This document shows, piece after piece, positions 1 through 64,000 of a stretch of DNA of 64,000 bases; within the stretch, counting starts at the first letter, position 1, and every line of letters begins with the position of its first letter. The position numbers and the translations under genes are program-made. Source of the DNA: Chthoniobacteraceae bacterium (lineage in GTDB: Bacteria > Verrucomicrobiota > Verrucomicrobiia > Chthoniobacterales > Chthoniobacteraceae); assembly GCA_028293625.1 (NCBI GenBank), contig JAQGOL010000030.1, forward strand, positions 248,001 through 312,000, given 5' to 3'. The notes beneath the pieces are model-generated. The model searched no databases. It saw nothing but the letters and a program-made list of their open reading frames with translations, and was not told the DNA's origin.

Positions 1-121
1 ACATCATCGAGCCGATGCCGTAAATGATAAATCCGAGCACCAGCAACCCGCAAACCGCCGCGATAAATGCATCGCGTTTTGTCGTGCTCGGAATAACGAC
101 ACGTTCCACCGGTGGTTTCAT
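1..121 (-). CDS. Hypothetical membrane protein, N-terminal part only
   Basis: Only the first 40 codons lie in the window; the rest is beyond base 1. The peptide starts MKPPVERVVIPSTTKRD and runs into one hydrophobic stretch (about residues 19-38), so it is probably a membrane anchor or a first transmembrane segment. The start ATG at 121 overlaps the stop of the permease gene by four bases (ATGA), a usual sign of translational coupling. Function cannot be told from this fragment. Confidence 0.6.
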   Translation of the reverse strand, partial: MKPPVERVVIPSTTKRDAFIAAVCGLLVLGFIIYGIGSMM

Positions 122-1662
122 GCGTCCCGAAGACTTGACCCCTGCGCCCGTTCCACCGCGGAGCTCTCCTCGGTGACAAAAACCGTTTCGCCTGCGACCA
201 TAAATCGGCGCTTCCAGACATAACGCCGCAGCAGCACTTTGATGGTGGCGGTCATTGGGACAGCCAGAATGGCACCCAGCAAACCGCCCATCAACAAGCT
301 CCAGACAAACACAGAGCCGATGACCGTCATGGGATGCAATCCGACGGAGCCGCCCACGATCTTGGGGGTGACAAAAAGACCGTCGATCTGCTGTACGGCA
401 ATAAAAATGCCGGTCACGATGAGAGGAAACGCCCACCATGGGCTGCCGTGCATAAACCACGGATTCCCATGCAATGCGGCGATGATCACCGCGGGAATCC
501 AGCAAAGGACAATGCCCAGATATGGAATCAGGCCGAGGAAACAAAGGAGCAGGCCGATGAGCAGCCCGAAATCAAGGCCTACGATCACCAATCCAATCCC
601 GGTGGCCGTGCCATTGATCAGGCTCACAAGGAGCTGGCCGCGAAAGAAGGCGATCAGGTAGCCGTTGATCTCCTCCACCGTTGCAACCACCTCATCTTTA
701 AAATGCGACGCGCGCAACGGCACATAATCGCCCCACGATTCCGAAATGTTCCGGCTCTCGATCAGCAAATAATAGAGGTAAATCGGCACGATCACCATGC
801 TCAGCAGAAAGCCGAATACGCCAAGAAATCCGCCTACGCTGGTTCTGACAAAATTCCACGTGTTCCGGATGAGCGTGGATAAGAGCGTATCAAGCCGGTC
901 CCCCTGGAAAAAATGGGTGATATCAAAAGCCTGATCAGGTTCGGCGCTCTCGCCCGCAGCCGCCAGGACTGGTTTGGGAAGGAAAAAATCCCAAAACGAA
1001 GGGCGCGGCGGGTTGACGATAACCTGGGTTGTCACCGGCACTTTGGCGGATGGCGTCACGCTGGAGATCACCGAGTCAGGCGCCGGAGCCGGCTCTGCGG
1101 GTTTCATTTCCGGTGCCATATCCTCGGAAGGAAGGTTCGGCGCAGGCGTGGCAGTTTTTAAGTCCGGCGGAGTGCGAAAAATCGGAAAATTATATTTCTC
1201 CTGCATCTCCTTGGTGAACTGCGTGGCAACCTGGCGTGCCTGTTCAATCAATTTGGGCAGTTTATGGGCAAACTGCGAGCTTTCCGCGGAAGCCGCCGGC
1301 ACCAGCCAGACCAGGATCCCCGCGAAAAAAATGGTGACAGCGGCAAACACACAGAGCACGGCCCTGTGCCGGTCGGTGCTCCATGCCACAAACCTGCCGA
1401 TGGCCGGATGCAGGCGCTTATTTTCCCTGCACCACCGGGCGGCTCGCTGACCCCAGGAAACGAGCCGGCTGACCACGGGATCGAGCAGATAAGCCATCAC
1501 TCCCGCCACGGCAAACGGGATCAGGATCGGCTGCATAAAGCCAAGCACCTGCGAAGTAAGCCAAATGAGGCCTACTGAGACAGCGCCAATCGCGACCACC
1601 GAGAGGGTCGACAAGGCGCCCCAAATGGTTTTCTGCTGCCATTCGGTGGGGTATTCGCTCAT
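118..1662 (-). CDS. AI-2E family (PerM/YdiK-like) transporter
   Basis: A 514-residue polytopic inner-membrane protein. It has hydrophobic pairs near the N terminus (about 15-60 and 100-125) and a block of helices from about 275 to the C terminus. The C-terminal half has the family look: a long GxxxG-rich stretch (GLVIVGLDFGLLIGLLLCFL), PYLGI, and a VGLHPM element near the last helices. Family members are named after AI-2 export, but some export other small molecules or act in ion antiport, so the substrate is open. An Ala/Pro-rich insert at about 165-240 makes it longer than the usual 350-400 residues. The start at 1662 is the only good one. The gene is translationally coupled to the membrane protein downstream (ATGA at 118-121). 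Confidence 0.85.
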   Translation of the reverse strand: MSEYPTEWQQKTIWGALSTLSVVAIGAVSVGLIWLTSQVLGFMQPILIPFAVAGVMAYLLDPVVSRLVSWGQRAARWCRENKRLHPAIGRFVAWSTDRHRAVLCVFAAVTIFFAGILVWLVPAASAESSQFAHKLPKLIEQARQVATQFTKEMQEKYNFPIFRTPPDLKTATPAPNLPSEDMAPEMKPAEPAPAPDSVISSVTPSAKVPVTTQVIVNPPRPSFWDFFLPKPVLAAAGESAEPDQAFDITHFFQGDRLDTLLSTLIRNTWNFVRTSVGGFLGVFGFLLSMVIVPIYLYYLLIESRNISESWGDYVPLRASHFKDEVVATVEEINGYLIAFFRGQLLVSLINGTATGIGLVIVGLDFGLLIGLLLCFLGLIPYLGIVLCWIPAVIIAALHGNPWFMHGSPWWAFPLIVTGIFIAVQQIDGLFVTPKIVGGSVGLHPMTVIGSVFVWSLLMGGLLGAILAVPMTATIKVLLRRYVWKRRFMVAGETVFVTEESSAVERAQGSSLRDA

Positions 1663-1770
1663 CGTACGGTCTCTTTAAGCATTGAAGCGGGAGGAATGAA
1701 ACAAGGATCTCTTTACAAACTTGCAACCTTCCGAATCGGGCCCGCAGCGCTAAAGCCGCCTCACTGCCGG

Positions 1771-3135
1771 TTACATGTGAGCGATGATGTTATCACCAAA
1801 TTCCGAGCACTTGATCTCGGTGCCACCTTCCATCTGGCGGGCGAAATCGTATGTGACACGCTTGCTGCCAATGGCGCCATTAAGACCCTTAAGAATGAGG
1901 TCGGCCGCTTCGTTCCATCCCATATAACGAAGCATCATTTCGCCGCTCAAAACCACTGAGCCCGGATTGACCACGTCTTTATTGGCATACTTCGGCGCGG
2001 TGCCATGCGTCGCTTCAAAGATCGCGTGACCGGTGATGTAATTGATGTTTCCACCGGGCGCGATGCCGATGCCGCCCACCTGCGCGGCCAATGCGTCGGA
2101 AAGATAATCGCCATTGAGATTGAGCGTGGCAATGACCTCAAAATCGGTGGGACGTGTGAGCACCTGCTGAAGCGTGATGTCCGCGATCGAATCCTTGATC
2201 AGGATACGGCCCGCCTCCAGAGCCGCTTTTTGCTCTTCATTCGCGGCGCCTTCACCCTGCTCCTTCTTGGTGCGCTCCCATTGCGCCCAGGTATAAACTT
2301 TGTCGCCGAAAATCCGCTCCGCAGCGCTATACCCCCAATCACGGAAAGCGCCCTCGGTGTATTTCATGATGTTGCCCTTATGCACGATCGTGACCGATTT
2401 GCGTTTCTCGGTGATGGCATATTCAATGGCCGCTTTGATCAGGCGGATGGTTCCAACCTGCGAGACAGGCTTGATCCCGATTCCAACCGACACAGGGATT
2501 CCGCCACCCGTGTTGTGCTCGGGCGACGCCAGCTTCATGTATCCTGCAATAGCGTCGGAGGTGCCGAACCGGATTTTTTTGAAATCATTGGGAAATTCCG
2601 TGGCGATAAAATCGAGGATGCGCGCCGACTCCGGCGAGCCGCCTGCAAATTCGATCCCGGCATAAATGTCCTCGGTGTTTTCGCGAAAAATCACCATATC
2701 GACCAGTTCAGGACGTTTAACCGGCGAAGGCACGCCCTTGAAGTATTGCACCGGACGCAGGCAAACGTAGAGATCGAGCATTTGGCGGAGCGCCACGTTC
2801 AGCGAGCGGATGCCTCCACCGATCGGAGTGGTCAGCGGTCCCTTGATTCCAACCAGGTATTCCTTGAATGCTTCCACCGTGTCGTCCGGAAGCCAGTTGT
2901 CGAACTGGTTTTTGGCCAATTCACCCGCGAACACTTCAAACCATGCGATCTTGCGGGCACCGCCGTAAGCTTTTTCAACCGCTGCATCAAACACACGCAC
3001 ACTGGCGGCCCAAATATCGGGACCTGTGCCATCGCCGCGGATGAACGGAATGACGGGATTGGCTGGAACGGTGAGCTTGCCTTTTGAGATGGAGATTTTC
3101 TCGCCGGCGGGCGGGGTGCAGGTGGTGTAAGCCAT
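1771..3135 (-). CDS. icd: Isocitrate dehydrogenase [NADP+]
   Basis: Oxidatively decarboxylates isocitrate to 2-oxoglutarate in the TCA cycle; cytosolic homodimer. The 454-residue protein matches the bacterial Icd type along its length: [13 protein letters not shown] near residue 30, the substrate-binding loop [13 protein letters not shown] with Ser111 in the place of the E. coli Ser113 phosphorylation site, [12 protein letters not shown], and the late NADP-binding part with [10 protein letters not shown]. It is about 40 residues longer than E. coli Icd (416), partly through an insert around residues 285-310 rich in Glu, Ala and Lys. It stands alone, followed on the same strand by the permease gene 108 bases further on. 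Confidence 0.95.
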
Positions 3136-3317
3136 GGTGTTAAAGAGAGGAAAAGGCGCGGATTAAAACAGAGCCGCCCCGCCCGGTCTAGTGGCAATGC
3201 CCGCAAGAAAGCGCTTCCTTTTTCCCATGGCGATGTCGTCGCGTGTCCCGATCCCGGCGACCGGCTTTACGACCCTTGGCACCTCGACAATGGCGCATAA
3301 CGTCTTACCTCTGGCGG

Positions 3318-4520
3318 ATGCCGCTGCAACCACCTCTGCTTTATGATCCGTCTAATCCCGCTTTTCCGGCGCACGCGCACGAGGTGTATGACCGGTTGCG
3401 CGAAGAGGAGCCATTCCATTGGGCATCACGGACGCAAGAGTGGGTGGTTACCAAACATGCGGACGTAAAGGCGGTCATAAAGCACCCTTCACTTAAACCG
3501 CCCAACGTGATGGCGTATCTCGAGGGCGTTGCCAGGCACGCGGCTGTGGAGATTCCCGCGATGCGCCTTCTTTGTCAGGAAGCACTCATTTTCCAGTCCG
3601 GGCCCGGCCACGCTCAGGCACGGCGCTTTATGGCGCGGATCCTCAATTATCGGCCTTTATCGGAGTGTGCGCCAATAATGGAGGAAATCATCGGACGACA
3701 AATCAAGGCACTTCTGGATGCCGGAGGCGGCGATCTCATCGTCGATTTCGGCCGCGCAATCGGTTGGCAGTTCATGGGACGATTGCTTGGAGTGCCCGCG
3801 GAGGAAATGGAATTCCTGGCCGATTGCGCGGAAGGGATTCTGCTCATCCTGGAACGGCAGATCGAGCCCGATCTCCTGATCGAATTAAATTCAGCGGTCG
3901 CCCAGGCGATCGATTGCCTGACAGCACTCTGCGCCGAGCGCAGGAAGGACCCCCGCAACGACGGGCTTTCCCGCATGCTCGAATTGGCCCCCGAGGAGCC
4001 TGATCGCGTGCTGGCCATGCGAACTTTTTTTCTGTTTGTCGCCGGCCTCGATACCATGGCGACTTTCCTTGGACGCTCCATGCACGCCTTGCTCGAAAAC
4101 CCGGGCGCGCGCGAGCGTTTGAGCGGAGGCGAGGTGGCCGTTGCAGGAGCAATCGAGGAGTTGCTTCGATACACCAGCCCCGTGAGGATGGTGATATGCG
4201 AGGCGGCCCACGACTGCGATGTGAGCGGTCATTTCGTGGCGAGAGGGCAGAAAGTGACGGCGCTGATCGAGGCCGCAAACCGTGACCCGGTGGTGTTTGA
4301 TGCCCCGCATGAACTCCGGCTGGACCGAGACCCGTGTCCTCATCTCGTATTCAGCGAAGGCGTCCACGCTTGTCTCGGAGCGGGCCTGGCAAGATTGCAG
4401 GGGACAATCGCGTTACGGGAGTTTGCGCGGCTGCCGCGGATGCGCCTGGTAGAGAAGCCACGCTTGGCACACAGCGATATAATGAAATTCCTGAAGACGT
4501 TATACGTCTCATTTGAATGA
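3318..4520 (+). CDS. Cytochrome P450
   Basis: Soluble bacterial-type P450 monooxygenase of 400 residues from the ATG at 3318; an in-frame upstream ATG at 3243 would add 25 arginine-rich residues that do not look like P450. Visible motifs: I-helix oxygen-binding AGLDT (242-246), ExxR as EELLR (Glu281/Arg284), and the haem loop FSEGVHACLGAGLAR with the thiolate Cys352. All key residues are present, so it should be active given a ferredoxin and reductase; no redox partner is encoded in the window. The substrate is unknown. It sits just upstream of a PEP-CTERM protein and about 4.1 kb (end to end) from a ketosynthase/ACP-dehydratase pair, which makes a lipid or polyketide substrate possible but unproved. 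Confidence 0.93.
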   Translation: MPLQPPLLYDPSNPAFPAHAHEVYDRLREEEPFHWASRTQEWVVTKHADVKAVIKHPSLKPPNVMAYLEGVARHAAVEIPAMRLLCQEALIFQSGPGHAQARRFMARILNYRPLSECAPIMEEIIGRQIKALLDAGGGDLIVDFGRAIGWQFMGRLLGVPAEEMEFLADCAEGILLILERQIEPDLLIELNSAVAQAIDCLTALCAERRKDPRNDGLSRMLELAPEEPDRVLAMRTFFLFVAGLDTMATFLGRSMHALLENPGARERLSGGEVAVAGAIEELLRYTSPVRMVICEAAHDCDVSGHFVARGQKVTALIEAANRDPVVFDAPHELRLDRDPCPHLVFSEGVHACLGAGLARLQGTIALREFARLPRMRLVEKPRLAHSDIMKFLKTLYVSFE

Positions 4521-4603
4521 GGAAATCGTTGGAATTCAATGGCTTAAGTTGCGTTCTTAAATTACCTCTCAGAGCCGTCCCGCTTAAAAAATCAATCCTC
4601 CCT

Positions 4604-5224
4604 ATGCCCAAGAATTTGAGCCGCAAACTTTCTCTCGCGCCCCGCCTACTCACTCCTCTGACAGCAGGGCTGGCTTTTTCTTCCGGTGGCACCTCATCGG
4701 CGGAGATCGTTTACAATGGTGTGCCAATCCAGAACTCCGGGGGATCGACTACTTTTTCGATCCAGACTGGGAATGAATTCACTTTGGAGGTTTTCACCGG
4801 CTTCACTTTTCAACAGTTTTCCAAGCCTTCGGTTGTGACGCTTTACCCCACGACAGCCACGGGGCTCACGGCCCAAAGTGTTGCGCGAAACAGCACCATC
4901 GGCTCGGGAACGATATTTAACGTAGATTCCTCGAATGGGACGGACGTGGTGGAGGGCCAGAATTACTACGGTTTCGAAATGTTTGAGGGTTCCGAGCCTT
5001 CGCCGCTCTACGGATGGATTAGCGTGACGCACTCTCCTGGGTTTGGAAATGGTTCCGGCACTGTGAACGAATGGGCTTATGAAAATAATGGCGACTCCAT
5101 TAAGGTCGGAGAAGGGGCTCAAGCGGTTCCGGAACCGTCCACGGCCTTGACCGGTGCGTTGCTGGCTGGTTCAGCGGCCGTTTTCCTGCGCCGCCGCCGC
5201 GCGCTTGATGCCATGGCAGCCTAG
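4604..5224 (+). CDS. PEP-CTERM sorting domain protein
   Basis: Secreted protein of 206 residues. It has a basic N terminus (MPKNLSRKL) followed by a hydrophobic signal segment ending near SSAE, a beta-rich middle with many Gly, Thr and Ser, and a classic C-terminal PEP-CTERM anchor: VPEPSTALTGALLAGSAA, then a hydrophobic run and RRRR. Such tails are processed by exosortase (EpsH/XrtA-like) and are common in bacteria that make exopolysaccharide, including Verrucomicrobiota. No exosortase lies in this window. An in-frame ATG at 4517 overlaps the P450 stop (ATGA) but would bury the signal peptide, so 4604 is preferred. Its function beyond surface location is unknown. Confidence 0.85.
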   Translation: MPKNLSRKLSLAPRLLTPLTAGLAFSSGGTSSAEIVYNGVPIQNSGGSTTFSIQTGNEFTLEVFTGFTFQQFSKPSVVTLYPTTATGLTAQSVARNSTIGSGTIFNVDSSNGTDVVEGQNYYGFEMFEGSEPSPLYGWISVTHSPGFGNGSGTVNEWAYENNGDSIKVGEGAQAVPEPSTALTGALLAGSAAVFLRRRRALDAMAA

Positions 5225-5247
5225 GCGGTCTTTAGTCCAGGTACCTT

Positions 5248-7815
5248 TTGCGTTCCAAGATCCTTCTTGTTGGCTGGGACGGGGCGGATTGGCAAATCGC
5301 CCGTCCGCTCATGGGCGCCGGGCAGATGCCCAACCTTTCCGCATTGGTTGAGCGAGGTGTTTGCGGTGAATTAAGCAGTTTCGCCCCGTTTTTGTCGCCC
5401 ATGCTCTGGACGACGATTGCCACCGGGCATCATCCCGACCGGCATGGGGTGCATGGATTTGCTGAAGTCGATCCTTCCACGGGTGAGGCCCGGGCAGTGG
5501 GCACTCAAAGCCGCCAGGTAAAAGCCCTCTGGAATATGGTTTCGCAGCAGGGCGGAACCGCCGGGGTGGTGGGCTGGATGGGCTCCTTTCCCGCGGAAGC
5601 AATCCATGGGGCGTTTGTGTCGGATGCATTTGGCCATGCACCGGCAAATCCGGCTTCGGAATGGCCGGTGACGCCCGGCACGGTTTATCCTTTTGAATTG
5701 GGGCAGGCGCTGGAGGAACTAAGGCTGCGTCCCGAAGAGGTGGACCCGGGCCTGCTCGGGCTTTTTGTCCCTGAACTTCGCACAAAAGGGATGTCGCCGG
5801 ATCCCCATTTGGGTCAGATCATGCAGCGGCTCTCGCAGCTTTACACTCTGCAGAACGCCGCCGTGGCGATCGTTGGCCAGGAGCAACCCGATTTCTTCGC
5901 TGTTTATTTCCACTTTCTCGATCTGATTTCCCACGAGTTTATCAGCTATCACCCGCCGCGACATTCACGGGTTAGCGTCGGGGATTATGAACGCTATAAG
6001 GACGTGGTGAGCGCGGCATACCGGGTGCAGGATGCGTTATTAGGCGATTTGTTAAGGCATTGCGCGCCGGATACGGGTCTTATTCTGGTTTCTGATCACG
6101 GCTTTAAAACCGGCGCAGCAAGGCCGCCACAGGCGCCACGACATGATGCCGGATTGATCGACTGGCATCGGCGTGAGGGCATCGTGGTGGCGCATGGGCC
6201 CGGAATCAAAAAAGGAGAGCGTTTTTGCGGAGTCAGGCCGCATGATATCGCCCCAACGGTCCTGGCTTGGCTGGGAATGCCGCGTGGTGAGGACATGCCG
6301 GGGCGGGTTTTGGAAGAAATGTTTTTAACCGCGCCAAAGGAGATGACAATCCCCTCCTGGCAGGAGCATCCGCCGATTGTTGGTGCGCCCAAAGCGGCTG
6401 CGATCGCACCGGTGGCAGATGAACAGGCTCGCCTGACGCAACGTTTTATCGAGCTTGGCTATCTGGATCCAGCCGTCATGAAGGACTCTCGGGGCGGCGA
6501 CCTTGTGACCAGTGAAAACCAAGCGCATCTGGGCGCAACACTCCGCGACCTGGGCCGCCCGGAGGAGGCGTTGCCTTTGTTGCATGCAGCCGCGCTGGCG
6601 GACCCTGAATCGGCGACGCGCGCGGTAGAACTGACATATTGCCTTCTCGACCTCGGACTTACAGACGAGGCGGAGCGGGCTGCGCAACCTTTTTTTGACC
6701 ACGGAAAAGAACAACCGCGCGCACTTTTGCTGAACGCTCAGATTCTGATCGCGCGCGGCCGCTTTGCGGAAGCCTTGCAAATCATCGAGCGCCTGACAGG
6801 GACGGAGCTGGCGCAGGAATGCGGCGGGTTGCGGCGGCTCATCCTGCTGCGCTCCGGGCGCCATGAGGAAGCGCGGACGGCATTCCTGGCTGAAATCCCA
6901 AAAGCGCCCGGACGAGTGACCCTTTACATGGGACTTGCCCACGCCTGCCTCTGGACCGGACGCTATGCAGAGGCCATGGCGGCTGCGCGAAGTGTCCTGG
7001 CGCTGGATCGCAGCTCGGTTTTTGCGGAGCTCGTGCTGGAGGACGCCGAACGTTGTCAGGCCAAGGGCCGGCCTCCGGACAACACAGGCTGGGATGCGCT
7101 CGCGCAGGCGGCACGACAGCGGGTGGCTTGGCGCGCGGAATTTCAGGAGCGGGAGCGCGCCTTCTTTCAGGCTCGCGAGATCCGCCGCTCATTACGGAAT
7201 GCCGTCGAGACGCGAGTATCAAAGGTTCAACGCGAGCCAATCGTGGTCGTCTCAGGGGTGCCCCGCTCCGGAACCTCGATGATGATGCGCATGCTCGCTC
7301 TCGCAGGTGTGCCGGTTTTTACGGACGGTGTCCGAGTCGCCGATGCGGACAATCCATTAGGTTATTTTGAGTGGGAGCAGATCAAACGCATTGCCACCGA
7401 GCCGCAATTAATGAGCCGGGTGGAAGGCAAGGCGATAAAGGTGGTTTCAGCATTGCTAGCGGACTTGCCTGGCGGATGGAATTACGAACTGATTTTTATG
7501 CGACGCGACGCCGGGGCTATCCTGCGTTCCCAGGAGCGGATGCTTGCCCGGACCGGCCACGACCCATTCCTTTTGAACGTGGGAGAACTGGAACGGCATA
7601 TTGAGGCAACCCTGGAATGGGCACGGGCAAATCCCGAGATACGTCTCCTTGAGATTGATTATGACGCCATGGTTGAACGTCCGCGGGAAGAGATAGCACG
7701 CCTGATTGAGTTTATCGGACATGGACGCATTAAGCGTCCCGCTGGACTTCTTACTGGCGTGCGTGGTGACCTGCGGAACCAGCTTGCCTCCGGGAAAGAG
7801 AGCTCAAATGTCTGA
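5248..7815 (+). CDS. Phosphodiesterase/alkaline phosphatase-superfamily, TPR and sulfotransferase fusion protein
   Basis: Three-part protein of 855 residues starting at a TTG, directly before KILLVGWDGADW. Residues 4-360 are an alkaline phosphatase/type I phosphodiesterase fold: metal ligands Asp11, a Ser/Thr-rich nucleophile region in SPMLWTTIATG (50-60), Asp225 and His229 in FLDLISHEF, Asp283-His284 in VSDHGF, and His299. Residues about 425-610 are TPR-like helical repeats. Residues about 662-855 are a sulfotransferase-like P-loop domain with a PAPS-binding loop GVPRSGTS (670-677) and an Arg/Ser element near 752-761. There is no signal peptide, so it should be cytosolic. The stop overlaps the next gene by eight bases. 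What is hydrolysed and what is sulfated cannot be read from the sequence. Domain calls are confident; the joint role is not. Confidence 0.85.
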   Translation: MRSKILLVGWDGADWQIARPLMGAGQMPNLSALVERGVCGELSSFAPFLSPMLWTTIATGHHPDRHGVHGFAEVDPSTGEARAVGTQSRQVKALWNMVSQQGGTAGVVGWMGSFPAEAIHGAFVSDAFGHAPANPASEWPVTPGTVYPFELGQALEELRLRPEEVDPGLLGLFVPELRTKGMSPDPHLGQIMQRLSQLYTLQNAAVAIVGQEQPDFFAVYFHFLDLISHEFISYHPPRHSRVSVGDYERYKDVVSAAYRVQDALLGDLLRHCAPDTGLILVSDHGFKTGAARPPQAPRHDAGLIDWHRREGIVVAHGPGIKKGERFCGVRPHDIAPTVLAWLGMPRGEDMPGRVLEEMFLTAPKEMTIPSWQEHPPIVGAPKAAAIAPVADEQARLTQRFIELGYLDPAVMKDSRGGDLVTSENQAHLGATLRDLGRPEEALPLLHAAALADPESATRAVELTYCLLDLGLTDEAERAAQPFFDHGKEQPRALLLNAQILIARGRFAEALQIIERLTGTELAQECGGLRRLILLRSGRHEEARTAFLAEIPKAPGRVTLYMGLAHACLWTGRYAEAMAAARSVLALDRSSVFAELVLEDAERCQAKGRPPDNTGWDALAQAARQRVAWRAEFQERERAFFQAREIRRSLRNAVETRVSKVQREPIVVVSGVPRSGTSMMMRMLALAGVPVFTDGVRVADADNPLGYFEWEQIKRIATEPQLMSRVEGKAIKVVSALLADLPGGWNYELIFMRRDAGAILRSQERMLARTGHDPFLLNVGELERHIEATLEWARANPEIRLLEIDYDAMVERPREEIARLIEFIGHGRIKRPAGLLTGVRGDLRNQLASGKESSNV

Positions 7816-8674
7816 GCTGAGCGTAAACTGGATGGTGCGTCCTCCATGGCCCGACGAAACATACCGTCTGGCACATCACTTCACGGTGCAATTCGCTGAA
7901 GAGCGCGGCAACTGGCACCGCGTAATCGAGGCAGCTGACCCGCAGAGGATTGTTGGTTTTGCCGCCCTGCAGGAGCTCAATAGGCCGGCGGAGTTGAGGT
8001 TGCTCTGGGAGATTCGCCTTGAATGGCAGGCGCATGCAGCGACCGAGGCGCTGCTCGATTTGGCGCTCAAGCAGGCGCGCGACATGGGGGCCAGAACGGT
8101 GGTAACCAATGCGGTGCCCGAGGCGACTTTGGCGCAGCTTGCGGTGCAGCGTGGTTTTAAGGAAATCTCACGTCAGGAAGTATGGAGCATCCCGGTGGCA
8201 CCCACGCTATCGCTGCTTGAGGAACGAGGCGGGCCACTGCTTGCGCGTTCCCCGGTGGTTGTATCGCCTCTGGTCCAGTCCAACCTTGAGCAGGTTCGGA
8301 AAATCTGCGCCAACGCGCATTTGCTGACGCCGGAAAGTGTAAGACCGCGCACCCCCGGCATTCCGGCCGGCTTTGATCCCGGGCTATCTTTTTGTGCGGG
8401 CGATCTGGCAAATCCGGGAATCGTGCTGCTGGCCCGGGAGCATTTCGGAAAAGCTTACCTTGAAGTGATCGCGCGCAACCCCGAGGCGGTCGATTTTCCC
8501 CATACCGGAGTAATTGCGCTCATGAGGGCGTTTTACAGGGCCGTCGCGGAATTGGGTCTGGAAGAGGTGACTTGCGCAATCACTTCGGGAAACAACTTCG
8601 GATTGGTGCCTCTGACCCGCCGTGCCGGGGCGCGATGCACGGAAGCGGTGGCGTCCTTCAGGATTGACCTGTAG
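7808..8674 (+). CDS. Tandem GNAT-like acetyltransferase
   Basis: A 288-residue protein whose ATG at 7808 overlaps the end of the phosphodiesterase-sulfotransferase gene by eight bases, so the two are probably co-translated. Residues 1-130 look like a GNAT fold: a central strand IVGFAALQE, the helix region LDLALKQARDMGARTVV, and a C-terminal AVQRGFKEI, which matches the usual GF end of the fold. Residues about 145-288 repeat the pattern (GIVLLAREHFGKAYLEVIA, then GLVPLTRRAGARCTE), suggesting two GNAT modules. The acetyl-CoA loop is poorly conserved in both, so activity is uncertain. It overlaps the convergent ketosynthase gene by 17 bases. Confidence 0.6.
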   Translation: MSELSVNWMVRPPWPDETYRLAHHFTVQFAEERGNWHRVIEAADPQRIVGFAALQELNRPAELRLLWEIRLEWQAHAATEALLDLALKQARDMGARTVVTNAVPEATLAQLAVQRGFKEISRQEVWSIPVAPTLSLLEERGGPLLARSPVVVSPLVQSNLEQVRKICANAHLLTPESVRPRTPGIPAGFDPGLSFCAGDLANPGIVLLAREHFGKAYLEVIARNPEAVDFPHTGVIALMRAFYRAVAELGLEEVTCAITSGNNFGLVPLTRRAGARCTEAVASFRIDL

Positions 8675-9938
8675 AGGCATCTTCCCATCGGCGGAAAATC
8701 AGGCTCACATTGGTGCCTCCAAAACCGCTGGAGTTGCTAAGCGCTATTTTTGGAATGTCGGCGACAGGCTTGGTGACCACAGGGATCTGATCGCACTGCG
8801 GGTCCAATTCAGTGATGTTCGCGGAGACCGGAATAAATTTTCCCTCCAGCGCGAGGCAGCAAAATGCCGCCTCCATCGCGCCGGCCAGCGAGAGACCATG
8901 CCCCGTCAGGCTTTTCGTGCTGCTGACAAAAGGCACTTTTTGATCGCGGAAACTTTTCCGGATCGCCTGGCACTCGCTCGCGTCGCCTGCCTGCGTGGAA
9001 GTAGCGTGGGCATTGATGTAATCGATTTCATTATGCCCCACGCCTGAAGCCACGATCGCGGCATCCATCGCCCGGCTTAGTCCGTCGCCGCCCGGATCAG
9101 GTGCCAGGACGTTGTATCCGTCGGAGGTCTGTCCCCAGCCGAGCATTTCGGCCCCAATCGAGGCACCGCGCCGCAGCGCGTGTTCGAGCTCTTCGAGCAC
9201 CAGCACGCAGGCGCCGCCGGTACCGACAAACCCGTCGCGTTTGCGGTCAAAAGCACGGGGAGCCTTCTCCGGATCGGTCTGCAAACTGAGTGCGCGTACG
9301 CTGGCGAAAGGCAGAATGGAGAACTTGTTACAATCCTCCGCCCCGACGACCAGAACGGTATCCTGTCGTCCCGAGCGGATCAGATCGGCCGCCAATCCAA
9401 GCGCATGCGCGGAGGAGGAGCAGGCACTCGAACAACCGAGCGTTGGGCCTTTGATTTTGAAGCACGCCGCGAGATTAATATAAAGCGAACCAGGGATGCT
9501 GTTTACAATACCCATCGGCTGGCAGCGGACCACGCCGCGCGTCACCATGGTATGAAGATTCTCGTAAGCCATCCACATCGAGCCTCCGGAGGCGGAAATC
9601 AAACCAGTGCGCGGGTTGGATAGCAGATCCGGACTCAGGCGCGCCTCGGCGATGGCCTGCTGCATCGCACAATAGGCATAGAGGGAATTGGGCGCCATAG
9701 GCCGGAGCTGCTCGCGGCTTGGCTCGTATTGGCCCGGATAGCTCCAGTCCTCAAAATAGGCGGTGGGAAACTGAAACCCTTTGACCGTGCCCGCGAGTTT
9801 TACGGGGATATCGCTACTGGCAAATTCAGAGAAAAGCTCCACGCCTGTGCGGCATTCGCGCAAACTGCTCAAGACCTGTGCCCGGCTGTTGCCAATGCTT
9901 GTAATGAACCCCAACCCCGTCACGACAACGCGCTTCAT
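8658..9938 (-). CDS. 3-oxoacyl-[acyl-carrier-protein] synthase (FabF-like ketosynthase)
   Basis: Condensing enzyme of the FabF/KAS II type, 426 residues. The active-site triad is complete: Cys173 in GCSSACSSSAHAL, His311 in NAHATSTQAGD, and His347 in KSLTGHGLSLAG with the usual Lys342. N-terminal VVVTGLGFITSIG and C-terminal SNSSGFGGTN are also typical. It is divergent from housekeeping FabF (the region 50-85 is unusual), and the gene beside it encodes an ACP-dehydratase fusion rather than fabD/fabG/acpP, so a specialised acyl or polyene chain is more likely than bulk fatty acid synthesis. It lies 20 bases downstream of the ACP-dehydratase gene on the same strand. Confidence 0.9.
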   Translation of the reverse strand: MKRVVVTGLGFITSIGNSRAQVLSSLRECRTGVELFSEFASSDIPVKLAGTVKGFQFPTAYFEDWSYPGQYEPSREQLRPMAPNSLYAYCAMQQAIAEARLSPDLLSNPRTGLISASGGSMWMAYENLHTMVTRGVVRCQPMGIVNSIPGSLYINLAACFKIKGPTLGCSSACSSSAHALGLAADLIRSGRQDTVLVVGAEDCNKFSILPFASVRALSLQTDPEKAPRAFDRKRDGFVGTGGACVLVLEELEHALRRGASIGAEMLGWGQTSDGYNVLAPDPGGDGLSRAMDAAIVASGVGHNEIDYINAHATSTQAGDASECQAIRKSFRDQKVPFVSSTKSLTGHGLSLAGAMEAAFCCLALEGKFIPVSANITELDPQCDQIPVVTKPVADIPKIALSNSSGFGGTNVSLIFRRWEDASTGQS

Positions 9939-9958
9939 CGATTCGAGGAAAGGTTCGC

Positions 9959-10807
9959 TTACAGCGAGGCGCTCATGGAATCGGCTTCCGGCAGCACTTC
10001 ATCACCAAATGCCAGAATCAGCCTTTCAATGACGGCCACCTGAGCGTCACCGGAAGTGATCGATCCCCGGAAAATAGCCACCGGTTCGCGCAGCTTAAGC
10101 AAAGTGCCTTCAATGGCCAATTGTTCGCCGGGACGAACCTTGCGATGCACGCGGGCGCCATCCAGGGAACCAAAAAAAACGTGCCGGGAGCTGATGCTTT
10201 TGCCGAGGATCGCCGGCACTTTTTCCAGGATCCAAAGTGTCGCTGCCTGCCCTATTGCTTCAAACAGGATGGAAGCGGGAAAAACCGGTTCATCTTTAAA
10301 ATGCCCCGCGAGAAACGATTCATCGCCCCTCACCAGATAGCGCGCGCGAACACTTGTTTCATCCAGCTCGGCGTCATCAAGAAAAAGAAAAGGATCCTGC
10401 TGGGGCAGAAGCATTGAGATCTGCCCGTGGTCATATTGAGCGGGCGAAAGAGGAGCTTCCTTCAATTTGCTTTGAAGAAAGCGGTTCAGTTCCCCCAGCG
10501 TGCGAATCTCTCTTAGCTCCTCATTGTCGACCCGGAGCTGGAGAACTTCCTCAATGGAAAGCAACACCTCAAGCAACGTCAAAGAATCGAGCCCCAGATC
10601 CTCCACCAAACGGGTCTCATCGCCCGCGGTATCAATCCGGGCGCCGGACGGCTGGAAGCGCGCAATGATTCCGTAGACAATTGAATGTACCCAGGCAACG
10701 TCGCCGGTTTCCCGAAACTGAATGGCCGCCTCTATGGTTTGGGGGCTGCAGCGCTTTAACCCTTCTTTCAGCTCGGCGAGATCTTTTTCGTTAAGGGTGT
10801 TATTCAT
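9959..10807 (-). CDS. Acyl carrier protein fused to FabZ-like hotdog dehydratase
   Basis: A 282-residue two-domain protein. Residues about 35-115 form an acyl carrier domain with the phosphopantetheine serine Ser75 in GLDSLTLLE. Residues about 125-280 form a hotdog 3-hydroxyacyl-ACP dehydratase domain: LPQQDPFLFLDD, catalytic His169 in AGHF and Glu183 in LFEAIGQAA, with the same 14-residue spacing as FabZ. The ATG at 10807 is preferred because a GAGGAG lies about 11 bases upstream; an ATG at 10831 would add eight residues. It is probably co-transcribed with the ketosynthase 20 bases downstream. The covalent ACP-dehydratase link suggests chain intermediates stay tethered between condensation and dehydration; a ketoreductase must come from elsewhere. 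Confidence 0.82.
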   Translation of the reverse strand: MNNTLNEKDLAELKEGLKRCSPQTIEAAIQFRETGDVAWVHSIVYGIIARFQPSGARIDTAGDETRLVEDLGLDSLTLLEVLLSIEEVLQLRVDNEELREIRTLGELNRFLQSKLKEAPLSPAQYDHGQISMLLPQQDPFLFLDDAELDETSVRARYLVRGDESFLAGHFKDEPVFPASILFEAIGQAATLWILEKVPAILGKSISSRHVFFGSLDGARVHRKVRPGEQLAIEGTLLKLREPVAIFRGSITSGDAQVAVIERLILAFGDEVLPEADSMSASL

Positions 10808-10976
10808 TTCGTGGGCATCTCCTCGCGGCAAGGAAACCGTTCCAAAAGCGCTGCGGACAATGCGTCAAGAACTCACTTGGACAAGTTCTTTTCGTAGAAC
10901 CCCGAGCCTATTTAAGCGGGCATCGTTCGCAAATGCCCGGCTGCATTCCCGAACCTTCCGGCACCTCGGTTGCTCG

Positions 10977-12371
10977 CTACGATTTCTCAAAAAACGCCAC
11001 AAGATCGTCGTAAAGACCGGCCTTGTTTGCATACGTGGCGTAACTCCGCGCTGTTTCCAGCCACTCATTCGTTGAAGGCCGGCTCTCTTTGACTGCTTCA
11101 AGAATCGACTTCTGGGTCAGCTTGCCCGGCCGCCCGGTCCGCATCTCTTCGTATATGGCTTTTTCGGAGGCGCGCTCAATCACGGCCCGCAGATCGGCTC
11201 CCGAAAAGCGCTCGGTCTGACGCGCCACCTTGTCGAGATCAACCGCTTCGCTTGGCAGATCGCGCAGGCAAATTCGCAGGATTGCCTTGCGGGCCGCAAG
11301 ATCCGGAGGCGGCACGAAGAGGACCCGGTCAAACCGGCCCGGACGCCGCAACGCACTATCGATGCGCCATGGGGCATTGGTGGCGGCGAGGATCATGACA
11401 TTCTCATTGTGGCCTGAAATACCGTCCATTTCTGTCAGCAACACATTGACCAGCGAAGCGACCGTGGCTCCGGCGTCCGAACGGCTCACGCCGATCGCAT
11501 CGACCTCATCAATAAAAATGACTGTGGGGGAACGGCGCCGGGCAATTTCAAAGATCTCATGGAGGTGCCGTTCGCTTTCGCCGAGCCATTTTGAAAGGAT
11601 GTCGGTAATGGCAATGGAAATAAATGCCGCCTGGCATTCCCCGGCGGTGGCCCGCGCGATGTGGGTTTTGCCGCAGCCGGGCGGGCCGTACATCAGGATT
11701 CCGCCACCCGATTTCTTGTTGAACTTTCGAAAAATCTCCGGGTTTTTGAACGGATAAATGATGTTCATCCGGATCCGTTCGATGACCTCTTCCATGCCGC
11801 CAATATCGTCAAACGTGGTTTGGGGCCGCGCAGGTTCATCCGGCTCAAACAGCGCGTTGAGCGCGGCCTCGGTTTCCTCCGCGGAAACGGCCACGGCATC
11901 CTCCTGTTCGGGTTCGTCAGACGGTTCCGGCAGAGTCGTGCTGAGTTGAAGCCAGCGTTCAAGTTCCCCATCGCTGATCGACTCGTCAATCACGGTGGCC
12001 GCTCCGTATTTTCGACGCGCTTCATCACGCAGACCGCGCCGTTGATAATACCAGGCCATCAAAAGGTAAGCTCGCGCGCATGCCCGATTTTTGGAAAGGA
12101 TTACCTCCAGGGTTTGCAACGCCTCCCCGGGAGCCACTTCGAGTTCAACTTGTGCTTTTAACAAGGCAGCCTCTTCGTTGTCGGGAATGGCCGGTGCGGC
12201 GTGCAAAAGTTGCCCGGCGCGATCGGCTTCGTGGTTTTCCAGATAGTGCCCCATAAGATAAGCACGCGTTTCCCAATCCCCAGGGGTGGCAACGAGCGCT
12301 TTTTCCAAAAGGCTCAAAGGGTTCTGCGGATTTGGAGAAGACTGGGGGTTCTGGGGGTTCTGGGGGTTCAT
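10977..12371 (-). CDS. TPR-containing AAA+ ATPase (Vps4/katanin-like AAA module)
   Basis: Cytosolic 464-residue protein. It starts with a repetitive NPQ-rich tail, then TPR-like helices (about 18-130), an acidic linker (150-180) and one classical AAA module: Walker A GPPGCGKT (229-236), pore loop SKWLGESE (260-267), Walker B VIFIDE (284-289), and the second region of homology ending LRRPGRFD with arginine fingers. The pore loop matches that of Vps4/katanin/spastin proteins, which pull on polymers. There is no protease domain. A C-terminal helix with WLETARSYATYANKAGLYDD closes the protein. Its ATG overlaps the stop of the upstream TPR membrane protein by four bases (ATGA), so the two are probably partners. 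Substrate unknown. Confidence 0.87.
   Translation of the reverse strand: MNPQNPQNPQSSPNPQNPLSLLEKALVATPGDWETRAYLMGHYLENHEADRAGQLLHAAPAIPDNEEAALLKAQVELEVAPGEALQTLEVILSKNRACARAYLLMAWYYQRRGLRDEARRKYGAATVIDESISDGELERWLQLSTTLPEPSDEPEQEDAVAVSAEETEAALNALFEPDEPARPQTTFDDIGGMEEVIERIRMNIIYPFKNPEIFRKFNKKSGGGILMYGPPGCGKTHIARATAGECQAAFISIAITDILSKWLGESERHLHEIFEIARRRSPTVIFIDEVDAIGVSRSDAGATVASLVNVLLTEMDGISGHNENVMILAATNAPWRIDSALRRPGRFDRVLFVPPPDLAARKAILRICLRDLPSEAVDLDKVARQTERFSGADLRAVIERASEKAIYEEMRTGRPGKLTQKSILEAVKESRPSTNEWLETARSYATYANKAGLYDDLVAFFEKS
12343..12369 (-). repeat. Three perfect tandem 9-bp repeats at the AAA gene start
   Basis: The + strand reads tgggggttc three times without change (12343-12351, 12352-12360, 12361-12369). 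On the coding strand this gives the Asn-Pro-Gln repeats at the very start of the AAA protein, and a degenerate fourth copy follows further in. In-frame 9-bp units can vary in copy number by slippage without breaking the reading frame. Confidence 0.9.
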
Positions 12372-13555
12372 GGAAAATTCGGCTTTAAAAGGTGGCGCAG
12401 AGCACGGGCTCGTTTTTTAGCGTGCCGACGATCACGCCACTCTCGGATAAGCCTGTGCAACCCGCGGTAAACGAGAACGGCGAAGATCGCAAGGAGAGCG
12501 ATGCCAAGCACTCTCTCCTGCAATAGCGAGTCAGAAAATCTCCATAGGCTGAACCAGAACCCAACCAGCAACGCGCCGAAAATGGCCAGCCGCGCCTTGA
12601 GCGGCCAGCGCCGGTACTGAAGGAACCCGCCCTGCCGCGCCCCGATTTCTCCCGCTTTCGCGCGCAGATCGCCCACGGTGAGCTGCTCATACACCTTGAT
12701 CATCGGCCAGACGAAAAGGAGCCATAGGATGAGCACGATAAAGAAAAACCGCGCCGCGATGATCCAGACAGGAATGAGCAGCAAGGCGGCCACCCAGCTG
12801 CGCTCCCGGGTCCGCCGCATGAAGAGCGAAAACTTCGCCAGCAGATCCCTCGGCCCGCAGAGAATGCGATAAAACCGGTCGCGCTGTTTGATCGTGACAA
12901 AGAGATTGGAGCGGAAAATCGGATTGGCTGGCTCAAGCGAAAGCGCGAAGCGAAATGACTTCTCCGCGGCGGCATAATCGCGGCTCACATTGAGATAATG
13001 CACGCCGATGTTGTTATGGACGGTGGCATTCTCCGGATCGAGTTCAAGCGCCTGCTGATATTGCCGGAGCTGGCCGTGGGCGCTCGGATTTGCGTCATCG
13101 GGCGCGCACATGGCCAGCAGATTGATGATGCTCGGATCAAGCGGACTCAAACCTCGTGCCTTTTGCGCCCAGGTGGTTGCCGACTTGATGTCGCCCTGCC
13201 GGTAGCACATCAGCGCGAGGTGGTACCAATTGTAGGCGTCATTTGGAGCCAGCGAGATGGCTTGCTGGATGGCAGAGTCCGCTTCCTTAAAGCGTTTCTG
13301 ATCAAACCGCACAATCGACATGAGCCGGTGGGCAAACGCGTTCTCCGGTTCGATCCGCAACACATGGCTGATATGAATATCCGCTTCGGCCTTCCTCTCC
13401 AGATTGATCAACGCCTGGCCCGCCGCAAGATGCGCCCCGCTGTTTTGAGGGTCATTTGCCAGCCACTCGCGGGCGCTTTCCAGTGCGCGATCCCATTGTC
13501 CGCTCTCAATGAACCGGGCCACGAGCATTGAATAGGTCAAATTGGAATTGAGCAT
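12368..13555 (-). CDS. TPR-repeat membrane protein
   Basis: A 395-residue protein from the ATG at 13555 (MLNSNLTYSM); a further ATG upstream at 13630 would add 25 unrelated residues. About the first 210 residues are TPR units (for example GQWDRALESAREWLANDPQN). These are followed by hydrophobic segments (WVAALLLIPVWIIAARFFFI and LILWLLFVWPMI, then two more near 325-375) and a strongly basic C terminus (RDRRHAKKRARALRH). The TPR domain is probably in the cytosol, as there is no signal peptide. It is translationally coupled to the TPR-AAA ATPase downstream, suggesting a membrane-bound scaffold for that ATPase. Confidence 0.75.
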   Translation of the reverse strand: MLNSNLTYSMLVARFIESGQWDRALESAREWLANDPQNSGAHLAAGQALINLERKAEADIHISHVLRIEPENAFAHRLMSIVRFDQKRFKEADSAIQQAISLAPNDAYNWYHLALMCYRQGDIKSATTWAQKARGLSPLDPSIINLLAMCAPDDANPSAHGQLRQYQQALELDPENATVHNNIGVHYLNVSRDYAAAEKSFRFALSLEPANPIFRSNLFVTIKQRDRFYRILCGPRDLLAKFSLFMRRTRERSWVAALLLIPVWIIAARFFFIVLILWLLFVWPMIKVYEQLTVGDLRAKAGEIGARQGGFLQYRRWPLKARLAIFGALLVGFWFSLWRFSDSLLQERVLGIALLAIFAVLVYRGLHRLIREWRDRRHAKKRARALRHLLKPNFP

Positions 13556-13632
13556 GCGGGGCGGATTGGCTCTCCCGGTTCTGCAAGATTCCGTCCGTTG
13601 AGCCAAGATCTTTGAGGTGGATGCCCGCAAGC

Positions 13633-13677
13633 AAAAAACCGAAAAGCCCGGCCCCTCATCTCTGAGGAGCCGGGCTA
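13633..13677 (-). terminator. Intrinsic terminator after the Snf2 helicase gene
   Basis: A strong hairpin: AGCCCGGC (13645-13652) pairs with GCCGGGCT (13669-13676), and an inner CCTCA/TGAGG stem follows a single mismatch, with a 4-base loop. Read on the minus strand it is followed by TTTTCGGTTTTTTG. It lies about 140 bases after the helicase stop and before the TPR membrane gene, so it separates the two transcripts. Confidence 0.75.
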
Positions 13678-13818
13678 TCGCCCCCCGCCCAACACATGCG
13701 CATCAAAACATCGTTGCCCACTTCATTCAATCATGCCGCACCCCGATGAGCACCTCAGTCTGAACTATTTAGAACAGGTTTTGCCGCGATGCTCTGCACT
13801 TCGTTCAGCTCGGGTTTC

Positions 13819-16800
13819 TCACATAATCAGCGCTTCAATATCCGCCGTAGTCAACCCGTCCATCATCGGCTGTTCGCTCTCAATAGTCGCATTGATGATG
13901 TCCCGTTTCTTAGCTTGCAGCGCCAGAATCTTCTCCTCCACGGTGCCACGCGCGATGAGCTTATAAGCTGTCACCACGTTTTTCTGGCCGATGCGATGAG
14001 CACGATCGGTGGCCTGCATTTCAACCGCCGGATTCCACCACGGATCAAAGTGAATCACGGTGTCGGCGGCGGTAAGGTTAAGTCCAACGCCGCCCGCTTT
14101 TAAACTCATCAGGAAGACAGGGACCGTCCCGGTTTGAAACCGGTCGACCACCGCCTGGCGATCCTTGGTGCTGCCGTCCAGGTAACAGAACTCCGTCTCC
14201 GAGGCAGTAAGCTGGTCGCGGATCAAATGGAGCATCGATACAAACTGGCTGAACACGATCACCCGATGGCCGCCATCGAGTGCTTCCTGCAAAAGCTCAT
14301 CAAGGAGTTCAAGTTTGGCCGAGGCTTCTTTTTCATCCACATCGGGCAATCCGAGCAGCCTCAGATCGCAGCACGCCTGGCGCAGCCGCAATAGAGCCGT
14401 CAACATCAGGATGCGCGCCTTGTTTTGATCCTTGGTGGAGGCGAGCTCTGATACCTGGCGCCGCGTCGATTCGAGCAGCTTTTTATATGTTTCCTGCTGG
14501 GCGCCGCTCAGTTCGCAATAGGCCACCTGTTCAATCTTGTCGGGCAGTTCGGGCGCGACCCCTTTTTTGAGCCGGCGCAAAATGAAGGGCTTTAAGCGTT
14601 GCACCAGCCGGCGTTGCTCGGGGCCGCCGGGATCGCTCTGAATGGACTGTTCAAAGCGTTCCTTAAAATCACTCCGGGTTCTCAGGTAACCGGGCATCAG
14701 GAAGTTCATGATCGACCAGATGTCGCGCACCGAGTTTTCCACTGGTGTGCCCGTTAAAACAAACCGGTTTCGCGCCTCGATCGCCTGGGCTGATTGGGCA
14801 TTCTGACTCTCGGGATTCTTGATGTGCTGCGCCTCATCGAGAACCATCACCCCGAACTCAATCCCGCGATATTGATCCACGTCGCGGCGCAACAACGGAT
14901 AGCTGGTGATCACCACATCGGCCTCGGCAATCTGGCCGAAGAGCTCGTGCCGTTTGGCTCCTTGAATCGCCAGGGTCCGCAGTTCCGGGGCAAATCGCGC
15001 CGCCTCGCGCTGCCAATTGAAGATCAGCGACGACGGGCAAACCACCAGGGCACGGCTTTTTGTCGTCCGCAAAAAAGCGAGCATCTGAACCGTTTTGCCC
15101 AAACCCATTTCATCGGCGAGGATTCCGCCCCAGCCGTTTTGCGCAAGAAAATGGAGCCAATAGACGCCTTGTTTTTGGTAAGGCCGGAGCACGTTTTCCA
15201 AATCGCCGAGTGGAATGGCGCTTAGTCGGTCAAGCTGGCGCGGCGCGGTGGCCCAGGTGCGCCATTGGGCGGGGCTTTCAAGAGGAATGCCGCTTTCGGC
15301 AGCCACCCCTTCAAGATACGCCGCGTGCTGACTGCCGATCTGATATTTACCCGGCTCTTTCTGCGTTGGATTGCAGTCATTAAGGACGTGCTGAAATTCA
15401 TCGAGAAGATCGGGGTTAAACACCGCCACTTTGCCGTCGCGCATTCGAACGGAACTGCGGCCTGACTGCAGAAGCCGCTGGATTTCCGCCGAGGTAAAGC
15501 GCTCGCCGCCCGGCGTGGAAAGCTCCACATTGAGCTCAAACCAGTTCTGCCCCGAGCTGGTGCGCACCTCCAGCTTTGGCTCGATCCGGGTCACGTCCCG
15601 GGTCACATGCTGGAATCGCGAGCCGACGGTGACCTCCCATTCCCGCTCCAGACGCGGCAAATCGCGTCCAAAAAACATCAGGATCCCCTGCTCGCCCTTG
15701 AGGACAAATTGTCCCCGCACATCGGGTCCCATAAACCCGCACCGCCGCAACCGCTCGATCGCCCCCTGCTCCAACGGATCGCCTGAGCGATAGCCCGCGC
15801 CCCCAATTGAGACCCGGCTTTCCCCACGCCGGCATTCCAGTTCAGCCGCGAGAAAATTGAGCGATCCTTCGATTTTGAGGATGAAAACCGACCCGTCGGA
15901 ACCACCGCGCGGCGCGGCGGCCGGAATCGGCATTGCTGCGGGAAGCGTGGCCGGATCGATTTCAAAAAAGGACGCGAGTGCTGGCAATTCCCGGGAAAGA
16001 AACTGGGTGGCGGCGTTGGCCGGAATCACAACCTCGCGCAAAAGGATGTCCTGATACGCGGCGGGCAATCCTTTCGCCACCGGGACAAACTCATTGCCCC
16101 GCAGCACCCATGCGTCGGCTCCCGGGGCAAGGAGCAGCTCCGGATTCCCGGGCATTTCTGTCCAAAGCCGGGCCGCGCCATCCTTTGCGCGTTCCACCAT
16201 CAACTTGGGTTGAATTCCGGATTCCGCGATTTTGACCGCCGTATTTTTTCCAAACGTCACTTTGGGATGTCCCGCCAATGCTCCAAGCAAGCTGAGAAAT
16301 TGAGCCCGGGGAAAGAGCGCCATGCCGGGCAGGTCGCCGCCCACCAGCTCGCGCAATTTTTTGATCGCCTTCAAATCGGCGGGGCTGCATCGGAACCGTT
16401 TGGATCGATCGATGGCGTTTAAAAGAATCCGGCGGCCCGCGGCGCCGACTGAAACCTCTGCGCCGACTGTGATGGAATTGCGTTCCCAGGCAGCGGCAAA
16501 ATTCGGTGCCAAAATAATAAAGAGCTCGGCGGGCAGTCCCTCACCTTCCACGCTGAAAATCTCAGGGAGCGCCGGTTTATCCTTGGGAGCAGTTTTCAAC
16601 ACTGGGCTTGATTGAACCGCAACAACCGGGGCCTGACGCGGTTTCAGAACAGCGATGCCGATTGCCAGCGAATGGGCGCAAATGAGGCCGCGCTGCTTCG
16701 AATCGCGGCAGACACAGAGATTTTCCACGTTGCTTTTGGAGATGATCCGCAAGCCGGAGCGCAGTTCGGTTTCGCCCTGTCGAATCCGGCCCTGGAGCAA

Positions 16801-16914
16801 AGGCGGCTCGTAAGCCGCGGTCAGAACCCGGCCTCCTTCGTAGAGGCTGCGCGCTTCCTGCATCGCCTGCCAGCCCCCGGCATCACTAAGAAGTCTTTCT
16901 GTAAGCTCAATCAT
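13819..16914 (-). CDS. SWIM zinc-finger Snf2/RapA-family helicase
   Basis: An ATP-driven DNA translocase of 1031 residues from the ATG at 16914 (MIELTERLL); the ATG at 16953 is less natural. The N terminus has a SWIM-type zinc motif (CVC, then CAH about 10 residues later). A long middle region of unclear fold (about 150-540) is followed by Snf2 helicase lobes: ADEMGLGKTVQMLAFL (motif I), VMVLDEAQH (motif II, DEAQ), LTGTPVEN (motif III), and a C-terminal lobe with GGVGLNL, DPWWNP and DRAHRIGQ. Such proteins are common in bacteria and are linked to transcription or repair, but this one has no neighbour that fixes its job. It is divergent from parA with 99 bases between the starts. Confidence 0.93.
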   Translation of the reverse strand: MIELTERLLSDAGGWQAMQEARSLYEGGRVLTAAYEPPLLQGRIRQGETELRSGLRIISKSNVENLCVCRDSKQRGLICAHSLAIGIAVLKPRQAPVVAVQSSPVLKTAPKDKPALPEIFSVEGEGLPAELFIILAPNFAAAWERNSITVGAEVSVGAAGRRILLNAIDRSKRFRCSPADLKAIKKLRELVGGDLPGMALFPRAQFLSLLGALAGHPKVTFGKNTAVKIAESGIQPKLMVERAKDGAARLWTEMPGNPELLLAPGADAWVLRGNEFVPVAKGLPAAYQDILLREVVIPANAATQFLSRELPALASFFEIDPATLPAAMPIPAAAPRGGSDGSVFILKIEGSLNFLAAELECRRGESRVSIGGAGYRSGDPLEQGAIERLRRCGFMGPDVRGQFVLKGEQGILMFFGRDLPRLEREWEVTVGSRFQHVTRDVTRIEPKLEVRTSSGQNWFELNVELSTPGGERFTSAEIQRLLQSGRSSVRMRDGKVAVFNPDLLDEFQHVLNDCNPTQKEPGKYQIGSQHAAYLEGVAAESGIPLESPAQWRTWATAPRQLDRLSAIPLGDLENVLRPYQKQGVYWLHFLAQNGWGGILADEMGLGKTVQMLAFLRTTKSRALVVCPSSLIFNWQREAARFAPELRTLAIQGAKRHELFGQIAEADVVITSYPLLRRDVDQYRGIEFGVMVLDEAQHIKNPESQNAQSAQAIEARNRFVLTGTPVENSVRDIWSIMNFLMPGYLRTRSDFKERFEQSIQSDPGGPEQRRLVQRLKPFILRRLKKGVAPELPDKIEQVAYCELSGAQQETYKKLLESTRRQVSELASTKDQNKARILMLTALLRLRQACCDLRLLGLPDVDEKEASAKLELLDELLQEALDGGHRVIVFSQFVSMLHLIRDQLTASETEFCYLDGSTKDRQAVVDRFQTGTVPVFLMSLKAGGVGLNLTAADTVIHFDPWWNPAVEMQATDRAHRIGQKNVVTAYKLIARGTVEEKILALQAKKRDIINATIESEQPMMDGLTTADIEALIM

Positions 16915-17013
16915 GGGAAAAGTGGCGCAAAGCAATCGCTTGCCCGAACGCATCAGGCAAGTCTGCCAACGAAGTTCTAGCCAGAGCGGCGTTCACGCAT
17001 ACACTGCGCGCCC

Positions 17014-17781
17014 ATGAAAATTGTCGCGATAGCAAACCAGAAGGGCGGCGTGGGGAAAACCACGACTTCCGTCAATCTCGCTGCCGCCCTGGCAGCGCGC
17101 GGCACTCGCGTGCTTCTGGTCGATCTCGATCCTCAAGCCAATGCCACCAGCGGCCTCGGGTTTCCCGCCATGGAAGGCTTGAGCATCTACGGACCGCTTG
17201 TCGGCAATGCGCTCCTGACCGATCGGATCGTGCCGACCCGCTGGGACAACCTGTTTCTTGTTCCGGGCGACATTGAACTCGCCGGCGCTGAAATCGAAGT
17301 GGCGCGCGCCGAAAATCACCTGACCCGGTTGCGCTCCGCATTTGAAACCCTTCGAGCCGACGCCCCTTTTGATTTTGTCCTGCTCGATTGCCCTCCGTCG
17401 CTTGGCATCCTGATGACCAACGCGCTGGCCGCCGCCGACGAGCTTCTTATCCCGATCCAGTGTGAGTATTACGCGCTCGAAGGACTCAGCAAGATTGACC
17501 TGGTCGTATCGCAGATCAAAGCCTCCGGCGCCAACCCGGACCTGACCATTTGCGGCATCCTCATGACGATGTTCATGCGCAACAACCTCGCTCAGCAGGT
17601 TATTGCGGAAGTGCAGACGCATTTTGGCGATATCATTTTCCAGACTGTCGTGCCGCGCACGGTGCGGCTTGCGGAAGCGCCCAGCCACGGCAAACCGATC
17701 CTCGACTACGAGCCAACCGGCCTCGGGGCCACCGCTTATCGCGCACTGGCCGACGAGTTCCTGGCGCGGCAAAAGAAGTAA
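17014..17781 (+). CDS. parA: ParA/Soj family ATPase
   Basis: A 255-residue P-loop ATPase of the ParA/MinD group. It has the deviant Walker A KGGVGKTT (10-17) with the signature lysine, VLLVDLDPQANATSG (Walker A'), and FVLLDCPPSLG (Walker B). Its length and sequence match chromosomal Soj-type ParA, which drives origin segregation together with ParB and parS. No parB follows: after the stop there are about 340 bases without a clear gene and then tRNA-Asp. It may work with a ParB encoded elsewhere, or position another cargo. Confidence 0.9.
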   Translation: MKIVAIANQKGGVGKTTTSVNLAAALAARGTRVLLVDLDPQANATSGLGFPAMEGLSIYGPLVGNALLTDRIVPTRWDNLFLVPGDIELAGAEIEVARAENHLTRLRSAFETLRADAPFDFVLLDCPPSLGILMTNALAAADELLIPIQCEYYALEGLSKIDLVVSQIKASGANPDLTICGILMTMFMRNNLAQQVIAEVQTHFGDIIFQTVVPRTVRLAEAPSHGKPILDYEPTGLGATAYRALADEFLARQKK

Positions 17782-18078
17782 GCGCTGCGCGCCGCGTGGA
17801 ATGCGGCTTCATTCCGGGCATTCATGGGCGCCGCCTGTTTCTGCCGCTGCACATCCGTCGTGCTGCCGCCCTGGTCGTCATCCTCTTTTTTAACGAGCCG
17901 GACATTCGGTCGATTCAGGATCAATGGATTGAGTGGAACGATGGAAATCGTCCCATTACCAGCCAGTCAAGGCTGCCGGTTTCCGCACGTACAATCTTCC
18001 CAAAAGCGTGCCGTAGAGAGTCCGGATTCACCAGTGAACGGCTTTTTTCAAAAAGATCGAAAATGATGAAGAAACTCA
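17782..18078 (+). other. Gene-free stretch between parA and the tRNA-Asp promoter
   Basis: About 300 bases with only short open frames that lack good codon pattern or known motifs. No parB remnant, repeat or convincing terminator was seen here. Confidence 0.5.
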
Positions 18079-18106
18079 TTGCATAAACAAAGAGCGCTCC
18101 TATACT
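18079..18106 (+). promoter_or_regulatory. Sigma70-type promoter of tRNA-Asp
   Basis: TTGCAT (18079-18084) and TATACT (18101-18106) are separated by 16 bases, close to the vegetative consensus. The predicted start near 18113 is about nine bases before the mature tRNA end. Confidence 0.65.
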
Positions 18107-18121
18107 TCGCGGCTCCTTCAA

Positions 18122-18195
18122 GGAGTCTTAGCTCAATTGGTTAGAGCGCCGCCCTGTCACGGCGGAGGTTGCGGGTTCGAGTCCCGTAGACTCCG
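18122..18195 (+). tRNA. tRNA-Asp (GTC)
   Basis: A complete cloverleaf of 74 bases. The acceptor stem GGAGTCT pairs with AGACTCC, the D arm is GCTC/GAGC, the anticodon stem CCGCC/GGCGG encloses the loop CTGTCAC with anticodon GTC, and the T arm has TTCGAGT. The discriminator is G, as usual for tRNA-Asp. CCA is not encoded. A run of six T follows at once and may end transcription. Confidence 0.97.
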
Positions 18196-18361
18196 CTTTT
18201 TTATGTCCTCTCCCCGAGAGGGTTACATAAGAAAGCATCGCTGGTCCGTTTCCGGATACAGCATCGATTCATCACCAGGAAATTCCATTTCAGCTTCGGC
18301 TGATGAACCGTGCCACGACGAGCGCCAACCGCCCTTTTCTGCTACTACAAACCGCTTTCCG

Positions 18362-18392
18362 AGCCCATCGCGCACTTAACACGCGATGGGCT
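18362..18392 (-). terminator. Hairpin after amt (likely terminator)
   Basis: A perfect 11-base stem, AGCCCATCGCG (18362-18372) with CGCGATGGGCT (18382-18392), and a 9-base loop. It is 23 bases beyond the amt stop. The U-run is weak on the minus strand, so a factor may help. Confidence 0.55.
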
Positions 18393-18414
18393 GCTCAGCG
18401 GAAGATCGCCCGGA

Positions 18415-19761
18415 TTAATGATTGTAGGCGCTTTCGCCGTGCGTGGAAATATCCAGGCCGGCATGCTCGTCCTCGGACTCCACGCGAATCCCGATCGTGG
18501 CTTCAATCAGTTTAAGCAGGAGATAAGTCACACTGCCGGCCAGCACCGCAGTAAAAAGGACGCCCTCAAGTTGACGAAAAAATTGAGGAAAACCGCCGGC
18601 GAGTGAGACCACGTGGCCATCGATCTGGAAAGTGCTCCCAATGGCGGGATTCACTTCTGCGCTCGCCAGGAAACCGACCATCAGCATTCCAACAATGCTC
18701 CCCATGCAATGCACTCCGAAGACGTCGAGAGAATCGTCGTATCCGAAGCGCGCCTTGAGTTTGGTCACTGAAAGATAACAGACAACGCCTGCCGCCAGGC
18801 CAATGCAAACCGCGCCGGCCACGGTGACAAATCCCGAGGCGGGTGTGATCGTGGCAAGGCCGGCAACCATTCCGGAGGCGGCGCCGAGAACACTCGGCTT
18901 CCCTTTTACGGCCCATTCAAAAAACGCCCAGCTTAGCCCCCCCGCCGCGCCCGCAAAGTGGGTCGCCGCAAACGTGCTGCTGGCCAGGCAACCGCTGTTC
19001 AATGCGCTTCCCGCGTTGAATCCGAACCACCCTATCCAAAGCAGGCCTGTACCGATCAAACTCAAAACAACGTTATGCGGAAGCATCGGTTCATGAGGAA
19101 AACCGCGCCTTTTTCCAAGCACGATCGCACAGACCAAAGCGGAAACCCCAGACGAGATATGCACCACCGTGCCGCCGGCAAAATCAAGCACCGGCAAATG
19201 GCCGCCAAGCGCCCAGTTGAAGTAACCGCCTTTGCCCCACATCATGTGCGTTAGCGGGCAATAGACCAGTGGCAGCCAACCTAAAACCAAGAGAAGAAAA
19301 GCGCTGAACTTGATCCGCTCCGCAAAGGCGCCGGTGATCAACGCCGGGGTGATCACGGCGAACATCATCTGGAAAATCATGAAGGTCTGCGCGGGAACCG
19401 TCGCGGCATAGTCGGGATTGGGCGCCGCGCCGACTCCACGAAGGAAAAGATGCTGGGTAAAACTGCCGAAAACGGCATTTCCATCGCCAAAAGCGAGACT
19501 GTAACCAAAAACAAACCAGAGAATTGACATCAACGACATGAGAAACATGCTTTGCATCATGGTGGACAAAACGTTCTTTGTTCGAACAAGGCCTCCATAA
19601 AACAGGGCAAGCCCGGGCCCGGTCATCATCAAAACCAGGGCGCTTGAAATCAGCATCCAGGCATTATCGGCATGATCAATTACTGGTGCGGCAGCGGGTT
19701 GCTGCGCACTCGCTGTGGTGAAGGCGGTAAAGCCAAAGAGAAGCAAAATCAGGGGTTTCAT
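18415..19761 (-). CDS. amt: Ammonium transporter (Amt/MEP/Rh family)
   Basis: A 448-residue polytopic inner-membrane channel for ammonium. It has an N-terminal signal-like segment (LILLLFGFTAF up to ASAQ) and then about 11 hydrophobic helices. Family marks include ALFYGGLVRTKNVLS in the first helices, the pore histidine of the twin-His pair in GGTVVHISSGVSALV, and the second in DVFGVHCMGSIVG. The acidic C-terminal tail (VESEDEHAGLDISTHGE) has the motif seen in Amt proteins controlled by GlnK, yet no glnK/glnB gene lies beside it. It is monocistronic, between tRNA-Asp and the PTS cluster. Confidence 0.95.
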   Translation of the reverse strand: MKPLILLLFGFTAFTTASAQQPAAAPVIDHADNAWMLISSALVLMMTGPGLALFYGGLVRTKNVLSTMMQSMFLMSLMSILWFVFGYSLAFGDGNAVFGSFTQHLFLRGVGAAPNPDYAATVPAQTFMIFQMMFAVITPALITGAFAERIKFSAFLLLVLGWLPLVYCPLTHMMWGKGGYFNWALGGHLPVLDFAGGTVVHISSGVSALVCAIVLGKRRGFPHEPMLPHNVVLSLIGTGLLWIGWFGFNAGSALNSGCLASSTFAATHFAGAAGGLSWAFFEWAVKGKPSVLGAASGMVAGLATITPASGFVTVAGAVCIGLAAGVVCYLSVTKLKARFGYDDSLDVFGVHCMGSIVGMLMVGFLASAEVNPAIGSTFQIDGHVVSLAGGFPQFFRQLEGVLFTAVLAGSVTYLLLKLIEATIGIRVESEDEHAGLDISTHGESAYNH

Positions 19762-19809
19762 TCAGAATGTGAACGAAAAACACCAGACCAGCCAATCAGA
19801 GTAAAGGGC

Positions 19810-19828
19810 GCTGTCATTTTTAGACAGC
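19810..19828 (-). promoter_or_regulatory. Small hairpin in the amt upstream region
   Basis: GCTGTC (19810-19815) and GACAGC (19823-19828) form a 6-base stem with an A/T loop about 50 bases upstream of the amt start. It could be an operator or leader structure. I did not find a sigma54 promoter in this upstream region. Confidence 0.2.
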
Positions 19829-19933
19829 CGGCCTTGAATCAGGATGGATAAAAACAGATTTTGGCTTTTTTCGCGCACGTGAATCAGCCAGCAATCCGCC
19901 GGGCGTTAAGGAGCAGCGGCACTCGGGGGAAAA

Positions 19934-19971
19934 CGAAAAACCCTGCACACCTTTCGGCGCGCAGGGTTTTC
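19934..19971 (-). terminator. Intrinsic terminator after ptsI
   Basis: AAAAACCCTGC (19936-19946) pairs with GCAGGGTTTT (19961-19970) around a 14-base loop. Read on the minus strand the stem is followed by a T-rich run. It lies about 60 bases after the ptsI stop and closes the hprK-ptsH-ptsI transcript. Confidence 0.8.
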
Positions 19972-20028
19972 CGTTAATCTAAAAAGCGGATGCTAATCAG
20001 CCATCCGGCAGCAGAAACAGAGCCGCCG

Positions 20029-21798
20029 TTACAGCAAGTCCGGATAATGGAGACGGGCGACCTCCTCGCATTTGGCCAGGATGGAAGCGGCGTTATCGTC
20101 GTGCTTGATATCTTCGATCAATTGGAGGCAAGCCGCAATATCGAGCGACTGCACCGCGCGTTTGATTCGTGGCACCAATGCGGCTCCCGCGCTCAATTCA
20201 TCCACGCCAAGCCCAAGCAACAATGGGGCAAGCAGAATGTCGCCTGCCATTTCACCACAAACCCCGACCCAGAGGCTGTGCGCGTGGCCGGCATCCACCA
20301 CCATTCGAATCAAGCGAATGATGGCCGGATGCGTCGGTTCATAAAGATGGCTGATCCGTTCATTCAACCGGTCGACCGCGATCGAATATTGAATCAAGTC
20401 GTTGGTGCCAATACTGAAAAAATCGACCTCGCGGGCAAGAATGTCGGCAACGATCGCGGCGCTTGGGATCTCGATCATGGCACCTACTTCCATGTCTTCA
20501 TTAAACGGGATCTGCTCGTTGCGAAGCTCCTCGCGGCATTCTTCAAGAATCTTGTTGGCGCGCCGCAATTCATCCACGCCTGAGATCATCGGATACATCA
20601 TGCGCACGTTGCCAACCGCGCTCGCGCGCAAAATGGCCCGCAACTGCGTTTTAAAAACGTCGACCCGTTCAAGGCAAAACCGGATTGCGCGCCAGCCGAG
20701 GAACGGGTTGAGCTCCTCGGGCAAATTCAAGGCGCTCATGAATTTGTCGCCGCCGAGATCGAGCGTGCGAATGATCACGCTATGGGGACGGACCTCCTCG
20801 GCGACTTTGCGGTAGGCGCGATACTGATCCTCTTCATCGGGAAGTTCCGTGCGGTTGAGGTAAAAGAACTCGGTGCGATAAAGGCCCACCCCTTCAGCGC
20901 CGCAAAGCTTCACCTGCACCATATCCTCGGGCAGCTCAATATTGGCCGAGAGAATAACGTGCCGTCCGTCGAGAGTGGTCGACTCGGTTTCACGCAGTTT
21001 TGTGAGCTGCTCTTCGACTTCCGTTTTTTTGGTCTCCAGCTCACCGTATTCCCAGAGCGTCTGATCGCTTGGATTGACGATGACCAACCCGTTATATCCA
21101 TCAAGCAGGATATGATCGCCTGACACGAGTTGCTCGGTGACGTTATGGAGGCCAACCACAGCCGGTATGTTGAGCGACCGCGCCATGATTGCCGTGTGCG
21201 AAGTCTTGCTTCCAACATCGGTGGCAAATCCCATCACCAGCGCCCGGTTGAGCTGCGCGGTATCCGACGGGGTCAGGTTGTGCGAAATAACGATGTGCGG
21301 CGTCGTGATGCTGGCAAGGTCGCGATCCCGTTTTCCCATCAGGTTGCGGATGACGCGCCGGGTAACATCGTGGATATCGAGCGCGCGTTCCCTCAGATAA
21401 AGGTCATCGATTTCGCTGAGAGTTTTCGCGTAACGTCCCGCCACGGTGCCAAAAACGTGCTCCACGTTGTGGCGATCGCGCTGGAGAGTCCGCAGCACTT
21501 CATCGATGAGCGTGCGATCCTCGACCACGAGCAGATGAGCATCGAAAATACTCGCGTCCTTGGCGCCGATCGATTCGGCAATGCGCTCCTGCAATTCGAG
21601 GATCTGTCCGCGCGTGGCAATCAGCGCGGCTTCAAAACGTGCGATTTCCCCCGGGATTTCGTGCTCCTCAATGCGCCGCACAAGCGGTTGCTCATCGTCC
21701 GTGCGATAAACAAAGACACTTCCCCGGGCGATTCCCGGTGAAACTCCTACACCGTGAAACCGCCGCTCCGCGATAGGCGTCGAGGGCTGATTGATCAT
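20029..21798 (-). CDS. ptsI: Phosphoenolpyruvate-protein phosphotransferase (Enzyme I)
   Basis: Transfers phosphate from phosphoenolpyruvate to HPr; cytosolic dimer. The 589 residues carry the EI features in order: an N-terminal HPr-binding/phosphohistidine domain with His201 in SKTSHTAIMARS, the PEP-utilising barrel with LDLGGDKFMSAL, the metal-binding loop GAMIEIPSAA, and FFSIGTNDLIQYS. It is third in the hprK-ptsH-ptsI cluster, 159 bases after ptsH, and is closed by a terminator. No EIIA, EIIB or EIIC is nearby, so the phosphate may be used for regulation rather than sugar uptake. Confidence 0.95.
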   Translation of the reverse strand: MINQPSTPIAERRFHGVGVSPGIARGSVFVYRTDDEQPLVRRIEEHEIPGEIARFEAALIATRGQILELQERIAESIGAKDASIFDAHLLVVEDRTLIDEVLRTLQRDRHNVEHVFGTVAGRYAKTLSEIDDLYLRERALDIHDVTRRVIRNLMGKRDRDLASITTPHIVISHNLTPSDTAQLNRALVMGFATDVGSKTSHTAIMARSLNIPAVVGLHNVTEQLVSGDHILLDGYNGLVIVNPSDQTLWEYGELETKKTEVEEQLTKLRETESTTLDGRHVILSANIELPEDMVQVKLCGAEGVGLYRTEFFYLNRTELPDEEDQYRAYRKVAEEVRPHSVIIRTLDLGGDKFMSALNLPEELNPFLGWRAIRFCLERVDVFKTQLRAILRASAVGNVRMMYPMISGVDELRRANKILEECREELRNEQIPFNEDMEVGAMIEIPSAAIVADILAREVDFFSIGTNDLIQYSIAVDRLNERISHLYEPTHPAIIRLIRMVVDAGHAHSLWVGVCGEMAGDILLAPLLLGLGVDELSAGAALVPRIKRAVQSLDIAACLQLIEDIKHDDNAASILAKCEEVARLHYPDLL

Positions 21799-21957
21799 CG
21801 TTGGAAAAGCACCGTGTCCAACGAATCAGAACTGGCAACACCAAACTCATGCCTGGCATCGGAAAAAAGCAAAGGTCCGGTGAGGAAACGCTTAAAAAAA
21901 CAGAAAAACACAAAAGCAAACATTCTCTTTAAGAATGCAGCAAGTGCGCAGCCCCAA

Positions 21958-22266
21958 TCAATCCTCATCGAACTTTCTCCCAACAATCGACTCGATCTCC
22001 AAAAGCGCGCGCTCGGCATCGGGCCCTTCGCAGGTGATACGCAACTTGGAGCCGAGACCCGCCGCGAGCATCATCAACCCCATAATGCTTTTGCCGTTGA
22101 CCTGTTCGCCGTCTTTTTCGACCCAAATGTCGGACTTGAATCGGCTGCAGGTTTTGACAAACATCGCCGACGGACGCGCATGCAGTCCGAGCCGGTTTTG
22201 AATGACGAGCTCTTTGCTTAGCTTGGACGGAGAGGAGGTTTCGGATTTTCGGCTAAGGAAGCCCAT
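21958..22266 (-). CDS. ptsH: Phosphocarrier protein HPr
   Basis: A 102-residue HPr with a 14-residue N-terminal extension compared with the usual 85-88. His29 in LGLHARPSA is the EI phosphorylation site (His15 in E. coli), and Ser60 in NGKSIMGLMML is the HPr-kinase site (Ser46). Both sites are intact, fitting dual control. Its ATG shares one base with the hprK stop (TGATG), so the two are translationally coupled. Confidence 0.95.
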   Translation of the reverse strand: MGFLSRKSETSSPSKLSKELVIQNRLGLHARPSAMFVKTCSRFKSDIWVEKDGEQVNGKSIMGLMMLAAGLGSKLRITCEGPDAERALLEIESIVGRKFDED

Positions 22267-23225
22267 CAGTGATCTTTCTTCTGCATAACGTTGAGCAATC
22301 GTTGATTAAATTCCATCGCGCTATTTTGGCCCATGCTTTTTAGCTTCTGGTCCATGGCGGCCACCTCAACAAGTCGGGCCAGGTCGCGGCCCGTTCTCAC
22401 TGGGATGGTGATGTGGGGAATCAGGATTTCGAGGATCTCGTAGTATTCCTGATCGAGGCCGATCCTATCGACCTCCTCAAGCTCCTGCCAATCCTTTAGT
22501 GTCACGATAAGATCAAGCCGCTTTTCCATGCGCACACTCCCAATGCCGAAAATGGACATGATATTGATGATCCCAAGCCCGCGGACCTCCATGTGATGCC
22601 GGGTCAGGTCCGGAGACGAACCGACCAGTTCCCTTCCCTCCAAAGCGCGGAACCGGGTGATATCGTCGCTCACCAGGCTATGTCCGCGCTCCACCAAGCC
22701 GAGCACACACTCGCTTTTGCCAATGCCGCTTGAACCGCGGATCAAGGTCCCAACCCCGAGAATGTCGACCATTGATCCGTACTCGCTCTTGGTTGGGGCA
22801 AAATCAAACTCCAGTACAAGGGTCGCCGCGTTGATGAATTTCATCGTCACCATCGGCGTGCGAAAGACGGCAACCCCGGCCAGTTCCGCCTGTTCAAGCA
22901 GCGCGGTCGGCGGCTTGCTTCCACGCGAAATCACGATGCAGGGAATTGGACGCGCACAGAGGGTGCGGCACCGTTCAATCACCTCGGTGGCGGGAAGGCT
23001 TTTTAAATAGGAGAGCTCCGCGCTCCCAAGAATCTGAATCCGTTTTTCGGCGAAATAACTGTAAAAGCCCGAGAGCGCCAGGCCGGGCCGATTGATCGTC
23101 GGCTCGCGGATGCGCCGTTCAAAGCCGGCGGAAGAGCCCAGGAGCTTCATCTGAAGCGACTCGGAGTGACGCGTGTAGAACTCGCCAACGGTGATCGTGG
23201 GGTGCTTGGCTTCAGGAGGGGTCAT
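22266..23225 (-). CDS. hprK: HPr kinase/phosphorylase
   Basis: Phosphorylates and dephosphorylates HPr on the regulatory serine in response to metabolites. The protein has 319 residues: an N-terminal Hpr_kinase_N domain (about 1-130) and a C-terminal kinase domain with P-loop GSSGIGKSE (164-172) and the family signature EVRGLGIINI. It starts the hprK-ptsH-ptsI cluster. In Gram-negative phyla this enzyme commonly goes with an incomplete PTS that senses carbon state; targets such as CcpA are not in this window. Confidence 0.95.
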   Translation of the reverse strand: MTPPEAKHPTITVGEFYTRHSESLQMKLLGSSAGFERRIREPTINRPGLALSGFYSYFAEKRIQILGSAELSYLKSLPATEVIERCRTLCARPIPCIVISRGSKPPTALLEQAELAGVAVFRTPMVTMKFINAATLVLEFDFAPTKSEYGSMVDILGVGTLIRGSSGIGKSECVLGLVERGHSLVSDDITRFRALEGRELVGSSPDLTRHHMEVRGLGIINIMSIFGIGSVRMEKRLDLIVTLKDWQELEEVDRIGLDQEYYEILEILIPHITIPVRTGRDLARLVEVAAMDQKLKSMGQNSAMEFNQRLLNVMQKKDH

Positions 23226-23260
23226 CGGGGAAACGCCACTGTAGAAAGGATGTCCGGAAT

Positions 23261-23297
23261 TGAAAAGAGCCGTCGCAACAAAAGGTGCGACGGCTCT
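23261..23297 (-). terminator. Intrinsic terminator after hpf
   Basis: AGAGCCGTCGCA (23266-23277) pairs perfectly with TGCGACGGCTCT (23286-23297) around an 8-base loop. On the minus strand TTTTCAATT follows. It sits between hpf and hprK, ending the envelope operon before the PTS genes begin. Confidence 0.8.
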
Positions 23298-23340
23298 CCT
23301 CGAACGATTAGCGTGGATTGATCAATCAACCCGGCGGCTC

Positions 23341-23919
23341 TTAAGAAAAGGTCGGTTCCATGAGCCCGAATCCCCCATCCTTGCGCCGGTGCAGCACATT
23401 AATCTTTTCCGTTTTCGCGTTAAGGAAAACCACAAACTGGCGGCTCGACATTTCCAACTGGAGCACCGCTTCGTCGATGAACATCGGCTTCACAGGGTAA
23501 CGTTCGGTTTGAATGACCTGCGGCTCCTTGCCTTCTTCATGATCGTCGAATCCTGAGAGGTCGAGCACCTGCTCTTCAAAATGCTGCACTTCAGCACGGC
23601 GGGGCCGGTGCGAGCGCATGATCTTGGTTTTATACTTGCGCATCTGCTGGGCGATCTTGGCGATGACCCCGTCGATCGAGGCATACATGTCATCGGTCTC
23701 GTGCGTGGCTTCAATCGTGATGTGATTGTTGCAATGCAGGATGATTTCCGCGGAATGCCGGTGTTTTTCGACATTTAGAATGATCTGCGCCTCCATGATG
23801 CGCGGGTAATCGAGGTGGAGATGTTCCACTTTGCCCGTGGCATAATTTTTGATCGCTTCAGTGATACTGACATGGCGGCCCGTCACTTTGACCGGCACAT
23901 TAACGTTTGCGGTTTGCAT
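23341..23919 (-). CDS. hpf: Ribosome hibernation promoting factor, long form
   Basis: A 192-residue long-form HPF. The N-terminal domain (about 1-105) has the S30AE/YfiA pattern (VKVTGRHVSITEAIKNYATG) and binds the small ribosomal subunit. The C-terminal domain (about 140-190, VKPMFIDEAVLQLEMSSRQF, ending RRKDGGFGLMEP) is the dimerisation part that makes 100S ribosomes. It is the last gene of the envelope operon, 33 bases after lptB. In proteobacteria rpoN stands between lptB and hpf; here it is absent. Confidence 0.95.
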   Translation of the reverse strand: MQTANVNVPVKVTGRHVSITEAIKNYATGKVEHLHLDYPRIMEAQIILNVEKHRHSAEIILHCNNHITIEATHETDDMYASIDGVIAKIAQQMRKYKTKIMRSHRPRRAEVQHFEEQVLDLSGFDDHEEGKEPQVIQTERYPVKPMFIDEAVLQLEMSSRQFVVFLNAKTEKINVLHRRKDGGFGLMEPTFS

Positions 23920-23952
23920 AGATGACTTTGGGGTTCTTTGGTTTGGGGTTTA

Positions 23953-24717
23953 CTACATCTGGAAGCTCTCTCCGAGGTAGACTCGGCGAGCCACCGGATC
24001 ATTGATTAAGAAATCCTTCGTGCCGTGGGTTTCGACACGGCCTTCGAAAATCAGATAAGCGCGATCCACAATGGATAGCGTCTCGCGCACATTGTGATCG
24101 GTGATGAGGATACCAAGGCCGCTGTCCCGCAATTTCTGGATGATCTGCTGCACATCATACACGGCAATCGGATCCACGCCGCTAAATGGTTCATCAAGCA
24201 TCAAAAGGCTTGGTTTCGTCACCAATGAACGCGCGATGGTCAGCCGCCGCTTTTCACCGCCCGAGAGCGTCAACGCAAGCTGTTTGGCCACATGCTCAAT
24301 GCCGAACTGGTTAAGCAGCTCCTCGCAACGCGATTTGCGTTCCTTTTTTGAGAGCGAAAGCGTCTCGAGAATCGCCATGATATTCTCGTAAACGGTCATT
24401 TTGCGAAAGATCGACTCCTCCTGCGGCAGGTAGCCCATCCCCATTCGCGCCCGCTTGAACATCGCGAGATCGGTTACATCCTTCTCTTCAAAGAAAACGC
24501 GCCCGCCATTCGGTCGCACCAGGCCAACGATCATATAAAAGCTGGTGGTTTTTCCGGCACCATTGGGACCAAGCAATCCAACGATCTCCCCGCGCTTTAA
24601 GTTGATATCAATCCCGTTGACGACCGCCCGGCCGCCATAGACTTTCACGAGCTTTTCTGTCCGCAGGATCGGCGTTGCATTGGCCGCCAAAGGAGTGGGA
24701 GAGTCAGTTTTAATCAC
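23953..24717 (-). CDS. lptB: LPS export ABC transporter ATP-binding protein
   Basis: Powers extraction of LPS from the inner membrane together with LptFG (not in the window). The 254 residues are a complete ABC ATPase: Walker A GPNGAGKT (50-57), signature LSGGEKRR, Walker B LLMLDEPFSGVDP, and a GLGILITDHNVRETL H-loop region as in LptB. A 16-residue N-terminal tail is extra. It follows the lptA-like gene by four bases. Confidence 0.95.
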   Translation of the reverse strand: MIKTDSPTPLAANATPILRTEKLVKVYGGRAVVNGIDINLKRGEIVGLLGPNGAGKTTSFYMIVGLVRPNGGRVFFEEKDVTDLAMFKRARMGMGYLPQEESIFRKMTVYENIMAILETLSLSKKERKSRCEELLNQFGIEHVAKQLALTLSGGEKRRLTIARSLVTKPSLLMLDEPFSGVDPIAVYDVQQIIQKLRDSGLGILITDHNVRETLSIVDRAYLIFEGRVETHGTKDFLINDPVARRVYLGESFQM

Positions 24718-24721
24718 TCGC

Positions 24722-25552
24722 TTATCGATTCAGGAGGTTCGGCGCGGGAGCCTCTTTGGTGCTGGTTTTGCGGGGCTTGGCGCTGCTGCCCGGATCCGGA
24801 GTCGAACCGGTGATGACGGTTTTGCTCGGCCCGATCGCGCGCATCAATCCGACCCGGTTAAGGATCATGATTGTATCTTCCCTGGTGGCCATCTGGGTGT
24901 TGAAACCCTGCTGGACAGCTGGCGAGCCCGTCAGGGTGATATCTCCGGTTTTGGCATCGTAAAGCGCCTTTCGGGCTGTGCCGATGCTATGGGTGATCGC
25001 GCCATCCGCCTCCACCTTGTCCTGCGTGATAACGACCCGCCCATCCCCATCCATCTCCGCAGTCGCTTTTTCGAGTCCTCCCCCCTTGCTGTCAGCACCC
25101 GGCGCCGCGCCGGACCGAGGAGTATCGCCAGGGGGCTTGGGGGCCGGTTTCCCCACCGGAGCAGCCGCGGACTCCGGGTTGCCTTTATCGGCATGTTTTA
25201 GATAGGCGGTAAGTTTATCGCATTTAACGTTAAACTCAGGATCAATCACAATAACTTCGCCGATAAAAACCGCGGTGTGAACCCGATTATCAAACGTCGC
25301 TGCATTGGAGGTAATTTCTGTCGGCCCCTTGACCTTCTTCTCTCCTTTGTCGTCTTTGGATTCCTCTTTTTTATCGGGCAACAACGCCGCGTCATCGCCG
25401 AGACTGAGCGGTTGTTTTGAAAGCGGATCGCCTGTGGCAAAGGAATCAATCGTCTTTGTCAGCGCTTCTTTGGTCAGCGGTTTGACGCGATCCTGGGCAT
25501 AGCCGGAGCCAAGCGCCATCAGGGTCAAAATAAAAATCGGTGCTTTATTCAT
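24722..25552 (-). CDS. lptA: LptA/OstA-like periplasmic LPS transport protein
   Basis: A 276-residue protein with a signal peptide (MNKAPIFILTLMALGSGYAQ). The start is the ATG at 25552, which overlaps the upstream gene by eight bases. OstA-type beta-jelly-roll strands are visible (GPTEITSNAATFDNRVHTAV, VFIGEVIVID and FNVKCDKLTAYL). They are split by a Pro/Ala/Gly-rich linker of about 50 residues (roughly 155-200) and resume at GDGRVVITQDKVEADGA. LptA bridges the periplasm for LPS. The identification rests on fold pattern, operon position before lptB and the signal peptide; it is longer and looser than E. coli LptA (185). Confidence 0.8.
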   Translation of the reverse strand: MNKAPIFILTLMALGSGYAQDRVKPLTKEALTKTIDSFATGDPLSKQPLSLGDDAALLPDKKEESKDDKGEKKVKGPTEITSNAATFDNRVHTAVFIGEVIVIDPEFNVKCDKLTAYLKHADKGNPESAAAPVGKPAPKPPGDTPRSGAAPGADSKGGGLEKATAEMDGDGRVVITQDKVEADGAITHSIGTARKALYDAKTGDITLTGSPAVQQGFNTQMATREDTIMILNRVGLMRAIGPSKTVITGSTPDPGSSAKPRKTSTKEAPAPNLLNR

Positions 25553-26144
25553 TCTCTTTTTTCTCGGGCTTGGCGGCCTCTTCCTCTTCAAGGTTGTAAA
25601 TGAGCATGCGGACTTTGCCGCCGAGTTTGCCCTGTTTGGTGACGGTGTTAAATTCCATGGTTTGACCGGTGAGCTCGAATTCGGAGTGTTTGATCGTAAC
25701 ACTCTGCTCCGTAGTGATAATACGGGTATTTAGATCAACGATCGAATTAGGCAAATCGATGAACATTTCGTGTTTGCCGTCGTCTGCAAATGTTTCAAGC
25801 CGGGCATCAACCATTTTCATGTGGTCGTTGTCGGGCAGGTTGGCCAGCCCGATTGTGTACAACATCTGCAGTCGGCCGTCGTCCCTTGAACGCACCGGGA
25901 TCTTAAGCCCAAGGGAGTCGTGACCCGGCACCATTGGAATCGACATTTTGTCCGATTTGCCATCCTTGGCTGACTCATTTTTTCCGTTCCCTTTGCCGGA
26001 GTCCTTCCCCTTTTTTTTCGTCTCTTTTTTTGGGTCTTTGAGCGCTTCCTCGCGAAGTTTGTCGTCTTTTTTTGAAGCAAGAGCCGTCGCTCCGAGAAGC
26101 GCGCACAGGGCGAATGAAAGGAGTTTTTTGCTAGAGCAACGCAT
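25545..26144 (-). CDS. lptC: LptC-like LPS transport protein
   Basis: A 199-residue protein from the ATG at 26144. An N-terminal hydrophobic helix (LLSFALCALLGATALAS) is a signal or anchor, followed by a Lys/Asp/Gly-rich linker (about 25-65). An OstA/LptC-like strand region comes next (SLGLKIPVRSRDDGRLQML, ETFADDGKHEMFIDLPNSIV, HSEFELTGQTMEFN), then an acidic tail. The gene overlaps the kdsA stop by 14 bases and the next gene by eight. Its position between kdsA and lptA-lptB supports LptC, but sequence identity to LptC is weak; another LPS-linked OstA protein is possible. Confidence 0.6.
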   Translation of the reverse strand: MRCSSKKLLSFALCALLGATALASKKDDKLREEALKDPKKETKKKGKDSGKGNGKNESAKDGKSDKMSIPMVPGHDSLGLKIPVRSRDDGRLQMLYTIGLANLPDNDHMKMVDARLETFADDGKHEMFIDLPNSIVDLNTRIITTEQSVTIKHSEFELTGQTMEFNTVTKQGKLGGKVRMLIYNLEEEEAAKPEKKENE

Positions 26145-26982
26145 GAATCTGAACCAGCTGGTTAAGTAAGCGGGGAAGATCCGCGAGTGGGATCTGGTTG
26201 GGTCCGTCAGAGAATGCCAGAGAAGGATCTTCATGGGTCTCAATGAAAACCCCATCGCAGCCCGCCGCGACTGCCGCTCGCGCCAGCACAGGGGCAAGCA
26301 CTCCATCTCCGCCGGTCTTATCTCCGGCTCCGCCGGGACGCTGCACTGAATGAGTCGCGTCAAAAACGATGTAAAAACCAGCTTCCCGTATCCAGTAGAG
26401 CGAACGCATGTCGGCCACGAGATTATTATAGCCGAATGTGGTCCCGCGTTCTGTGAAAAAAAAGCGCCTATTCCCAAAGCCAATCAGCTTTTCGGCAATG
26501 TTCCGCACGTCGAGAGGTGCGAGAAATTGCCCCTTTTTCACATTCACAACGCGACCGGTCTCCGCAGCCGCCTGAATCAGGTCGGTTTGCCGGCAGAGAA
26601 AGGCGGGAATCTGGAGCACGTCAATCCACTCGGCGGCAAGTGTGGCCTCCTCAGGGGAATGGACGTCGGTGGTCACCGGCACGCCGAGTTCCTTTCCGAT
26701 GGCGCCAAGAATCCGGCATCCCTCCCGCACATCAAGGCCGCGAAACGATTTGCCCGAGGTTCTATTTGCCTTGTCGTAGGACGCTTTGAAGATGAATTGA
26801 ACGCCCGCCTCCTGGCAGACGGCTTTAATCTTGCGCGCCATCCGCCAGACGAACTCTTCGGACTCAATCACGCACGGACCGAGGATAAAAAGCGGTTTGC
26901 CGCCACCCAGGGTGCACGGACCAATCTCTAAGGTTTTTTCCTTCACTGGCATCAGGCTAGACGGGGCGGCGGCCGGGAGCAA
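26131..26982 (-). CDS. kdsA: 3-deoxy-D-manno-octulosonate 8-phosphate synthase
   Basis: Condenses arabinose 5-phosphate with phosphoenolpyruvate to Kdo-8-phosphate, the first step of the LPS inner-core sugar. The 283 residues match KdsA: FILGPCVIES, FKASYDKANRTS, VTTDVHSPEEA, QIPAFLCRQTDL, KKGQFLAP, FDATHSVQRPGG and a late GVFIETHEDP. An alternative ATG at 26952 would drop ten poorly conserved residues. It heads the LPS export genes in a tight operon. Confidence 0.95.
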   Translation of the reverse strand: MLPAAAPSSLMPVKEKTLEIGPCTLGGGKPLFILGPCVIESEEFVWRMARKIKAVCQEAGVQFIFKASYDKANRTSGKSFRGLDVREGCRILGAIGKELGVPVTTDVHSPEEATLAAEWIDVLQIPAFLCRQTDLIQAAAETGRVVNVKKGQFLAPLDVRNIAEKLIGFGNRRFFFTERGTTFGYNNLVADMRSLYWIREAGFYIVFDATHSVQRPGGAGDKTGGDGVLAPVLARAAVAAGCDGVFIETHEDPSLAFSDGPNQIPLADLPRLLNQLVQIHALL

Positions 26983-26996
26983 AACGAATTCGCACC

Positions 26997-27284
26997 TCAG
27001 GCTTCGCCCTGAATGAGTTCCTGGTAAGCCTCTTCAAGCGAGGTGAGCACGGAATTGAGAAGGTGCTGCTCGTCGCCATTAAGATTACCCGCCGTTTTCA
27101 CCCGGATCATCGAGAGCTGATCGATAAATACCCGTGCCAGGCCGAGGTTGCTTGGCGGCAATCCGGGCGGCGGATTCGGGTAGCGCCCCAGTGCGAGCAG
27201 CGCCTGCTGCTGCTGCATCATGATAAACTGAATGAACTTCTGAGTGGTCTCCCCGGAGACGGTTGTTTTTTGCACTTCGGCCAT
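26997..27284 (-). CDS. DUF1844 domain protein
   Basis: A small cytosolic protein of 95 residues. The pattern FIQFIMMQQQQALLALG, then FIDQLSMIRVKTAGNL, then ending EEAYQELI is that of DUF1844. Function is unknown; it often lies near cell envelope or metabolic genes in several phyla. The gene is 14 bases upstream of kdsA and may be the first gene of the LPS operon. Confidence 0.8.
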   Translation of the reverse strand: MAEVQKTTVSGETTQKFIQFIMMQQQQALLALGRYPNPPPGLPPSNLGLARVFIDQLSMIRVKTAGNLNGDEQHLLNSVLTSLEEAYQELIQGEA

Positions 27285-27415
27285 GGAGTCACGCTACGCG
27301 AGTGGCCGCCGTGGGAAACCAAAAAATTGATCAACGGAATGCGGAGAGAGAGGGTTGATCCTGCACCTTTAAACCCCCGCCATTTGCTTCCGACTCCCCG
27401 TCTGCGTCCAACCCC

Positions 27416-28441
27416 ATGAAAACATTGCGTCTCCTTCCCCTTGTACTAAGTTTCACCCTTGCTGCATCGCCCATTTGGGCGCATGACGCCTCCCTTGAAA
27501 TGGCGCAGGCAGCCAGCAATTTCCTTGTCACCCTTACCCCGGAACAAAAAGCAAAGGTCGCGTTTGATTTCAAAGGCGAGGAGCGCACGAACTGGCATTT
27601 TATTCCCCGGGCTCGCAAAGGCTTGCCGATCAAGGAGATGACACAGGAACAGCGGCTCCTTGCGCATGCGCTCCTTTCCACCGGCCTCAGCCACAGAGGT
27701 TATACTGAAGCCGTCTCGATCATGAGCCTGGAGGCAGTGCTTGCGGAACTTGAGAAAGGGAAAAACGGCACACCAACCCGCGATCCCGAGCTTTATTACG
27801 TTTCAATTTTTGGCACGCCTGGAGCGAAGGATGCGTGGGGCTGGCGCGTGGAAGGCCACCATCTTTCACTCAACTTTACAGCGGCCGGAGATGCAGCCCC
27901 CTCCATGACCCCTTCTTTTTTCGGAACCAATCCAGGCGAAGTGCGTGAAGGCGCGCGGAAAGGGACTCGGATTCTCGCCCACGAAGAAGAGCTCGGCCGG
28001 GCCCTGGTCAAATCGCTTACCGACGAGCAAAAGAAAACGGCCATCCTTCCAATTGAGGCGCCCAAGGAAATCCTCAACGATCCGAAGCGGGTTGACCACA
28101 GCAAGCCCGAAGGATTGCCTCAAAGCCAGTTGACCCCTGAGCAAACGGCTCAACTCGTTGGGTTGATCAAGGAATACATTGGCCGCCACCGTCCCGATGT
28201 GGCTGCCGAAGATTGGGCGAAAATCGAGAAAGCCGGTTTGGGGAACGTCTATTTTGCGTGGGCGGGCGGACTTGAGCGGGGCCAGCCTCATTATTATCGT
28301 ATCCAGGGTGCCACGTTCGTATTTGAGTACGACAACACTCAAAATGAAGCCAACCATGTGCATAGCATCTGGCGCGACTTCAATAACGACTTCGGCGCCG
28401 ATCTGCTTCAGGCACACATTTTGCAGGACCACGCAAAATAA
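27416..28441 (+). CDS. DUF3500 domain secreted protein
   Basis: A 341-residue protein with a signal peptide (LLPLVLSFTLAASPIWAHD) and the DUF3500 pattern over most of its length: LTPEQKAKVAFDF, NWHFIPRARKGLP, YYVSIFGTP, WGWRVEGHHLSLN, and a C-terminal ending NEANHVHSIWRDFNNDFG. The family is widespread and has no firm function; many His and Trp residues are conserved. It is probably monocistronic. Confidence 0.85.
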   Translation: MKTLRLLPLVLSFTLAASPIWAHDASLEMAQAASNFLVTLTPEQKAKVAFDFKGEERTNWHFIPRARKGLPIKEMTQEQRLLAHALLSTGLSHRGYTEAVSIMSLEAVLAELEKGKNGTPTRDPELYYVSIFGTPGAKDAWGWRVEGHHLSLNFTAAGDAAPSMTPSFFGTNPGEVREGARKGTRILAHEEELGRALVKSLTDEQKKTAILPIEAPKEILNDPKRVDHSKPEGLPQSQLTPEQTAQLVGLIKEYIGRHRPDVAAEDWAKIEKAGLGNVYFAWAGGLERGQPHYYRIQGATFVFEYDNTQNEANHVHSIWRDFNNDFGADLLQAHILQDHAK

Positions 28442-28452
28442 GCTCCGCGCAC

Positions 28453-28487
28453 GGAAGCCTGTTGCGAGCTTCCAACGGCTGGCTTTT
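28453..28487 (+). terminator. Possible terminator after the DUF3500 gene
   Basis: GGAAGC (28453-28458) pairs with GCTTCC (28468-28473), and TTTTT follows at 28484-28488 after a short gap. The stem is only six bases, so this is a weak call. Confidence 0.3.
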
Positions 28488-28489
28488 TC

Positions 28490-28927
28490 TCAGCCGCAAC
28501 CACAGCCCGAGCCGCAGCTTTCGGCTCCGGGCTCTTCTGAAACGCGCACCTGGAGGTCGATCCCTTGAAAGGAAATCTGTTCCCGGACAAGCTTGAGAAA
28601 GCTCACCGTCATCGCATCCGGAAACGTAGCGCAATCAAGCTGTAGCCGCAGCGATTTCCCCTCCAGAGCCGGGTATGCCTCGGACATTTCGCCATCGAGC
28701 GCAAAGGAGAGGTACGCATTCACCTTTTCCTGGAGTTGGAACAATCGCGACTCACTCTCATCCCACGGCCGTGGTTCCACCATAATCAGAACGACTTCAT
28801 CGGTTGCCGGATCGTGAATCATGGCGTCGATCACCCCGGCATGTTCGACACCTCGCGCGGGTTTTAATGGAACCGATGCGGAAGGCTTAACAGATTGCTG
28901 TGTTGATAAATCAGTGGAATCGGACAT
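28490..28927 (-). CDS. DUF6572 domain protein with cysteine-rich tail
   Basis: A 145-residue protein from the ATG at 28927 (MSDSTDLS). The core (about 28-135) has the DUF6572 pattern GVIDAMIHDP and VVLIMVEPRPWD. It ends in a Cys/Gly tail SCGSGCGCG that could bind a metal or act in redox work. Function unknown. It is divergent from the quinone reductase gene by 54 bases, so the two may share control. Confidence 0.7.
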   Translation of the reverse strand: MSDSTDLSTQQSVKPSASVPLKPARGVEHAGVIDAMIHDPATDEVVLIMVEPRPWDESESRLFQLQEKVNAYLSFALDGEMSEAYPALEGKSLRLQLDCATFPDAMTVSFLKLVREQISFQGIDLQVRVSEEPGAESCGSGCGCG

Positions 28928-28981
28928 GCGTAAAGTCCCCATTCATCTCATAATCACGCCCTCGATCAATCCCTTCTGCTC

Positions 28982-29950
28982 ATGCGCGCTATCCGTGTAA
29001 AAGAATTTGGTTCCCCCGCCGTCATGCAACTTGCCGAGATCCCGACACCGGAGCCCGGCCCCGGACAACTCGTTGTCCAAATTCACGCCGCTGGTGTCAA
29101 CCCGGTCGACACCTATATTCGCGCAGGAACCTACGCGAAAAAACCGGAGCTTCCTTATACTCCGGGGATGGATGGAGCGGGCATTGTGCTCGATGTTGGC
29201 GCTGCGGTGAAAGAGTTCAGACCCGGTCAACGAGTCTACCTAAGCGGTTCCATTACAGGCACCTATGCGGCCGCGGCCCTCTGCGAAGCCGCGCACGTGC
29301 ATCCGATGCCGGAGAGCGTTTCCTTCAGCCAGGGTGCCGCGCTCGGAATTCCGTATGCCACCGCCCACTTTGCCCTCCTGACGCGCGCGGCGGCGCAAGC
29401 CGGAGAGACGGTCCTGATCCACGGGGCGACCGGCGGCGTCGGGCTTGCGGCTGTTCAAATAGCGCGGGCCGCTGGATTGAAAGTTTTTGCCACGGGCGGC
29501 AGCGAGGAAGGCCGCCGGCTCCTGCGGGAAGAAGGGGCTCACGAGGTCTTTGATCACGGCGCTGCCGGCTATCTCAAACTAATCCTCGAAAAGTCCGGTG
29601 GTGTTGACGTGGTTCTTGAGATGCTGGCAAACGTAAATCTTGCCAACGACCTCACGCTTTTAAGCAGAGGCGGGCGTGTCGCCGTGATCGGCAGCCGCGG
29701 CCCGATCGAAATTAATCCACGCGAACTGATGGCGCGGAATGCTGATGTGCGAGGGGTAATGTTGGCGGGCTCTGCTGATCCGCTTGAAAGCATCCGGATC
29801 CACGCGGCGCTTTATGCGGGGCTTGAGAACAAAACTTTACGCCCCGTTGTCGCACGTGAATATCCTCTTGGAGAAGCCAGTCAGGCGCATGAAGCAGTCA
29901 TGGCCTCAGGAGCGCGCGGAAAAATCGTCCTTCTTCCCCAGAGTGAATGA
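28982..29950 (+). CDS. NADPH:quinone oxidoreductase, zeta-crystallin type
   Basis: A 322-residue medium-chain dehydrogenase/reductase without the zinc-ligand cysteines of alcohol dehydrogenases. The N-terminal GroES-like part (GAGIVLDVGAAVKEF, GQRVYL) is followed by the nucleotide-binding GATGGVGLAAVQIARAAG and a C-terminal ARGKIVLLP. It reduces quinones or similar enones with NADPH in the cytosol. The start at 28982 is followed by a typical MRAIRVKEFG. Confidence 0.9.
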   Translation: MRAIRVKEFGSPAVMQLAEIPTPEPGPGQLVVQIHAAGVNPVDTYIRAGTYAKKPELPYTPGMDGAGIVLDVGAAVKEFRPGQRVYLSGSITGTYAAAALCEAAHVHPMPESVSFSQGAALGIPYATAHFALLTRAAAQAGETVLIHGATGGVGLAAVQIARAAGLKVFATGGSEEGRRLLREEGAHEVFDHGAAGYLKLILEKSGGVDVVLEMLANVNLANDLTLLSRGGRVAVIGSRGPIEINPRELMARNADVRGVMLAGSADPLESIRIHAALYAGLENKTLRPVVAREYPLGEASQAHEAVMASGARGKIVLLPQSE

Positions 29951-30089
29951 CGTGAACAAAACGCTTTGGGAAGCGGCCTGAATCGGTCTTGCGTAAGAAT
30001 GCAGCCAAGGGAAGACCGTGTTCAAAACGAGGCATTGTGAATCTCAGAAAAGCCGCTTGCGCAAAAGCAAGATTCCATTAGCCTCCGCA

Positions 30090-30106
30090 GTTCACCCTCG
30101 GTGAAC
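30090..30106. promoter_or_regulatory. Perfect palindrome just upstream of tRNA-Thr
   Basis: GTTCACC (30090-30096) and GGTGAAC (30100-30106) are separated by CTC. It lies 11 bases before the tRNA, where a promoter start would be, so it may be a binding site or a hairpin in the leader. No certain -10/-35 pair was found around it. Confidence 0.35.
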
Positions 30107-30117
30107 GTCCGAAAAAT

Positions 30118-30189
30118 GCCAGTGTAGCTCAGGGGTAGAGCAGCTGTTTCGTAAACAGCAGGTCATGGGTTCAATTCCCATCACTGGCT
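30118..30189 (+). tRNA. tRNA-Thr (CGT)
   Basis: A 72-base cloverleaf. The acceptor stem GCCAGTG pairs with CACTGGC, the D arm is GCTC/GAGC, the anticodon stem GCTGT/ACAGC holds the loop TTCGTAA with anticodon CGT, and the T arm is ATGGG/CCCAT. The discriminator is T; CCA is not encoded. It reads ACG codons. Confidence 0.96.
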
Positions 30190-30232
30190 CGTGCTTTTAC
30201 TCTCCGCTAAAGCCAATTTTTGAAAACGGCTG

Positions 30233-31039
30233 CTATGCTTCCTTACGGTATGACAATGGCATGGAAGCATCGCGATTCTCCACAATGCCAGCGCTGATGG
30301 CGTAACGGGTCAGACCGGCCGTTTGATGAATGCTAAGCTTATCCATGATTGATTGCCTGTGTTTCTCCACGGTTTTAATGCTTATTGAAAGCTCTGCTGC
30401 TGTTTGTTTATTCGCATAGCCCTCCGCAATCAGTTGCAGGACTTCAAGCTCTCGTGGCGTCAGAGTCGCTCCGCGTTTACCGGAATTCCCTTTCGGGAGA
30501 AATCCTTTCTGTTTATTGGATTGCAAAATCCGAGCCACTGCCTGGCTAAACAATCCGGTCCGGGTCTTTGCAGCCCGAAGAACGGCCAGAAGCTCCTCCG
30601 CCGCTGTCCCTTTATCCAGGTAGCCGGCCGCGCCCGCGTCGAGGGCTTGTTGTACGTAACGATCCTCACAGTAAGAGGAAAGAATGATGACTTTGGTTTG
30701 CGGAGACTCCTTCAAAATCTGACGGGTCGCTTCGAGCCCGTTTAAACGTGGCATTGCAATGTCCATGAGGACCACATCAGGCTTACTGCTTCTCACCATC
30801 TCAAGCGCTTGCCGTCCGTGCCGGGCCTCCCCGACAATTAAGATCTGCTGATCGCTTTTTAAAAGAGCGCGCAGGCCGTCAAGCATAATGGTATGGTCTT
30901 CCACCAGTAGCACCGTGATCTGCGGGAGCCCACCCCGCCGCCGCCCCTGGAGAAAAACCTTGGCGCGATGGCCTTCAAGATTCTCCAATTCAATTTCCGG
31001 ATTTAGTGAACCTTCGTTTTGCCCTGGCTTGTCGTCCAT
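30233..31039 (-). CDS. NarL/FixJ-family response regulator
   Basis: A 268-residue two-domain regulator. After a 40-residue basic/acidic N-terminal extension comes a receiver domain (41-160) with the acidic pair in LLVEDHT, phospho-acceptor Asp93 in VVLMDIAMP, and a switch Lys in GYLDKG. The C-terminal LuxR-type helix-turn-helix (about 195-255) has LTPRELEVLQLIAEG and SIKTVEKHRQSIMDKL. No histidine kinase gene is next to it. It is transcribed toward tRNA-Thr. Confidence 0.9.
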   Translation of the reverse strand: MDDKPGQNEGSLNPEIELENLEGHRAKVFLQGRRRGGLPQITVLLVEDHTIMLDGLRALLKSDQQILIVGEARHGRQALEMVRSSKPDVVLMDIAMPRLNGLEATRQILKESPQTKVIILSSYCEDRYVQQALDAGAAGYLDKGTAAEELLAVLRAAKTRTGLFSQAVARILQSNKQKGFLPKGNSGKRGATLTPRELEVLQLIAEGYANKQTAAELSISIKTVEKHRQSIMDKLSIHQTAGLTRYAISAGIVENRDASMPLSYRKEA

Positions 31040-31430
31040 TTTTCCCGCGTTCTAAGATTGCGTGTGCGCTTTTTTACTTAGGGTGAATACGGCTAAAGGA
31101 AAATAGGGGGCTGCCCGTAAAGAGGTATCCTTAGATTCAGCGCTTCCCGGCCTGAAAAGTCCGGCGCGGCGCGTGCTGCGTTAAAGATGCGACGTAACCT
31201 GGAAAACTCCCTGCATGCGTTAACCTTCAGATCCCACCGTAAGGGCTCCCTCATCAGTAACTTTACTGATCCCGCTATGCTCCATCGCCCCGATTGCCAG
31301 TCCCCCTTCAACTCCTCCATTCTGCGTCCTTCCCCCTCCCTGCCTGAGACGCTCCACGCGGTTGATTTTCACCTGTGCGGAGCGTCATTGCCGGCAAGTA
31401 TTTCCATCCACATGGCCAACGATTGGAAAA
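31040..31430. other. Gene-free stretch upstream of the NarL-type regulator
   Basis: About 390 bases with no open frame of convincing codon use. It must hold the promoter of the regulator gene, but no clear -35/-10 pair stands out. It ends at the terminator of the small membrane protein gene. Confidence 0.5.
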
Positions 31431-31431
31431 C

Positions 31432-31464
31432 AAAAAGCCCGTGAACGAAAGTTCACGGGCTTTT
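31432..31464 (-). terminator. Intrinsic terminator after the GlsB-like gene
   Basis: A perfect 15-base stem: AAAAGCCCGTGAAC (up to 31446) pairs with GTTCACGGGCTTTT (31451-31464) around a GAAA tetraloop. On the minus strand it ends in TTTTTG. It is a strong terminator 42 bases beyond the gene stop and may act in both directions. Confidence 0.85.
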
Positions 31465-31505
31465 ATATTAAACAGCTGATTCGTTTTAAACGAACCGCAG
31501 AGGCG

Positions 31506-31757
31506 TTATACGTTGCGTTTTGTTACCAACCGGTAGATGACCAAAATCAGAACTGCTCCGATAATGGAGGCAAGAAATCCGGCGGGTTCGCCGTCTTTGT
31601 ACCAGTTCAGCGACCGGCCGAGGAAGCCAGCCAGGATCGACCCGGCCAACCCCAGCAGGATCGTGACAATCCAGCCGCCCGGATCGCGTCCAGGCATGAG
31701 GAATTTGGCGATGGCGCCCACAATGAGTCCGATGATGATTGATGCAATGATTCCCAT
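31506..31757 (-). CDS. GlsB/YeaQ/YmgE family stress membrane protein
   Basis: A small inner-membrane protein of 83 residues from the ATG at 31757 (MGIIASIII); an upstream ATG at 31817 adds a polar tail that does not fit. The family pattern is clear: glycine-zipper helices [20 protein letters not shown] and [19 protein letters not shown], then a third helix ending VIYRLVTKR. Family members are linked to stress responses without a firm mechanism. Monocistronic, with its own terminator. Confidence 0.85.
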
Positions 31758-31922
31758 AGTGACGATCGAATCGGGACCGGATAGAGCGGCGGTTGGATGG
31801 GCGTCATTGGTTGGCACAAACTAGTTCCATCGCAGTTAACAATATGTGGCTCGGCGTAAGCACAAATCAGCCGGCAATCCGGCCCGCCAACGCTTGAAAG
31901 CAAGGCGCGAGAAACCGGCCTA

Positions 31923-32624
31923 TCAGTGCGGAGCCGCGCTTTTTTGCTCACCCGTTTCAAACCGGTATCCGATTTCGCGGATTGTCTGGATGAAAATAGG
32001 ATCGCTGAGATCGGGCTCGATTTTGCTCCGCAGCGTTGTCACGCAACGATCAACGCTCCGGGCGGTAACGAGGACAGAACTTCCCCAAACTGCATTCATG
32101 ATGATCTGGCGAGTCAAAGCGCGGCCCGAAGCCTGAAGGAAATATTCAAGAAGCCGAAATTCCTTTCCGGTGAGCGGGACCTCAACCGAGTTTTTGAAAA
32201 GACGATGTCCCACGGTATCGAGCCTGAAGCAACCGAACTCGTAGGAAGGCGCCGTGCCCGCCTGGCTGCGTCGTAAAAGGGCCTGAGAGCGTGCGATCAG
32301 TTCGCGAATGCCAAAAGGCTTGGTGAGATAATCATCGGCTCCAAGCTCAAGTCCTCGAATGATGTCGTCCTCCTGGCCCTTGGCGGAAAGCATCAGAATC
32401 GGGGTGGCCAGATTTTCGGCGCGCACAGTGCGACAGATTTCGTAGCCGTTAATATTAGGCAGCATCAGATCGAGCACGATAAGATCCGGGGCCGAGTTGA
32501 TGGCCAGATCAAGGCCTGCCCCGCCTTCGCTTGCCGTCGATACTCGAAAACCCCGGGTGACAAAGTTATCCTTCAAAACCCGTAAAATCGCAGGATCATC
32601 CTCGACAAGCAGAATGTGTTTCAT
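31923..32624 (-). CDS. OmpR/PhoB-family response regulator
   Basis: A 233-residue regulator: receiver domain 1-115 with the acidic pair in LLVEDDP, phospho-acceptor Asp52 in LIVLDLMLP, and the switch Lys in DYLTKPFG, then a winged-helix DNA-binding domain (about 130-225) with GKEFRLLEYFLQASGRALTR and RSVDRCVTTLRSKIE. It overlaps the upstream histidine kinase gene by four bases (ATGA), so the two are a pair. It is the last gene of a three-gene unit. Confidence 0.93.
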   Translation of the reverse strand: MKHILLVEDDPAILRVLKDNFVTRGFRVSTASEGGAGLDLAINSAPDLIVLDLMLPNINGYEICRTVRAENLATPILMLSAKGQEDDIIRGLELGADDYLTKPFGIRELIARSQALLRRSQAGTAPSYEFGCFRLDTVGHRLFKNSVEVPLTGKEFRLLEYFLQASGRALTRQIIMNAVWGSSVLVTARSVDRCVTTLRSKIEPDLSDPIFIQTIREIGYRFETGEQKSAAPH

Positions 32625-34426
32625 GGGAGTTTGGCGGCGGGGAGTTCTATCGTAAAGAGGGCACCACTTTCCGTCTTGGTGTCGACGTCGACCAAACCGC
32701 CATGCGCTTCAGCAATTGAACGCACAATGCTTAAGCCGAGCCCGCATCCGCCAGTCGGACGGGAAAGACGTTGGTCACACTGATAAAAATCGTTAAATAC
32801 ACGCCGTTTTTCGCCTGGGGAAAGCCCGATTCCATTGTCTTCCACCTGAAAGCGGATCCTGCCATGAAAAACGACGCCCCGCATAAATATCCGCTTGTCG
32901 GCGCCCGAGTACTTAAAAGCGTTATCGAGCAGATTAAGAAGCGCCGTTACCAAGGCATCGGCATCACCCCAAATATCCGGGAGCCCAGGCTCAGCGAAAA
33001 AGTCAAATTCCACACTCTTCCCCCGCATCCGTTCCCTGAAAATTTTAGCTGCTCCCTCGAGCACCCGGGATGGGCTGATGCGGGCAAATTCGAATGTGAA
33101 CCGATTGCGTTCGAGTCGCGAAAAAGTTAGGAAATTTTCAATCAACCTGCTTAAGCGCGCGTTTTCGGCCGATATGAGCGTTAAATAATCGCGTGTCACC
33201 ACCGGCTCGAAATGATCCGCCTCAAGCAGTGTATCCACAAGGGCGCGCATCGCGGTGAGCGGAGTTTTAAGTTCGTGTGACACGGTGGCAACAAGATTAT
33301 TTTTCAACCGAGCAATCTGCATCTGCCTGCCGAAACTTTTTGCTACGATGACTGTCAGCAACGCCATCGTGCCGATCACCAGACTCGCGATCAGGCCATA
33401 GCGAGCCGCTCTGCGATCGGCCAGCTCATTAAAAAACGCCCGATCCCCGACGGAGAGCGCAAGCCTCCACCCTGACAACTCCTCTCCGGCAACCGCCAGA
33501 ATGGGAAATGCGCCGGATTTAGGTTCCTCACCGGGCGTGAGAACGATCATGGCGGCGCCACGCGGCGTCTGGATTTCATTCACGCTGGCTTGCAAAAAAG
33601 AATGAAGCGTCTCGGTTTCAAAGAGGGCTACCACTCGTGACGCTTTAATTTGCAGAGCTGAGAATCCTGGCACATCGGTCGCTCGCAGCACCGAATCCGC
33701 AACGCGGTTGCCTTCAAGGTAACGGGCCGCGAGATCCTCGGCCGTGAGGGTCGAAAAGAGACAATCCGGCTTCAAGCGCTGAAGTTCGTGCATCAGAAAC
33801 CGGCGTTGCGAGGCAGGCATTCCACCAGGCAGATAGTTTGTGAGCCGGCCACAAAGGCGCGTGGCGATCTTGTCGAATCGCGGATCATCGCTGCCGGCCA
33901 GCAGCTCAAGCGCCATCAGCTCGGCGTTGGCCGCCACTACGCGCCCCTGGCCGTTGCGGAGCGAGTCGGAAGCGGCAAATTTTTCAAAAACGAATCTTAC
34001 GGTCTCCTCGTGTTTGCCGGCTTTTGAAAGAGCACGCAACTCAGCCTGTGACGCATCGCCTGCAATGGAGGGGGTATGTTCGGCAACCGTATCCGGATAA
34101 ACAACGAGGCCGTTCTGATCTAAACAGATGACGCTGTCGGCCAGCCCAAGCCGGATGCATTTTTCAAAATGCTCGCTGCCCGGCTCGGCGTGCGCGATTT
34201 GCCGGAGCCGATTGCTCCAGGCATCCTGCACGTTTTTCTGAGCCAGGGCGATATGGCCGCCGTAAGCGTCCGCCAATGTCTGCCGGATTGCGAGACGCTC
34301 ATTACGCATGGCTTCGCGCATGAACCAAAGCACGCAGCCGATCGCCGCCATCGTCACCAGCAGTAGGAGAATGAGGAGCGGCCACGCACGGATTTCGCGG
34401 CGTGGCATCCGGCGCAATTTCTTCAC
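32621..34426 (-). CDS. Sensor histidine kinase
   Basis: A 601-residue membrane kinase with a GTG start; an ATG six codons in is the alternative. One transmembrane helix at about 15-36 and another at 343-362 enclose a periplasmic region of about 305 residues with no recognised sensor fold. The cytosolic part has the H box with phospho-acceptor His384 in ATVSHELKTPL, an N box in LLDNAFKYSG, and DNGIGLSPGEKRRVF and GGCGLGLSIVRSIAEAHGG (G boxes). No HAMP domain is obvious. The GTG overlaps the stop of the upstream TPR protein by four bases, so the TPR protein, kinase and regulator form one operon. Confidence 0.92.
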   Translation of the reverse strand: MKKLRRMPRREIRAWPLLILLLLVTMAAIGCVLWFMREAMRNERLAIRQTLADAYGGHIALAQKNVQDAWSNRLRQIAHAEPGSEHFEKCIRLGLADSVICLDQNGLVVYPDTVAEHTPSIAGDASQAELRALSKAGKHEETVRFVFEKFAASDSLRNGQGRVVAANAELMALELLAGSDDPRFDKIATRLCGRLTNYLPGGMPASQRRFLMHELQRLKPDCLFSTLTAEDLAARYLEGNRVADSVLRATDVPGFSALQIKASRVVALFETETLHSFLQASVNEIQTPRGAAMIVLTPGEEPKSGAFPILAVAGEELSGWRLALSVGDRAFFNELADRRAARYGLIASLVIGTMALLTVIVAKSFGRQMQIARLKNNLVATVSHELKTPLTAMRALVDTLLEADHFEPVVTRDYLTLISAENARLSRLIENFLTFSRLERNRFTFEFARISPSRVLEGAAKIFRERMRGKSVEFDFFAEPGLPDIWGDADALVTALLNLLDNAFKYSGADKRIFMRGVVFHGRIRFQVEDNGIGLSPGEKRRVFNDFYQCDQRLSRPTGGCGLGLSIVRSIAEAHGGLVDVDTKTESGALFTIELPAAKLP

Positions 34427-35868
34427 TTCGCGCGGTAACTGGCGACGATCCCTTCAAACGCGGGTCGAAGCGTTTCAAACTGTTCCGCGCTGCAGGTCAT
34501 GGCAAAATAATTGGAGGTTTTGGCTCCCGGCACATAATAAACCAAGCCGACGGAGGGAACTTTGCCTGTCTCAAAATCGATCATGCAACTCACGCCCGGA
34601 CGGCCTGCGATGGTTTGGTTTTTCCAACTTTCAGGACGGATGACGGCTCCTTTGAGCGCTTTGAGCGCATGACTGGAAAGATCCTCTTCAGCCCACGCCT
34701 TTGCCGAAGCGCGAGCGGTGGCCGAAAGCGAACTGGTCTCAATAAACCGGACCAGGGTGCCATCCGCGCGCGCTTCCGGGTCGAGCAAAAAGAGCGTTCG
34801 TTGGTTGGCATCCGGGTCTGTGCTGCGCTTTTGAAAGAGCCAGTCCGCGGGTGCCGTCAGCGAAATGCCAAGTTCATCATCGGAAAAATGGACTGGCTGA
34901 CCGGCGATCTGCCGCCGGATTGAAACCAGTTTGGCAACAACACCGCCGCCTTCAAACTGAACCAGGGTGCGATGCGGATCGTTGGCGATCCAAAAAGTCT
35001 GATGCACCGAGAGCTCCACCTTGAAACATTCAAACTGCCCAGCCGGAACCTGGATCTTCTCGGTGGCAATAACCTCCAGGCCAAGTGGGATCATTCCGCC
35101 GCCGAGAGTCGAGAAAACATTGATGGTCGACTTATAGCCGGGCGCCAATGGCAACCGGCGCATCAGGTGTGTTGTCTGTTCGTTATCGAACACGGGCTTG
35201 TCGAGAGCGATAGTTGTGACACCCTCCTTCCCGACCCGGCTGAGCGTGGCTTCAGCAGGCGAATAAATAGCCGATACGTCTCCCAAAAGCCCATGCTTCC
35301 AGCGGCTGTTAAGCGGCCGGAAACTGGCGTCATCCGCTTCGACCTGGCTATACGAATTCGCGCCGGCCATCAGACGCGCGCCAACCCTCCATGTTTTACG
35401 GCCCCCGAGCTCGCCTGCATCCGCGCGATACATCATGGCGCCGATGTCCATGCCACCCGGCAGCGCAATACTGAACTGAAGACGCTCGCCATCCTCCCAT
35501 GGCACCGCGCCAATCACCATGTCGCCGGGAAGATAGGCACGCGCCTTGGCCAAGAGCTCTTTTTCGTTCGGGAAATCGCGGATCAATTTTTCAAATGCCG
35601 CAGTGGCATCAGCTAAACGATTCTTTTTTAAATAACATTGGCCGATCCGAAACTGGGCTTGGGCCGCGAGCGACTGGCCCGCTTTCACCTCGGAGAGGAG
35701 TTGCTGATAAATGGCAATGGCCGCCTCCAGGTCGCCCTTGGTTTCTTCCGAATAAATTCCCTTTTCGAGCAGCTCCGAGGGCGATCCCGCCGCCGCGCTG
35801 GCACTGAAAGGTTGAACGACAAAGACGGTCGCCAGAATGACCGCTTTAATGGGAGTTGGAATTTTCAT
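34423..35868 (-). CDS. Secreted TPR protein linked to a two-component system
   Basis: A 481-residue protein from the ATG at 35868 with a signal peptide (AVILATVFVVQPFSASAAAG). Residues about 25-110 are TPR units (GDLEAAIAIYQQLLSEVKAG, AQFRIGQCYLKKNRLADATAAFEKL). The middle (about 120-300) has a beta-rich pattern like DUF3108-type periplasmic proteins, and the C-terminal 150 residues form another unknown domain. It is first in an operon with a histidine kinase and its regulator (overlap of four bases), so it may feed the kinase a periplasmic signal. This role is inference. Confidence 0.75.
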   Translation of the reverse strand: MKIPTPIKAVILATVFVVQPFSASAAAGSPSELLEKGIYSEETKGDLEAAIAIYQQLLSEVKAGQSLAAQAQFRIGQCYLKKNRLADATAAFEKLIRDFPNEKELLAKARAYLPGDMVIGAVPWEDGERLQFSIALPGGMDIGAMMYRADAGELGGRKTWRVGARLMAGANSYSQVEADDASFRPLNSRWKHGLLGDVSAIYSPAEATLSRVGKEGVTTIALDKPVFDNEQTTHLMRRLPLAPGYKSTINVFSTLGGGMIPLGLEVIATEKIQVPAGQFECFKVELSVHQTFWIANDPHRTLVQFEGGGVVAKLVSIRRQIAGQPVHFSDDELGISLTAPADWLFQKRSTDPDANQRTLFLLDPEARADGTLVRFIETSSLSATARASAKAWAEEDLSSHALKALKGAVIRPESWKNQTIAGRPGVSCMIDFETGKVPSVGLVYYVPGAKTSNYFAMTCSAEQFETLRPAFEGIVASYRAK

Positions 35869-35988
35869 AGGGAGCTCATGTTTGCGGAGTCGTGTTACCG
35901 ATTTGTTACCTGCCCATCCTTTTTCATCCCGAAATCCAAGATGTGAATGCCCCACTTTCCAGAGCAGGAAACCGCTTAAGCTTCCGGT

Positions 35989-36672
35989 ATGATCACGCTT
36001 GCCGGCAACATAATCAAACGTATCCGGACAGAAGGCCCCGCGAAAACATTTCGCCTGATGAAAGCCCGGAGCCGTGCCTTGGTGTGCGCGTTAATGGAAG
36101 ATCAGCGCCGCGGCGTTTCCACCTCGCGGATTGTTAAAGATCAGGAACCTGAAATCGCGGACCCGCATTGCCACTACTATGCAGCCACCGACTACGAGAC
36201 ATTCCACCTGGCGATGCAACATCTGGAGATCAATCCGGCAAAAGAGGTCTTTGTCGACTTCGGCTCGGGAAAAGGGCGGATCGTGATTCTCGCCGCCGAA
36301 CTCCCGCTGCGCCGTGTCATTGGCGTCGAGTTCTCACGGCACCTGCATTTGGCTGGTCTGGAAAATCTCGCGGTTGCCCGTTCGCAATTTAAATGCGCCG
36401 ACGTGGAACTTATTCATGCCGATGCCACGCAATGGGAACTTCCAGGCGACGCAACCCTCCTCTTTTTCTTCAACCCGTTTGACGGCGCGGTGCTCGCCAA
36501 GGTCTGCGAGAACATCCGCCGTTCCATTGCCGAATCGCCGCGCACCGTGAGGATTATCTACGTGCGTCCCGACAAGTTTTTCGAGAAGGAAATTGCCTGG
36601 CAGGAATGGCTGACGAAGAAAGTCGAGCTGGCGTGTGTTGAAGGCAAAGTTGCCATTTACGAGAGCAAATAG
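35989..36672 (+). CDS. Class I SAM-dependent methyltransferase
   Basis: A 227-residue cytosolic protein. Motif I is VFVDFGSGKGRIV (about 87-99), followed by the acidic end of strand two in VIGVEFS and a motif IV-like FFFNPFDG. The N-terminal 60 residues are basic and may bind substrate. The substrate cannot be told. It is a single gene, convergent with plsC with only ten bases between the stops. Confidence 0.8.
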   Translation: MITLAGNIIKRIRTEGPAKTFRLMKARSRALVCALMEDQRRGVSTSRIVKDQEPEIADPHCHYYAATDYETFHLAMQHLEINPAKEVFVDFGSGKGRIVILAAELPLRRVIGVEFSRHLHLAGLENLAVARSQFKCADVELIHADATQWELPGDATLLFFFNPFDGAVLAKVCENIRRSIAESPRTVRIIYVRPDKFFEKEIAWQEWLTKKVELACVEGKVAIYESK

Positions 36673-36682
36673 CCGCAACAGT

Positions 36683-37339
36683 CTACAATGAGCGCTCGTT
36701 GCGAAGACCGGCGATTCGCTCCATCACGCGCTCGCTCAAAGATTGGTAAAGCTCGCGGCCATCCCCCACCAGATCGGCCTTGGTAAACCGCATCGGCTCG
36801 CCAATCACCAACGTGATCGGAGTGAAAAAACGGGGTTTACCTCCCCTTGGAAATGCCTTGTGCGCCCCGAAAATTCGCATCGGCACCACGGGCGCCAATG
36901 TTTTGGCGATCACAAGCCCCAGGCCGGGCTGCGCGGGCTGAAGTTTTCCATCGAGGGTGCGCGAGCCTTCGGGAAAAATGACGGTTCCCTCTCCGGAACG
37001 CACCAGTTTGATCAGCGTTTTCAGCGCGCTCATATCAGCACGTTCCTGATCGACGGGAATGACATTGAGGTGTGGGAAAATCGAACCCAGAACAGGCCAA
37101 TCCATGAGCGTCTTACGCGCCAGATAGTGGAGCTCGCGTTTACAGGCGATGCCGGCCAATGGCGGATCGAGATAACTCTCGTGGTTCATCGCAAAAATCA
37201 CGCCACCCTCTTCGATAAGGCGCTCACTGTTAATGACCTGAAAATCGAACAGCGTCCGCGCGAGGTAACGCGACAAATGGTAGTGGAGCTGGTAAATGGC
37301 GCCCATTGGAATGCGGATCGAAAAAATGGGCCCCTGCAC
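36683..37339 (-). CDS. plsC: 1-acyl-sn-glycerol-3-phosphate acyltransferase
   Basis: Makes phosphatidic acid from lysophosphatidic acid at the inner membrane. The 218 residues have the acyltransferase boxes: NHESYLDPP (His and Asp of HxxxxD) and FPEGSRTLDG (block III), with an N-terminal amphipathic region. The GTG start shares a base with the cmk stop (TAGTG). An ATG at 37306 is the other choice. It is last of the tyrA-aroA-cmk-plsC unit. Confidence 0.9.
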   Translation of the reverse strand: MQGPIFSIRIPMGAIYQLHYHLSRYLARTLFDFQVINSERLIEEGGVIFAMNHESYLDPPLAGIACKRELHYLARKTLMDWPVLGSIFPHLNVIPVDQERADMSALKTLIKLVRSGEGTVIFPEGSRTLDGKLQPAQPGLGLVIAKTLAPVVPMRIFGAHKAFPRGGKPRFFTPITLVIGEPMRFTKADLVGDGRELYQSLSERVMERIAGLRNERSL

Positions 37340-38013
37340 TAAGCGGCGATTCGAGACGTGCAGTCCAAAATCTTTAACCCTTTGAGCTTCAGGCGGCCGA
37401 TGATTTCGCCAACCACGCCGTCAATTGTCAGATGCGAACTGTCGATGACGTGCGCATCCTCCGCGATAATCAGCGGTGAAGTGCGGCGCGAACTGTCCTG
37501 ACGATCGCGCGCGCTGATCGAGTCCTGCAACCCTTGGCGTTGACGGCGCATCAGCCGGACTTCCGGCGAGGCGTCGATATAAAACTTGTACGGGGTCTCG
37601 GGGAAAACGGCCGACCCGATGTCGCGTCCTTCCATGACGTTATCAAAATCAACGGCATAGACGCGTTGCAGATCAACGAGTTGGCGGCGCACCTCGGGAA
37701 TCGTCGCGATATTAGAGACGTTGGCATTCACCTCCTCGGAGAGAAGATAAGGATTGGGATCGGCGCCGTTGATCAGGATGTTTGACTGGCCTTCGTAAAC
37801 GCCACAGACAATCCGTGTTTCCCCCAGCAATTTGAGAACCGCTTCGGAATCCTTGCTCGAAATCCCGCTGGCCACGACATGCCAGGTCACGGCGCGATAC
37901 ATCGCCCCGGTATTGACGTAAAGTATTTCGAGCCGGCGTGCGAGTGCCCGAGCGACGCTGCTTTTACCCGAAGCCGCGGGTCCGTCGATGGCTATAACAA
38001 GATGATTTTCCAC
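37339..38013 (-). CDS. cmk: Cytidylate kinase
   Basis: Phosphorylates CMP and dCMP to diphosphates. The 224 residues match bacterial Cmk: P-loop IDGPAASGKSSVARALA, VNTGAMYRAVTW, MEGRDIGSAVFPETPYKFYID (the conserved RDIG), and a lid with RQRQ. It follows aroA by four bases and overlaps plsC by one. In many bacteria aroA-cmk is followed by rpsA; here plsC comes next. Confidence 0.95.
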   Translation of the reverse strand: MENHLVIAIDGPAASGKSSVARALARRLEILYVNTGAMYRAVTWHVVASGISSKDSEAVLKLLGETRIVCGVYEGQSNILINGADPNPYLLSEEVNANVSNIATIPEVRRQLVDLQRVYAVDFDNVMEGRDIGSAVFPETPYKFYIDASPEVRLMRRQRQGLQDSISARDRQDSSRRTSPLIIAEDAHVIDSSHLTIDGVVGEIIGRLKLKGLKILDCTSRIAA

Positions 38014-38017
38014 AAAA

Positions 38018-39346
38018 CTAATGGGGGACGTGGCTGATCACCGGGGTCTGCGGCTGGCGGCTCTCTTTCATCACCAGCTCAAGTTGCTTGTCAAAATCCG
38101 GATAGGACGTCGACACACATTCCGTATTGGTAATCGTCGTTTCGCCCTCGGCAAAGAGCCCCGCGATCGCAAACGCCATCGCGATCCGGTGATCGCCAAA
38201 ACTGTCAACTCGCGCGCCGTGCAACGGCAAGCCGCCCGTGATTTCCATGCCATCCTCGGTTTCAAGAACCTGAGCTCCCATGGCGCGAAGATTGGTTGCA
38301 ATCGCCGCGATCCGGTCGGTTTCCTTCACCCGCAGTTCCCGCGCATCGGCAATGATCGTCTTGCCTTGGGCGAGCGCTCCGGCAACGGCCAGAATGGGAA
38401 GTTCATCAATGACATTGGGAATTTCGCTCCCCTCGATCCGAGTCCCCTTCATGCGGGTCCCGGTGATATCAATGGAGCCCATCGGCTCGGCTTGATCGAC
38501 TTCGACAACCTCCTTCACATGGGCACCCATGCGCAGGAGCACTTTGATGATCCCGCTGCGGGTCTGGTTTAGCCCCACATTTTTTACGAGCAAACGGGAG
38601 CGTGGATGGGCGGCGGCTGCCACGAGCCAAAAAGCGGCGCTTGAAATATCGCCGGGCACGTCGAACTCGCGCGATTCCGGTATTTGCCCGCCGTGAATAC
38701 TCACCGTGAGCTCATTGATCTGAGGGCGCACCAGAAAATACTCAAGCATCCGCTCGGTATGATCACGGCTTTGGGAAGGCTCCGTAACGCTGGTTTTGCC
38801 CTGCGCAAACATGCCAGCCAGAAGGACCGCGCTCTTGACCTGGGCGCTGGCGACCGGCGACACGTACTGAATCGGGTTCAACTTGCTTCCCTCGATCAGA
38901 AGCGGCGGCCGGCCATCTTTACCTTCAGCCGTAATACGCGCTCCCATTTGAGTGAGCGGCTCGATAACACGTCGCATTGGCCGTTTGGAAAGCGACGCAT
39001 CGCCCACCAAACGCGAGCGAAACGGCTGTCCCGCCAGGAGACCCGCCATCAGGCGCATCGTCGTGCCCGAATTCCCGCAATCAATATCGCGGGTCGGCGC
39101 CGTGAACTGGCCTTTTCGCCCATGCACAATCAGCGTGGTCGGTTCGGGCGTCTCAATTTCGATGCCCAGTGCGCGCATCGCGGAGACCGTGCAAAGACAA
39201 TCTTCGCTGGTCAAAAAGCCGCGGATGACACAGGGACCGTTGCTCATCGCCGCGAGCATGACGGCTCGATGCGAGATGCTTTTATCCCCTGGGACGGTTA
39301 TTTCACTCTTGATTGCCGGAGCCCGGCGGATTTTCCAGTCAGCCAT
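38018..39346 (-). CDS. aroA: 3-phosphoshikimate 1-carboxyvinyltransferase (EPSP synthase)
   Basis: Sixth step of the shikimate pathway: transfers enolpyruvate from PEP to shikimate 3-phosphate. The 442 residues show PGDKSISHRAVMLAA near the start, the PEP-binding DCGNSGTTMRLMAGLLAG, SLSKRPMRR, ELPILAVAGALAQGKT and RVKETDRIAA. The conserved glycine region reads LLAGQ, so it looks like a class II-type enzyme, but this is not certain. The start directly abuts the tyrA stop. Confidence 0.95.
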   Translation of the reverse strand: MADWKIRRAPAIKSEITVPGDKSISHRAVMLAAMSNGPCVIRGFLTSEDCLCTVSAMRALGIEIETPEPTTLIVHGRKGQFTAPTRDIDCGNSGTTMRLMAGLLAGQPFRSRLVGDASLSKRPMRRVIEPLTQMGARITAEGKDGRPPLLIEGSKLNPIQYVSPVASAQVKSAVLLAGMFAQGKTSVTEPSQSRDHTERMLEYFLVRPQINELTVSIHGGQIPESREFDVPGDISSAAFWLVAAAAHPRSRLLVKNVGLNQTRSGIIKVLLRMGAHVKEVVEVDQAEPMGSIDITGTRMKGTRIEGSEIPNVIDELPILAVAGALAQGKTIIADARELRVKETDRIAAIATNLRAMGAQVLETEDGMEITGGLPLHGARVDSFGDHRIAMAFAIAGLFAEGETTITNTECVSTSYPDFDKQLELVMKESRQPQTPVISHVPH

Positions 39347-40192
39347 CTATCGGGGAAGCCGCAGGCTGTCGCGCAGGGCTTTGGATTGGGTAAGAAATTC
39401 GTGCATCACTTGGTCCGGATATTGGGAATCGAGCAGTGTGAGGATTTCGCGAAGTTTTTCAATCATTGCCTCGGTTGATTTTCTCAGCGCATCGCGATTG
39501 GAGAGAAGAATGCCGGTCCACAACGCCGGCGAACCGCTTGCCACGCGAGTTGTGTCGCGAAAACCAGGGCCGCAAAACTCCAGGGCGGCCGGATTTTGTT
39601 CAGAAATCATGTCAACGAGCGAGGCCGCCAACAAATGAGGAAAATGGCTGATCATGGCAACATGCGCGTCGTGCATCTCGGGAGTAAGCTCCCGCACGCT
39701 GCAGCCGAGCATCTCCCAGAACGAGGAGACCAACGCGACGGCCGCCGGGTTGGAATCTGCATTCGGCGTCACGATACAAACCGTGCCTGAAAAAAGATCG
39801 GCCCGGGCCGCCTTCATTCCGGTCTGTTCTGAACCGGCCATCGGGTGGCTTCCCACAAAATAAGCCTGCTCAAAAATCGCGGTGAGTGCGGTCACCACGG
39901 TCGCCTTGACGCTTCCGACATCGGTAATGACACAACCAGCGGGCAGAAGCGCAACCAGTTCCCGCGCGAGACCAGGCATCGCTTCAATCGGAGTACAGAG
40001 CACCACAATCTCCGCCTCGCGCACGACTTGGGCCAGACTCGTGGAAGCCTCATCGGCAAATCCGCCTTCCATTGCTTCATCGGCCGATCCCTGCCGTCGA
40101 GCCCAGATGGAGACAAAAATACCCCGCGCCCGCAGCGCGAGCGCAATCGAACCCCCAAGCAGCCCGGGACCTAGGATCGCCACCTTATTCAT
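39347..40192 (-). CDS. tyrA: Prephenate dehydrogenase
   Basis: Oxidatively decarboxylates prephenate to 4-hydroxyphenylpyruvate for tyrosine. The 281 residues have an N-terminal Rossmann motif ILGPGLLGGSIALALRARG, TDVGSVKATVV, the conserved FVGSHPMAGSEQTGM, and a helical C-terminal half. There is no ACT domain and no fused chorismate mutase. It is first gene of tyrA-aroA-cmk-plsC. Confidence 0.94.
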   Translation of the reverse strand: MNKVAILGPGLLGGSIALALRARGIFVSIWARRQGSADEAMEGGFADEASTSLAQVVREAEIVVLCTPIEAMPGLARELVALLPAGCVITDVGSVKATVVTALTAIFEQAYFVGSHPMAGSEQTGMKAARADLFSGTVCIVTPNADSNPAAVALVSSFWEMLGCSVRELTPEMHDAHVAMISHFPHLLAASLVDMISEQNPAALEFCGPGFRDTTRVASGSPALWTGILLSNRDALRKSTEAMIEKLREILTLLDSQYPDQVMHEFLTQSKALRDSLRLPR

Positions 40193-40205
40193 AAAACAAA
40201 AGAAG

Positions 40206-40241
40206 ACCCCGGCGAGCGACGCACTGGCCGCGAGCCGGGGT
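40206..40241 (-). terminator. Terminator after the lipoprotein gene
   Basis: ACCCCGGC (40206-40213) pairs with GCCGGGGT (40234-40241) around a 20-base loop, and on the minus strand CTTCTTTTGTTTT follows. It sits between the lipoprotein gene and tyrA, separating the two transcripts. Confidence 0.55.
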
Positions 40242-40265
40242 TACAAACCTTCCGCCGCGAATCCG

Positions 40266-40712
40266 TTAGGGCACGAGGAAAATTTTGCCGGTGTAAGGAT
40301 CTTTCACCTCGGTGCCGGGAGGATATCCACGCACATCGACGTGACCTGCACCCGGTGAATACGGACTTGTGACAAGGCCTTCCTTGCCGGGCACTTTCTT
40401 GCCGTATTCAGGATTGCCGACACGCGGAGTGGGAGGCGCGGAAGTGTCGGTCGCAGGAGCATGATCCGCATCAGGGGTAACATCGGTGGTGGCAGGCTCT
40501 TCCCGGTCGCGCTCGCGTTCCCGGTCTCTCTCCCGATCGCGATCGCGATCGCGGTCACGGTGACGCTCCACTGGAGCAGTCTCTTCCACGACTACTGGAG
40601 GAGGATTAAAACCCGGCCTCGGGCGTGGTTGCCTGCGGGAAGTGTCGTTTACACAAGCCCCAAGAAGGACTGCGGCCGTAATAAACAATGCCGGGACAGA
40701 GAATCGCTTCAT
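40266..40712 (-). CDS. Lipoprotein with Arg-Asp/Arg-Glu repeats
   Basis: A 148-residue protein with a lipoprotein signal (ALFITAAVLLGAC, lipid on Cys20). A Pro-rich stretch is followed by a charged repeat of Arg-Asp and Arg-Glu pairs (about 52-70). A C-terminal domain of about 50 residues (KKVPGKEGLVTSPYSPGAG, then VDVRGYPPGTEVKDPYTG) looks like a small conserved fold. It probably sits in the outer membrane or its inner face. Function unknown. It is downstream of purM by 76 bases. Confidence 0.75.
   Translation of the reverse strand: MKRFSVPALFITAAVLLGACVNDTSRRQPRPRPGFNPPPVVVEETAPVERHRDRDRDRDRERDRERERDREEPATTDVTPDADHAPATDTSAPPTPRVGNPEYGKKVPGKEGLVTSPYSPGAGHVDVRGYPPGTEVKDPYTGKIFLVP
40535..40552 (-). 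repeat. Short GATCGC tandem repeat inside the lipoprotein gene
   Basis: Three perfect GATCGC units in a row, within a wider run of degenerate 6-base units (about 40500-40565) that encodes the Arg-Asp/Arg-Glu repeat. Six-base units keep the frame when copies are gained or lost. Confidence 0.8.
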
Positions 40713-40788
40713 AAGATGGGCGTGGCTTCTAGCGAATTCAGGGAAGGCTCACAATGCTTATTTCCCTTAGGAAAACCGGGGGACGGAA

Positions 40789-41832
40789 TTAAAACGAAAG
40801 CCCGACGATTCCGGTTCCCGGAACGATCCGTCCAATGAGACGGCCTTTGGTGAGCTTAAGCAGTTGCTCCCGGTCTTTTTCAGCTACCACGATCGCCATG
40901 CCGATGCCCATGTTAAAAACCTGGTACATCTCGGCGTGCTCAACTTCTCCGCCCTCTTCAATGTGCCTGAAGATGGCCGGGACTTTCCACGAACGCGTAT
41001 CGATGAGCGCATCACAATTCTTCGGCAGGACGCGTGGCAGATTATCAACCAGCCCGCCGCCGGTGATATGGGCAAGCCCTTTGACCAAGCCTTCGGGCAG
41101 GCTTGCAAGGAGCGGTTGGTAATTGCGATGCACGCGCAGCAATTCCTCCCCGAGCGGTTTCGTGACGCCTTCCAGGCGGGCATCCGGAGCGAGATTCATC
41201 TGCTCAAACAGAACTTTACGCGCCAAAGAATAACCGTTGGTGTGCAGTCCGTTTGAAGCAAGCCCGATGACCACGTCTCCGACCTTGATGCGGCTCCCGT
41301 CAATCATCTTGGGCCGATCGACCACGCCAATCAATGTCCCCGCCAAATCGTATTCGCCCGGATGATACATCCCGGGCATCTGCGCGGTTTCTCCTCCGAT
41401 AAGAGCGCATCCGGCCGCTTTGCAGGCTTTCGCAAAACCTTTCAGGAGTTGCTCAAAGACTCGCGGCTCCAGCTTTTCCGCCCCGATATAATCGAGGAAA
41501 AAAAGCGGCCGCGCACCGAGCACTGCGATATCGTCGACGCAATGGTTGACAAGATCCTGGCCCATCGTGTCATGCCGGTCGAGGGCGAAGGCGATCTTCA
41601 GTTTTGTTCCCACGCCATCAACGCTTGAAACCAGCACGGGATCTTTCATCCCCTTGAAATTCGGGCGGAACAGACCGCCGAATCCGCCGATTTTGCCGAG
41701 CACTTCCGGTCCATGCGTCCCTTTGACCAATTGCTGGATGCCGCTCTTGACCTGGTTGCCGAGATCGACGTCGACCCCGGCTCTGGCATACGCCTTTTGA
41801 GATTTGCCTTCTGACTTTTGACTTCTGGCCAT
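40789..41832 (-). CDS. purM: Phosphoribosylformylglycinamidine cyclo-ligase (AIR synthetase)
   Basis: Fifth step of purine synthesis. The 347 residues have YARAGVDVDLGNQ, SSVDGVGTKLKIAF, CVDDIAVLGARPLFFLDY, ALIGGETAQMPGMYH, GLASNGLHTNGYSLAR and HITGGGLVDNLPRVLP, as in PurM. The first ten residues (MARSQKSEGK) come from a simple repeat in the DNA and are not part of the family. It follows purF by five bases. Confidence 0.95.
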   Translation of the reverse strand: MARSQKSEGKSQKAYARAGVDVDLGNQVKSGIQQLVKGTHGPEVLGKIGGFGGLFRPNFKGMKDPVLVSSVDGVGTKLKIAFALDRHDTMGQDLVNHCVDDIAVLGARPLFFLDYIGAEKLEPRVFEQLLKGFAKACKAAGCALIGGETAQMPGMYHPGEYDLAGTLIGVVDRPKMIDGSRIKVGDVVIGLASNGLHTNGYSLARKVLFEQMNLAPDARLEGVTKPLGEELLRVHRNYQPLLASLPEGLVKGLAHITGGGLVDNLPRVLPKNCDALIDTRSWKVPAIFRHIEEGGEVEHAEMYQVFNMGIGMAIVVAEKDREQLLKLTKGRLIGRIVPGTGIVGLSF

Positions 41833-41837
41833 GAGTT

Positions 41838-43292
41838 TTAGCGGACGGGTTCGAAAAGTTCGGGTTGATCATCATCGCCGGTCAGCAAGTTGCCGTAACG
41901 ACGCCGCTCCATAATAAACTTGTCAACACTGGGATCAACGGGCACCGGGTAATCGCCATTAAAACAAGCCAGGCAAAAATCACTTTCGCGCTGGCCGCTT
42001 GCGCGCACCATCCCCGCCACATCCAAATAGCCAATTGAATCCGCGCCGAGGTAATCGCGGATCTGATCGAGCGAACATTGGTTAGCGAGCAGTTTTTCCG
42101 GGTCGGGAAAATCGATGCCGTAATGGCAGGCATGTTTATGCGGCGGGCACGAGATGCGCATGTGCACCTCCTTGGCGCCCGCCTCGCGCATATTCACGAC
42201 GCGCGCTCGCGCCGTCGTACCGCGCACGATGGAATCATCGACAACGACCACCCGTTTGCCAGCCACCGCCTCTTTAATAAGGTTCAACTTCACCCGCACA
42301 TTGAAGTCGCGAATAAGCTGCGTCGGCTGAAGAAAAGTGCGTCCAATATAGTGGTTGCGCACAAAGGCGTGGTCATACGGAATGCCCAATTCCTCGGCAA
42401 ATCCGAACGCGGCATAATTGCCCGAGTCCGGCACCGGGACAACGATGTCGGCTTCGACCGGATGCAGCCGCGCCAGCTCACGCCCCATTTCGGTGCGGAC
42501 GCGGGCGACGTTCACATCGCTGATGATGGAGTCAGGCCGGGCGAAATAGACATACTCAAACATGCAGAATGCCCGCTTTTCGACCTTGAACGGGAACTCG
42601 GAACGGATCCCCTTTTCACTAATAATGACCACTTCACCCGGCTCGATTTCACGGATGAACTCAGCGTGGATCAGATCAAAAGCACAGGTCTCGCTCGAAA
42701 GCACATAAGCCCCATCCAGCATGCCGAGCGAGAGCGGCCGGAATCCGAACGGATCACGGACCCCGATGATTTCGCGCTCGCTCATCATCACAAGCGAATA
42801 GGCGCCTTGGATTTTACGCAGCGCCGCAAGCACGCCACCGCTTTCAGTCGGCTGCGCGAGCAGATGAAGGATTATCTCGCTGTCGACGGTGGTCTGAAAA
42901 ATAGACCCGCGCTGTTCGAGTTCATCCCGGAGAAGGCCCGCGTTGACCAGATTGCCATTGTGACCGATGGCGAGCTGGCCGCGAGCACAATTGACCATTA
43001 ATGGCTGAGCGTTCTTAAGATTGCTCGAACCGGTCGTGGAATAACGCACGTGTCCAATGGACCTCGTGCCTTTGAGCCGCTCCAGATCGGCCGGCGAGAA
43101 GACCTGGGCGACGAGCCCCATGTCCACATGACGGTTAAAGGGTGTGTTTGAGCCGTTCGCAGTCACAATTCCGGCACTCTCTTGGCCACGGTGTTGCAGC
43201 GCAAAGAGTCCGTAGTAGGTGAGGACGGCGGCGTTAGGATGACCGAATACGGCGAAAACGCCGCACTCATGGGTAGGTTTATGGTGCTTCAC
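41838..43292 (-). CDS. purF: Amidophosphoribosyltransferase
   Basis: First committed step of purine synthesis: PRPP and glutamine to phosphoribosylamine. The preferred GTG start at 43292 leaves a 9-residue propeptide before the catalytic Cys10 (ECGVFAVFGHP), as in B. subtilis-type PurF; an ATG at 43394 would add 34 residues. The glutaminase half shows LQHRGQESAGI; the PRPP half shows VVVVDDSIVRGTTAR. Cysteines in AFCMFEY, HACHYGID and CLACFNGDYP fit a 4Fe-4S cluster type. 484 residues from this start. It is in an operon with purM. Confidence 0.93.
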   Translation of the reverse strand: MKHHKPTHECGVFAVFGHPNAAVLTYYGLFALQHRGQESAGIVTANGSNTPFNRHVDMGLVAQVFSPADLERLKGTRSIGHVRYSTTGSSNLKNAQPLMVNCARGQLAIGHNGNLVNAGLLRDELEQRGSIFQTTVDSEIILHLLAQPTESGGVLAALRKIQGAYSLVMMSEREIIGVRDPFGFRPLSLGMLDGAYVLSSETCAFDLIHAEFIREIEPGEVVIISEKGIRSEFPFKVEKRAFCMFEYVYFARPDSIISDVNVARVRTEMGRELARLHPVEADIVVPVPDSGNYAAFGFAEELGIPYDHAFVRNHYIGRTFLQPTQLIRDFNVRVKLNLIKEAVAGKRVVVVDDSIVRGTTARARVVNMREAGAKEVHMRISCPPHKHACHYGIDFPDPEKLLANQCSLDQIRDYLGADSIGYLDVAGMVRASGQRESDFCLACFNGDYPVPVDPSVDKFIMERRRYGNLLTGDDDQPELFEPVR

Positions 43293-43392
43293 TAGGGGTG
43301 GGCGGACCGTGAGACTAGCGACGCGAAAGAATCGGTCAAGCGGAGTCCCAAGCAGACTCGCTGCTGTTGCCAAATGAACTACGCTTTCTTGC

Positions 43393-44145
43393 ATGGAGAC
43401 CCATCGAGCTCACGACTATCGATTCCTGACCGTGCGCTGGCGCGCACTGGCACGCGCCGCCCGCCTGCGCCTGGAAACGCTGAATGTCGTGGGCAGGACG
43501 CCCGTTTTTTTCCTGCGCGGCGGCGCGCTCCAAAAGGAAGGAGGAATTTATGTCTCGGCGGGTATTCACGGCGACGAAGCCGCCTCCACCGAGGCACTTA
43601 TCACCTGGGCTGAGCAAAATGTCGATCGGCTGCAATCGATGCCGCTCATCCTGTTCCCTTGCCTTAATCCGTGGGGATTGATTCGCAATTGCAGATTTGA
43701 TGAGCGGGGCGTTGATCTGAATCGCGTTTTTCACCTCCAAACCACGCCCATGATAGAAAGCTTAAAACAAATCGTGGCCCCTTATCAGTTCAAACTCGCC
43801 CTCATGCTGCACGAGGACTTCGACGCCCAGGGCCTTTACCTCTACGAAATTGAACGCGAGCAACCGTCCTGGGGGGAATCTCTTCTCGCTGCCGCGCGTC
43901 CCGTGATCCCCATTGAAAAACGAGCCCGAGTTGATGGACGTAAAGCAATCGACGGCCTGATCCGCCGGCGGTTTGTTGCGAAAAACTTTCTTCAAATGGG
44001 CTATCCGGAAGCGATCTGGCTCCATGTTCGCCATACCAAAAGGGCCTTCACCGTGGAGACGCCTTCCGAATTCGCTCTCCAGCAGCGCATCCAGGCACAA
44101 ATGGCTGTCATCGATGAATGCGTTCGTCTCGCCATGCCTGGGTGA
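43393..44145 (+). CDS. M14-like zinc carboxypeptidase / AstE-AspA-type amidohydrolase
   Basis: A 250-residue cytosolic protein. The zinc site is visible: His59 and Glu62 in AGIHGDEAAS and His140 in ALMLHEDFDAQG. FPCLNPWG, GVDLNR and a late glutamate in FTVETPSEF fit the M14/AstE fold. It could remove an acyl or amino acid group from a small molecule or peptide; the substrate is unknown. Its ATG shares the CATG palindrome with an upstream in-frame ATG of purF, so the two genes are divergent with little or no gap. Confidence 0.82.
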   Translation: METHRAHDYRFLTVRWRALARAARLRLETLNVVGRTPVFFLRGGALQKEGGIYVSAGIHGDEAASTEALITWAEQNVDRLQSMPLILFPCLNPWGLIRNCRFDERGVDLNRVFHLQTTPMIESLKQIVAPYQFKLALMLHEDFDAQGLYLYEIEREQPSWGESLLAAARPVIPIEKRARVDGRKAIDGLIRRRFVAKNFLQMGYPEAIWLHVRHTKRAFTVETPSEFALQQRIQAQMAVIDECVRLAMPG

Positions 44146-44235
44146 GCCACGAAAAAGATGGTGGATTTTCCTCACTGGGCGACGCGGAGACGGCCAGTAA
44201 CTTCCCCGCGTTCGACGTTGTGGGTGGGTGCCGGT

Positions 44236-44260
44236 AAAACCCGATCTCTTCGGGTTTTGT
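44236..44260 (+). terminator. Intrinsic terminator after the M14-like gene
   Basis: AAAACCCGA (44236-44244) pairs with TCGGGTTTT (44250-44258) around a 5-base loop, ending in TTTTGT. It lies about 90 bases after the stop and 36 before the next start. Confidence 0.65.
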
Positions 44261-44296
44261 ATTCAGGCGCAAACGTCCTGACCAGAGGTTATACAA

Positions 44297-45559
44297 ATGA
44301 AAAATGGCTTAGCATATCAGGTGGCGGTGATCGGTGCCGGACCGTATGGATTGGCGGTCGCCGCCCATCTCCGCGCGAAAGGAATCGAGACTCGAGTTTT
44401 TGGCGATTCGATGGGCTTTTGGGCGACCCAAATGCCGGAGGGAATGCTGGTAAGATCGATTTGGGAAGCGTGTCATATCGCTGACCCGGATCGGTCGCTC
44501 ACTTTGGACGCTTATATGGAAAGCGAGGGGATTGAACTAAAAGAACCACTCCGTTTAAAAGAGTTCATCGATTACGGCCAGTGGTTTCAAAAACGCACCG
44601 CGCCGGACCTCGATCGTCGGCGCATCGTGCGGATTGAGCAGGCGCCCTTGGGATTCAAACTGACCCTCTCGGACGAGGAAATCGTTTTTGTAGAACGTGT
44701 CGTCGTCGCCACGGGCATCGCCCAGTTTGCATGGACTCCGCCTGAGTTTCGCGATCTTCCGTCAACGCTTGTTTCTCACTCATCCGCCCATCAAAATTTC
44801 CGACGCTTTGCAGGCCAGCGTGTCATTGTGCTCGGCGGCGGGCAAATGGCGATCGAGTCTGCCGCGCTTTTGAAAGAAAACGGGGCCGAGGTGGAGGTGA
44901 TCGTCAGGAGGCCAAGCGTACATTGGCTCGATCAAAGCGTCCCCTGGCTACGGAGCGCCTCCAATCCGCTTCGGCGAGTCCTCTATCCTCCCACTGATGT
45001 TGGCCCTCCCGGACTTAACTGGATTGTCGCAACTCCCGATTTGTTCCGCCGATTACCCCAGTCGCTCCAGGAGAAAATTGCGCGCCGATCCATCCGCCCC
45101 GCCGCAACCGGCTGGTTGATTCCCCGTATGAAGGAAGTCCCAATCGCTGTGAGCTGCGGCATTGATTCCGCAGTGCGTGTCGGCGATCAGGTAAAACTCC
45201 GGCTCTCGAACCAAACAGATCGTTTATGCGATCATTTGCTCTTGGGAACCGGCTACCGGGTCGATGTTTCCCGCTACCAATTCTTGGCGCCTGAACTCCT
45301 CGCCGCCCTTTCCATTGTGAACGGTTACCCAGTTCTCACGGCTGGTCTTGAATCTTCCGTGCCAGGCCTTCATTTTGTTGGAGCCCCGGCCGCGCGCTCT
45401 TTCGGGCCGGTTTGCCGGTTTGTATCCGGTACCGCGTTTTCCGCTCCGGCGCTGGCAAAGAGGGTGGTCGCAACCCGCTCCAAAAAATGGAATCCGAACC
45501 GGCCGGCCAAATTAAATGTGGCCGGCGAGCCGGAACCTGCGAGCAGCACCGAAACCTGA
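44297..45559 (+). CDS. FAD/NAD(P)-binding oxidoreductase (flavin monooxygenase-like)
   Basis: A 420-residue protein with two dinucleotide-binding motifs: GAGPYGLAVAAHL (FAD, near the N terminus) and LGGGQMAIESAALLKENGAEV (NAD(P)H, about residues 180-200). A late conserved ATG-like segment is VVVATGIAQF, and GTGYRVDVSRY follows. This layout is like class B flavin monooxygenases or lysine/ornithine N-monooxygenases, but the sequence does not fix the substrate. Cytosolic. The basic-rich C terminus is not part of the fold. Confidence 0.8.
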   Translation: MKNGLAYQVAVIGAGPYGLAVAAHLRAKGIETRVFGDSMGFWATQMPEGMLVRSIWEACHIADPDRSLTLDAYMESEGIELKEPLRLKEFIDYGQWFQKRTAPDLDRRRIVRIEQAPLGFKLTLSDEEIVFVERVVVATGIAQFAWTPPEFRDLPSTLVSHSSAHQNFRRFAGQRVIVLGGGQMAIESAALLKENGAEVEVIVRRPSVHWLDQSVPWLRSASNPLRRVLYPPTDVGPPGLNWIVATPDLFRRLPQSLQEKIARRSIRPAATGWLIPRMKEVPIAVSCGIDSAVRVGDQVKLRLSNQTDRLCDHLLLGTGYRVDVSRYQFLAPELLAALSIVNGYPVLTAGLESSVPGLHFVGAPAARSFGPVCRFVSGTAFSAPALAKRVVATRSKKWNPNRPAKLNVAGEPEPASSTET

Positions 45560-45567
45560 CATCCGGG

Positions 45568-46446
45568 CTAAAGCAGTGTTTTGTTGAATGCTGCGGAATT
45601 AAGATAATCGAGCTGTCTGCGGATAGACGCTATGTAGCCAGCCTCTATGCCGTGATCAACAAGACCCTCCTTGAGATGCGACACAATTCCAAAGAATTGT
45701 TCAAAACTCTCCAGCTTACGCGCGACAAAACTGCGCCATTCCACGCTGTCAGCTCTTGGAATGCCGTCGGACCCAATATGGATAAAATGGCCGGCATCGC
45801 CATAATCCCAGCCTCGAAAAGGAACCCGCGGAACCAAGTCCTGCCGGTTGGCAAATCGGAAAAATCGGCGGCCTATTTGCGCATGAAGCAACTGGCAAAA
45901 CCCATGCAGCCCGACTCGCGGCTGGCCGAAAGTATAAACACCACTGAGCGGTAAAAGGGAATCCGGGTCGAACGAGCACGTTGCCGCCGCCATGACGGCA
46001 AGCGCCCCGCCGAGGCTGTGTCCGGTAATCCAAAGGGTGCGAGGTTTATCGGTGAGCGCGGCATTGAGCCATGCAATGATTGGGCTCCAACTGTCATGCA
46101 AAGTGTGGCCAAAGCCGGCGTGAACCAGTCCCACATCGGACGCCTTTGAGAAAAGCCAGCGAAATGGGGTGGGTGACGCGCTTAAGTCACTGGCCCAATC
46201 CCCAAAGCGCTTCTGTTCGGTTCCGCGAAACGCCAGCACGGCGTGCGTGTCACTCAAAGCGCCAAACGCCTGCGTATCGAGAATCGCATTGCGAATGTCA
46301 AAAAAGTGGAAGTCGCCAAGGCCAAGTTCATTAACGACACGCGCTTGTGCCGTTTTGGCATCCGCGTAAGCAATGGCTGAAGCCGTTGCCAGGTAAAGCG
46401 CGTTGGTGCCGCTGAAAAAAGATGCGTGGGGTTCGAAATTGAGCAT
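45568..46446 (-). CDS. Class 3 lipase family protein
   Basis: A 292-residue alpha/beta hydrolase. The start at 46446 (MLNFEPHASFF) is favoured over 46530. Catalytic serine Ser144 in TGHSLGGALA; likely Asp203 in NRQDLVPRVP; histidine His220 or His223 in GDAGHFIHIG. AFRGTEQ near residue 75 is typical for lipase_3 proteins (oxyanion part). No signal peptide is seen, so it may be cytosolic or exported by another route. Substrate is probably an acylglycerol or other ester. Confidence 0.85.
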   Translation of the reverse strand: MLNFEPHASFFSGTNALYLATASAIAYADAKTAQARVVNELGLGDFHFFDIRNAILDTQAFGALSDTHAVLAFRGTEQKRFGDWASDLSASPTPFRWLFSKASDVGLVHAGFGHTLHDSWSPIIAWLNAALTDKPRTLWITGHSLGGALAVMAAATCSFDPDSLLPLSGVYTFGQPRVGLHGFCQLLHAQIGRRFFRFANRQDLVPRVPFRGWDYGDAGHFIHIGSDGIPRADSVEWRSFVARKLESFEQFFGIVSHLKEGLVDHGIEAGYIASIRRQLDYLNSAAFNKTLL

Positions 46447-46615
46447 GGGGGATTGATGGCGCCGGAGAGCGACGTTGACGCCAATGCAATCAAGAAGGCC
46501 CGCCGGATTCCATCGGGTGCCCTCCCTCAATTTGCCCCTGATTCGGCTTACATCGGTGTCAGGAAATTATTCCAACCGGTTTTGATAGAAAACCCACCGC
46601 GCCGCTTCGCCCGTT

Positions 46616-48409
46616 TTAAAGCGATTTGAAAGCGCGATCGAAAATGTCGCGAAACTGCGCTCTAATCTGCTCCTCATCGGCAAGCGCGCGCTGAAAATAG
46701 TCGTAGCCGATCCGCGATTTGGCCGCGATCACGTCGGTCTGGCTGACAAACCGCATGTCACTTAAAAACCGTTGCGCGTTTTGCAGCTGGTCCTGACTGC
46801 TCAGCCGCCTGTGCGTGCCGCTATCAAGAAAAGTCTGCACCGATCTCATCATTGAGCTGTTCTGATGACGACCCGGCGTGACGCGATGGTTCGCGCGAAC
46901 ATCGTCCAAAAGCTGTGCCAGATCGCGTGTAAGGCCATGGATTTTCTCAAGCTCACGATACTCGGCATTAAACTGCGGCCAAACCACGGGCTGCCATTTT
47001 GCGATGCTGTCAATTCGATAGCCGAACCGGCGGATCTTTTTGGCTCTATCAGCATCGCTCGACTTATCTGAAAGCCATTCTATGTCGCGTTTTACAAGAT
47101 ATGTGGCAATTCCGATCACCTGCCCGCTCTTTTTGTGGATGATGGGGCTGCCACTGTTGCCGGGAACAAATTCAGCCGTTACTTCGACCAGGTTGGGGCC
47201 GATGCCTGAAATCGTGCCGGTTAAAGGCAGAATAACGTGAGCTCCCTCGCTGTTGCCAAGCACGATCACTTCGTCTCCGATCAGCGCGTTGCTCTCAATA
47301 GCGGTCATGATCTGGAGCGGCTTTACCATGGCTGGCCCCTCATAACGCATCACATCGTGACCAACTGCCACAGAAGCCGCTCCCAAAGCGATCGGCGAGC
47401 GGTCAAGCCTCGTAAACCGAGGCGCTTTCATCCCCGCAACGACATGGGCATTGGTGAAAAGAAACGTTTTCTCCCCAGTCTGTGCCACGAAACCGCTTCC
47501 GGTTACGGCACTTGAATCATCAATAAAAATAAGGCAGTTGTTAAAGTCCCGCACCAGTTGCGCAGATTGATCCTGTGCAACAGGACTCGCCGGCACTGCC
47601 GGGGCAGGCGCCGGCACGCTATTTGGCGGAAGAAGGACCGGTGGCGGCAGCGGCGGGATAACCGCAAAGGATTGTTTCTCAGATTTTGGCACCGGCTCAC
47701 GGGCTTCCTCCGACTTCTTCGGAACGGCATCCACTAATGGGACTCGGTTCACGGACCCGGGTTCCGTTGCTGTTTCCAAAGGAGGCGGCACCGCGGCGGG
47801 CACAACGGGCAATTGTGGCACGCTCTCCAGCGGCTTTTCAGAAACAGAAAGGTTGGACGGAGCATGCGGACCTTCCTGGACTGAATGGGGAAAACGGGCC
47901 ACCTCCACGGGGGCGCTTTCTCCAACCGGTTTAGTGGATCCCCGGACTTTGGTCGACTTGTAGGCAAGCAACACGGGCAAAATGATCGAAGCCGCCAACA
48001 AAATCGCCCCGGAGCGCACCTGCCCGGCTTGAACTACCAGGATGCTTGCCAGAAGAGCCGCCGCAAACCACGGCAGCCAAAATAAAACGGGAAAAAATGA
48101 GAGGCAAAAGAAGAGGAGTCCGCCGATCAAACCGATGCCGGCCGCGATCATCGGCCGATCTTCAAAACCGTAACGCAGCCGTTGATAGCCCCAGCGCAGG
48201 ATCGTCCGCCAGTCCGGCGCCAGCGCTTCATTTCCACCGGACACTGGCATTTGGGGTTCAAATAAGCGCGAAATGGGCGTCCAATGGACCCGGCCTTTTT
48301 CCTGAGCCATATGGCTCATCGTGAAAACATTTTTCTCGACCTGAGCAGCCAGTTCCTCCCTTGAAAAAGGCCCTAGGATCTCTCCATTTTCCAGAACGTA
48401 AAACTCCAT
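46616..48409 (-). CDS. Membrane-anchored trypsin-like serine protease with GYF_2 domain
   Basis: A 597-residue protein in four parts. Residues 1-50 are a GYF_2 (DUF4339) domain: FYVLENGEILGPFSREEL and VHWTPI. Residues about 87-150 hold two or three transmembrane helices. Residues about 155-280 are a Pro/Ala-rich linker. Residues about 285-500 are a trypsin-like protease with His322 in TNAHVV, Asp352 in GHDVMRY and Ser419 in PGNSGSP. A helical C-terminal tail follows. The GYF_2 domain, which usually binds proline-rich peptides, should be cytosolic and the protease on the other side, depending on helix number. Targets unknown. Confidence 0.88.
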   Translation of the reverse strand: MEFYVLENGEILGPFSREELAAQVEKNVFTMSHMAQEKGRVHWTPISRLFEPQMPVSGGNEALAPDWRTILRWGYQRLRYGFEDRPMIAAGIGLIGGLLFFCLSFFPVLFWLPWFAAALLASILVVQAGQVRSGAILLAASIILPVLLAYKSTKVRGSTKPVGESAPVEVARFPHSVQEGPHAPSNLSVSEKPLESVPQLPVVPAAVPPPLETATEPGSVNRVPLVDAVPKKSEEAREPVPKSEKQSFAVIPPLPPPVLLPPNSVPAPAPAVPASPVAQDQSAQLVRDFNNCLIFIDDSSAVTGSGFVAQTGEKTFLFTNAHVVAGMKAPRFTRLDRSPIALGAASVAVGHDVMRYEGPAMVKPLQIMTAIESNALIGDEVIVLGNSEGAHVILPLTGTISGIGPNLVEVTAEFVPGNSGSPIIHKKSGQVIGIATYLVKRDIEWLSDKSSDADRAKKIRRFGYRIDSIAKWQPVVWPQFNAEYRELEKIHGLTRDLAQLLDDVRANHRVTPGRHQNSSMMRSVQTFLDSGTHRRLSSQDQLQNAQRFLSDMRFVSQTDVIAAKSRIGYDYFQRALADEEQIRAQFRDIFDRAFKSL

Positions 48410-48534
48410 TGGGTAAACACCTTATCAATGCAGCTTCTGCGTCTGAAGTAAAGTCCCCTGTTCCCTCTTTGCGGGAGCTCCCCGAAGGGCTTTCTTACAC
48501 CGCAAAATCACCTTCGCAACGATGTGGTTTTCCG

Positions 48535-48834
48535 TTAACCAATCGCATGTCCAGGTTTTTCGTGCAATGCCAGGTGCTTAACACGAGTCAAACTTTTTTC
48601 GCGACAAACCGTCGCTTCCCGCTCATCGCGCTCCGCCTGCCTGCAAGTCGCATAATCCGTTCGCCATCGGAGTAATGCCTCCGTTAAAATGCGCTTTTCT
48701 TCCTCTGTGCAATATGGCGCGTCGCTCGCCTCAACAAAAAAGCGGACAAACTCTGTCAGCCAGTGATCAAATCCGGCGTCCGAAAGGGAAGCGACAGCGG
48801 GCGAGGCCAAGACCACAATGTTTGAAGGCGTCAT
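48535..48834 (-). CDS. Short paralogue of the FN3-like protein at 49071-49715
   Basis: A 99-residue protein that aligns by eye with the first half of its neighbour: FDHWLTEFVRFFVEASDAP matches FDRWLEGLVGFLVGRFEDP, and the following TEALLRW... region matches AEAVREW.... The second, beta-rich half is missing. No continuation in another frame was found before the protease gene. It is either a deletion remnant or a separate short form. Confidence 0.55.
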   Translation of the reverse strand: MTPSNIVVLASPAVASLSDAGFDHWLTEFVRFFVEASDAPYCTEEEKRILTEALLRWRTDYATCRQAERDEREATVCREKSLTRVKHLALHEKPGHAIG

Positions 48835-49070
48835 TTTTTGAAAGCCGGTGGCTGAGAAATAGCCTCCTTAAGCAGTTTTACAAAAGGGGGTCGGTGTTTG
48901 GAGTCAAACAGGCGATTTGCATGCGCGCAATCAGGCCGGCACCGGGAGATGACAGAAGGGTTCACCCTGCCAGCGGGTCAGTAAAATCCCTCATGCGCTC
49001 CGGACGTCGCGAAACGCAATCCCGTATTCTTAATCCAATCGCCCTTGGCTCAACACGCCTCGATCACTTC
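48835..49070. other. Short gap between the two paralogous genes
   Basis: 236 bases without a convincing gene. I looked for the missing second half of the short paralogue here and did not see it. Confidence 0.4.
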
Positions 49071-49715
49071 CTACCCGGGCACCACGGTCGAATAAATCTC
49101 ACTCCACAACCCCGCCTCGCCATCGTGGTTGACCCAGCGAAAGGCCAGCCAGGCCAACCGGCCAGCATCGCCAGCGGCAAAATCGGCCCGGTAAGGCGGA
49201 CGCGATTCAAAGGCAATCACCGGGAGCGTCTCCGGATCAGTGGGACATTGCCCGCCCACCTGGCACCGCACCTCGCAAAATTGAATTCCGGGCGGCATCG
49301 CGTTGCGTTCCCCTATTTCGACAAAAAAAAGCCTGACAACCAAAGGTGTGGAAACTTCCATTCTTCGCAGAACCGGCCGCTCAATGACTTTTGAGCGGCA
49401 AATATCGGATTTCACGACTGGAATCAAGTGTGCCGCCTGTTCGCCCTCAACGCGGCCGAGCTTTTGCGTGTAATGACGCGTAATCTCCTCGATCATTCCC
49501 CGGGTCAGATCCTTGGCGGCCCGTGCCTGCGCGGCGGCTGACTGCGCCTCGACGCACGCTTTGTACCGCGATCCCCATTCTCTCACCGCTTCGGCCAGCG
49601 TTTCCCTTTCGCCGAGCTTGCCAACCGGGTCCTCAAATCGCCCGACCAGAAACCCGACAAGACCTTCAAGCCATCTGTCGAAGCTGCTGTCGGGAGGCGA
49701 AATAAATTGAGGCAT
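49071..49715 (-). CDS. Hypothetical protein with N-terminal helical and C-terminal FN3-like part
   Basis: A 214-residue protein. The helical N-terminal part (FDRWLEGLVGFLVG, then CVEAQSAAAQARAAKDLTRG) is followed by a beta-rich part ending in RWVNHDGEAGLWSEIYS, which resembles a fibronectin type III strand pair. I associate this family with Verrucomicrobiota, but have no function for it. No signal peptide. Its shorter paralogue lies directly downstream on the same strand. Confidence 0.7.
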   Translation of the reverse strand: MPQFISPPDSSFDRWLEGLVGFLVGRFEDPVGKLGERETLAEAVREWGSRYKACVEAQSAAAQARAAKDLTRGMIEEITRHYTQKLGRVEGEQAAHLIPVVKSDICRSKVIERPVLRRMEVSTPLVVRLFFVEIGERNAMPPGIQFCEVRCQVGGQCPTDPETLPVIAFESRPPYRADFAAGDAGRLAWLAFRWVNHDGEAGLWSEIYSTVVPG

Positions 49716-50095
49716 AGTTCAAGGCGCAATGTTGAATTTTAAGGATCCCCGGCTCCGCGATTTGAGCACAAATTGGAAGCTGCGGCCGTCCGCGCCCCGG
49801 CACGCAAGTCACCAGGTTCCTTTTGAAAGCGGGTGGAAAGGGGTGAAACGCCATAATGCGGATACTGGCAATTTCATCAGGCTCAACCGCGGCCCGCCAT
49901 CAGGGAGGCGCCGGAATTTGCCGACCGCTTTCCCTGAGAATACCCTAAGGGGACTGCTTTCATAATTGAGTCAGCACAAACCCGTATGGTGAGACTTACA
50001 GCAATGTCAGGATTTCTACCAGGGTTAGCCCTTGCATCTCGCTAATCAAACACATTACTAATTTTTCGAACATTTTACCAAACAATACTCAACCC
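49716..50095 (+). other. Upstream region of a NarL-type regulator
   Basis: About 380 bases without a gene. Besides the promoter candidate at 50032-50060 nothing else stands out. Confidence 0.4.
50032..50060 (+). promoter_or_regulatory. Candidate promoter of the 50096 regulator gene
   Basis: TTGCAT (50032-50037) and TTACTA (50055-50060) are 17 bases apart. The -35 box is the same hexamer as at tRNA-Asp. The -10 box is weak. Confidence 0.35.
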
Positions 50096-50776
50096 ATGGA
50101 AAGCTCCGGAAAAGCGCGTGTTTTGGTCGCGGACGCGGAACCTATTTCACGCCGTGGTCTCATCCATCTCATCAACGAAGATGCCGGGCTGGATGCCTGC
50201 GGCGAGACGGGCAGTTCACGCGAAGCCAGGATAATGTGTGAAAAGCATCAGCCCGACGTGCTGGTGCTCGATCCCGCCATGGATTGCGGCGACGGCTTTG
50301 CCCTGCTAAGCGAGCTGCCGCGCTGGGCATCCGGCGCCCGAGTCGTCGTATTTACGGCGCTCGAAGACACCTTTTCCGTGCAGCGCGCTTTTAAAGCAGG
50401 CGCCTGGGGCTACGTCGTCCGGCGAGACCCGGCCGCCTCGGTGCTCGCGGCGATTGCAGGGGCGGCGCGTGGCGAACGACACGTTGGGCCTCGCGTGGAG
50501 CAGCTGTTACTTGAACGGCTTGCGTGCGGTGCTCTTGAAATGCGCAATAACGATGAGGCGGTCCTTTCCGAGCGTGAGCTGCAAATCTATCGGCTTATCG
50601 GTGCCGGGCACACTTCCCGAGATATGGCCGATGAACTGTGCGTGAGCATCAAGACAGTTGAAACCCATCGGCAACGCATCAAAGGCAAATTACGCCTGAC
50701 CACCGGAGCCGAGCTCCAGCGCCGGGCAGTCATTTTCAGCTCATCCGATGGCAGGCTGCTTCACCGAAGCGTTTGA
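50096..50776 (+). CDS. NarL-like response regulator with altered receiver residues
   Basis: A 226-residue protein with a receiver domain (about 8-125) and a LuxR-type helix-turn-helix (about 160-220, LSERELQIYRLIGAGHTSRD and SIKTVETHRQRIKGKL). The phospho-acceptor Asp59 (VLVLDPAM) is present, but the acidic pair reads Asp13-Ala14 (VADAEP), and the switch lysine is replaced by Arg109 (GYVVRRDP). This suggests weak or no control by phosphorylation. There is no kinase gene near. It overlaps the convergent alr gene by 16 bases. Confidence 0.85.
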   Translation: MESSGKARVLVADAEPISRRGLIHLINEDAGLDACGETGSSREARIMCEKHQPDVLVLDPAMDCGDGFALLSELPRWASGARVVVFTALEDTFSVQRAFKAGAWGYVVRRDPAASVLAAIAGAARGERHVGPRVEQLLLERLACGALEMRNNDEAVLSERELQIYRLIGAGHTSRDMADELCVSIKTVETHRQRIKGKLRLTTGAELQRRAVIFSSSDGRLLHRSV

Positions 50777-51924
50777 CAGCTTGCGGGTATTCGAACCACT
50801 CGGGTACCGATCCCGGTAAAAATCTCCCACGGGATGCTCCCCGCTTTTTCGGCCAGTTCGGCCGCGAGAATTTCCTGGCGGCCCTGCTGCCCGAGAAGCA
50901 CCACCTCTTCTCCCGGCGCCACGTCCGGCCATGCGCTCACATCGACCAGAATCTGATCCATCGTTACGCGTCCGAGCACCGCGCAGCGGCTTCCGCGGAT
51001 GAGAACCTCCGCATTTTTACCCGAAAGATGGCGTGGATAGCCGTCCGCGTAGCCGACTCCGAGAGTGGCAATGCGCATCGGCTTTGGTGTAATGAACGTG
51101 CGTCCATAGCTGATTCCACGACCGGCTGGCACGTCGCGCACCAGCGTTACCCGGCTTTTCCACGTCAGAACCGGCATCAGTTTTGACTGAAAATCCGGAC
51201 GCGGTGAGCTTCCATAAAGCATCAGGCCCGCGCGCACCAGATCGCCCGCCTGGGAGGAGAAACCGATGATTCCGGCGCTATTCTCAATATGAGCAATCGC
51301 CGATTCCAGCCCCAATGCGCGAAGTTCAATCACCAGGGCGCGGAACCGGACCAGTTCGGCGTGTGTAAATGCGTCGTCTTCATCGGAAACCGGCAGGTGC
51401 GAAGCAAATCCGGTGATTTTGACTCCCGGCAATTTGAGTATGTCGCGCGCGGCCGCCACCGCTTCATCCTGCCAGACTCCGATGCGCCCCATGCCCGTAT
51501 CAATAGTAAGATGGATGGAGAACTTGGCCGCTGGCTTTTGCCGCTCAGTTTCTGCCATGGCCAACGCGCTGTAGGCGGCTGCTTCCTCCGCATTTGAAAC
51601 AGCGGGCACAAAGCCATGCTTAACAATTTCCGGGCGTTCCCCCGGAAGAGCCGGGCCAAGGATATAAATGCGGGAAGCGGACCCACCGGCGACGGCGTGT
51701 AACGCGCGCGCTTCGGACAGATTGGCAACGCCAAACATTTCGACCCGATCACTCAGCGCGCGGACGACTTCCACCATTCCATGCCCATACGCATTGGCTT
51801 TCACGACCGCCATAATCGCCGTCCCCTCGCCGATGCATGTGCGCACGGCGGCCAGATTGCGTTGGAGCGCAGGGAAATCGATCTCCGCCCAGCAACGATA
51901 CGCCGCGGTTAACAGCTCGCTCAC
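50761..51924 (-). CDS. alr: Alanine racemase
   Basis: PLP enzyme making D-alanine for peptidoglycan. The 387 residues have the PLP lysine Lys42 in AVVKANAYGHGM and the catalytic tyrosine in GRGISYGRTF, with GVGYADGYPRHL and a C-terminal EIFTGIGTRVVR. The GTG start overlaps the stop of the SRPBCC gene by four bases, so the two are probably one transcript. Confidence 0.94.
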   Translation of the reverse strand: MSELLTAAYRCWAEIDFPALQRNLAAVRTCIGEGTAIMAVVKANAYGHGMVEVVRALSDRVEMFGVANLSEARALHAVAGGSASRIYILGPALPGERPEIVKHGFVPAVSNAEEAAAYSALAMAETERQKPAAKFSIHLTIDTGMGRIGVWQDEAVAAARDILKLPGVKITGFASHLPVSDEDDAFTHAELVRFRALVIELRALGLESAIAHIENSAGIIGFSSQAGDLVRAGLMLYGSSPRPDFQSKLMPVLTWKSRVTLVRDVPAGRGISYGRTFITPKPMRIATLGVGYADGYPRHLSGKNAEVLIRGSRCAVLGRVTMDQILVDVSAWPDVAPGEEVVLLGQQGRQEILAAELAEKAGSIPWEIFTGIGTRVVRIPASCQTLR

Positions 51925-52505
51925 AACGCGTTTGAGCCAGTGGCTTCCTTAACGTCTGCCTGCCTCCGCGCTTCTTTCTCCGAGAGCAGTTTGAGATTGG
52001 CGAGCCCCTGGGAAAAACCCCGCCGGATCATCCATTGCAGGAACAAATCGATATAACGCATGTATGGATTTTGCGCCCGCTCCCAAACAGAGCGCCAAAC
52101 AACCCGTGTGCAGGCGCCATCCTTGGTCAGGTCAAAACGGCCGCGAAGATGGTATTTGCCTTCGCCGGGCTTTTCCGGAGGCCCCATTTTGAGCTCATAA
52201 TCGAGACGTTTGGAAAAATCGCTGCGGACCAGGCGGAGCAAACCGCTTGTCCGGTGCGTTGACCACATTTGTTCTGCGCCGACTCCCTTGGCCGCATCGC
52301 CATATGTGTAGAGCACAGCGTCATTGGCCTGATCCCACGCCGTCCACCGTGGCCATTTGCTTAGATCTTCAAGAAATGCAAAAACCACCTCCGGCGGTGC
52401 CAGAATCGTAATGCGCTGTTCGACCCTGGGACGGCGCCGCAGAAAAAACGGGAATACCAGGAGGAAACCCAGAAAGGCGAGAAATCGGTGGGAAGCGCGC
52501 GACAT
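51921..52505 (-). CDS. SRPBCC/polyketide cyclase-like membrane-anchored protein
   Basis: A 194-residue protein from the ATG at 52505; an upstream ATG at 52601 only adds translated repeat. An N-terminal hydrophobic anchor (FLAFLGFLLVFPFFL) is followed by a START/Bet v1-like domain: ITILAPPEVVFAFLEDLSKWPRWTAWD is the usual first part, then beta strands and a long C-terminal helix. Such domains bind lipids or hydrophobic ligands; function unknown. Coupled to alr. Confidence 0.75.
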   Translation of the reverse strand: MSRASHRFLAFLGFLLVFPFFLRRRPRVEQRITILAPPEVVFAFLEDLSKWPRWTAWDQANDAVLYTYGDAAKGVGAEQMWSTHRTSGLLRLVRSDFSKRLDYELKMGPPEKPGEGKYHLRGRFDLTKDGACTRVVWRSVWERAQNPYMRYIDLFLQWMIRRGFSQGLANLKLLSEKEARRQADVKEATGSNAL

Positions 52506-52508
52506 GGA

Positions 52509-52616
52509 AGGGATTAGTGGATTGATGGATTGAAAGATTGATGGAGATTCGGCAGCGACTCTCCACGCGAGACATCTCTTTCCATTAACCCCATTATCCA
52601 ATAATCCATCAATTCA
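52509..52616. repeat. A+T-rich imperfect repeats around TTGATGGATT
   Basis: Between divergent genes, TTGATGGATTG occurs near 52517-52527, a second GATTGATGGA follows near 52536-52545, and the reverse complement AATCCATCAATTC occurs near 52602-52614. A related A+T-rich run lies upstream of purE (about 60125-60160). They were read as coding only by accident in the upstream ORF extensions of both genes. Confidence 0.5.
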
Positions 52617-52637
52617 TTCCCCGCCGTTCTGCTGCGT

Positions 52638-53375
52638 ATGACCAAACTTTCCCTCATTCTGCTGGCCTCCTGCGTCCTCTCCACCGAGGCGGCGCCAGCG
52701 CCCAATAGCCCCGAAAAAACAAAGCCGGCGGCCGCTTCGCCTGCCGCGCCCAAACCATCCGCCGCGGCAAAAGCAAAAACGCCCGAGCCCGAGGCCACTC
52801 CCGAACCAAAAAAGCGCGGCCTGATGGGACGCGTTTTTGGAAAAAAAGAGACCCCTGAAGCAACTCCGGCCGCGACTCCGGCGCCGCAGGCCGCCCCGAC
52901 TCCCAGGACCGGACGCAAATCGCGGCCTGCCGACGACTCGCAGGAAAGCTCCACGGCAAAATCAAAAAAAGCGGACCCTGAAAAAGCGGCGGCTCAAAAG
53001 GCGCAAGCAACCGAGTCTTCGCCGGAAAAGGCGGCCAATGCGCAACCAGCCACCACCACCAGAGGCAAAAAGGGCGCGAAAACGCCGGTGGCAGCCGTTA
53101 AAAAACCGGGCAATGAGCCGCCCGCCACCACCGATCCCGAAGTACTTGAAAAGTGGAAACTCAGCGAAGCCAAGACCAAGGCGCTTGAAGACCCGGAGTT
53201 GCGGGCGATCAAAAGCAAAGCCGACGCGGCGCTCAGCGATGAAGAGAGCCGCAAGACGCTCCGAATTTATAACAAGGCGCTTTTCAGCAAAATCCGGGAA
53301 ATTGATCCGAGCATCAAGGAACGTGCTGACAGAATGGAAATCGCCATTCTTAAGCAGCTCAGCGAGACCGAGTAA
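52638..53375 (+). CDS. Secreted Ala/Pro/Lys-rich protein
   Basis: A 245-residue protein with a short signal (LSLILLASCVLS); the LLASC could also be a lipobox with Cys12. Residues about 20-170 are low-complexity, rich in Ala, Pro, Lys, Thr and Glu, with a GRVFGKKE element. The last 75 residues form a helical domain (VLEKWKLSEAKTKALEDPEL, AIKSKADAALSDEESRKTL, LFSKIREIDPSIKER). The tail may be an anchor or binding part and the middle a spacer in the envelope. Function unknown. It is divergent from the SRPBCC gene and convergent with gdhA with two bases between stops. Confidence 0.65.
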   Translation: MTKLSLILLASCVLSTEAAPAPNSPEKTKPAAASPAAPKPSAAAKAKTPEPEATPEPKKRGLMGRVFGKKETPEATPAATPAPQAAPTPRTGRKSRPADDSQESSTAKSKKADPEKAAAQKAQATESSPEKAANAQPATTTRGKKGAKTPVAAVKKPGNEPPATTDPEVLEKWKLSEAKTKALEDPELRAIKSKADAALSDEESRKTLRIYNKALFSKIREIDPSIKERADRMEIAILKQLSETE

Positions 53376-53377
53376 CT

Positions 53378-54655
53378 CTAGGGAAAAAGGCCGCGCGATT
53401 TTTTGGCAGCGAGCACCCGCTCGACTCCGATCGCCATGGCTGCCATCCGGTGAGAGATCTTCGCACCTCGCGCCCGCCGAGTCATCGTGCTGAAAGCCTG
53501 TTCCAAAGTGCGGAACAAACGGTCGGTCACCTCCGTTTCGTTCCAGAAAAAGCTTTGAATGCCTTGCACCCATTCAAAATACGAAACGATCACACCACCC
53601 GCGTTGCAGAGAATATCGGGGATCATAAAGATCTCATTCCAGCGCTCCGCCAGGATCACGTCGGCCTCGGGCGTGGTTGGCCCGTTTGCGGCCTCGGCCA
53701 GAATCCGGCATTGGAGCCGGCCGGCGTTCTGCCCGGTAATCACGGCTTCGATCGCAGCCGGGACCAACACGTCGCAGCGCAGGGTTAACAATTCATCGGG
53801 CGAAATCGGGTCGGCTTCCGTAAAGCCGGCGAGCGAGCCGTGCACTTTCACATATTCCTCGGCGAGGTCGATGTCGATGCCTGCCGCCCGATGAAACGCC
53901 CCGGTTTCATCACTTAACCCGATAACCTTCATGCCGCTTTTATAAGCCAGCCCCTGGGCGGTCACCGCCCCCACATTGCCGAATCCTTGAATGACGGCCG
54001 TGCATTGGCTGGGCTGCATCTTTAGGATATCGAGCGCGCGTTCAATCAGATAGACCACTCCGCGCCCGGTCGCTTCGCGGCGCCCGGCGGTTCCGCCAAC
54101 GGCCACCGGTTTGCCCGTAACGATTTCCGGCACCGCATACCCTTTGTAAACGGAGTATGTATCCATGAACCACGCCATCACCTGCTCATTAGTCCCCATG
54201 TCGGGCCCGATGATGTCCGTGTGCGGTCCCACAAACGGGATCATTTCCTGCATGTAACGGCGTGAAAGCGCTTCCAGCTCGCGAAGGGAAAGTGTGCGTG
54301 GATCCACCGTCACCCCTCCTTTTGCCCCTCCATACGGCAGCCCCGTCAACGCGCATTTCCAACTCATCCACATCGAAAGGGCCGCCACTTCGCCCAGTGT
54401 CACGCCCGGATGAAAACGCACCCCGCCTTTGGTAGGTCCAAGCGCAAGATGATGCTGAACCCGGTATCCATTAAACACTTCAATCCGGCCGTCATCGCGG
54501 TGAATGGGCAGCGTCACCGCCATCGCGCGTTTTGGATAAACCATCCGGGCGCGCATGTTCGCGTCGATGTCGAGGTAATCGGCGATTACGCGGAACTGCT
54601 CGGTGGCCATGGTGAAGGCCGGGTCGGCGTAAATGTCGTGGGCGGAAATGCTCAT
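53378..54655 (-). CDS. gdhA: Glutamate dehydrogenase (Glu/Leu/Phe/Val dehydrogenase family)
   Basis: Interconverts glutamate and 2-oxoglutarate plus ammonium. The 425 residues have GPTKGGVRFHP, the catalytic lysine region PYGGAKGGV, PDMGTNEQVMAWFMDTY, and a nucleotide-binding GFGNVGAVTAQGL. This length and layout match hexameric bacterial GDH; coenzyme choice cannot be read safely. It links to amt in the same window through nitrogen use, but is not near it. Confidence 0.93.
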   Translation of the reverse strand: MSISAHDIYADPAFTMATEQFRVIADYLDIDANMRARMVYPKRAMAVTLPIHRDDGRIEVFNGYRVQHHLALGPTKGGVRFHPGVTLGEVAALSMWMSWKCALTGLPYGGAKGGVTVDPRTLSLRELEALSRRYMQEMIPFVGPHTDIIGPDMGTNEQVMAWFMDTYSVYKGYAVPEIVTGKPVAVGGTAGRREATGRGVVYLIERALDILKMQPSQCTAVIQGFGNVGAVTAQGLAYKSGMKVIGLSDETGAFHRAAGIDIDLAEEYVKVHGSLAGFTEADPISPDELLTLRCDVLVPAAIEAVITGQNAGRLQCRILAEAANGPTTPEADVILAERWNEIFMIPDILCNAGGVIVSYFEWVQGIQSFFWNETEVTDRLFRTLEQAFSTMTRRARGAKISHRMAAMAIGVERVLAAKKSRGLFP

Positions 54656-54834
54656 GGGAAATGGGGTGGGGAATGAGGGTTGGATTCAGCGAAAAGCAAA
54701 CAGGCCTCACGATACTCAACCCGGCCCGATTTGTTAGCGGCACTTTCCATCGCGCAAAGAGTGCCCGTGTATTTTAAAAATCAGCCGTAGAGGAACAACG
54801 TTGAACAGGCATCCGATCCGGCTACGCTTCCCAC

Positions 54835-55644
54835 ATGCAGATCTCCCCGTCGTTTCTGACGTTCTCGCTGGCCCAGGCATTGCCCGTCCCCCCGTCGGAT
54901 CTCGACGCGATGACTGGTGAGTTCTCCCGGCTTCAATCGCAATTTTTAAACAACATGCTGCCCTGGGTATTGGCCAGCCAGTTGATTGTCATCCTCGCTT
55001 ACTGGATCGCCTCCAGAATCTGCAATCCAGAACAAGGCCGGCTTAGCAACGCGATTAAACTCTGGGTCCTGACCTGGGTGACATGGGTCGCGATCGTGAT
55101 TGCAGGGGGGGTCGTCCTTTACATTTCCGCCACCCAAACTCCCTCTCCGGCCATGACTTTTGCCAGCGTCTGCGTCGCTATCCTGCTCTTTTTCACCGTC
55201 CTTTTCGGTCTGCCGATGAAGGTCTACAAAATCAGTTTCCCCACTTCCATTGGCTTTGTTGTCATTACCTTGATTCTCAACGCCGCCGGCAGTCTGGCCA
55301 CGAGCCGCATTATCGCTCCTCCCATTGATCCGCAGGAAGTCCGCCAGCTCACAGAGCAGTATAATCATCTGCCGCTCGTGGACCGTAAAAAGTTTACCGA
55401 TCGCATCACCGGCTGGAAAAAAAGCAGTCCCGACGAAGTCCTCGCCGCCGATCGCTCAAAGTCGATTCCCGAACGGCACGCCGCTGTTCAACGCATCTAT
55501 GGCGAATTGGAAGAGCGCCGGATCGCGCTCAAGAGTGGCGACGACGCGGCGCTCGCGGCGTATTCGCGGGACGAGGCGCGTTATCAACAACTGCTAACCA
55601 CCTTGCAAACCGATGCCGCCGCCGCGGCTTCCAAGTCGCAATAG
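54835..55644 (+). CDS. Hypothetical polytopic membrane protein
   Basis: A 269-residue protein. Four hydrophobic segments are visible at about 43-62, 75-98, 106-127 and 135-157, followed by a hydrophilic C-terminal part (about 160-269) that is helical and rich in Gln, Glu, Arg and Ala (EVRQLTEQYNHLPLVDRKKF, YGELEERRIALKSGDDAALA). No known family recognised. Convergent with murJ with six bases between stops. Confidence 0.65.
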   Translation: MQISPSFLTFSLAQALPVPPSDLDAMTGEFSRLQSQFLNNMLPWVLASQLIVILAYWIASRICNPEQGRLSNAIKLWVLTWVTWVAIVIAGGVVLYISATQTPSPAMTFASVCVAILLFFTVLFGLPMKVYKISFPTSIGFVVITLILNAAGSLATSRIIAPPIDPQEVRQLTEQYNHLPLVDRKKFTDRITGWKKSSPDEVLAADRSKSIPERHAAVQRIYGELEERRIALKSGDDAALAAYSRDEARYQQLLTTLQTDAAAAASKSQ

Positions 55645-55650
55645 CTGTCT

Positions 55651-57279
55651 CTAACGTTTGATAAATCGGCCCAACTTGCGCCGCAATAAAGCGGTCACAT
55701 CCTCAAGTCCATCGATGCGCAGGAGCAGCGCGCTGCCAAAAAACAGAACGCTGCCCGCGCCGATCGTGGCGAAGAGATAAAGGGACTTTAACGGGAAGGA
55801 AAGAGCGCTCCAGCCTGCGAGAATTGTGTTTTGAGCCACCCAGCAAACCGCAGCCAGGGGAAGCACCGCCACAAAAAGTTTTCCCAGCGTCATTGCCATC
55901 AACCGCGTTCCGAGGCGTTTGGTTTCTTTGCGCATCAGGAAATAAAGGACCAGGAAATTGGTGAGCGCCACGCAACCGGTGGAAAGCGCCAGGCCGCGAT
56001 GCCCCATGTTGAGCTTGAAGGTAAAAAGCCAGTTCAGCACCAGATTGGTTCCAATGGCGCCAAAGCTCACCAGCATGGGCGTTTTACGTTTATCGATCGC
56101 GTAAAAGGCAGGCGCCAGCACCTTGATCCCCGAGTAGGCCACCAGGCCCAGCGCATAAAACTGCAGCGCCGCCGCCGTCTGATCGGTGCTCGCTGCGGAG
56201 AACTTTCCACGTTCGTAAATAAGACTGATAATCGGCCGTGCCAGAAAAACGAGGCCCACGGTCGAGGGCACCGTCAGCAAAAACGCCAGCCGCATTCCTC
56301 TTGCCAGGATCGAGCGGAATTCCTCCGTATTGCCCGCTGCGGCGCTTCGGGAAATTAAAGGAAGGGTGACCGTGCCGATCGCCACTCCAAAGAGACCCAG
56401 CGGCAATTGCATCAGGCGAAACGCATAACTGAGCCAGCTCACCGGTCCATCGCCAAGCCCCGAGGCAAAGCGTCCGTTGACCATCACGTTTACCTGCACG
56501 GCGCTCGCCGCGATTACCGCCGGCAGCATTAATTGAAGCACCGTGCGCACCCCGGGATCGTTCCACAAAAAATCCGGGCGAAAGCGAAACCCGGCCCGGG
56601 AGAGGGCTGGAAATTGCATCACAAGTTGCAAGGTGCCGCCAATGAGCGTGCCAACTGCGAGTCCAATGAGTGCGCGCTCGCCGAAGTGCGGATCAATCCA
56701 CCAGCCGATGGAGACACCACCGACGATCGAGCCGAGATTAAAAAAACTCGACGCCATCGCAGGGACGCCAAAAACGTTTTTAGCATTGAGCATTCCCATC
56801 ACGAGCGCCGCCAGCGACACCATCACAATAAACGGGAACATGATCCGGGCGAGCAGGACGGTGAACTCCCTCTTCTCGGGCGAAAAACCGCCTGCCAGCA
56901 CCCCGATCAGTTGCGGGGCGAGCAGCATTCCCAGGATCGTCAGGAGACTCAAAACAATGGCGGCCAGCGTGGCCACTTTATTGGCCAGAGCCCATGCCGA
57001 CTCATCGCCTTCCGTCTTGATCTTCTTTGAAAACGTCGTCACGAACGCAGTTGAAAGCGCTCCTTCGGCAAAAAGATCGCGCAGCAAATTGGGGAGCCGG
57101 AATGCCGCCACGAATGCGTCCATGGCAAAACCGGCGCCGAACAGCCTGGCCAAAATCAGCTCACGGCCCAGGCCCAGCACTCGACTGCACATGACGGCAA
57201 GCGCCACCACTCCTGCCGAACGAGTGCTGATTTTTTGCGGCGCGGAGACGGGTGAATCTGAGAGAGAAGGGTTGGACAC
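55651..57279 (-). CDS. murJ: Lipid II flippase MurJ
   Basis: A 542-residue MATE/MOP-fold membrane protein that moves lipid II to the periplasm for peptidoglycan synthesis. About 14 hydrophobic helices. Family marks: LGLGRELILARLFGAGFAMDAF at the start (conserved Arg and Asp in helix 1), AEGALSTAFVT, GFSPEKREFTVLLARIMFPF and LYYGIKVLAPAF-like LVAYSGIKVLAPAFYA later. The start fits well. It probably has its own transcript. Confidence 0.93.
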   Translation of the reverse strand: MSNPSLSDSPVSAPQKISTRSAGVVALAVMCSRVLGLGRELILARLFGAGFAMDAFVAAFRLPNLLRDLFAEGALSTAFVTTFSKKIKTEGDESAWALANKVATLAAIVLSLLTILGMLLAPQLIGVLAGGFSPEKREFTVLLARIMFPFIVMVSLAALVMGMLNAKNVFGVPAMASSFFNLGSIVGGVSIGWWIDPHFGERALIGLAVGTLIGGTLQLVMQFPALSRAGFRFRPDFLWNDPGVRTVLQLMLPAVIAASAVQVNVMVNGRFASGLGDGPVSWLSYAFRLMQLPLGLFGVAIGTVTLPLISRSAAAGNTEEFRSILARGMRLAFLLTVPSTVGLVFLARPIISLIYERGKFSAASTDQTAAALQFYALGLVAYSGIKVLAPAFYAIDKRKTPMLVSFGAIGTNLVLNWLFTFKLNMGHRGLALSTGCVALTNFLVLYFLMRKETKRLGTRLMAMTLGKLFVAVLPLAAVCWVAQNTILAGWSALSFPLKSLYLFATIGAGSVLFFGSALLLRIDGLEDVTALLRRKLGRFIKR

Positions 57280-57391
57280 GGAAAGAATGGAAAAAAGGAT
57301 TAAGCCGGCCGGAATTAGCCATGCATGCCGGAATCAGGCACGGAGAAAGTGAACCGTTTCAGAAGCGCACAGGACGTTTGATTGCACCACT

Positions 57392-58387
57392 TTACAAGGC
57401 GGTTGAATGCGCGGCTCTCCGCAACCGGTCCATGATCGCCACGCCAAGGCCTCGCTCCGGCACCGGTTCCGCCACGATCAAGCGCACACTGGCTTCGTCA
57501 AGCCGGCGCATCTTTGAAAAAAGCGTGGCTGCCGCCTCGCGAAGATCGGCCGTCGGGCTCAGGATCTCCACACAGGCAAACTTATGCGGTTCGGCCACGC
57601 CGCTCCATGCCAGCAGACCGACATCGCCGGTCGCCGCCTCGCCTGAAACAGCGCCGGGCAACTGAAGTTTGAGCGGTGTGCGTGGGGCATAATGGCTTTC
57701 GAGCTGTCCGGGCGCCTCCAGTTTGTGCCCCTTCTCAAAACGACAGATCCGGCCAAACTCCGCGAGCTGCTCGCTGGAAACCGGCCCGCTTCGAAGGATC
57801 CGCAAAGCGTCACCCTCCACTGCCACAATCGTTGACTCCACTCCGTGTGCGGCAGGCCCGCCATCAACCACCAGTTTTATCCGGCCATTGAGCTCACTCA
57901 TCACGTGGGCAGCGGTTGTTGGACTGATCCGGCCAAACCGGTTGGCGCTCGGGGCTGCCAGCGGCTTGCCGAACAGCTTCGCAATCTCATTAAAAACCGG
58001 GTGTGCGCTCATTCGAACCGCCACAGTTTCCAAACCCGAGGTGACAATGTCGGGGACGATCCCTTTGCGCGGCAGCACCAGTGTGAGCGGTCCGGGCCAG
58101 AATCGCATCGTCAACCCATCGACCAGAGCGCGGCTTTTCGCGGGAATTGATGCGACCAGCTCAAGCCATTCGACATCGGGCAAATGCACGATCAGCGGAT
58201 CAAAAAACGGCCGTTCCTTCGCTTCAAATATCCTGGCAACCGCCTCGGCACGCAACGCATCGGCAGCCAGCCCATAAACTGTTTCCGTCGGCAGCGCCAC
58301 GGGTTCGCCGGCCGTCAGCAGCGCCACGGCGCGATCCACTGCGTCTGCCAACGCTTCGGCCGAATGGGTCGATGCGCAGACGGTCAT
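57392..58387 (-). CDS. tsaC: Threonylcarbamoyl-AMP synthase (Sua5 type)
   Basis: Makes threonylcarbamoyl-AMP for the t6A37 tRNA modification. The 331 residues from the ATG at 58387 comprise a YrdC/Sua5 domain (about 8-200: LPTETVYGLAADALR, KERPFFDPLIVHL, GPLTLVLPRKG, VAVRMSAHPVF, APSANRFGRISPT, then VESTIVAVEG) and the extra Sua5 C-terminal domain (about 250-330), so it is the longer Sua5 form. The start at 58387 overlaps the purK stop by four bases (ATGA); an ATG at 58396 adds three residues. Confidence 0.93.
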   Translation of the reverse strand: MTVCASTHSAEALADAVDRAVALLTAGEPVALPTETVYGLAADALRAEAVARIFEAKERPFFDPLIVHLPDVEWLELVASIPAKSRALVDGLTMRFWPGPLTLVLPRKGIVPDIVTSGLETVAVRMSAHPVFNEIAKLFGKPLAAPSANRFGRISPTTAAHVMSELNGRIKLVVDGGPAAHGVESTIVAVEGDALRILRSGPVSSEQLAEFGRICRFEKGHKLEAPGQLESHYAPRTPLKLQLPGAVSGEAATGDVGLLAWSGVAEPHKFACVEILSPTADLREAAATLFSKMRRLDEASVRLIVAEPVPERGLGVAIMDRLRRAAHSTAL

Positions 58388-59541
58388 GAAAGCCATGGAG
58401 TCAGCGCTTTTTTAGCCGCGCAAACCCGTTCCCTCGCCTCATTGGTGTCGGCGCCAAATCCAACCAGATGTCCCATTTTACGTCCCGGCCGCGCCTCGCT
58501 TTTCCCGTACAAATGAATTTTCACCTCCGGAAAAGCGGCGGCCGCGCACCAGTCGGGCTCGCCATCGCTCCAGAGATCGCCGAGCAAATTGGCCATTGCC
58601 ACCGGCCCCAACAGTTCCGTTGAGCCAAGCGGCAATCCGCAAACCGCGCGCAATTGCTGCTCAAACTGACTGGTGATGGAAGCATCAAAGGAGAAATGCC
58701 CCGAGTTGTGCGGCCGCGGTGCCAGTTCGTTAATGAGGAGGCCGCCATCGGGAAGCAGGAACATTTCCACCGCCAATAAACCGACAAGATCGAGGCGCTC
58801 GGCTACGATTTCCGCCAGATGCCGCGCCCGGGCGGCCACTTCGACCGTCACGCCCGCCGGCACGACCGTCACATCAAGAATATGATTGCGATGGGCATTC
58901 TCGCAGACGGGATAGGTCTTCATTTGCCCATCGATGCCGCGCGCCACAATCACCGAAATTTCTTTCTCAAAACTCACCCACTGCTCAAGCACCGCCCCTT
59001 CTCCTTCAAAGGGGATCCACGCCGCGTCCAGATCCGCTCCCTGCTCAATTTTCTTCTGGCCCTTGCCGTCATAACCAAATGCCGCCGTCTTCAATACCGA
59101 TGGCGTTCCGATTTTCTCCACCGCCGCCTTGAATTCCTCAATGTTTGAAACGTGCGCGAAACGAGGCAACGGCAGCCCGGCCCCGCTCAGAAACTCTTTT
59201 TCGCGAAGCCGATGCTGGCAGAGATGGAGCACGCGTCCAGCCGGACGGACCACGCAACATTCCGCAGCCCATTCCACGCTCTGCACCGGCACATTTTCAA
59301 ATTCAAAAGTCAGCACATCGATCCCGCGCGCAAAATCGCGCACCGCTTCGGCATCCTCGTATCGGGCGGCGACTTCCCGGTCGGCGAGCTGTCCGGTGGG
59401 CGTGTCTTCATCGGGCGAAAAAGTATGCACCCGGTAACCCATTTTTCGCGCGGCGATGGCGAACATTCGTCCGAGTTGCCCGCCGCCCATCACACCCACG
59501 GTGCTGCCGGGCAGGAAAATTTTGGATGAGGAAATGGTCAT
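58384..59541 (-). CDS. purK: N5-carboxyaminoimidazole ribonucleotide synthase
   Basis: ATP-dependent carboxylation of aminoimidazole ribonucleotide in purine synthesis. The 385 residues are an ATP-grasp protein: GVMGGGQLGRMFAIAARKMGYRV at the start, VLKTAAFGYDGKGQKKI (ATP lid), FEKEISVIVARG, and NELAPRPHNSGHFSFDAS. Fits PurK. It follows purE by 81 bases and overlaps tsaC by four. Confidence 0.94.
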   Translation of the reverse strand: MTISSSKIFLPGSTVGVMGGGQLGRMFAIAARKMGYRVHTFSPDEDTPTGQLADREVAARYEDAEAVRDFARGIDVLTFEFENVPVQSVEWAAECCVVRPAGRVLHLCQHRLREKEFLSGAGLPLPRFAHVSNIEEFKAAVEKIGTPSVLKTAAFGYDGKGQKKIEQGADLDAAWIPFEGEGAVLEQWVSFEKEISVIVARGIDGQMKTYPVCENAHRNHILDVTVVPAGVTVEVAARARHLAEIVAERLDLVGLLAVEMFLLPDGGLLINELAPRPHNSGHFSFDASITSQFEQQLRAVCGLPLGSTELLGPVAMANLLGDLWSDGEPDWCAAAAFPEVKIHLYGKSEARPGRKMGHLVGFGADTNEARERVCAAKKALTPWLS

Positions 59542-59622
59542 AAAAACAAGGTGAAAAAAAGATTAGGAAGCCAAAGATCGCTCCCCGTGCCGGCTAAAAC
59601 CGGATGAAAAGAAAAAGCGTCC

Positions 59623-60096
59623 TCACGGCAGCTCGCACGCCAGCACATCGGCCGTTTGCTTGGATCGAAATGCCTCCAACGCATCCCGTACCCTTGAATC
59701 GTGCAAGGCAAGGATGCTCGCCGCAAACAGGCCCGCGTTTTTCGCACCGGCAATCCCGATCGCCAGTGTTGCAACAGGAATTCCCGCGGGCATCTGCACG
59801 ATGGAAAGAAGCGAATCCACGCCTTTCAGGACGCGGCTCTCCACCGGCACCCCAAGCACGGGAATCCGAGTCTGCGCGGCGATCATCCCTGGCAGATGCG
59901 CCGCACCGCCCGCGCCGGCGATGATCACCTGGATCCCGCGGCTCGCGGCATCGCGCGCAAACTCAGCCATCAACTCCGGGGTGCGATGCGCTGAAACAAC
60001 ACGCCGTTCGTTGGCAATCCCGAACGCTTCGAGAACTTCAACGGCATGGCGCATCGTTTCCCAATCGGATTGGCTGCCCATGACGACAGCCACCAT
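59623..60096 (-). CDS. purE: N5-carboxyaminoimidazole ribonucleotide mutase
   Basis: Turns N5-CAIR into CAIR, the step after PurK. The 157 residues from the ATG at 60096 ([15 protein letters not shown]) have [10 protein letters not shown] and [12 protein letters not shown], then [27 protein letters not shown], as in class I PurE. A longer start at 60219 would add 41 residues translated from A+T-rich repeat, so it is not used. Confidence 0.94.
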
Positions 60097-60242
60097 CGGC
60101 GCGGGAACGGAAGGAGCGGATTGCGGGATCAACGGATTATTAATTATAGGATTACTCGATGCGGCTAATTCGTGGATGATCGGCCAGCGATAGCGCCGCC
60201 ACCCCAAAACTCCCGCCATCCATTAATCTTCCTTCGCCGTCC

Positions 60243-60779
60243 ATGTCTTGCCAAAACATTGTCCTCATCGGCTTCATGGGCAGCGGAAAGTCCTCGATCG
60301 GGCGGCTTCTTTCAAAAAAACTCGGCTTTCAGTTTGTCGATACGGACCGTGTCATCATCGAGCGGGCCGGGATGGAAATCAGCGACATTTTCGCTCAGCA
60401 CGGTGAAGGTTATTTTCGCGACCTGGAAAGCACGACCCTGGCGTCCCTCACCCATCTGAGACGCTGCATCATCGCCACCGGCGGCGGTGTGGTTCTTAGG
60501 GAGACAAATCGCGCGCTGCTCAGCGGACTTGGTTTTGTCGTCGGACTGACTGCCGACGAGGAGGTCATCTTCGAGCGGGTTTCCCGCAATGCGAAACGTC
60601 CCCTGCTCCAGACCGAAAATCCCCGGGAAACGGTGCGCAGAATTCTGAATGAGCGGCTTAATTTGTATGAAGCCGCGGCCCAGTTCACCGTTGATACCTC
60701 GCAGCTGACCTACGAGCAGATCGCCGAAATCATCATCAACGAGGTGCGCCGGGCATTTCAGTGGCAGAGTGCGCCGTGA
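60243..60779 (+). CDS. aroK: Shikimate kinase
   Basis: Phosphorylates shikimate at the 3-position. The 178 residues have the P-loop GFMGSGKSSIGRLL, the shikimate-binding FVDTDRVIIE, GEGYFRDLE, and ATGGGVVL, with a lid region containing the RPLLQTENPRE stretch. It is divergent from purE and overlaps queG by four bases. Confidence 0.95.
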   Translation: MSCQNIVLIGFMGSGKSSIGRLLSKKLGFQFVDTDRVIIERAGMEISDIFAQHGEGYFRDLESTTLASLTHLRRCIIATGGGVVLRETNRALLSGLGFVVGLTADEEVIFERVSRNAKRPLLQTENPRETVRRILNERLNLYEAAAQFTVDTSQLTYEQIAEIIINEVRRAFQWQSAP

Positions 60780-61819
60780 AAGAGGAACTGGTTGCCTATT
60801 GTCAAAGCCTCGGTTTTGCCCTTTGCCGCGTTGCTGCCAGCGGGGTGCCGCCCCACGCCGCCGAATTCCATCAATGGCTCGAACAAGGACGCGCCGGAGA
60901 AATGGCCTGGCTGGAGCGAAACAAGGAACGCCGCACCGACCCGGGCCTCGTCCTCCCCGATGCGAAATCCGTCATCGTCCTTGCGATGAATTATTGGCAG
61001 GAAACGCCGGAAAACTCGTCAGCCGCTCAATTTTCAAAAGGCCGCATCGCCCGGTACGCCTGGGGCGGCGACTATCACGATCTGATTGAAGCCAAACTCG
61101 CCCTTATCGACGACTGGCTTGCCGCCCGCGGCGGACGCCAGCGTTATTACGTCGATACCGGACCTGTCCTGGAACGCGACTTTGCCGCGCTTGCCGGTGC
61201 CGGATGGCACGGCAAAAGCACGATGCTCATTCACCCGAAACTTGGCACCTGGTTTTTCCTGGCCGAATTGCTCACCACGTTGGAGCTCGAGCCGGATGCC
61301 CCGATGCCTGAGCGGTGCGGCAGCTGCAACCGTTGCATCGCGGCCTGTCCCACCGGAGCAATCACGGCGCCTCATCAACTCGATGCGCGGCGCTGTATCT
61401 CCTATCTCACCATTGAACTGAAAGGGAGCATCCCCGAGGAGTTCCGTCCCCTCATTGGCGACCGCATCTACGGCTGCGATGACTGCCTGTCGGCCTGCCC
61501 ATGGAACCGCTTTGCCCAGGCCTCCAATGAAAGCACTTTTGCCGTTCGCGATTTTGTCCATCAGATGGCGTTGCGCGATTTCCTCCAGCTCGATGACGAT
61601 ACGTTTCGAGTGCTTTTCAAAAAATCACCGATTAAACGGATCAAACGGCGCGGCTTTTTAAGGAATGTCTGCGTGGCGCTTGGAAACATCGGAAATGCCG
61701 ATGATCTGCCTGCCTTGGAGAGGGCCGCGCTTGATCCCGAGCCACTGATTGCCGAACACGCAAGCTGGGCGCTTGTACAAATCGCGCAGCGGATTGCCAA
61801 AGAATCCATTTTTCACTAG
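60776..61819 (+). CDS. queG: Epoxyqueuosine reductase
   Basis: Last step of queuosine synthesis, reducing epoxyqueuosine in tRNA with cobalamin. The 347 residues have the QueG layout: YVDTGPVLERDFAALAGAGWHGK in the cobalamin region, two 4Fe-4S motifs CGSCNRCIAACPTG and CDDCLSACPWN, and HEAT-like repeats at the C terminus. The start GTG at 60776 forms GTGA with the aroK stop; an upstream GTG at 60761 would add five residues. Confidence 0.93.
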   Translation: MKEELVAYCQSLGFALCRVAASGVPPHAAEFHQWLEQGRAGEMAWLERNKERRTDPGLVLPDAKSVIVLAMNYWQETPENSSAAQFSKGRIARYAWGGDYHDLIEAKLALIDDWLAARGGRQRYYVDTGPVLERDFAALAGAGWHGKSTMLIHPKLGTWFFLAELLTTLELEPDAPMPERCGSCNRCIAACPTGAITAPHQLDARRCISYLTIELKGSIPEEFRPLIGDRIYGCDDCLSACPWNRFAQASNESTFAVRDFVHQMALRDFLQLDDDTFRVLFKKSPIKRIKRRGFLRNVCVALGNIGNADDLPALERAALDPEPLIAEHASWALVQIAQRIAKESIFH

Positions 61820-61855
61820 CCAGCCAAGGCCGCCTCGCTCGACTATCGGCTCCTC

Positions 61856-62467
61856 ATGCCTGCCGAAGCTCGAATCACCTCTATTTGGAGCAATCAGAAA
61901 CTGCTCGTCATCTTACTGCTCATTGGTGTGGGTGGCTGGTTTCTTTCTGACGGCCTTGTCGGGTATCCGCGAAAAAATGCACGCTATCGGGAATGGAAAA
62001 GCTACGTCGAGAGCGGCCGTGAAAACGAGTGGCCCGCTTACGCCGCTCAACGCGGATGGAATCCCAAGGAGTGGCCCGATTACGTGCAGGAACATCATCT
62101 TAACCCGTTGCCCGAGGACGTTTTCGGCCAGGATAAAGTAGTTGTCCAGCTGGGCATTGCGATTATCGCAGGCTTGACCGGCTTTCTCACACTTGCCTAT
62201 TGGAGCGTCCAAAGAAAACGTATCGTGCGCACCGACGAAGAAGCCGTCTATGCGCCGGCCGGCCAACGCGTTCCATTCCAGGCGATTACTGGTATCGGTA
62301 AAAAGCGTTGGGACTCAAAAGGAATCGCCACGGTCCGCTATGAGCTCGATGGACGCAAAGGGGAATTTATCATTGATGATTACAAATTCGATGCCGAACC
62401 CTCCCGGCAGATCCTAAAAGAGATCGAGGAGAAACTCCAAAGTCGGGACGACACGGCAGCCACGTAA
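61856..62467 (+). CDS. Hypothetical membrane protein
   Basis: A 203-residue protein. Hydrophobic segments at about 16-34 and 95-118 suggest two helices; between them is a polar loop with many Trp, Arg and Glu (REWKSYVESGRENEWPAYAA). The C-terminal part (about 125-200) is a small beta-rich fold (VPFQAITGIGKKRWDSKG, then YELDGRKGEFIIDDYKFD). No family recognised. It follows queG by 36 bases and may be in the same transcript. Confidence 0.65.
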   Translation: MPAEARITSIWSNQKLLVILLLIGVGGWFLSDGLVGYPRKNARYREWKSYVESGRENEWPAYAAQRGWNPKEWPDYVQEHHLNPLPEDVFGQDKVVVQLGIAIIAGLTGFLTLAYWSVQRKRIVRTDEEAVYAPAGQRVPFQAITGIGKKRWDSKGIATVRYELDGRKGEFIIDDYKFDAEPSRQILKEIEEKLQSRDDTAAT

Positions 62468-62521
62468 TTCAATCCCGGAGGAAGCTCCGTTTTCCCAAGC
62501 CTCAACAAACGCCAAGCCCGT

Positions 62522-63073
62522 ATGCGTATTGTTCTGGTTTTTGCGGTTCTTTTCTCGCTTACCTTCGCCAGCGCACAAGAACCTGTCCGCCAGGTGCGAC
62601 GCTCTCCGGATGGCCTCCACTTCGCTGGCTGGTTTGATCACGACGCCGGGGCGCCGTTTGGCTCGGTTCGCGCCATAGTCTTTCGCAGTGCAACCGATCC
62701 TTACGACATCTTCTCTTTTGTCAGCATTCCGCGATACACTGAAGCCGCATGGAATCCCGCCTCAACCCGATGCGTGATCGCGGATGCCCCTGACAACGGG
62801 GGGCCAAGGACGTGGCTGATTTACCAAAGCGGGCCAGGAAAGTGGGATTCCCGGAAATTGGATCCGTTTGCGACCGTGTATGCAGCTTTTGCCAAGTCCG
62901 ACGTGCGTCATCTTTTTCGGCCATCGATCCTAAAGATCGAATGGCTTTCCGACGTGAAGGTTCGCTTTCGAGGCTACTGCAACACTGGCACCTATCTTTT
63001 CACCGTCGACACTGCTTTACCCGATAATCCGCCGGAGACAACAAAGCTTTCAGCCGAGTGGCTCGACGAGTAG
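62522..63073 (+). CDS. Hypothetical secreted protein
   Basis: A 183-residue protein with a signal peptide (IVLVFAVLFSLTFASAQE). The remainder is beta-rich and aromatic (FVSIPRYTEAAWNPAST, TWLIYQSGPGKWDSRKL, IEWLSDVKVRFRGYCNTG). No family recognised. It lies in a run of small membrane or secreted proteins. Confidence 0.65.
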   Translation: MRIVLVFAVLFSLTFASAQEPVRQVRRSPDGLHFAGWFDHDAGAPFGSVRAIVFRSATDPYDIFSFVSIPRYTEAAWNPASTRCVIADAPDNGGPRTWLIYQSGPGKWDSRKLDPFATVYAAFAKSDVRHLFRPSILKIEWLSDVKVRFRGYCNTGTYLFTVDTALPDNPPETTKLSAEWLDE

Positions 63074-63110
63074 CCGCCTTGAGATTGGCGGATTGCAATA
63101 CAGACCGCAC

Positions 63111-63620
63111 ATGAACACTTCCTCCCCCCTGTTTAGGTTTCGGGCTGTAATGCTCCTATTTATAACGGGCCTGATCATCAGCGGCATTACCGCTTTCCCG
63201 CTCCTGGTCGAACTCAGGATTTTAACCAATCTGCTCGGCGTCGATTCCGCGCAAGGTCCGGACGGCTATACTGGGCTTACCTTCTGGATACTCACCGTTC
63301 AACACGGGCTTGAACAGACATATGCCATTTATCCTTGGCTGGCATACGGAACGGACTGGCTCGCGTTTGGTCATATTGTCATCGCCATGTTCTTTGTAGG
63401 CCCTCTGATCAATCCGCCTTCCGGCAGAGCCGTCATCTACTCCGGCATCGCGGCTTGCCTCGGCGTCATTCCTCTGGCCTTGATTTGCGGTCCGATTCGC
63501 GGGATCCCACTCTACTGGCGCCTGATTGATTGTTCATTTGGAGTTTTTGGGATACTCCCGCTGATCTACTCTCTCCGACTAATTCGACGAATCGAGCAGA
63601 CGTCGACGGCTACTTCATAA
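63111..63620 (+). CDS. Hypothetical polytopic membrane protein
   Basis: A 169-residue protein from the ATG at 63111. Four hydrophobic segments are visible (about 10-30, 65-80 partly, 85-105, 110-130 and 140-158). NHG- or heme-like motifs are not clear; PWLAYGTDWLAFGHI and GIPLYWRLIDCSFGVFG are the most conserved-looking parts. Function unknown. Confidence 0.65.
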   Translation: MNTSSPLFRFRAVMLLFITGLIISGITAFPLLVELRILTNLLGVDSAQGPDGYTGLTFWILTVQHGLEQTYAIYPWLAYGTDWLAFGHIVIAMFFVGPLINPPSGRAVIYSGIAACLGVIPLALICGPIRGIPLYWRLIDCSFGVFGILPLIYSLRLIRRIEQTSTATS

Positions 63621-63680
63621 ACCGCCAAATAGCCCGGCGTTCCTTGCGGCGCCGCCGGCCAACCTAACGCTTCTCCCAGG

Positions 63681-64000
63681 ATGAACCATTTACAGCGCAA
63701 TTTCTCCGGTCTGCTTCTGGCACCTTTCATCTTCCTATTCGGTCACGACGATTGCGGCGCCATCGGGGTTCCGGTTACCTATCAATTGCCTGTGAATGAA
63801 GGTGCCAAAACCTATCTGGTCTCGCTCGCAATCGTGGATTCAAAAAATCCTGACTGGATCATCAGCACTTTTGTAGCCGGCGCGGCGCGAACGGTAACGT
63901 TGGAAAACCAGGGCAGGTTTACCGAAACCTGGGATGGATTGGATGAAAACTTCATGCCGGCGGCGCCTGGCGATTACGCGCTAAAAGGAATCTATTCACC
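63681..64000 (+). CDS. Secreted protein with FlgD-like Ig fold, cut by the window end
   Basis: The first 106 codons are in the window. A signal-like segment (FSGLLLAPFIFLFG) is followed by beta strands, and the segment GRFTETWDGLDENFMPAAPG is like the WDG.D..G...P.G.Y motif of FlgD-type Ig folds that occur in large surface and secreted proteins. The rest is unknown. Confidence 0.6.
   Translation, partial: MNHLQRNFSGLLLAPFIFLFGHDDCGAIGVPVTYQLPVNEGAKTYLVSLAIVDSKNPDWIISTFVAGAARTVTLENQGRFTETWDGLDENFMPAAPGDYALKGIYS

Follow-up and report, generated by a model that had tools for sequence, protein, structure and literature searches.

The locus at positions 3318-10807 of the window (the whole stretch of DNA analysed, 64,000 nucleotides from a Chthoniobacteraceae bacterium) consists of two gene modules, one on the + strand (A) and one on the - strand (B), that meet tail to tail. 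In our preferred reading, to which we assign a probability of about 0.55 (this and the rival readings are not mutually exclusive), module B would be a dedicated acyl elongation and dehydration unit and module A a tailoring operon for an exported PEP-CTERM protein. It is likely that the locus makes a dedicated, non-standard acyl chain and possible that a single pathway spans both modules.

The six genes named in the preliminary description were all found in place by open frames, our own codon-scored gene caller (which set starts at 3318, 5401, 7808 and 10807) and Pfam/NCBIfam. Those of module A, all on the + strand, are a cytochrome P450 of the soluble bacterial type (3318..4520), a predicted exported PEP-CTERM protein (4604..5224, in a frame open from an ATG at 4517; the ATG at 4604 reads MPKNLSRKL), a fusion of 855 aa comprising an NPP-type phosphodiesterase, a TPR region and a sulfotransferase (5248..7815, starting with TTG at 5248, with an alternative ATG at 5401 possible) and a GNAT-like protein of the VRPPWPDE family (7808..8674) whose ATG at 7808 makes its frame share 8 bases with that of the fusion. 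Module B, on the - strand, contains a FabB (KAS I)-like beta-ketoacyl-ACP synthase (8658..9938), which overlaps the GNAT-like frame tail to tail by 17 bases, and, separated from it by a gap of 20 bases, a fusion of an ACP with a FabZ-like hotdog dehydratase (9959..10807). The spacing is operon-like, and the genes within each module are presumably co-transcribed; a scan of the locus for promoters and terminators stayed at the level of shuffled sequence. As described before, fabD, fabG and acpP are absent from the vicinity, none of them appearing among the larger frames of positions 1-20000 (eight proteins examined by profile and the rest by eye). Composition gives no sign of recent transfer, the locus having a G+C of 0.54-0.61 per kb and the remainder of the first 20 kb a similar one of 0.525-0.60.

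In module A, the three parts of the phosphodiesterase-TPR-sulfotransferase fusion all score above their cut-offs (PF01663, 98.2 bits against 23; PF14559, 53.2 against 25; PF13469, 40.9 against 27), the TPR part being absent from the preliminary description. When the whole fusion was used as a profile, TPR proteins came up as the first matches. Against the sequences of solved structures the phosphodiesterase part gave no match at 0.001, and the matches of the sulfotransferase part were confined to sulfotransferases 1A1 and a phenol sulfotransferase (0.009-0.075). The predicted fold (mean pLDDT 82.9) resembles most closely the Xac NPP (E 9.9e-10, TM by target 0.52), followed by ENPP1/3 and autotaxin. 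Seven residues (D11, S50, D225, H229, D283, H284 and H307), which by manual alignment to the NPP motifs we take to be the candidate metal-site and nucleophile residues, are invariant across 13 homologues, and so is the PRSGTS loop (PAPS loop) of the sulfotransferase. In family and fold, and in its putative metal site, the protein is akin to NPP/ENPP enzymes; it differs from them in being fused to TPR and sulfotransferase parts, in having no signal peptide visible by eye and, presumably (by the same manual alignment), in carrying a serine where NPPs have their threonine nucleophile.

Verrucomicrobiota encode PEP-CTERM proteins in large numbers, most of which have no known function. The one in the window scores just under the PF07589 cut-off (19.8 bits against 20.7; its homologue at locus L223 reaches 29.3), and by eye it has the VPEPST motif, a membrane-like stretch and an arginine tail (RRRR) as in PEP-CTERM/exosortase surface proteins. 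What sets it apart from these is that its family (with a YGW ... AYE..G..I..G pattern, by eye) is tied to the phosphodiesterase-TPR-sulfotransferase gene. Homologues were found in 13 intervals within 262 kb around 20 phosphodiesterase loci, compared to none in 1.63 Mb around 100 control loci (tblastn counts, to be read as lower bounds); four of the queries were themselves proteins of the phosphodiesterase loci, and once those four loci are removed 6 of the remaining 16 still retain a homologue.

The P450 is well supported (PF00067, 56.8 bits against 22.8) and has an intact heme loop (FSEGVHACLG) as well as the AGLDT and ELLR motifs. Its top NCBIfam match was a heme-less P450 glycosyltransferase activator (147 bits, cut-off 343), an assignment that we rejected on account of the intact cysteine loop. 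The nearest homologue among 384 sampled genomes of the class (39% identity, in G178) precedes a sulfotransferase and then a GNAT gene. That copy stops short of the heme cysteine, and no heme loop was seen downstream in any of the strand's three frames, which weakens the case for regarding G178 as parallel to the whole of module A. The name of the GNAT-like protein is tentative because its PF00583 score lies below the cut-off (17.3 bits against 20.7).

With a single sequence as query (1e-8) the GNAT-like protein was found only in its own genome among 157 relatives, and with a profile of three rows in 4 of 213 genomes of the order and 13 of 384 of the class. At 8 of 11 newly fetched loci a phosphodiesterase or sulfotransferase sequence shared its frame, directly adjoined it or was separated from it by one gene; the other three (L248, L260 and L261) showed no match to either. 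Module A thus recurs on its own in relatives. Titles and abstract beginnings yielded no literature on a module of PEP-CTERM protein, phosphodiesterase-TPR-sulfotransferase and GNAT.

Turning to module B, the ketosynthase has the intact Cys-His-His triad described before (C173, H311 and H347), invariant across six homologues. Judged by sequence, it is closest to FabB (KAS I) and distinct from the FabF of this genome. The 17 best matches among solved-structure sequences (322-357 bits) comprise 14 named KAS I and three with generic names, the first named KAS II following at 279.5 bits. Triad and full-length alignment agree with FabB, from which it departs in being encoded with the ACP-dehydratase fusion and in its score against the FabB equivalog (359.6 bits, cut-off 630); the FabF cut-off is not reached either (TIGR03150, 357 against 493.75). 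The housekeeping reading, in which this would be the only FabF of the cell, is rejected. Searching the genome with the FabF model at E 0.001 gave seven matches (one partial and one within a frame of 2436 residues), among them a canonical fabF (C31:64564; 637 bits, cut-off 494), and in a tree built without any FabB the window ketosynthase forms a clade of its own, apart from the other ketosynthases of the genome.

The partner of this enzyme is indeed a fusion, both its ACP (PF00550, 29.1 bits, cut-off 20.8) and its dehydratase (PF07977, 48.5 bits) exceeding their cut-offs. D74, S75 and L76 (with the phosphopantetheine serine in DSL), H169 and E183 are invariant in six homologues, and the fold model (six rows, mean pLDDT 81.0, pTM 0.56) finds FabZ as its best match. 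FabZ proteins, including those of an anammox bacterium and E. coli, are also the best solved sequences (about 3e-20). The dehydratase shares with them the hotdog fold and the active-site His and Glu; it differs in its position behind a fused ACP that carries a conserved N-terminal helical extension of its own, and in scores that reach neither of the curated FabZ cut-offs (69.4 against 113 and 59.1 against 155.15).

Do the two modules belong together? The expectation that both gene groups would be conserved together in relatives was not supported. Tblastn (E 1e-8) found no homologue of the P450, PEP-CTERM, phosphodiesterase-sulfotransferase or GNAT genes at any of 80 ACP-dehydratase loci (a count that is a lower bound), and as a general rule we reject the six-gene locus as a conserved unit. 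Eight sampled genomes of the class hold matches to both the GNAT-like protein and the ketosynthase, and only in this genome and one other (G056) do these lie within 5 kb; in G381 the contig ends 2 kb from the GNAT gene, so that its adjacency to the ketosynthase can be judged only in part. A single pathway, in which acyl-ACP from module B would be hydroxylated by the P450, sulfated by the sulfotransferase and transferred by the GNAT-like protein to a lipid or the PEP-CTERM protein, finds support in G056, where a phosphodiesterase-sulfotransferase (36% identity over 894 columns), a GNAT (27% over 132), a P450, an ACP and a ketosynthase (56%) lie within 7.6 kb. The P450 there is a different one (28% over 172 aa) and the gene order also differs, which suggests independent assembly, and the join of the two modules may for this reason have arisen twice. 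For the seven other genomes, the probability that one or more would show such a neighbour is 0.023, calculated after the fact. Also in favour, a P450, an ACP and a ketosynthase occur together at a contig end in G010, and BioI, a P450 that acts on acyl-ACP, is among the P450s matched, at rank 8 of 297 and not especially close. The ACP of G056 is unfused and lacks a dehydratase, and the exported-looking protein of that locus has no Pfam match and no similarity to the window PEP-CTERM protein, resembling instead those beside other phosphodiesterase genes (27-33% over 55-150 aa). Set against the opposite strands of the modules, the single supporting genome and the empty count at the 80 loci, a common pathway seems rather doubtful to us; an exchange between the modules, in which the P450 or GNAT of module A would receive an acyl-ACP from module B, is slightly more plausible, and still tentative.

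Module B by contrast recurs on its own across Verrucomicrobiota. A profile of the ACP-dehydratase found 87 relatives, from which 80 loci were retained (12 of them matching over the dehydratase part alone), and in 65 of these a ketosynthase adjoins it. Further neighbours are the glycosyltransferases GT6 (35 loci) and GT9 (MGDG-synthase/UgtP-like, 25) and an SDR (19); these tblastn counts, too, are lower bounds. A family with a serine-palmitoyltransferase-like member (at L063) appears in 11 loci, and another, whose member at L124 is Kdo-transferase-like and lies some 2.3 kb from the start of the dehydratase, in eight. Bacterial sphingolipid-type loci contain serine palmitoyltransferase, an ACP and a ketosphinganine reductase. 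The serine-palmitoyltransferase-like enzyme and the SDR, which has a weak KdsR match, recall such loci; yet with 398 of 640 bits and 120 of 400 bits neither reaches its curated cut-off, and the window locus has no such genes alongside. We found no literature on module B by title or abstract start. The earlier suggestion of a lipid or polyene product thus keeps its first half, given that relatives of the ketosynthase are often beside lipid-type genes, while its second finds no support, since among the locus genes we saw neither a KS/CLF pair nor a dedicated ketoreductase or acyltransferase, as a polyene signature would comprise.

These data also bear on other readings of module B. Since its ketosynthase is closest to KAS I and adjoins a FabZ-like dehydratase, it might be the unsaturated-fatty-acid pair of the cell, comparable to the FabA/FabB and FabN/FabO sets, and no special lipid unit. 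We consider this unlikely, as the distribution is patchy (at 1e-80 the ketosynthase finds matches in 88 of 384 genomes of the class, and none of the 39 further genomes of its own family that were searched has the full fusion) and what relatives carry alongside are glycosyltransferases and other genes of envelope-lipid type. Alternatively, with no close relative of the SDR or GT9 in this genome, the two partners searched for (best 31% over 227 aa and E 4.8e-6), the module may be a remnant, perhaps a functionless leftover of a larger lipid cluster acquired horizontally that has lost these two genes. The grouping of the ketosynthase with genomes from palsa and bog, its best matches in other families of the class and the lack of the fusion in its own family as searched would fit such an origin, and even so loss of function is quite improbable, with both frames, the active-site motifs and the spacing kept and a short form, accompanied only by a glycosyltransferase divergent from it, also in Pelagicoccus mobilis and strain DG1235. 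Larger clusters of the same family (L049-L052, apparently with two ACPs, a dehydratase and several ketosynthases) could suggest an aryl polyene-like or polyketide cluster. For this locus that reading is very improbable and was rejected, for the related ketosynthase of those clusters sits on another branch of the tree, and here a single ketosynthase stands without any dedicated reductase or acyltransferase. Gene lists of relatives came from our own caller, in which genes are missed or shortened in contigs of low G+C.

Under the preferred reading of two modules with separate roles, the substrates and the order of steps are those that we infer from the gene content. The growing chain would be carried on the fused ACP, condensed by the ketosynthase with malonyl-ACP, reduced by a general reductase (FabG or other) and dehydrated by the FabZ-like domain. 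The product would be a special acyl chain, longer, 2-enoyl or unsaturated, destined for an envelope lipid. In module A, the TPR arm would hold a partner or substrate while the sulfotransferase domain moves sulfate from PAPS and the NPP domain splits a phosphodiester or a nucleotide; the GNAT-like protein would add an acyl group and the P450 supply a hydroxyl.

We regard module A as the more interesting part of the locus. A bolder version, which we put forward as speculation with small odds, is that it represents an unrecognised surface-protein modification system, in which a cytoplasmic NPP-TPR-sulfotransferase and a GNAT, sometimes with a P450, would sulfate or acylate a dedicated PEP-CTERM protein before export (for example at its conserved AYE tyrosine), a private supply of acyl-ACP (ketosynthase and ACP) having been joined to it here and in G056. 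If true, the exported PEP-CTERM protein or its anchor would bear a hydroxylated, sulfated acyl group. Module A ties one family of PEP-CTERM proteins to a sulfotransferase, a phosphodiesterase and an acyltransferase-like protein, and offers an entry to a possible modification of PEP-CTERM proteins. The pair of ACP-dehydratase and FabB-like ketosynthase recurs across the phylum, frequently with glycolipid-type genes next to it, which suggests that the verrucomicrobial envelope contains an as yet uncharacterised acyl chain.

The six genes that the preliminary description had tentatively joined into one acyl-chain tailoring locus are open frames at the positions it gave, and its list of parts was right, as judged from profile confirmation. 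The P450, phosphodiesterase (PDE), sulfotransferase, ketosynthase, ACP and FabA/FabZ-like dehydratase all scored above the curated Pfam cut-offs, with the PEP-CTERM motif and the GNAT domain slightly under theirs (19.8 and 17.3 bits, respectively, each against 20.7). Gene spacing suggests two predicted transcription units that meet tail to tail. The first, on the + strand (module A, 3318-8674), comprises the P450, the PEP-CTERM protein, the PDE-TPR-sulfotransferase fusion and the GNAT-like protein; the second, on the - strand (module B), comprises the ACP-dehydratase fusion (9959-10807) and the ketosynthase (8658-9938). The stretch 10977-13558, upstream of the ACP-dehydratase, encodes on that same - strand a TPR-AAA ATPase, whose best NCBIfam match (CDC48) is under its cut-off, and a TPR protein.

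Within the ACP-dehydratase fusion, the dehydratase retains His169 and Glu183 and the ACP retains its DSL serine. Also conserved is an N-terminal extension of ~35 residues, predicted as helices by the fold model (pLDDT 81.0, pTM 0.56), with L13, L17, K18, R19, C20, P22, T24, E26, A27, A28, F31, R32 and D36 invariant. The full fusion was found in the window's own genome (G000) and in five of 76 others, all five in family f4, and in none of the 39 other own-family members searched. Scanning genome contigs yielded 87 relatives, and 80 loci were retained (12 of them matching over the dehydratase part only), nearly all labelled Verrucomicrobiota, with one Betaproteobacteria, one PVC group and one just bacterium. 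Neighbours were counted with individual proteins as tblastn queries (1e-8); contig ends close to some of the loci make these counts minimum values. A ketosynthase was present in 65 of the 80 loci, the other partners being the neighbour queries GT6 (35), GT9 (25), SDR (19) and GT19 (7) and a class III aminotransferase (6). GT9 is similar to synthases of MGDG and diglucosyl-diacylglycerol, and the SDR weakly matches 3-ketodihydrosphingosine reductase. Families with a serine-palmitoyltransferase-like member (at L063) and a Kdo-transferase-like member (at L124) appear in 11 and 8 loci, respectively. The NCBIfam scores behind these names are under the curated cut-offs. As predicted from gene content, the setting of module B relatives is that of envelope lipids, and the lipid product first proposed is reasonable for the ketosynthase side. 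A search of G000 found no close relative of the SDR or GT9.

Other arrangements were seen among these loci. At L124-L137, mostly Opitutales contigs, a dehydratase without a matched ACP part is followed by the ketosynthase (e.g., L124:6297-9380), and in eight loci the family of the Kdo (lipid A) transferase-like L124 member (303 bits, cut-off 438) comes next. Loci L043-L047, L172 and L173 hold a larger conserved cluster with ACP-dehydratase, ketosynthase, SDR and several glycosyltransferases, most with a class III aminotransferase and an SCP2-like protein. Serine-palmitoyltransferase-like enzymes lie near module B at L063:13550-14707, L173:469-1704 and others.

The FabF model has seven matches in G000, and the canonical fabF lies elsewhere in the genome (637 bits, against 357 for the window ketosynthase), so that the latter is not the only FabF. 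A profile built from six relatives matched KAS I best among solved structures: the top 17 sequences (322-357 bits) include 14 named synthase I and three with a generic name, the first named synthase II appearing at 279.5 bits. In a tree of 93 rows the window ketosynthase falls within a clade of 87, parted from the other G000 ketosynthases included by a long branch (long branches on the far side drew a warning from the program). There it clusters (support 96/85) with L063 and L064, loci of palsa and bog MAGs, and this cluster belongs to a group of nine rows (100/97). Seven of the eight own-family ketosynthases of this kind are in a different branch, and within the class sample other families supply its best matches; either transfer or differential loss would explain this placement. 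Elsewhere in G000, a ketosynthase domain lies inside a 2436-residue open frame (C14:68904-70019) and two ketosynthase-like genes are adjacent (C39:116118-117884). Own-family loci L049-L052 carry larger clusters whose content is aryl polyene-like, apparently with several ketosynthases, two ACPs and a dehydratase.

In module A, the 855-residue fusion has a TPR array between its PDE and sulfotransferase parts (Pfam and fold model). The PDE part is modelled with an NPP-kind fold (E 9.9e-10, TM by target 0.52). From manual alignment to an NPP motif, we take seven residues as candidates for the metal site and nucleophile; these show no variation across 13 rows, nor does the PAPS loop of the sulfotransferase part. 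The PDE-sulfotransferase is common across the order, with matches at 1e-60 in 24 of 147 genomes (G000 counted). The GNAT is rare: a single-sequence search found it in its own genome only, among 157, and a profile of three in 4 of 213 order and 13 of 384 class genomes. A PDE or sulfotransferase sequence accompanies it in 8 of 11 newly read loci, adjoining, separated by one gene (L254) or within a shared frame (L258), with the sulfotransferase part only at L252 and a weak match at L259; none was found at L248, L260 and L261. The seeds (window, G056 and G058) also have such a companion, yet these three chose the profile. At 1e-20 the P450 is matched in 16 of 157 relatives; G000 is one of the 16, and the rest show ≤30% identity. 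The nearest in 384 genomes (39%) is that of G178, where the order of P450, sulfotransferase and GNAT is identical to the window's; activity of this homologue (L252:11083-12132) is doubtful because it terminates before the heme-binding cysteine.

Whether the two modules form the single pathway first proposed is unproven: G056, a genome from another family of the order, speaks for it, and against it the P450 (three queries), PDE-sulfotransferase, GNAT and PEP-CTERM protein were found in 0 of the 80 module B loci (tblastn, 1e-8). A span of 7.6 kb in G056 carries a PDE-sulfotransferase together with genes for GNAT, P450, ACP, ketosynthase and a protein that looks exported. This last one matches nothing in Pfam and shares no similarity with the PEP-CTERM protein of the window, but resembles proteins adjoining PDE genes in other genomes. 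The P450 of G056 belongs to a different group (28% across 172 residues with the window's, 37-38% with the G010 one), the ACP stands unfused with no dehydratase, the genes are ordered differently, and the ketosynthase occupies another branch. G056 therefore reads as a second, independent assembly. In G046 (L166, compared with L056) the ketosynthase is retained, as are two outer neighbours (75% and 85%), with the ACP, P450, GNAT and PDE genes absent between them, where G056 has them. In G010 the P450, ACP and ketosynthase lie at a contig end; a contig end also cuts the GNAT neighbourhood of G058. A GNAT-type and a ketosynthase match lie ≤5 kb apart in two of eight sampled genomes holding both; with the window left out, 0.023 such neighbours would be expected across the other seven, a figure calculated after the fact, for one event and with rounded genome sizes. 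This is a hint of association.

Term searches for module A or module B found nothing among the literature entries listed. Among 20 PDE loci (262 kb), PEP-CTERM homologues were detected in 13 intervals, 10 of the loci having one; 8 of the 11 GNAT loci (141 kb) gave seven intervals, with one in five of the loci. The comparison set, 100 module B loci (1.63 Mb), gave none. Four query proteins came from PDE loci, and with those four loci excluded 6 of 16 still show one. It is this recurring PEP-CTERM-linked sulfotransferase module that is the part most worth pursuing.
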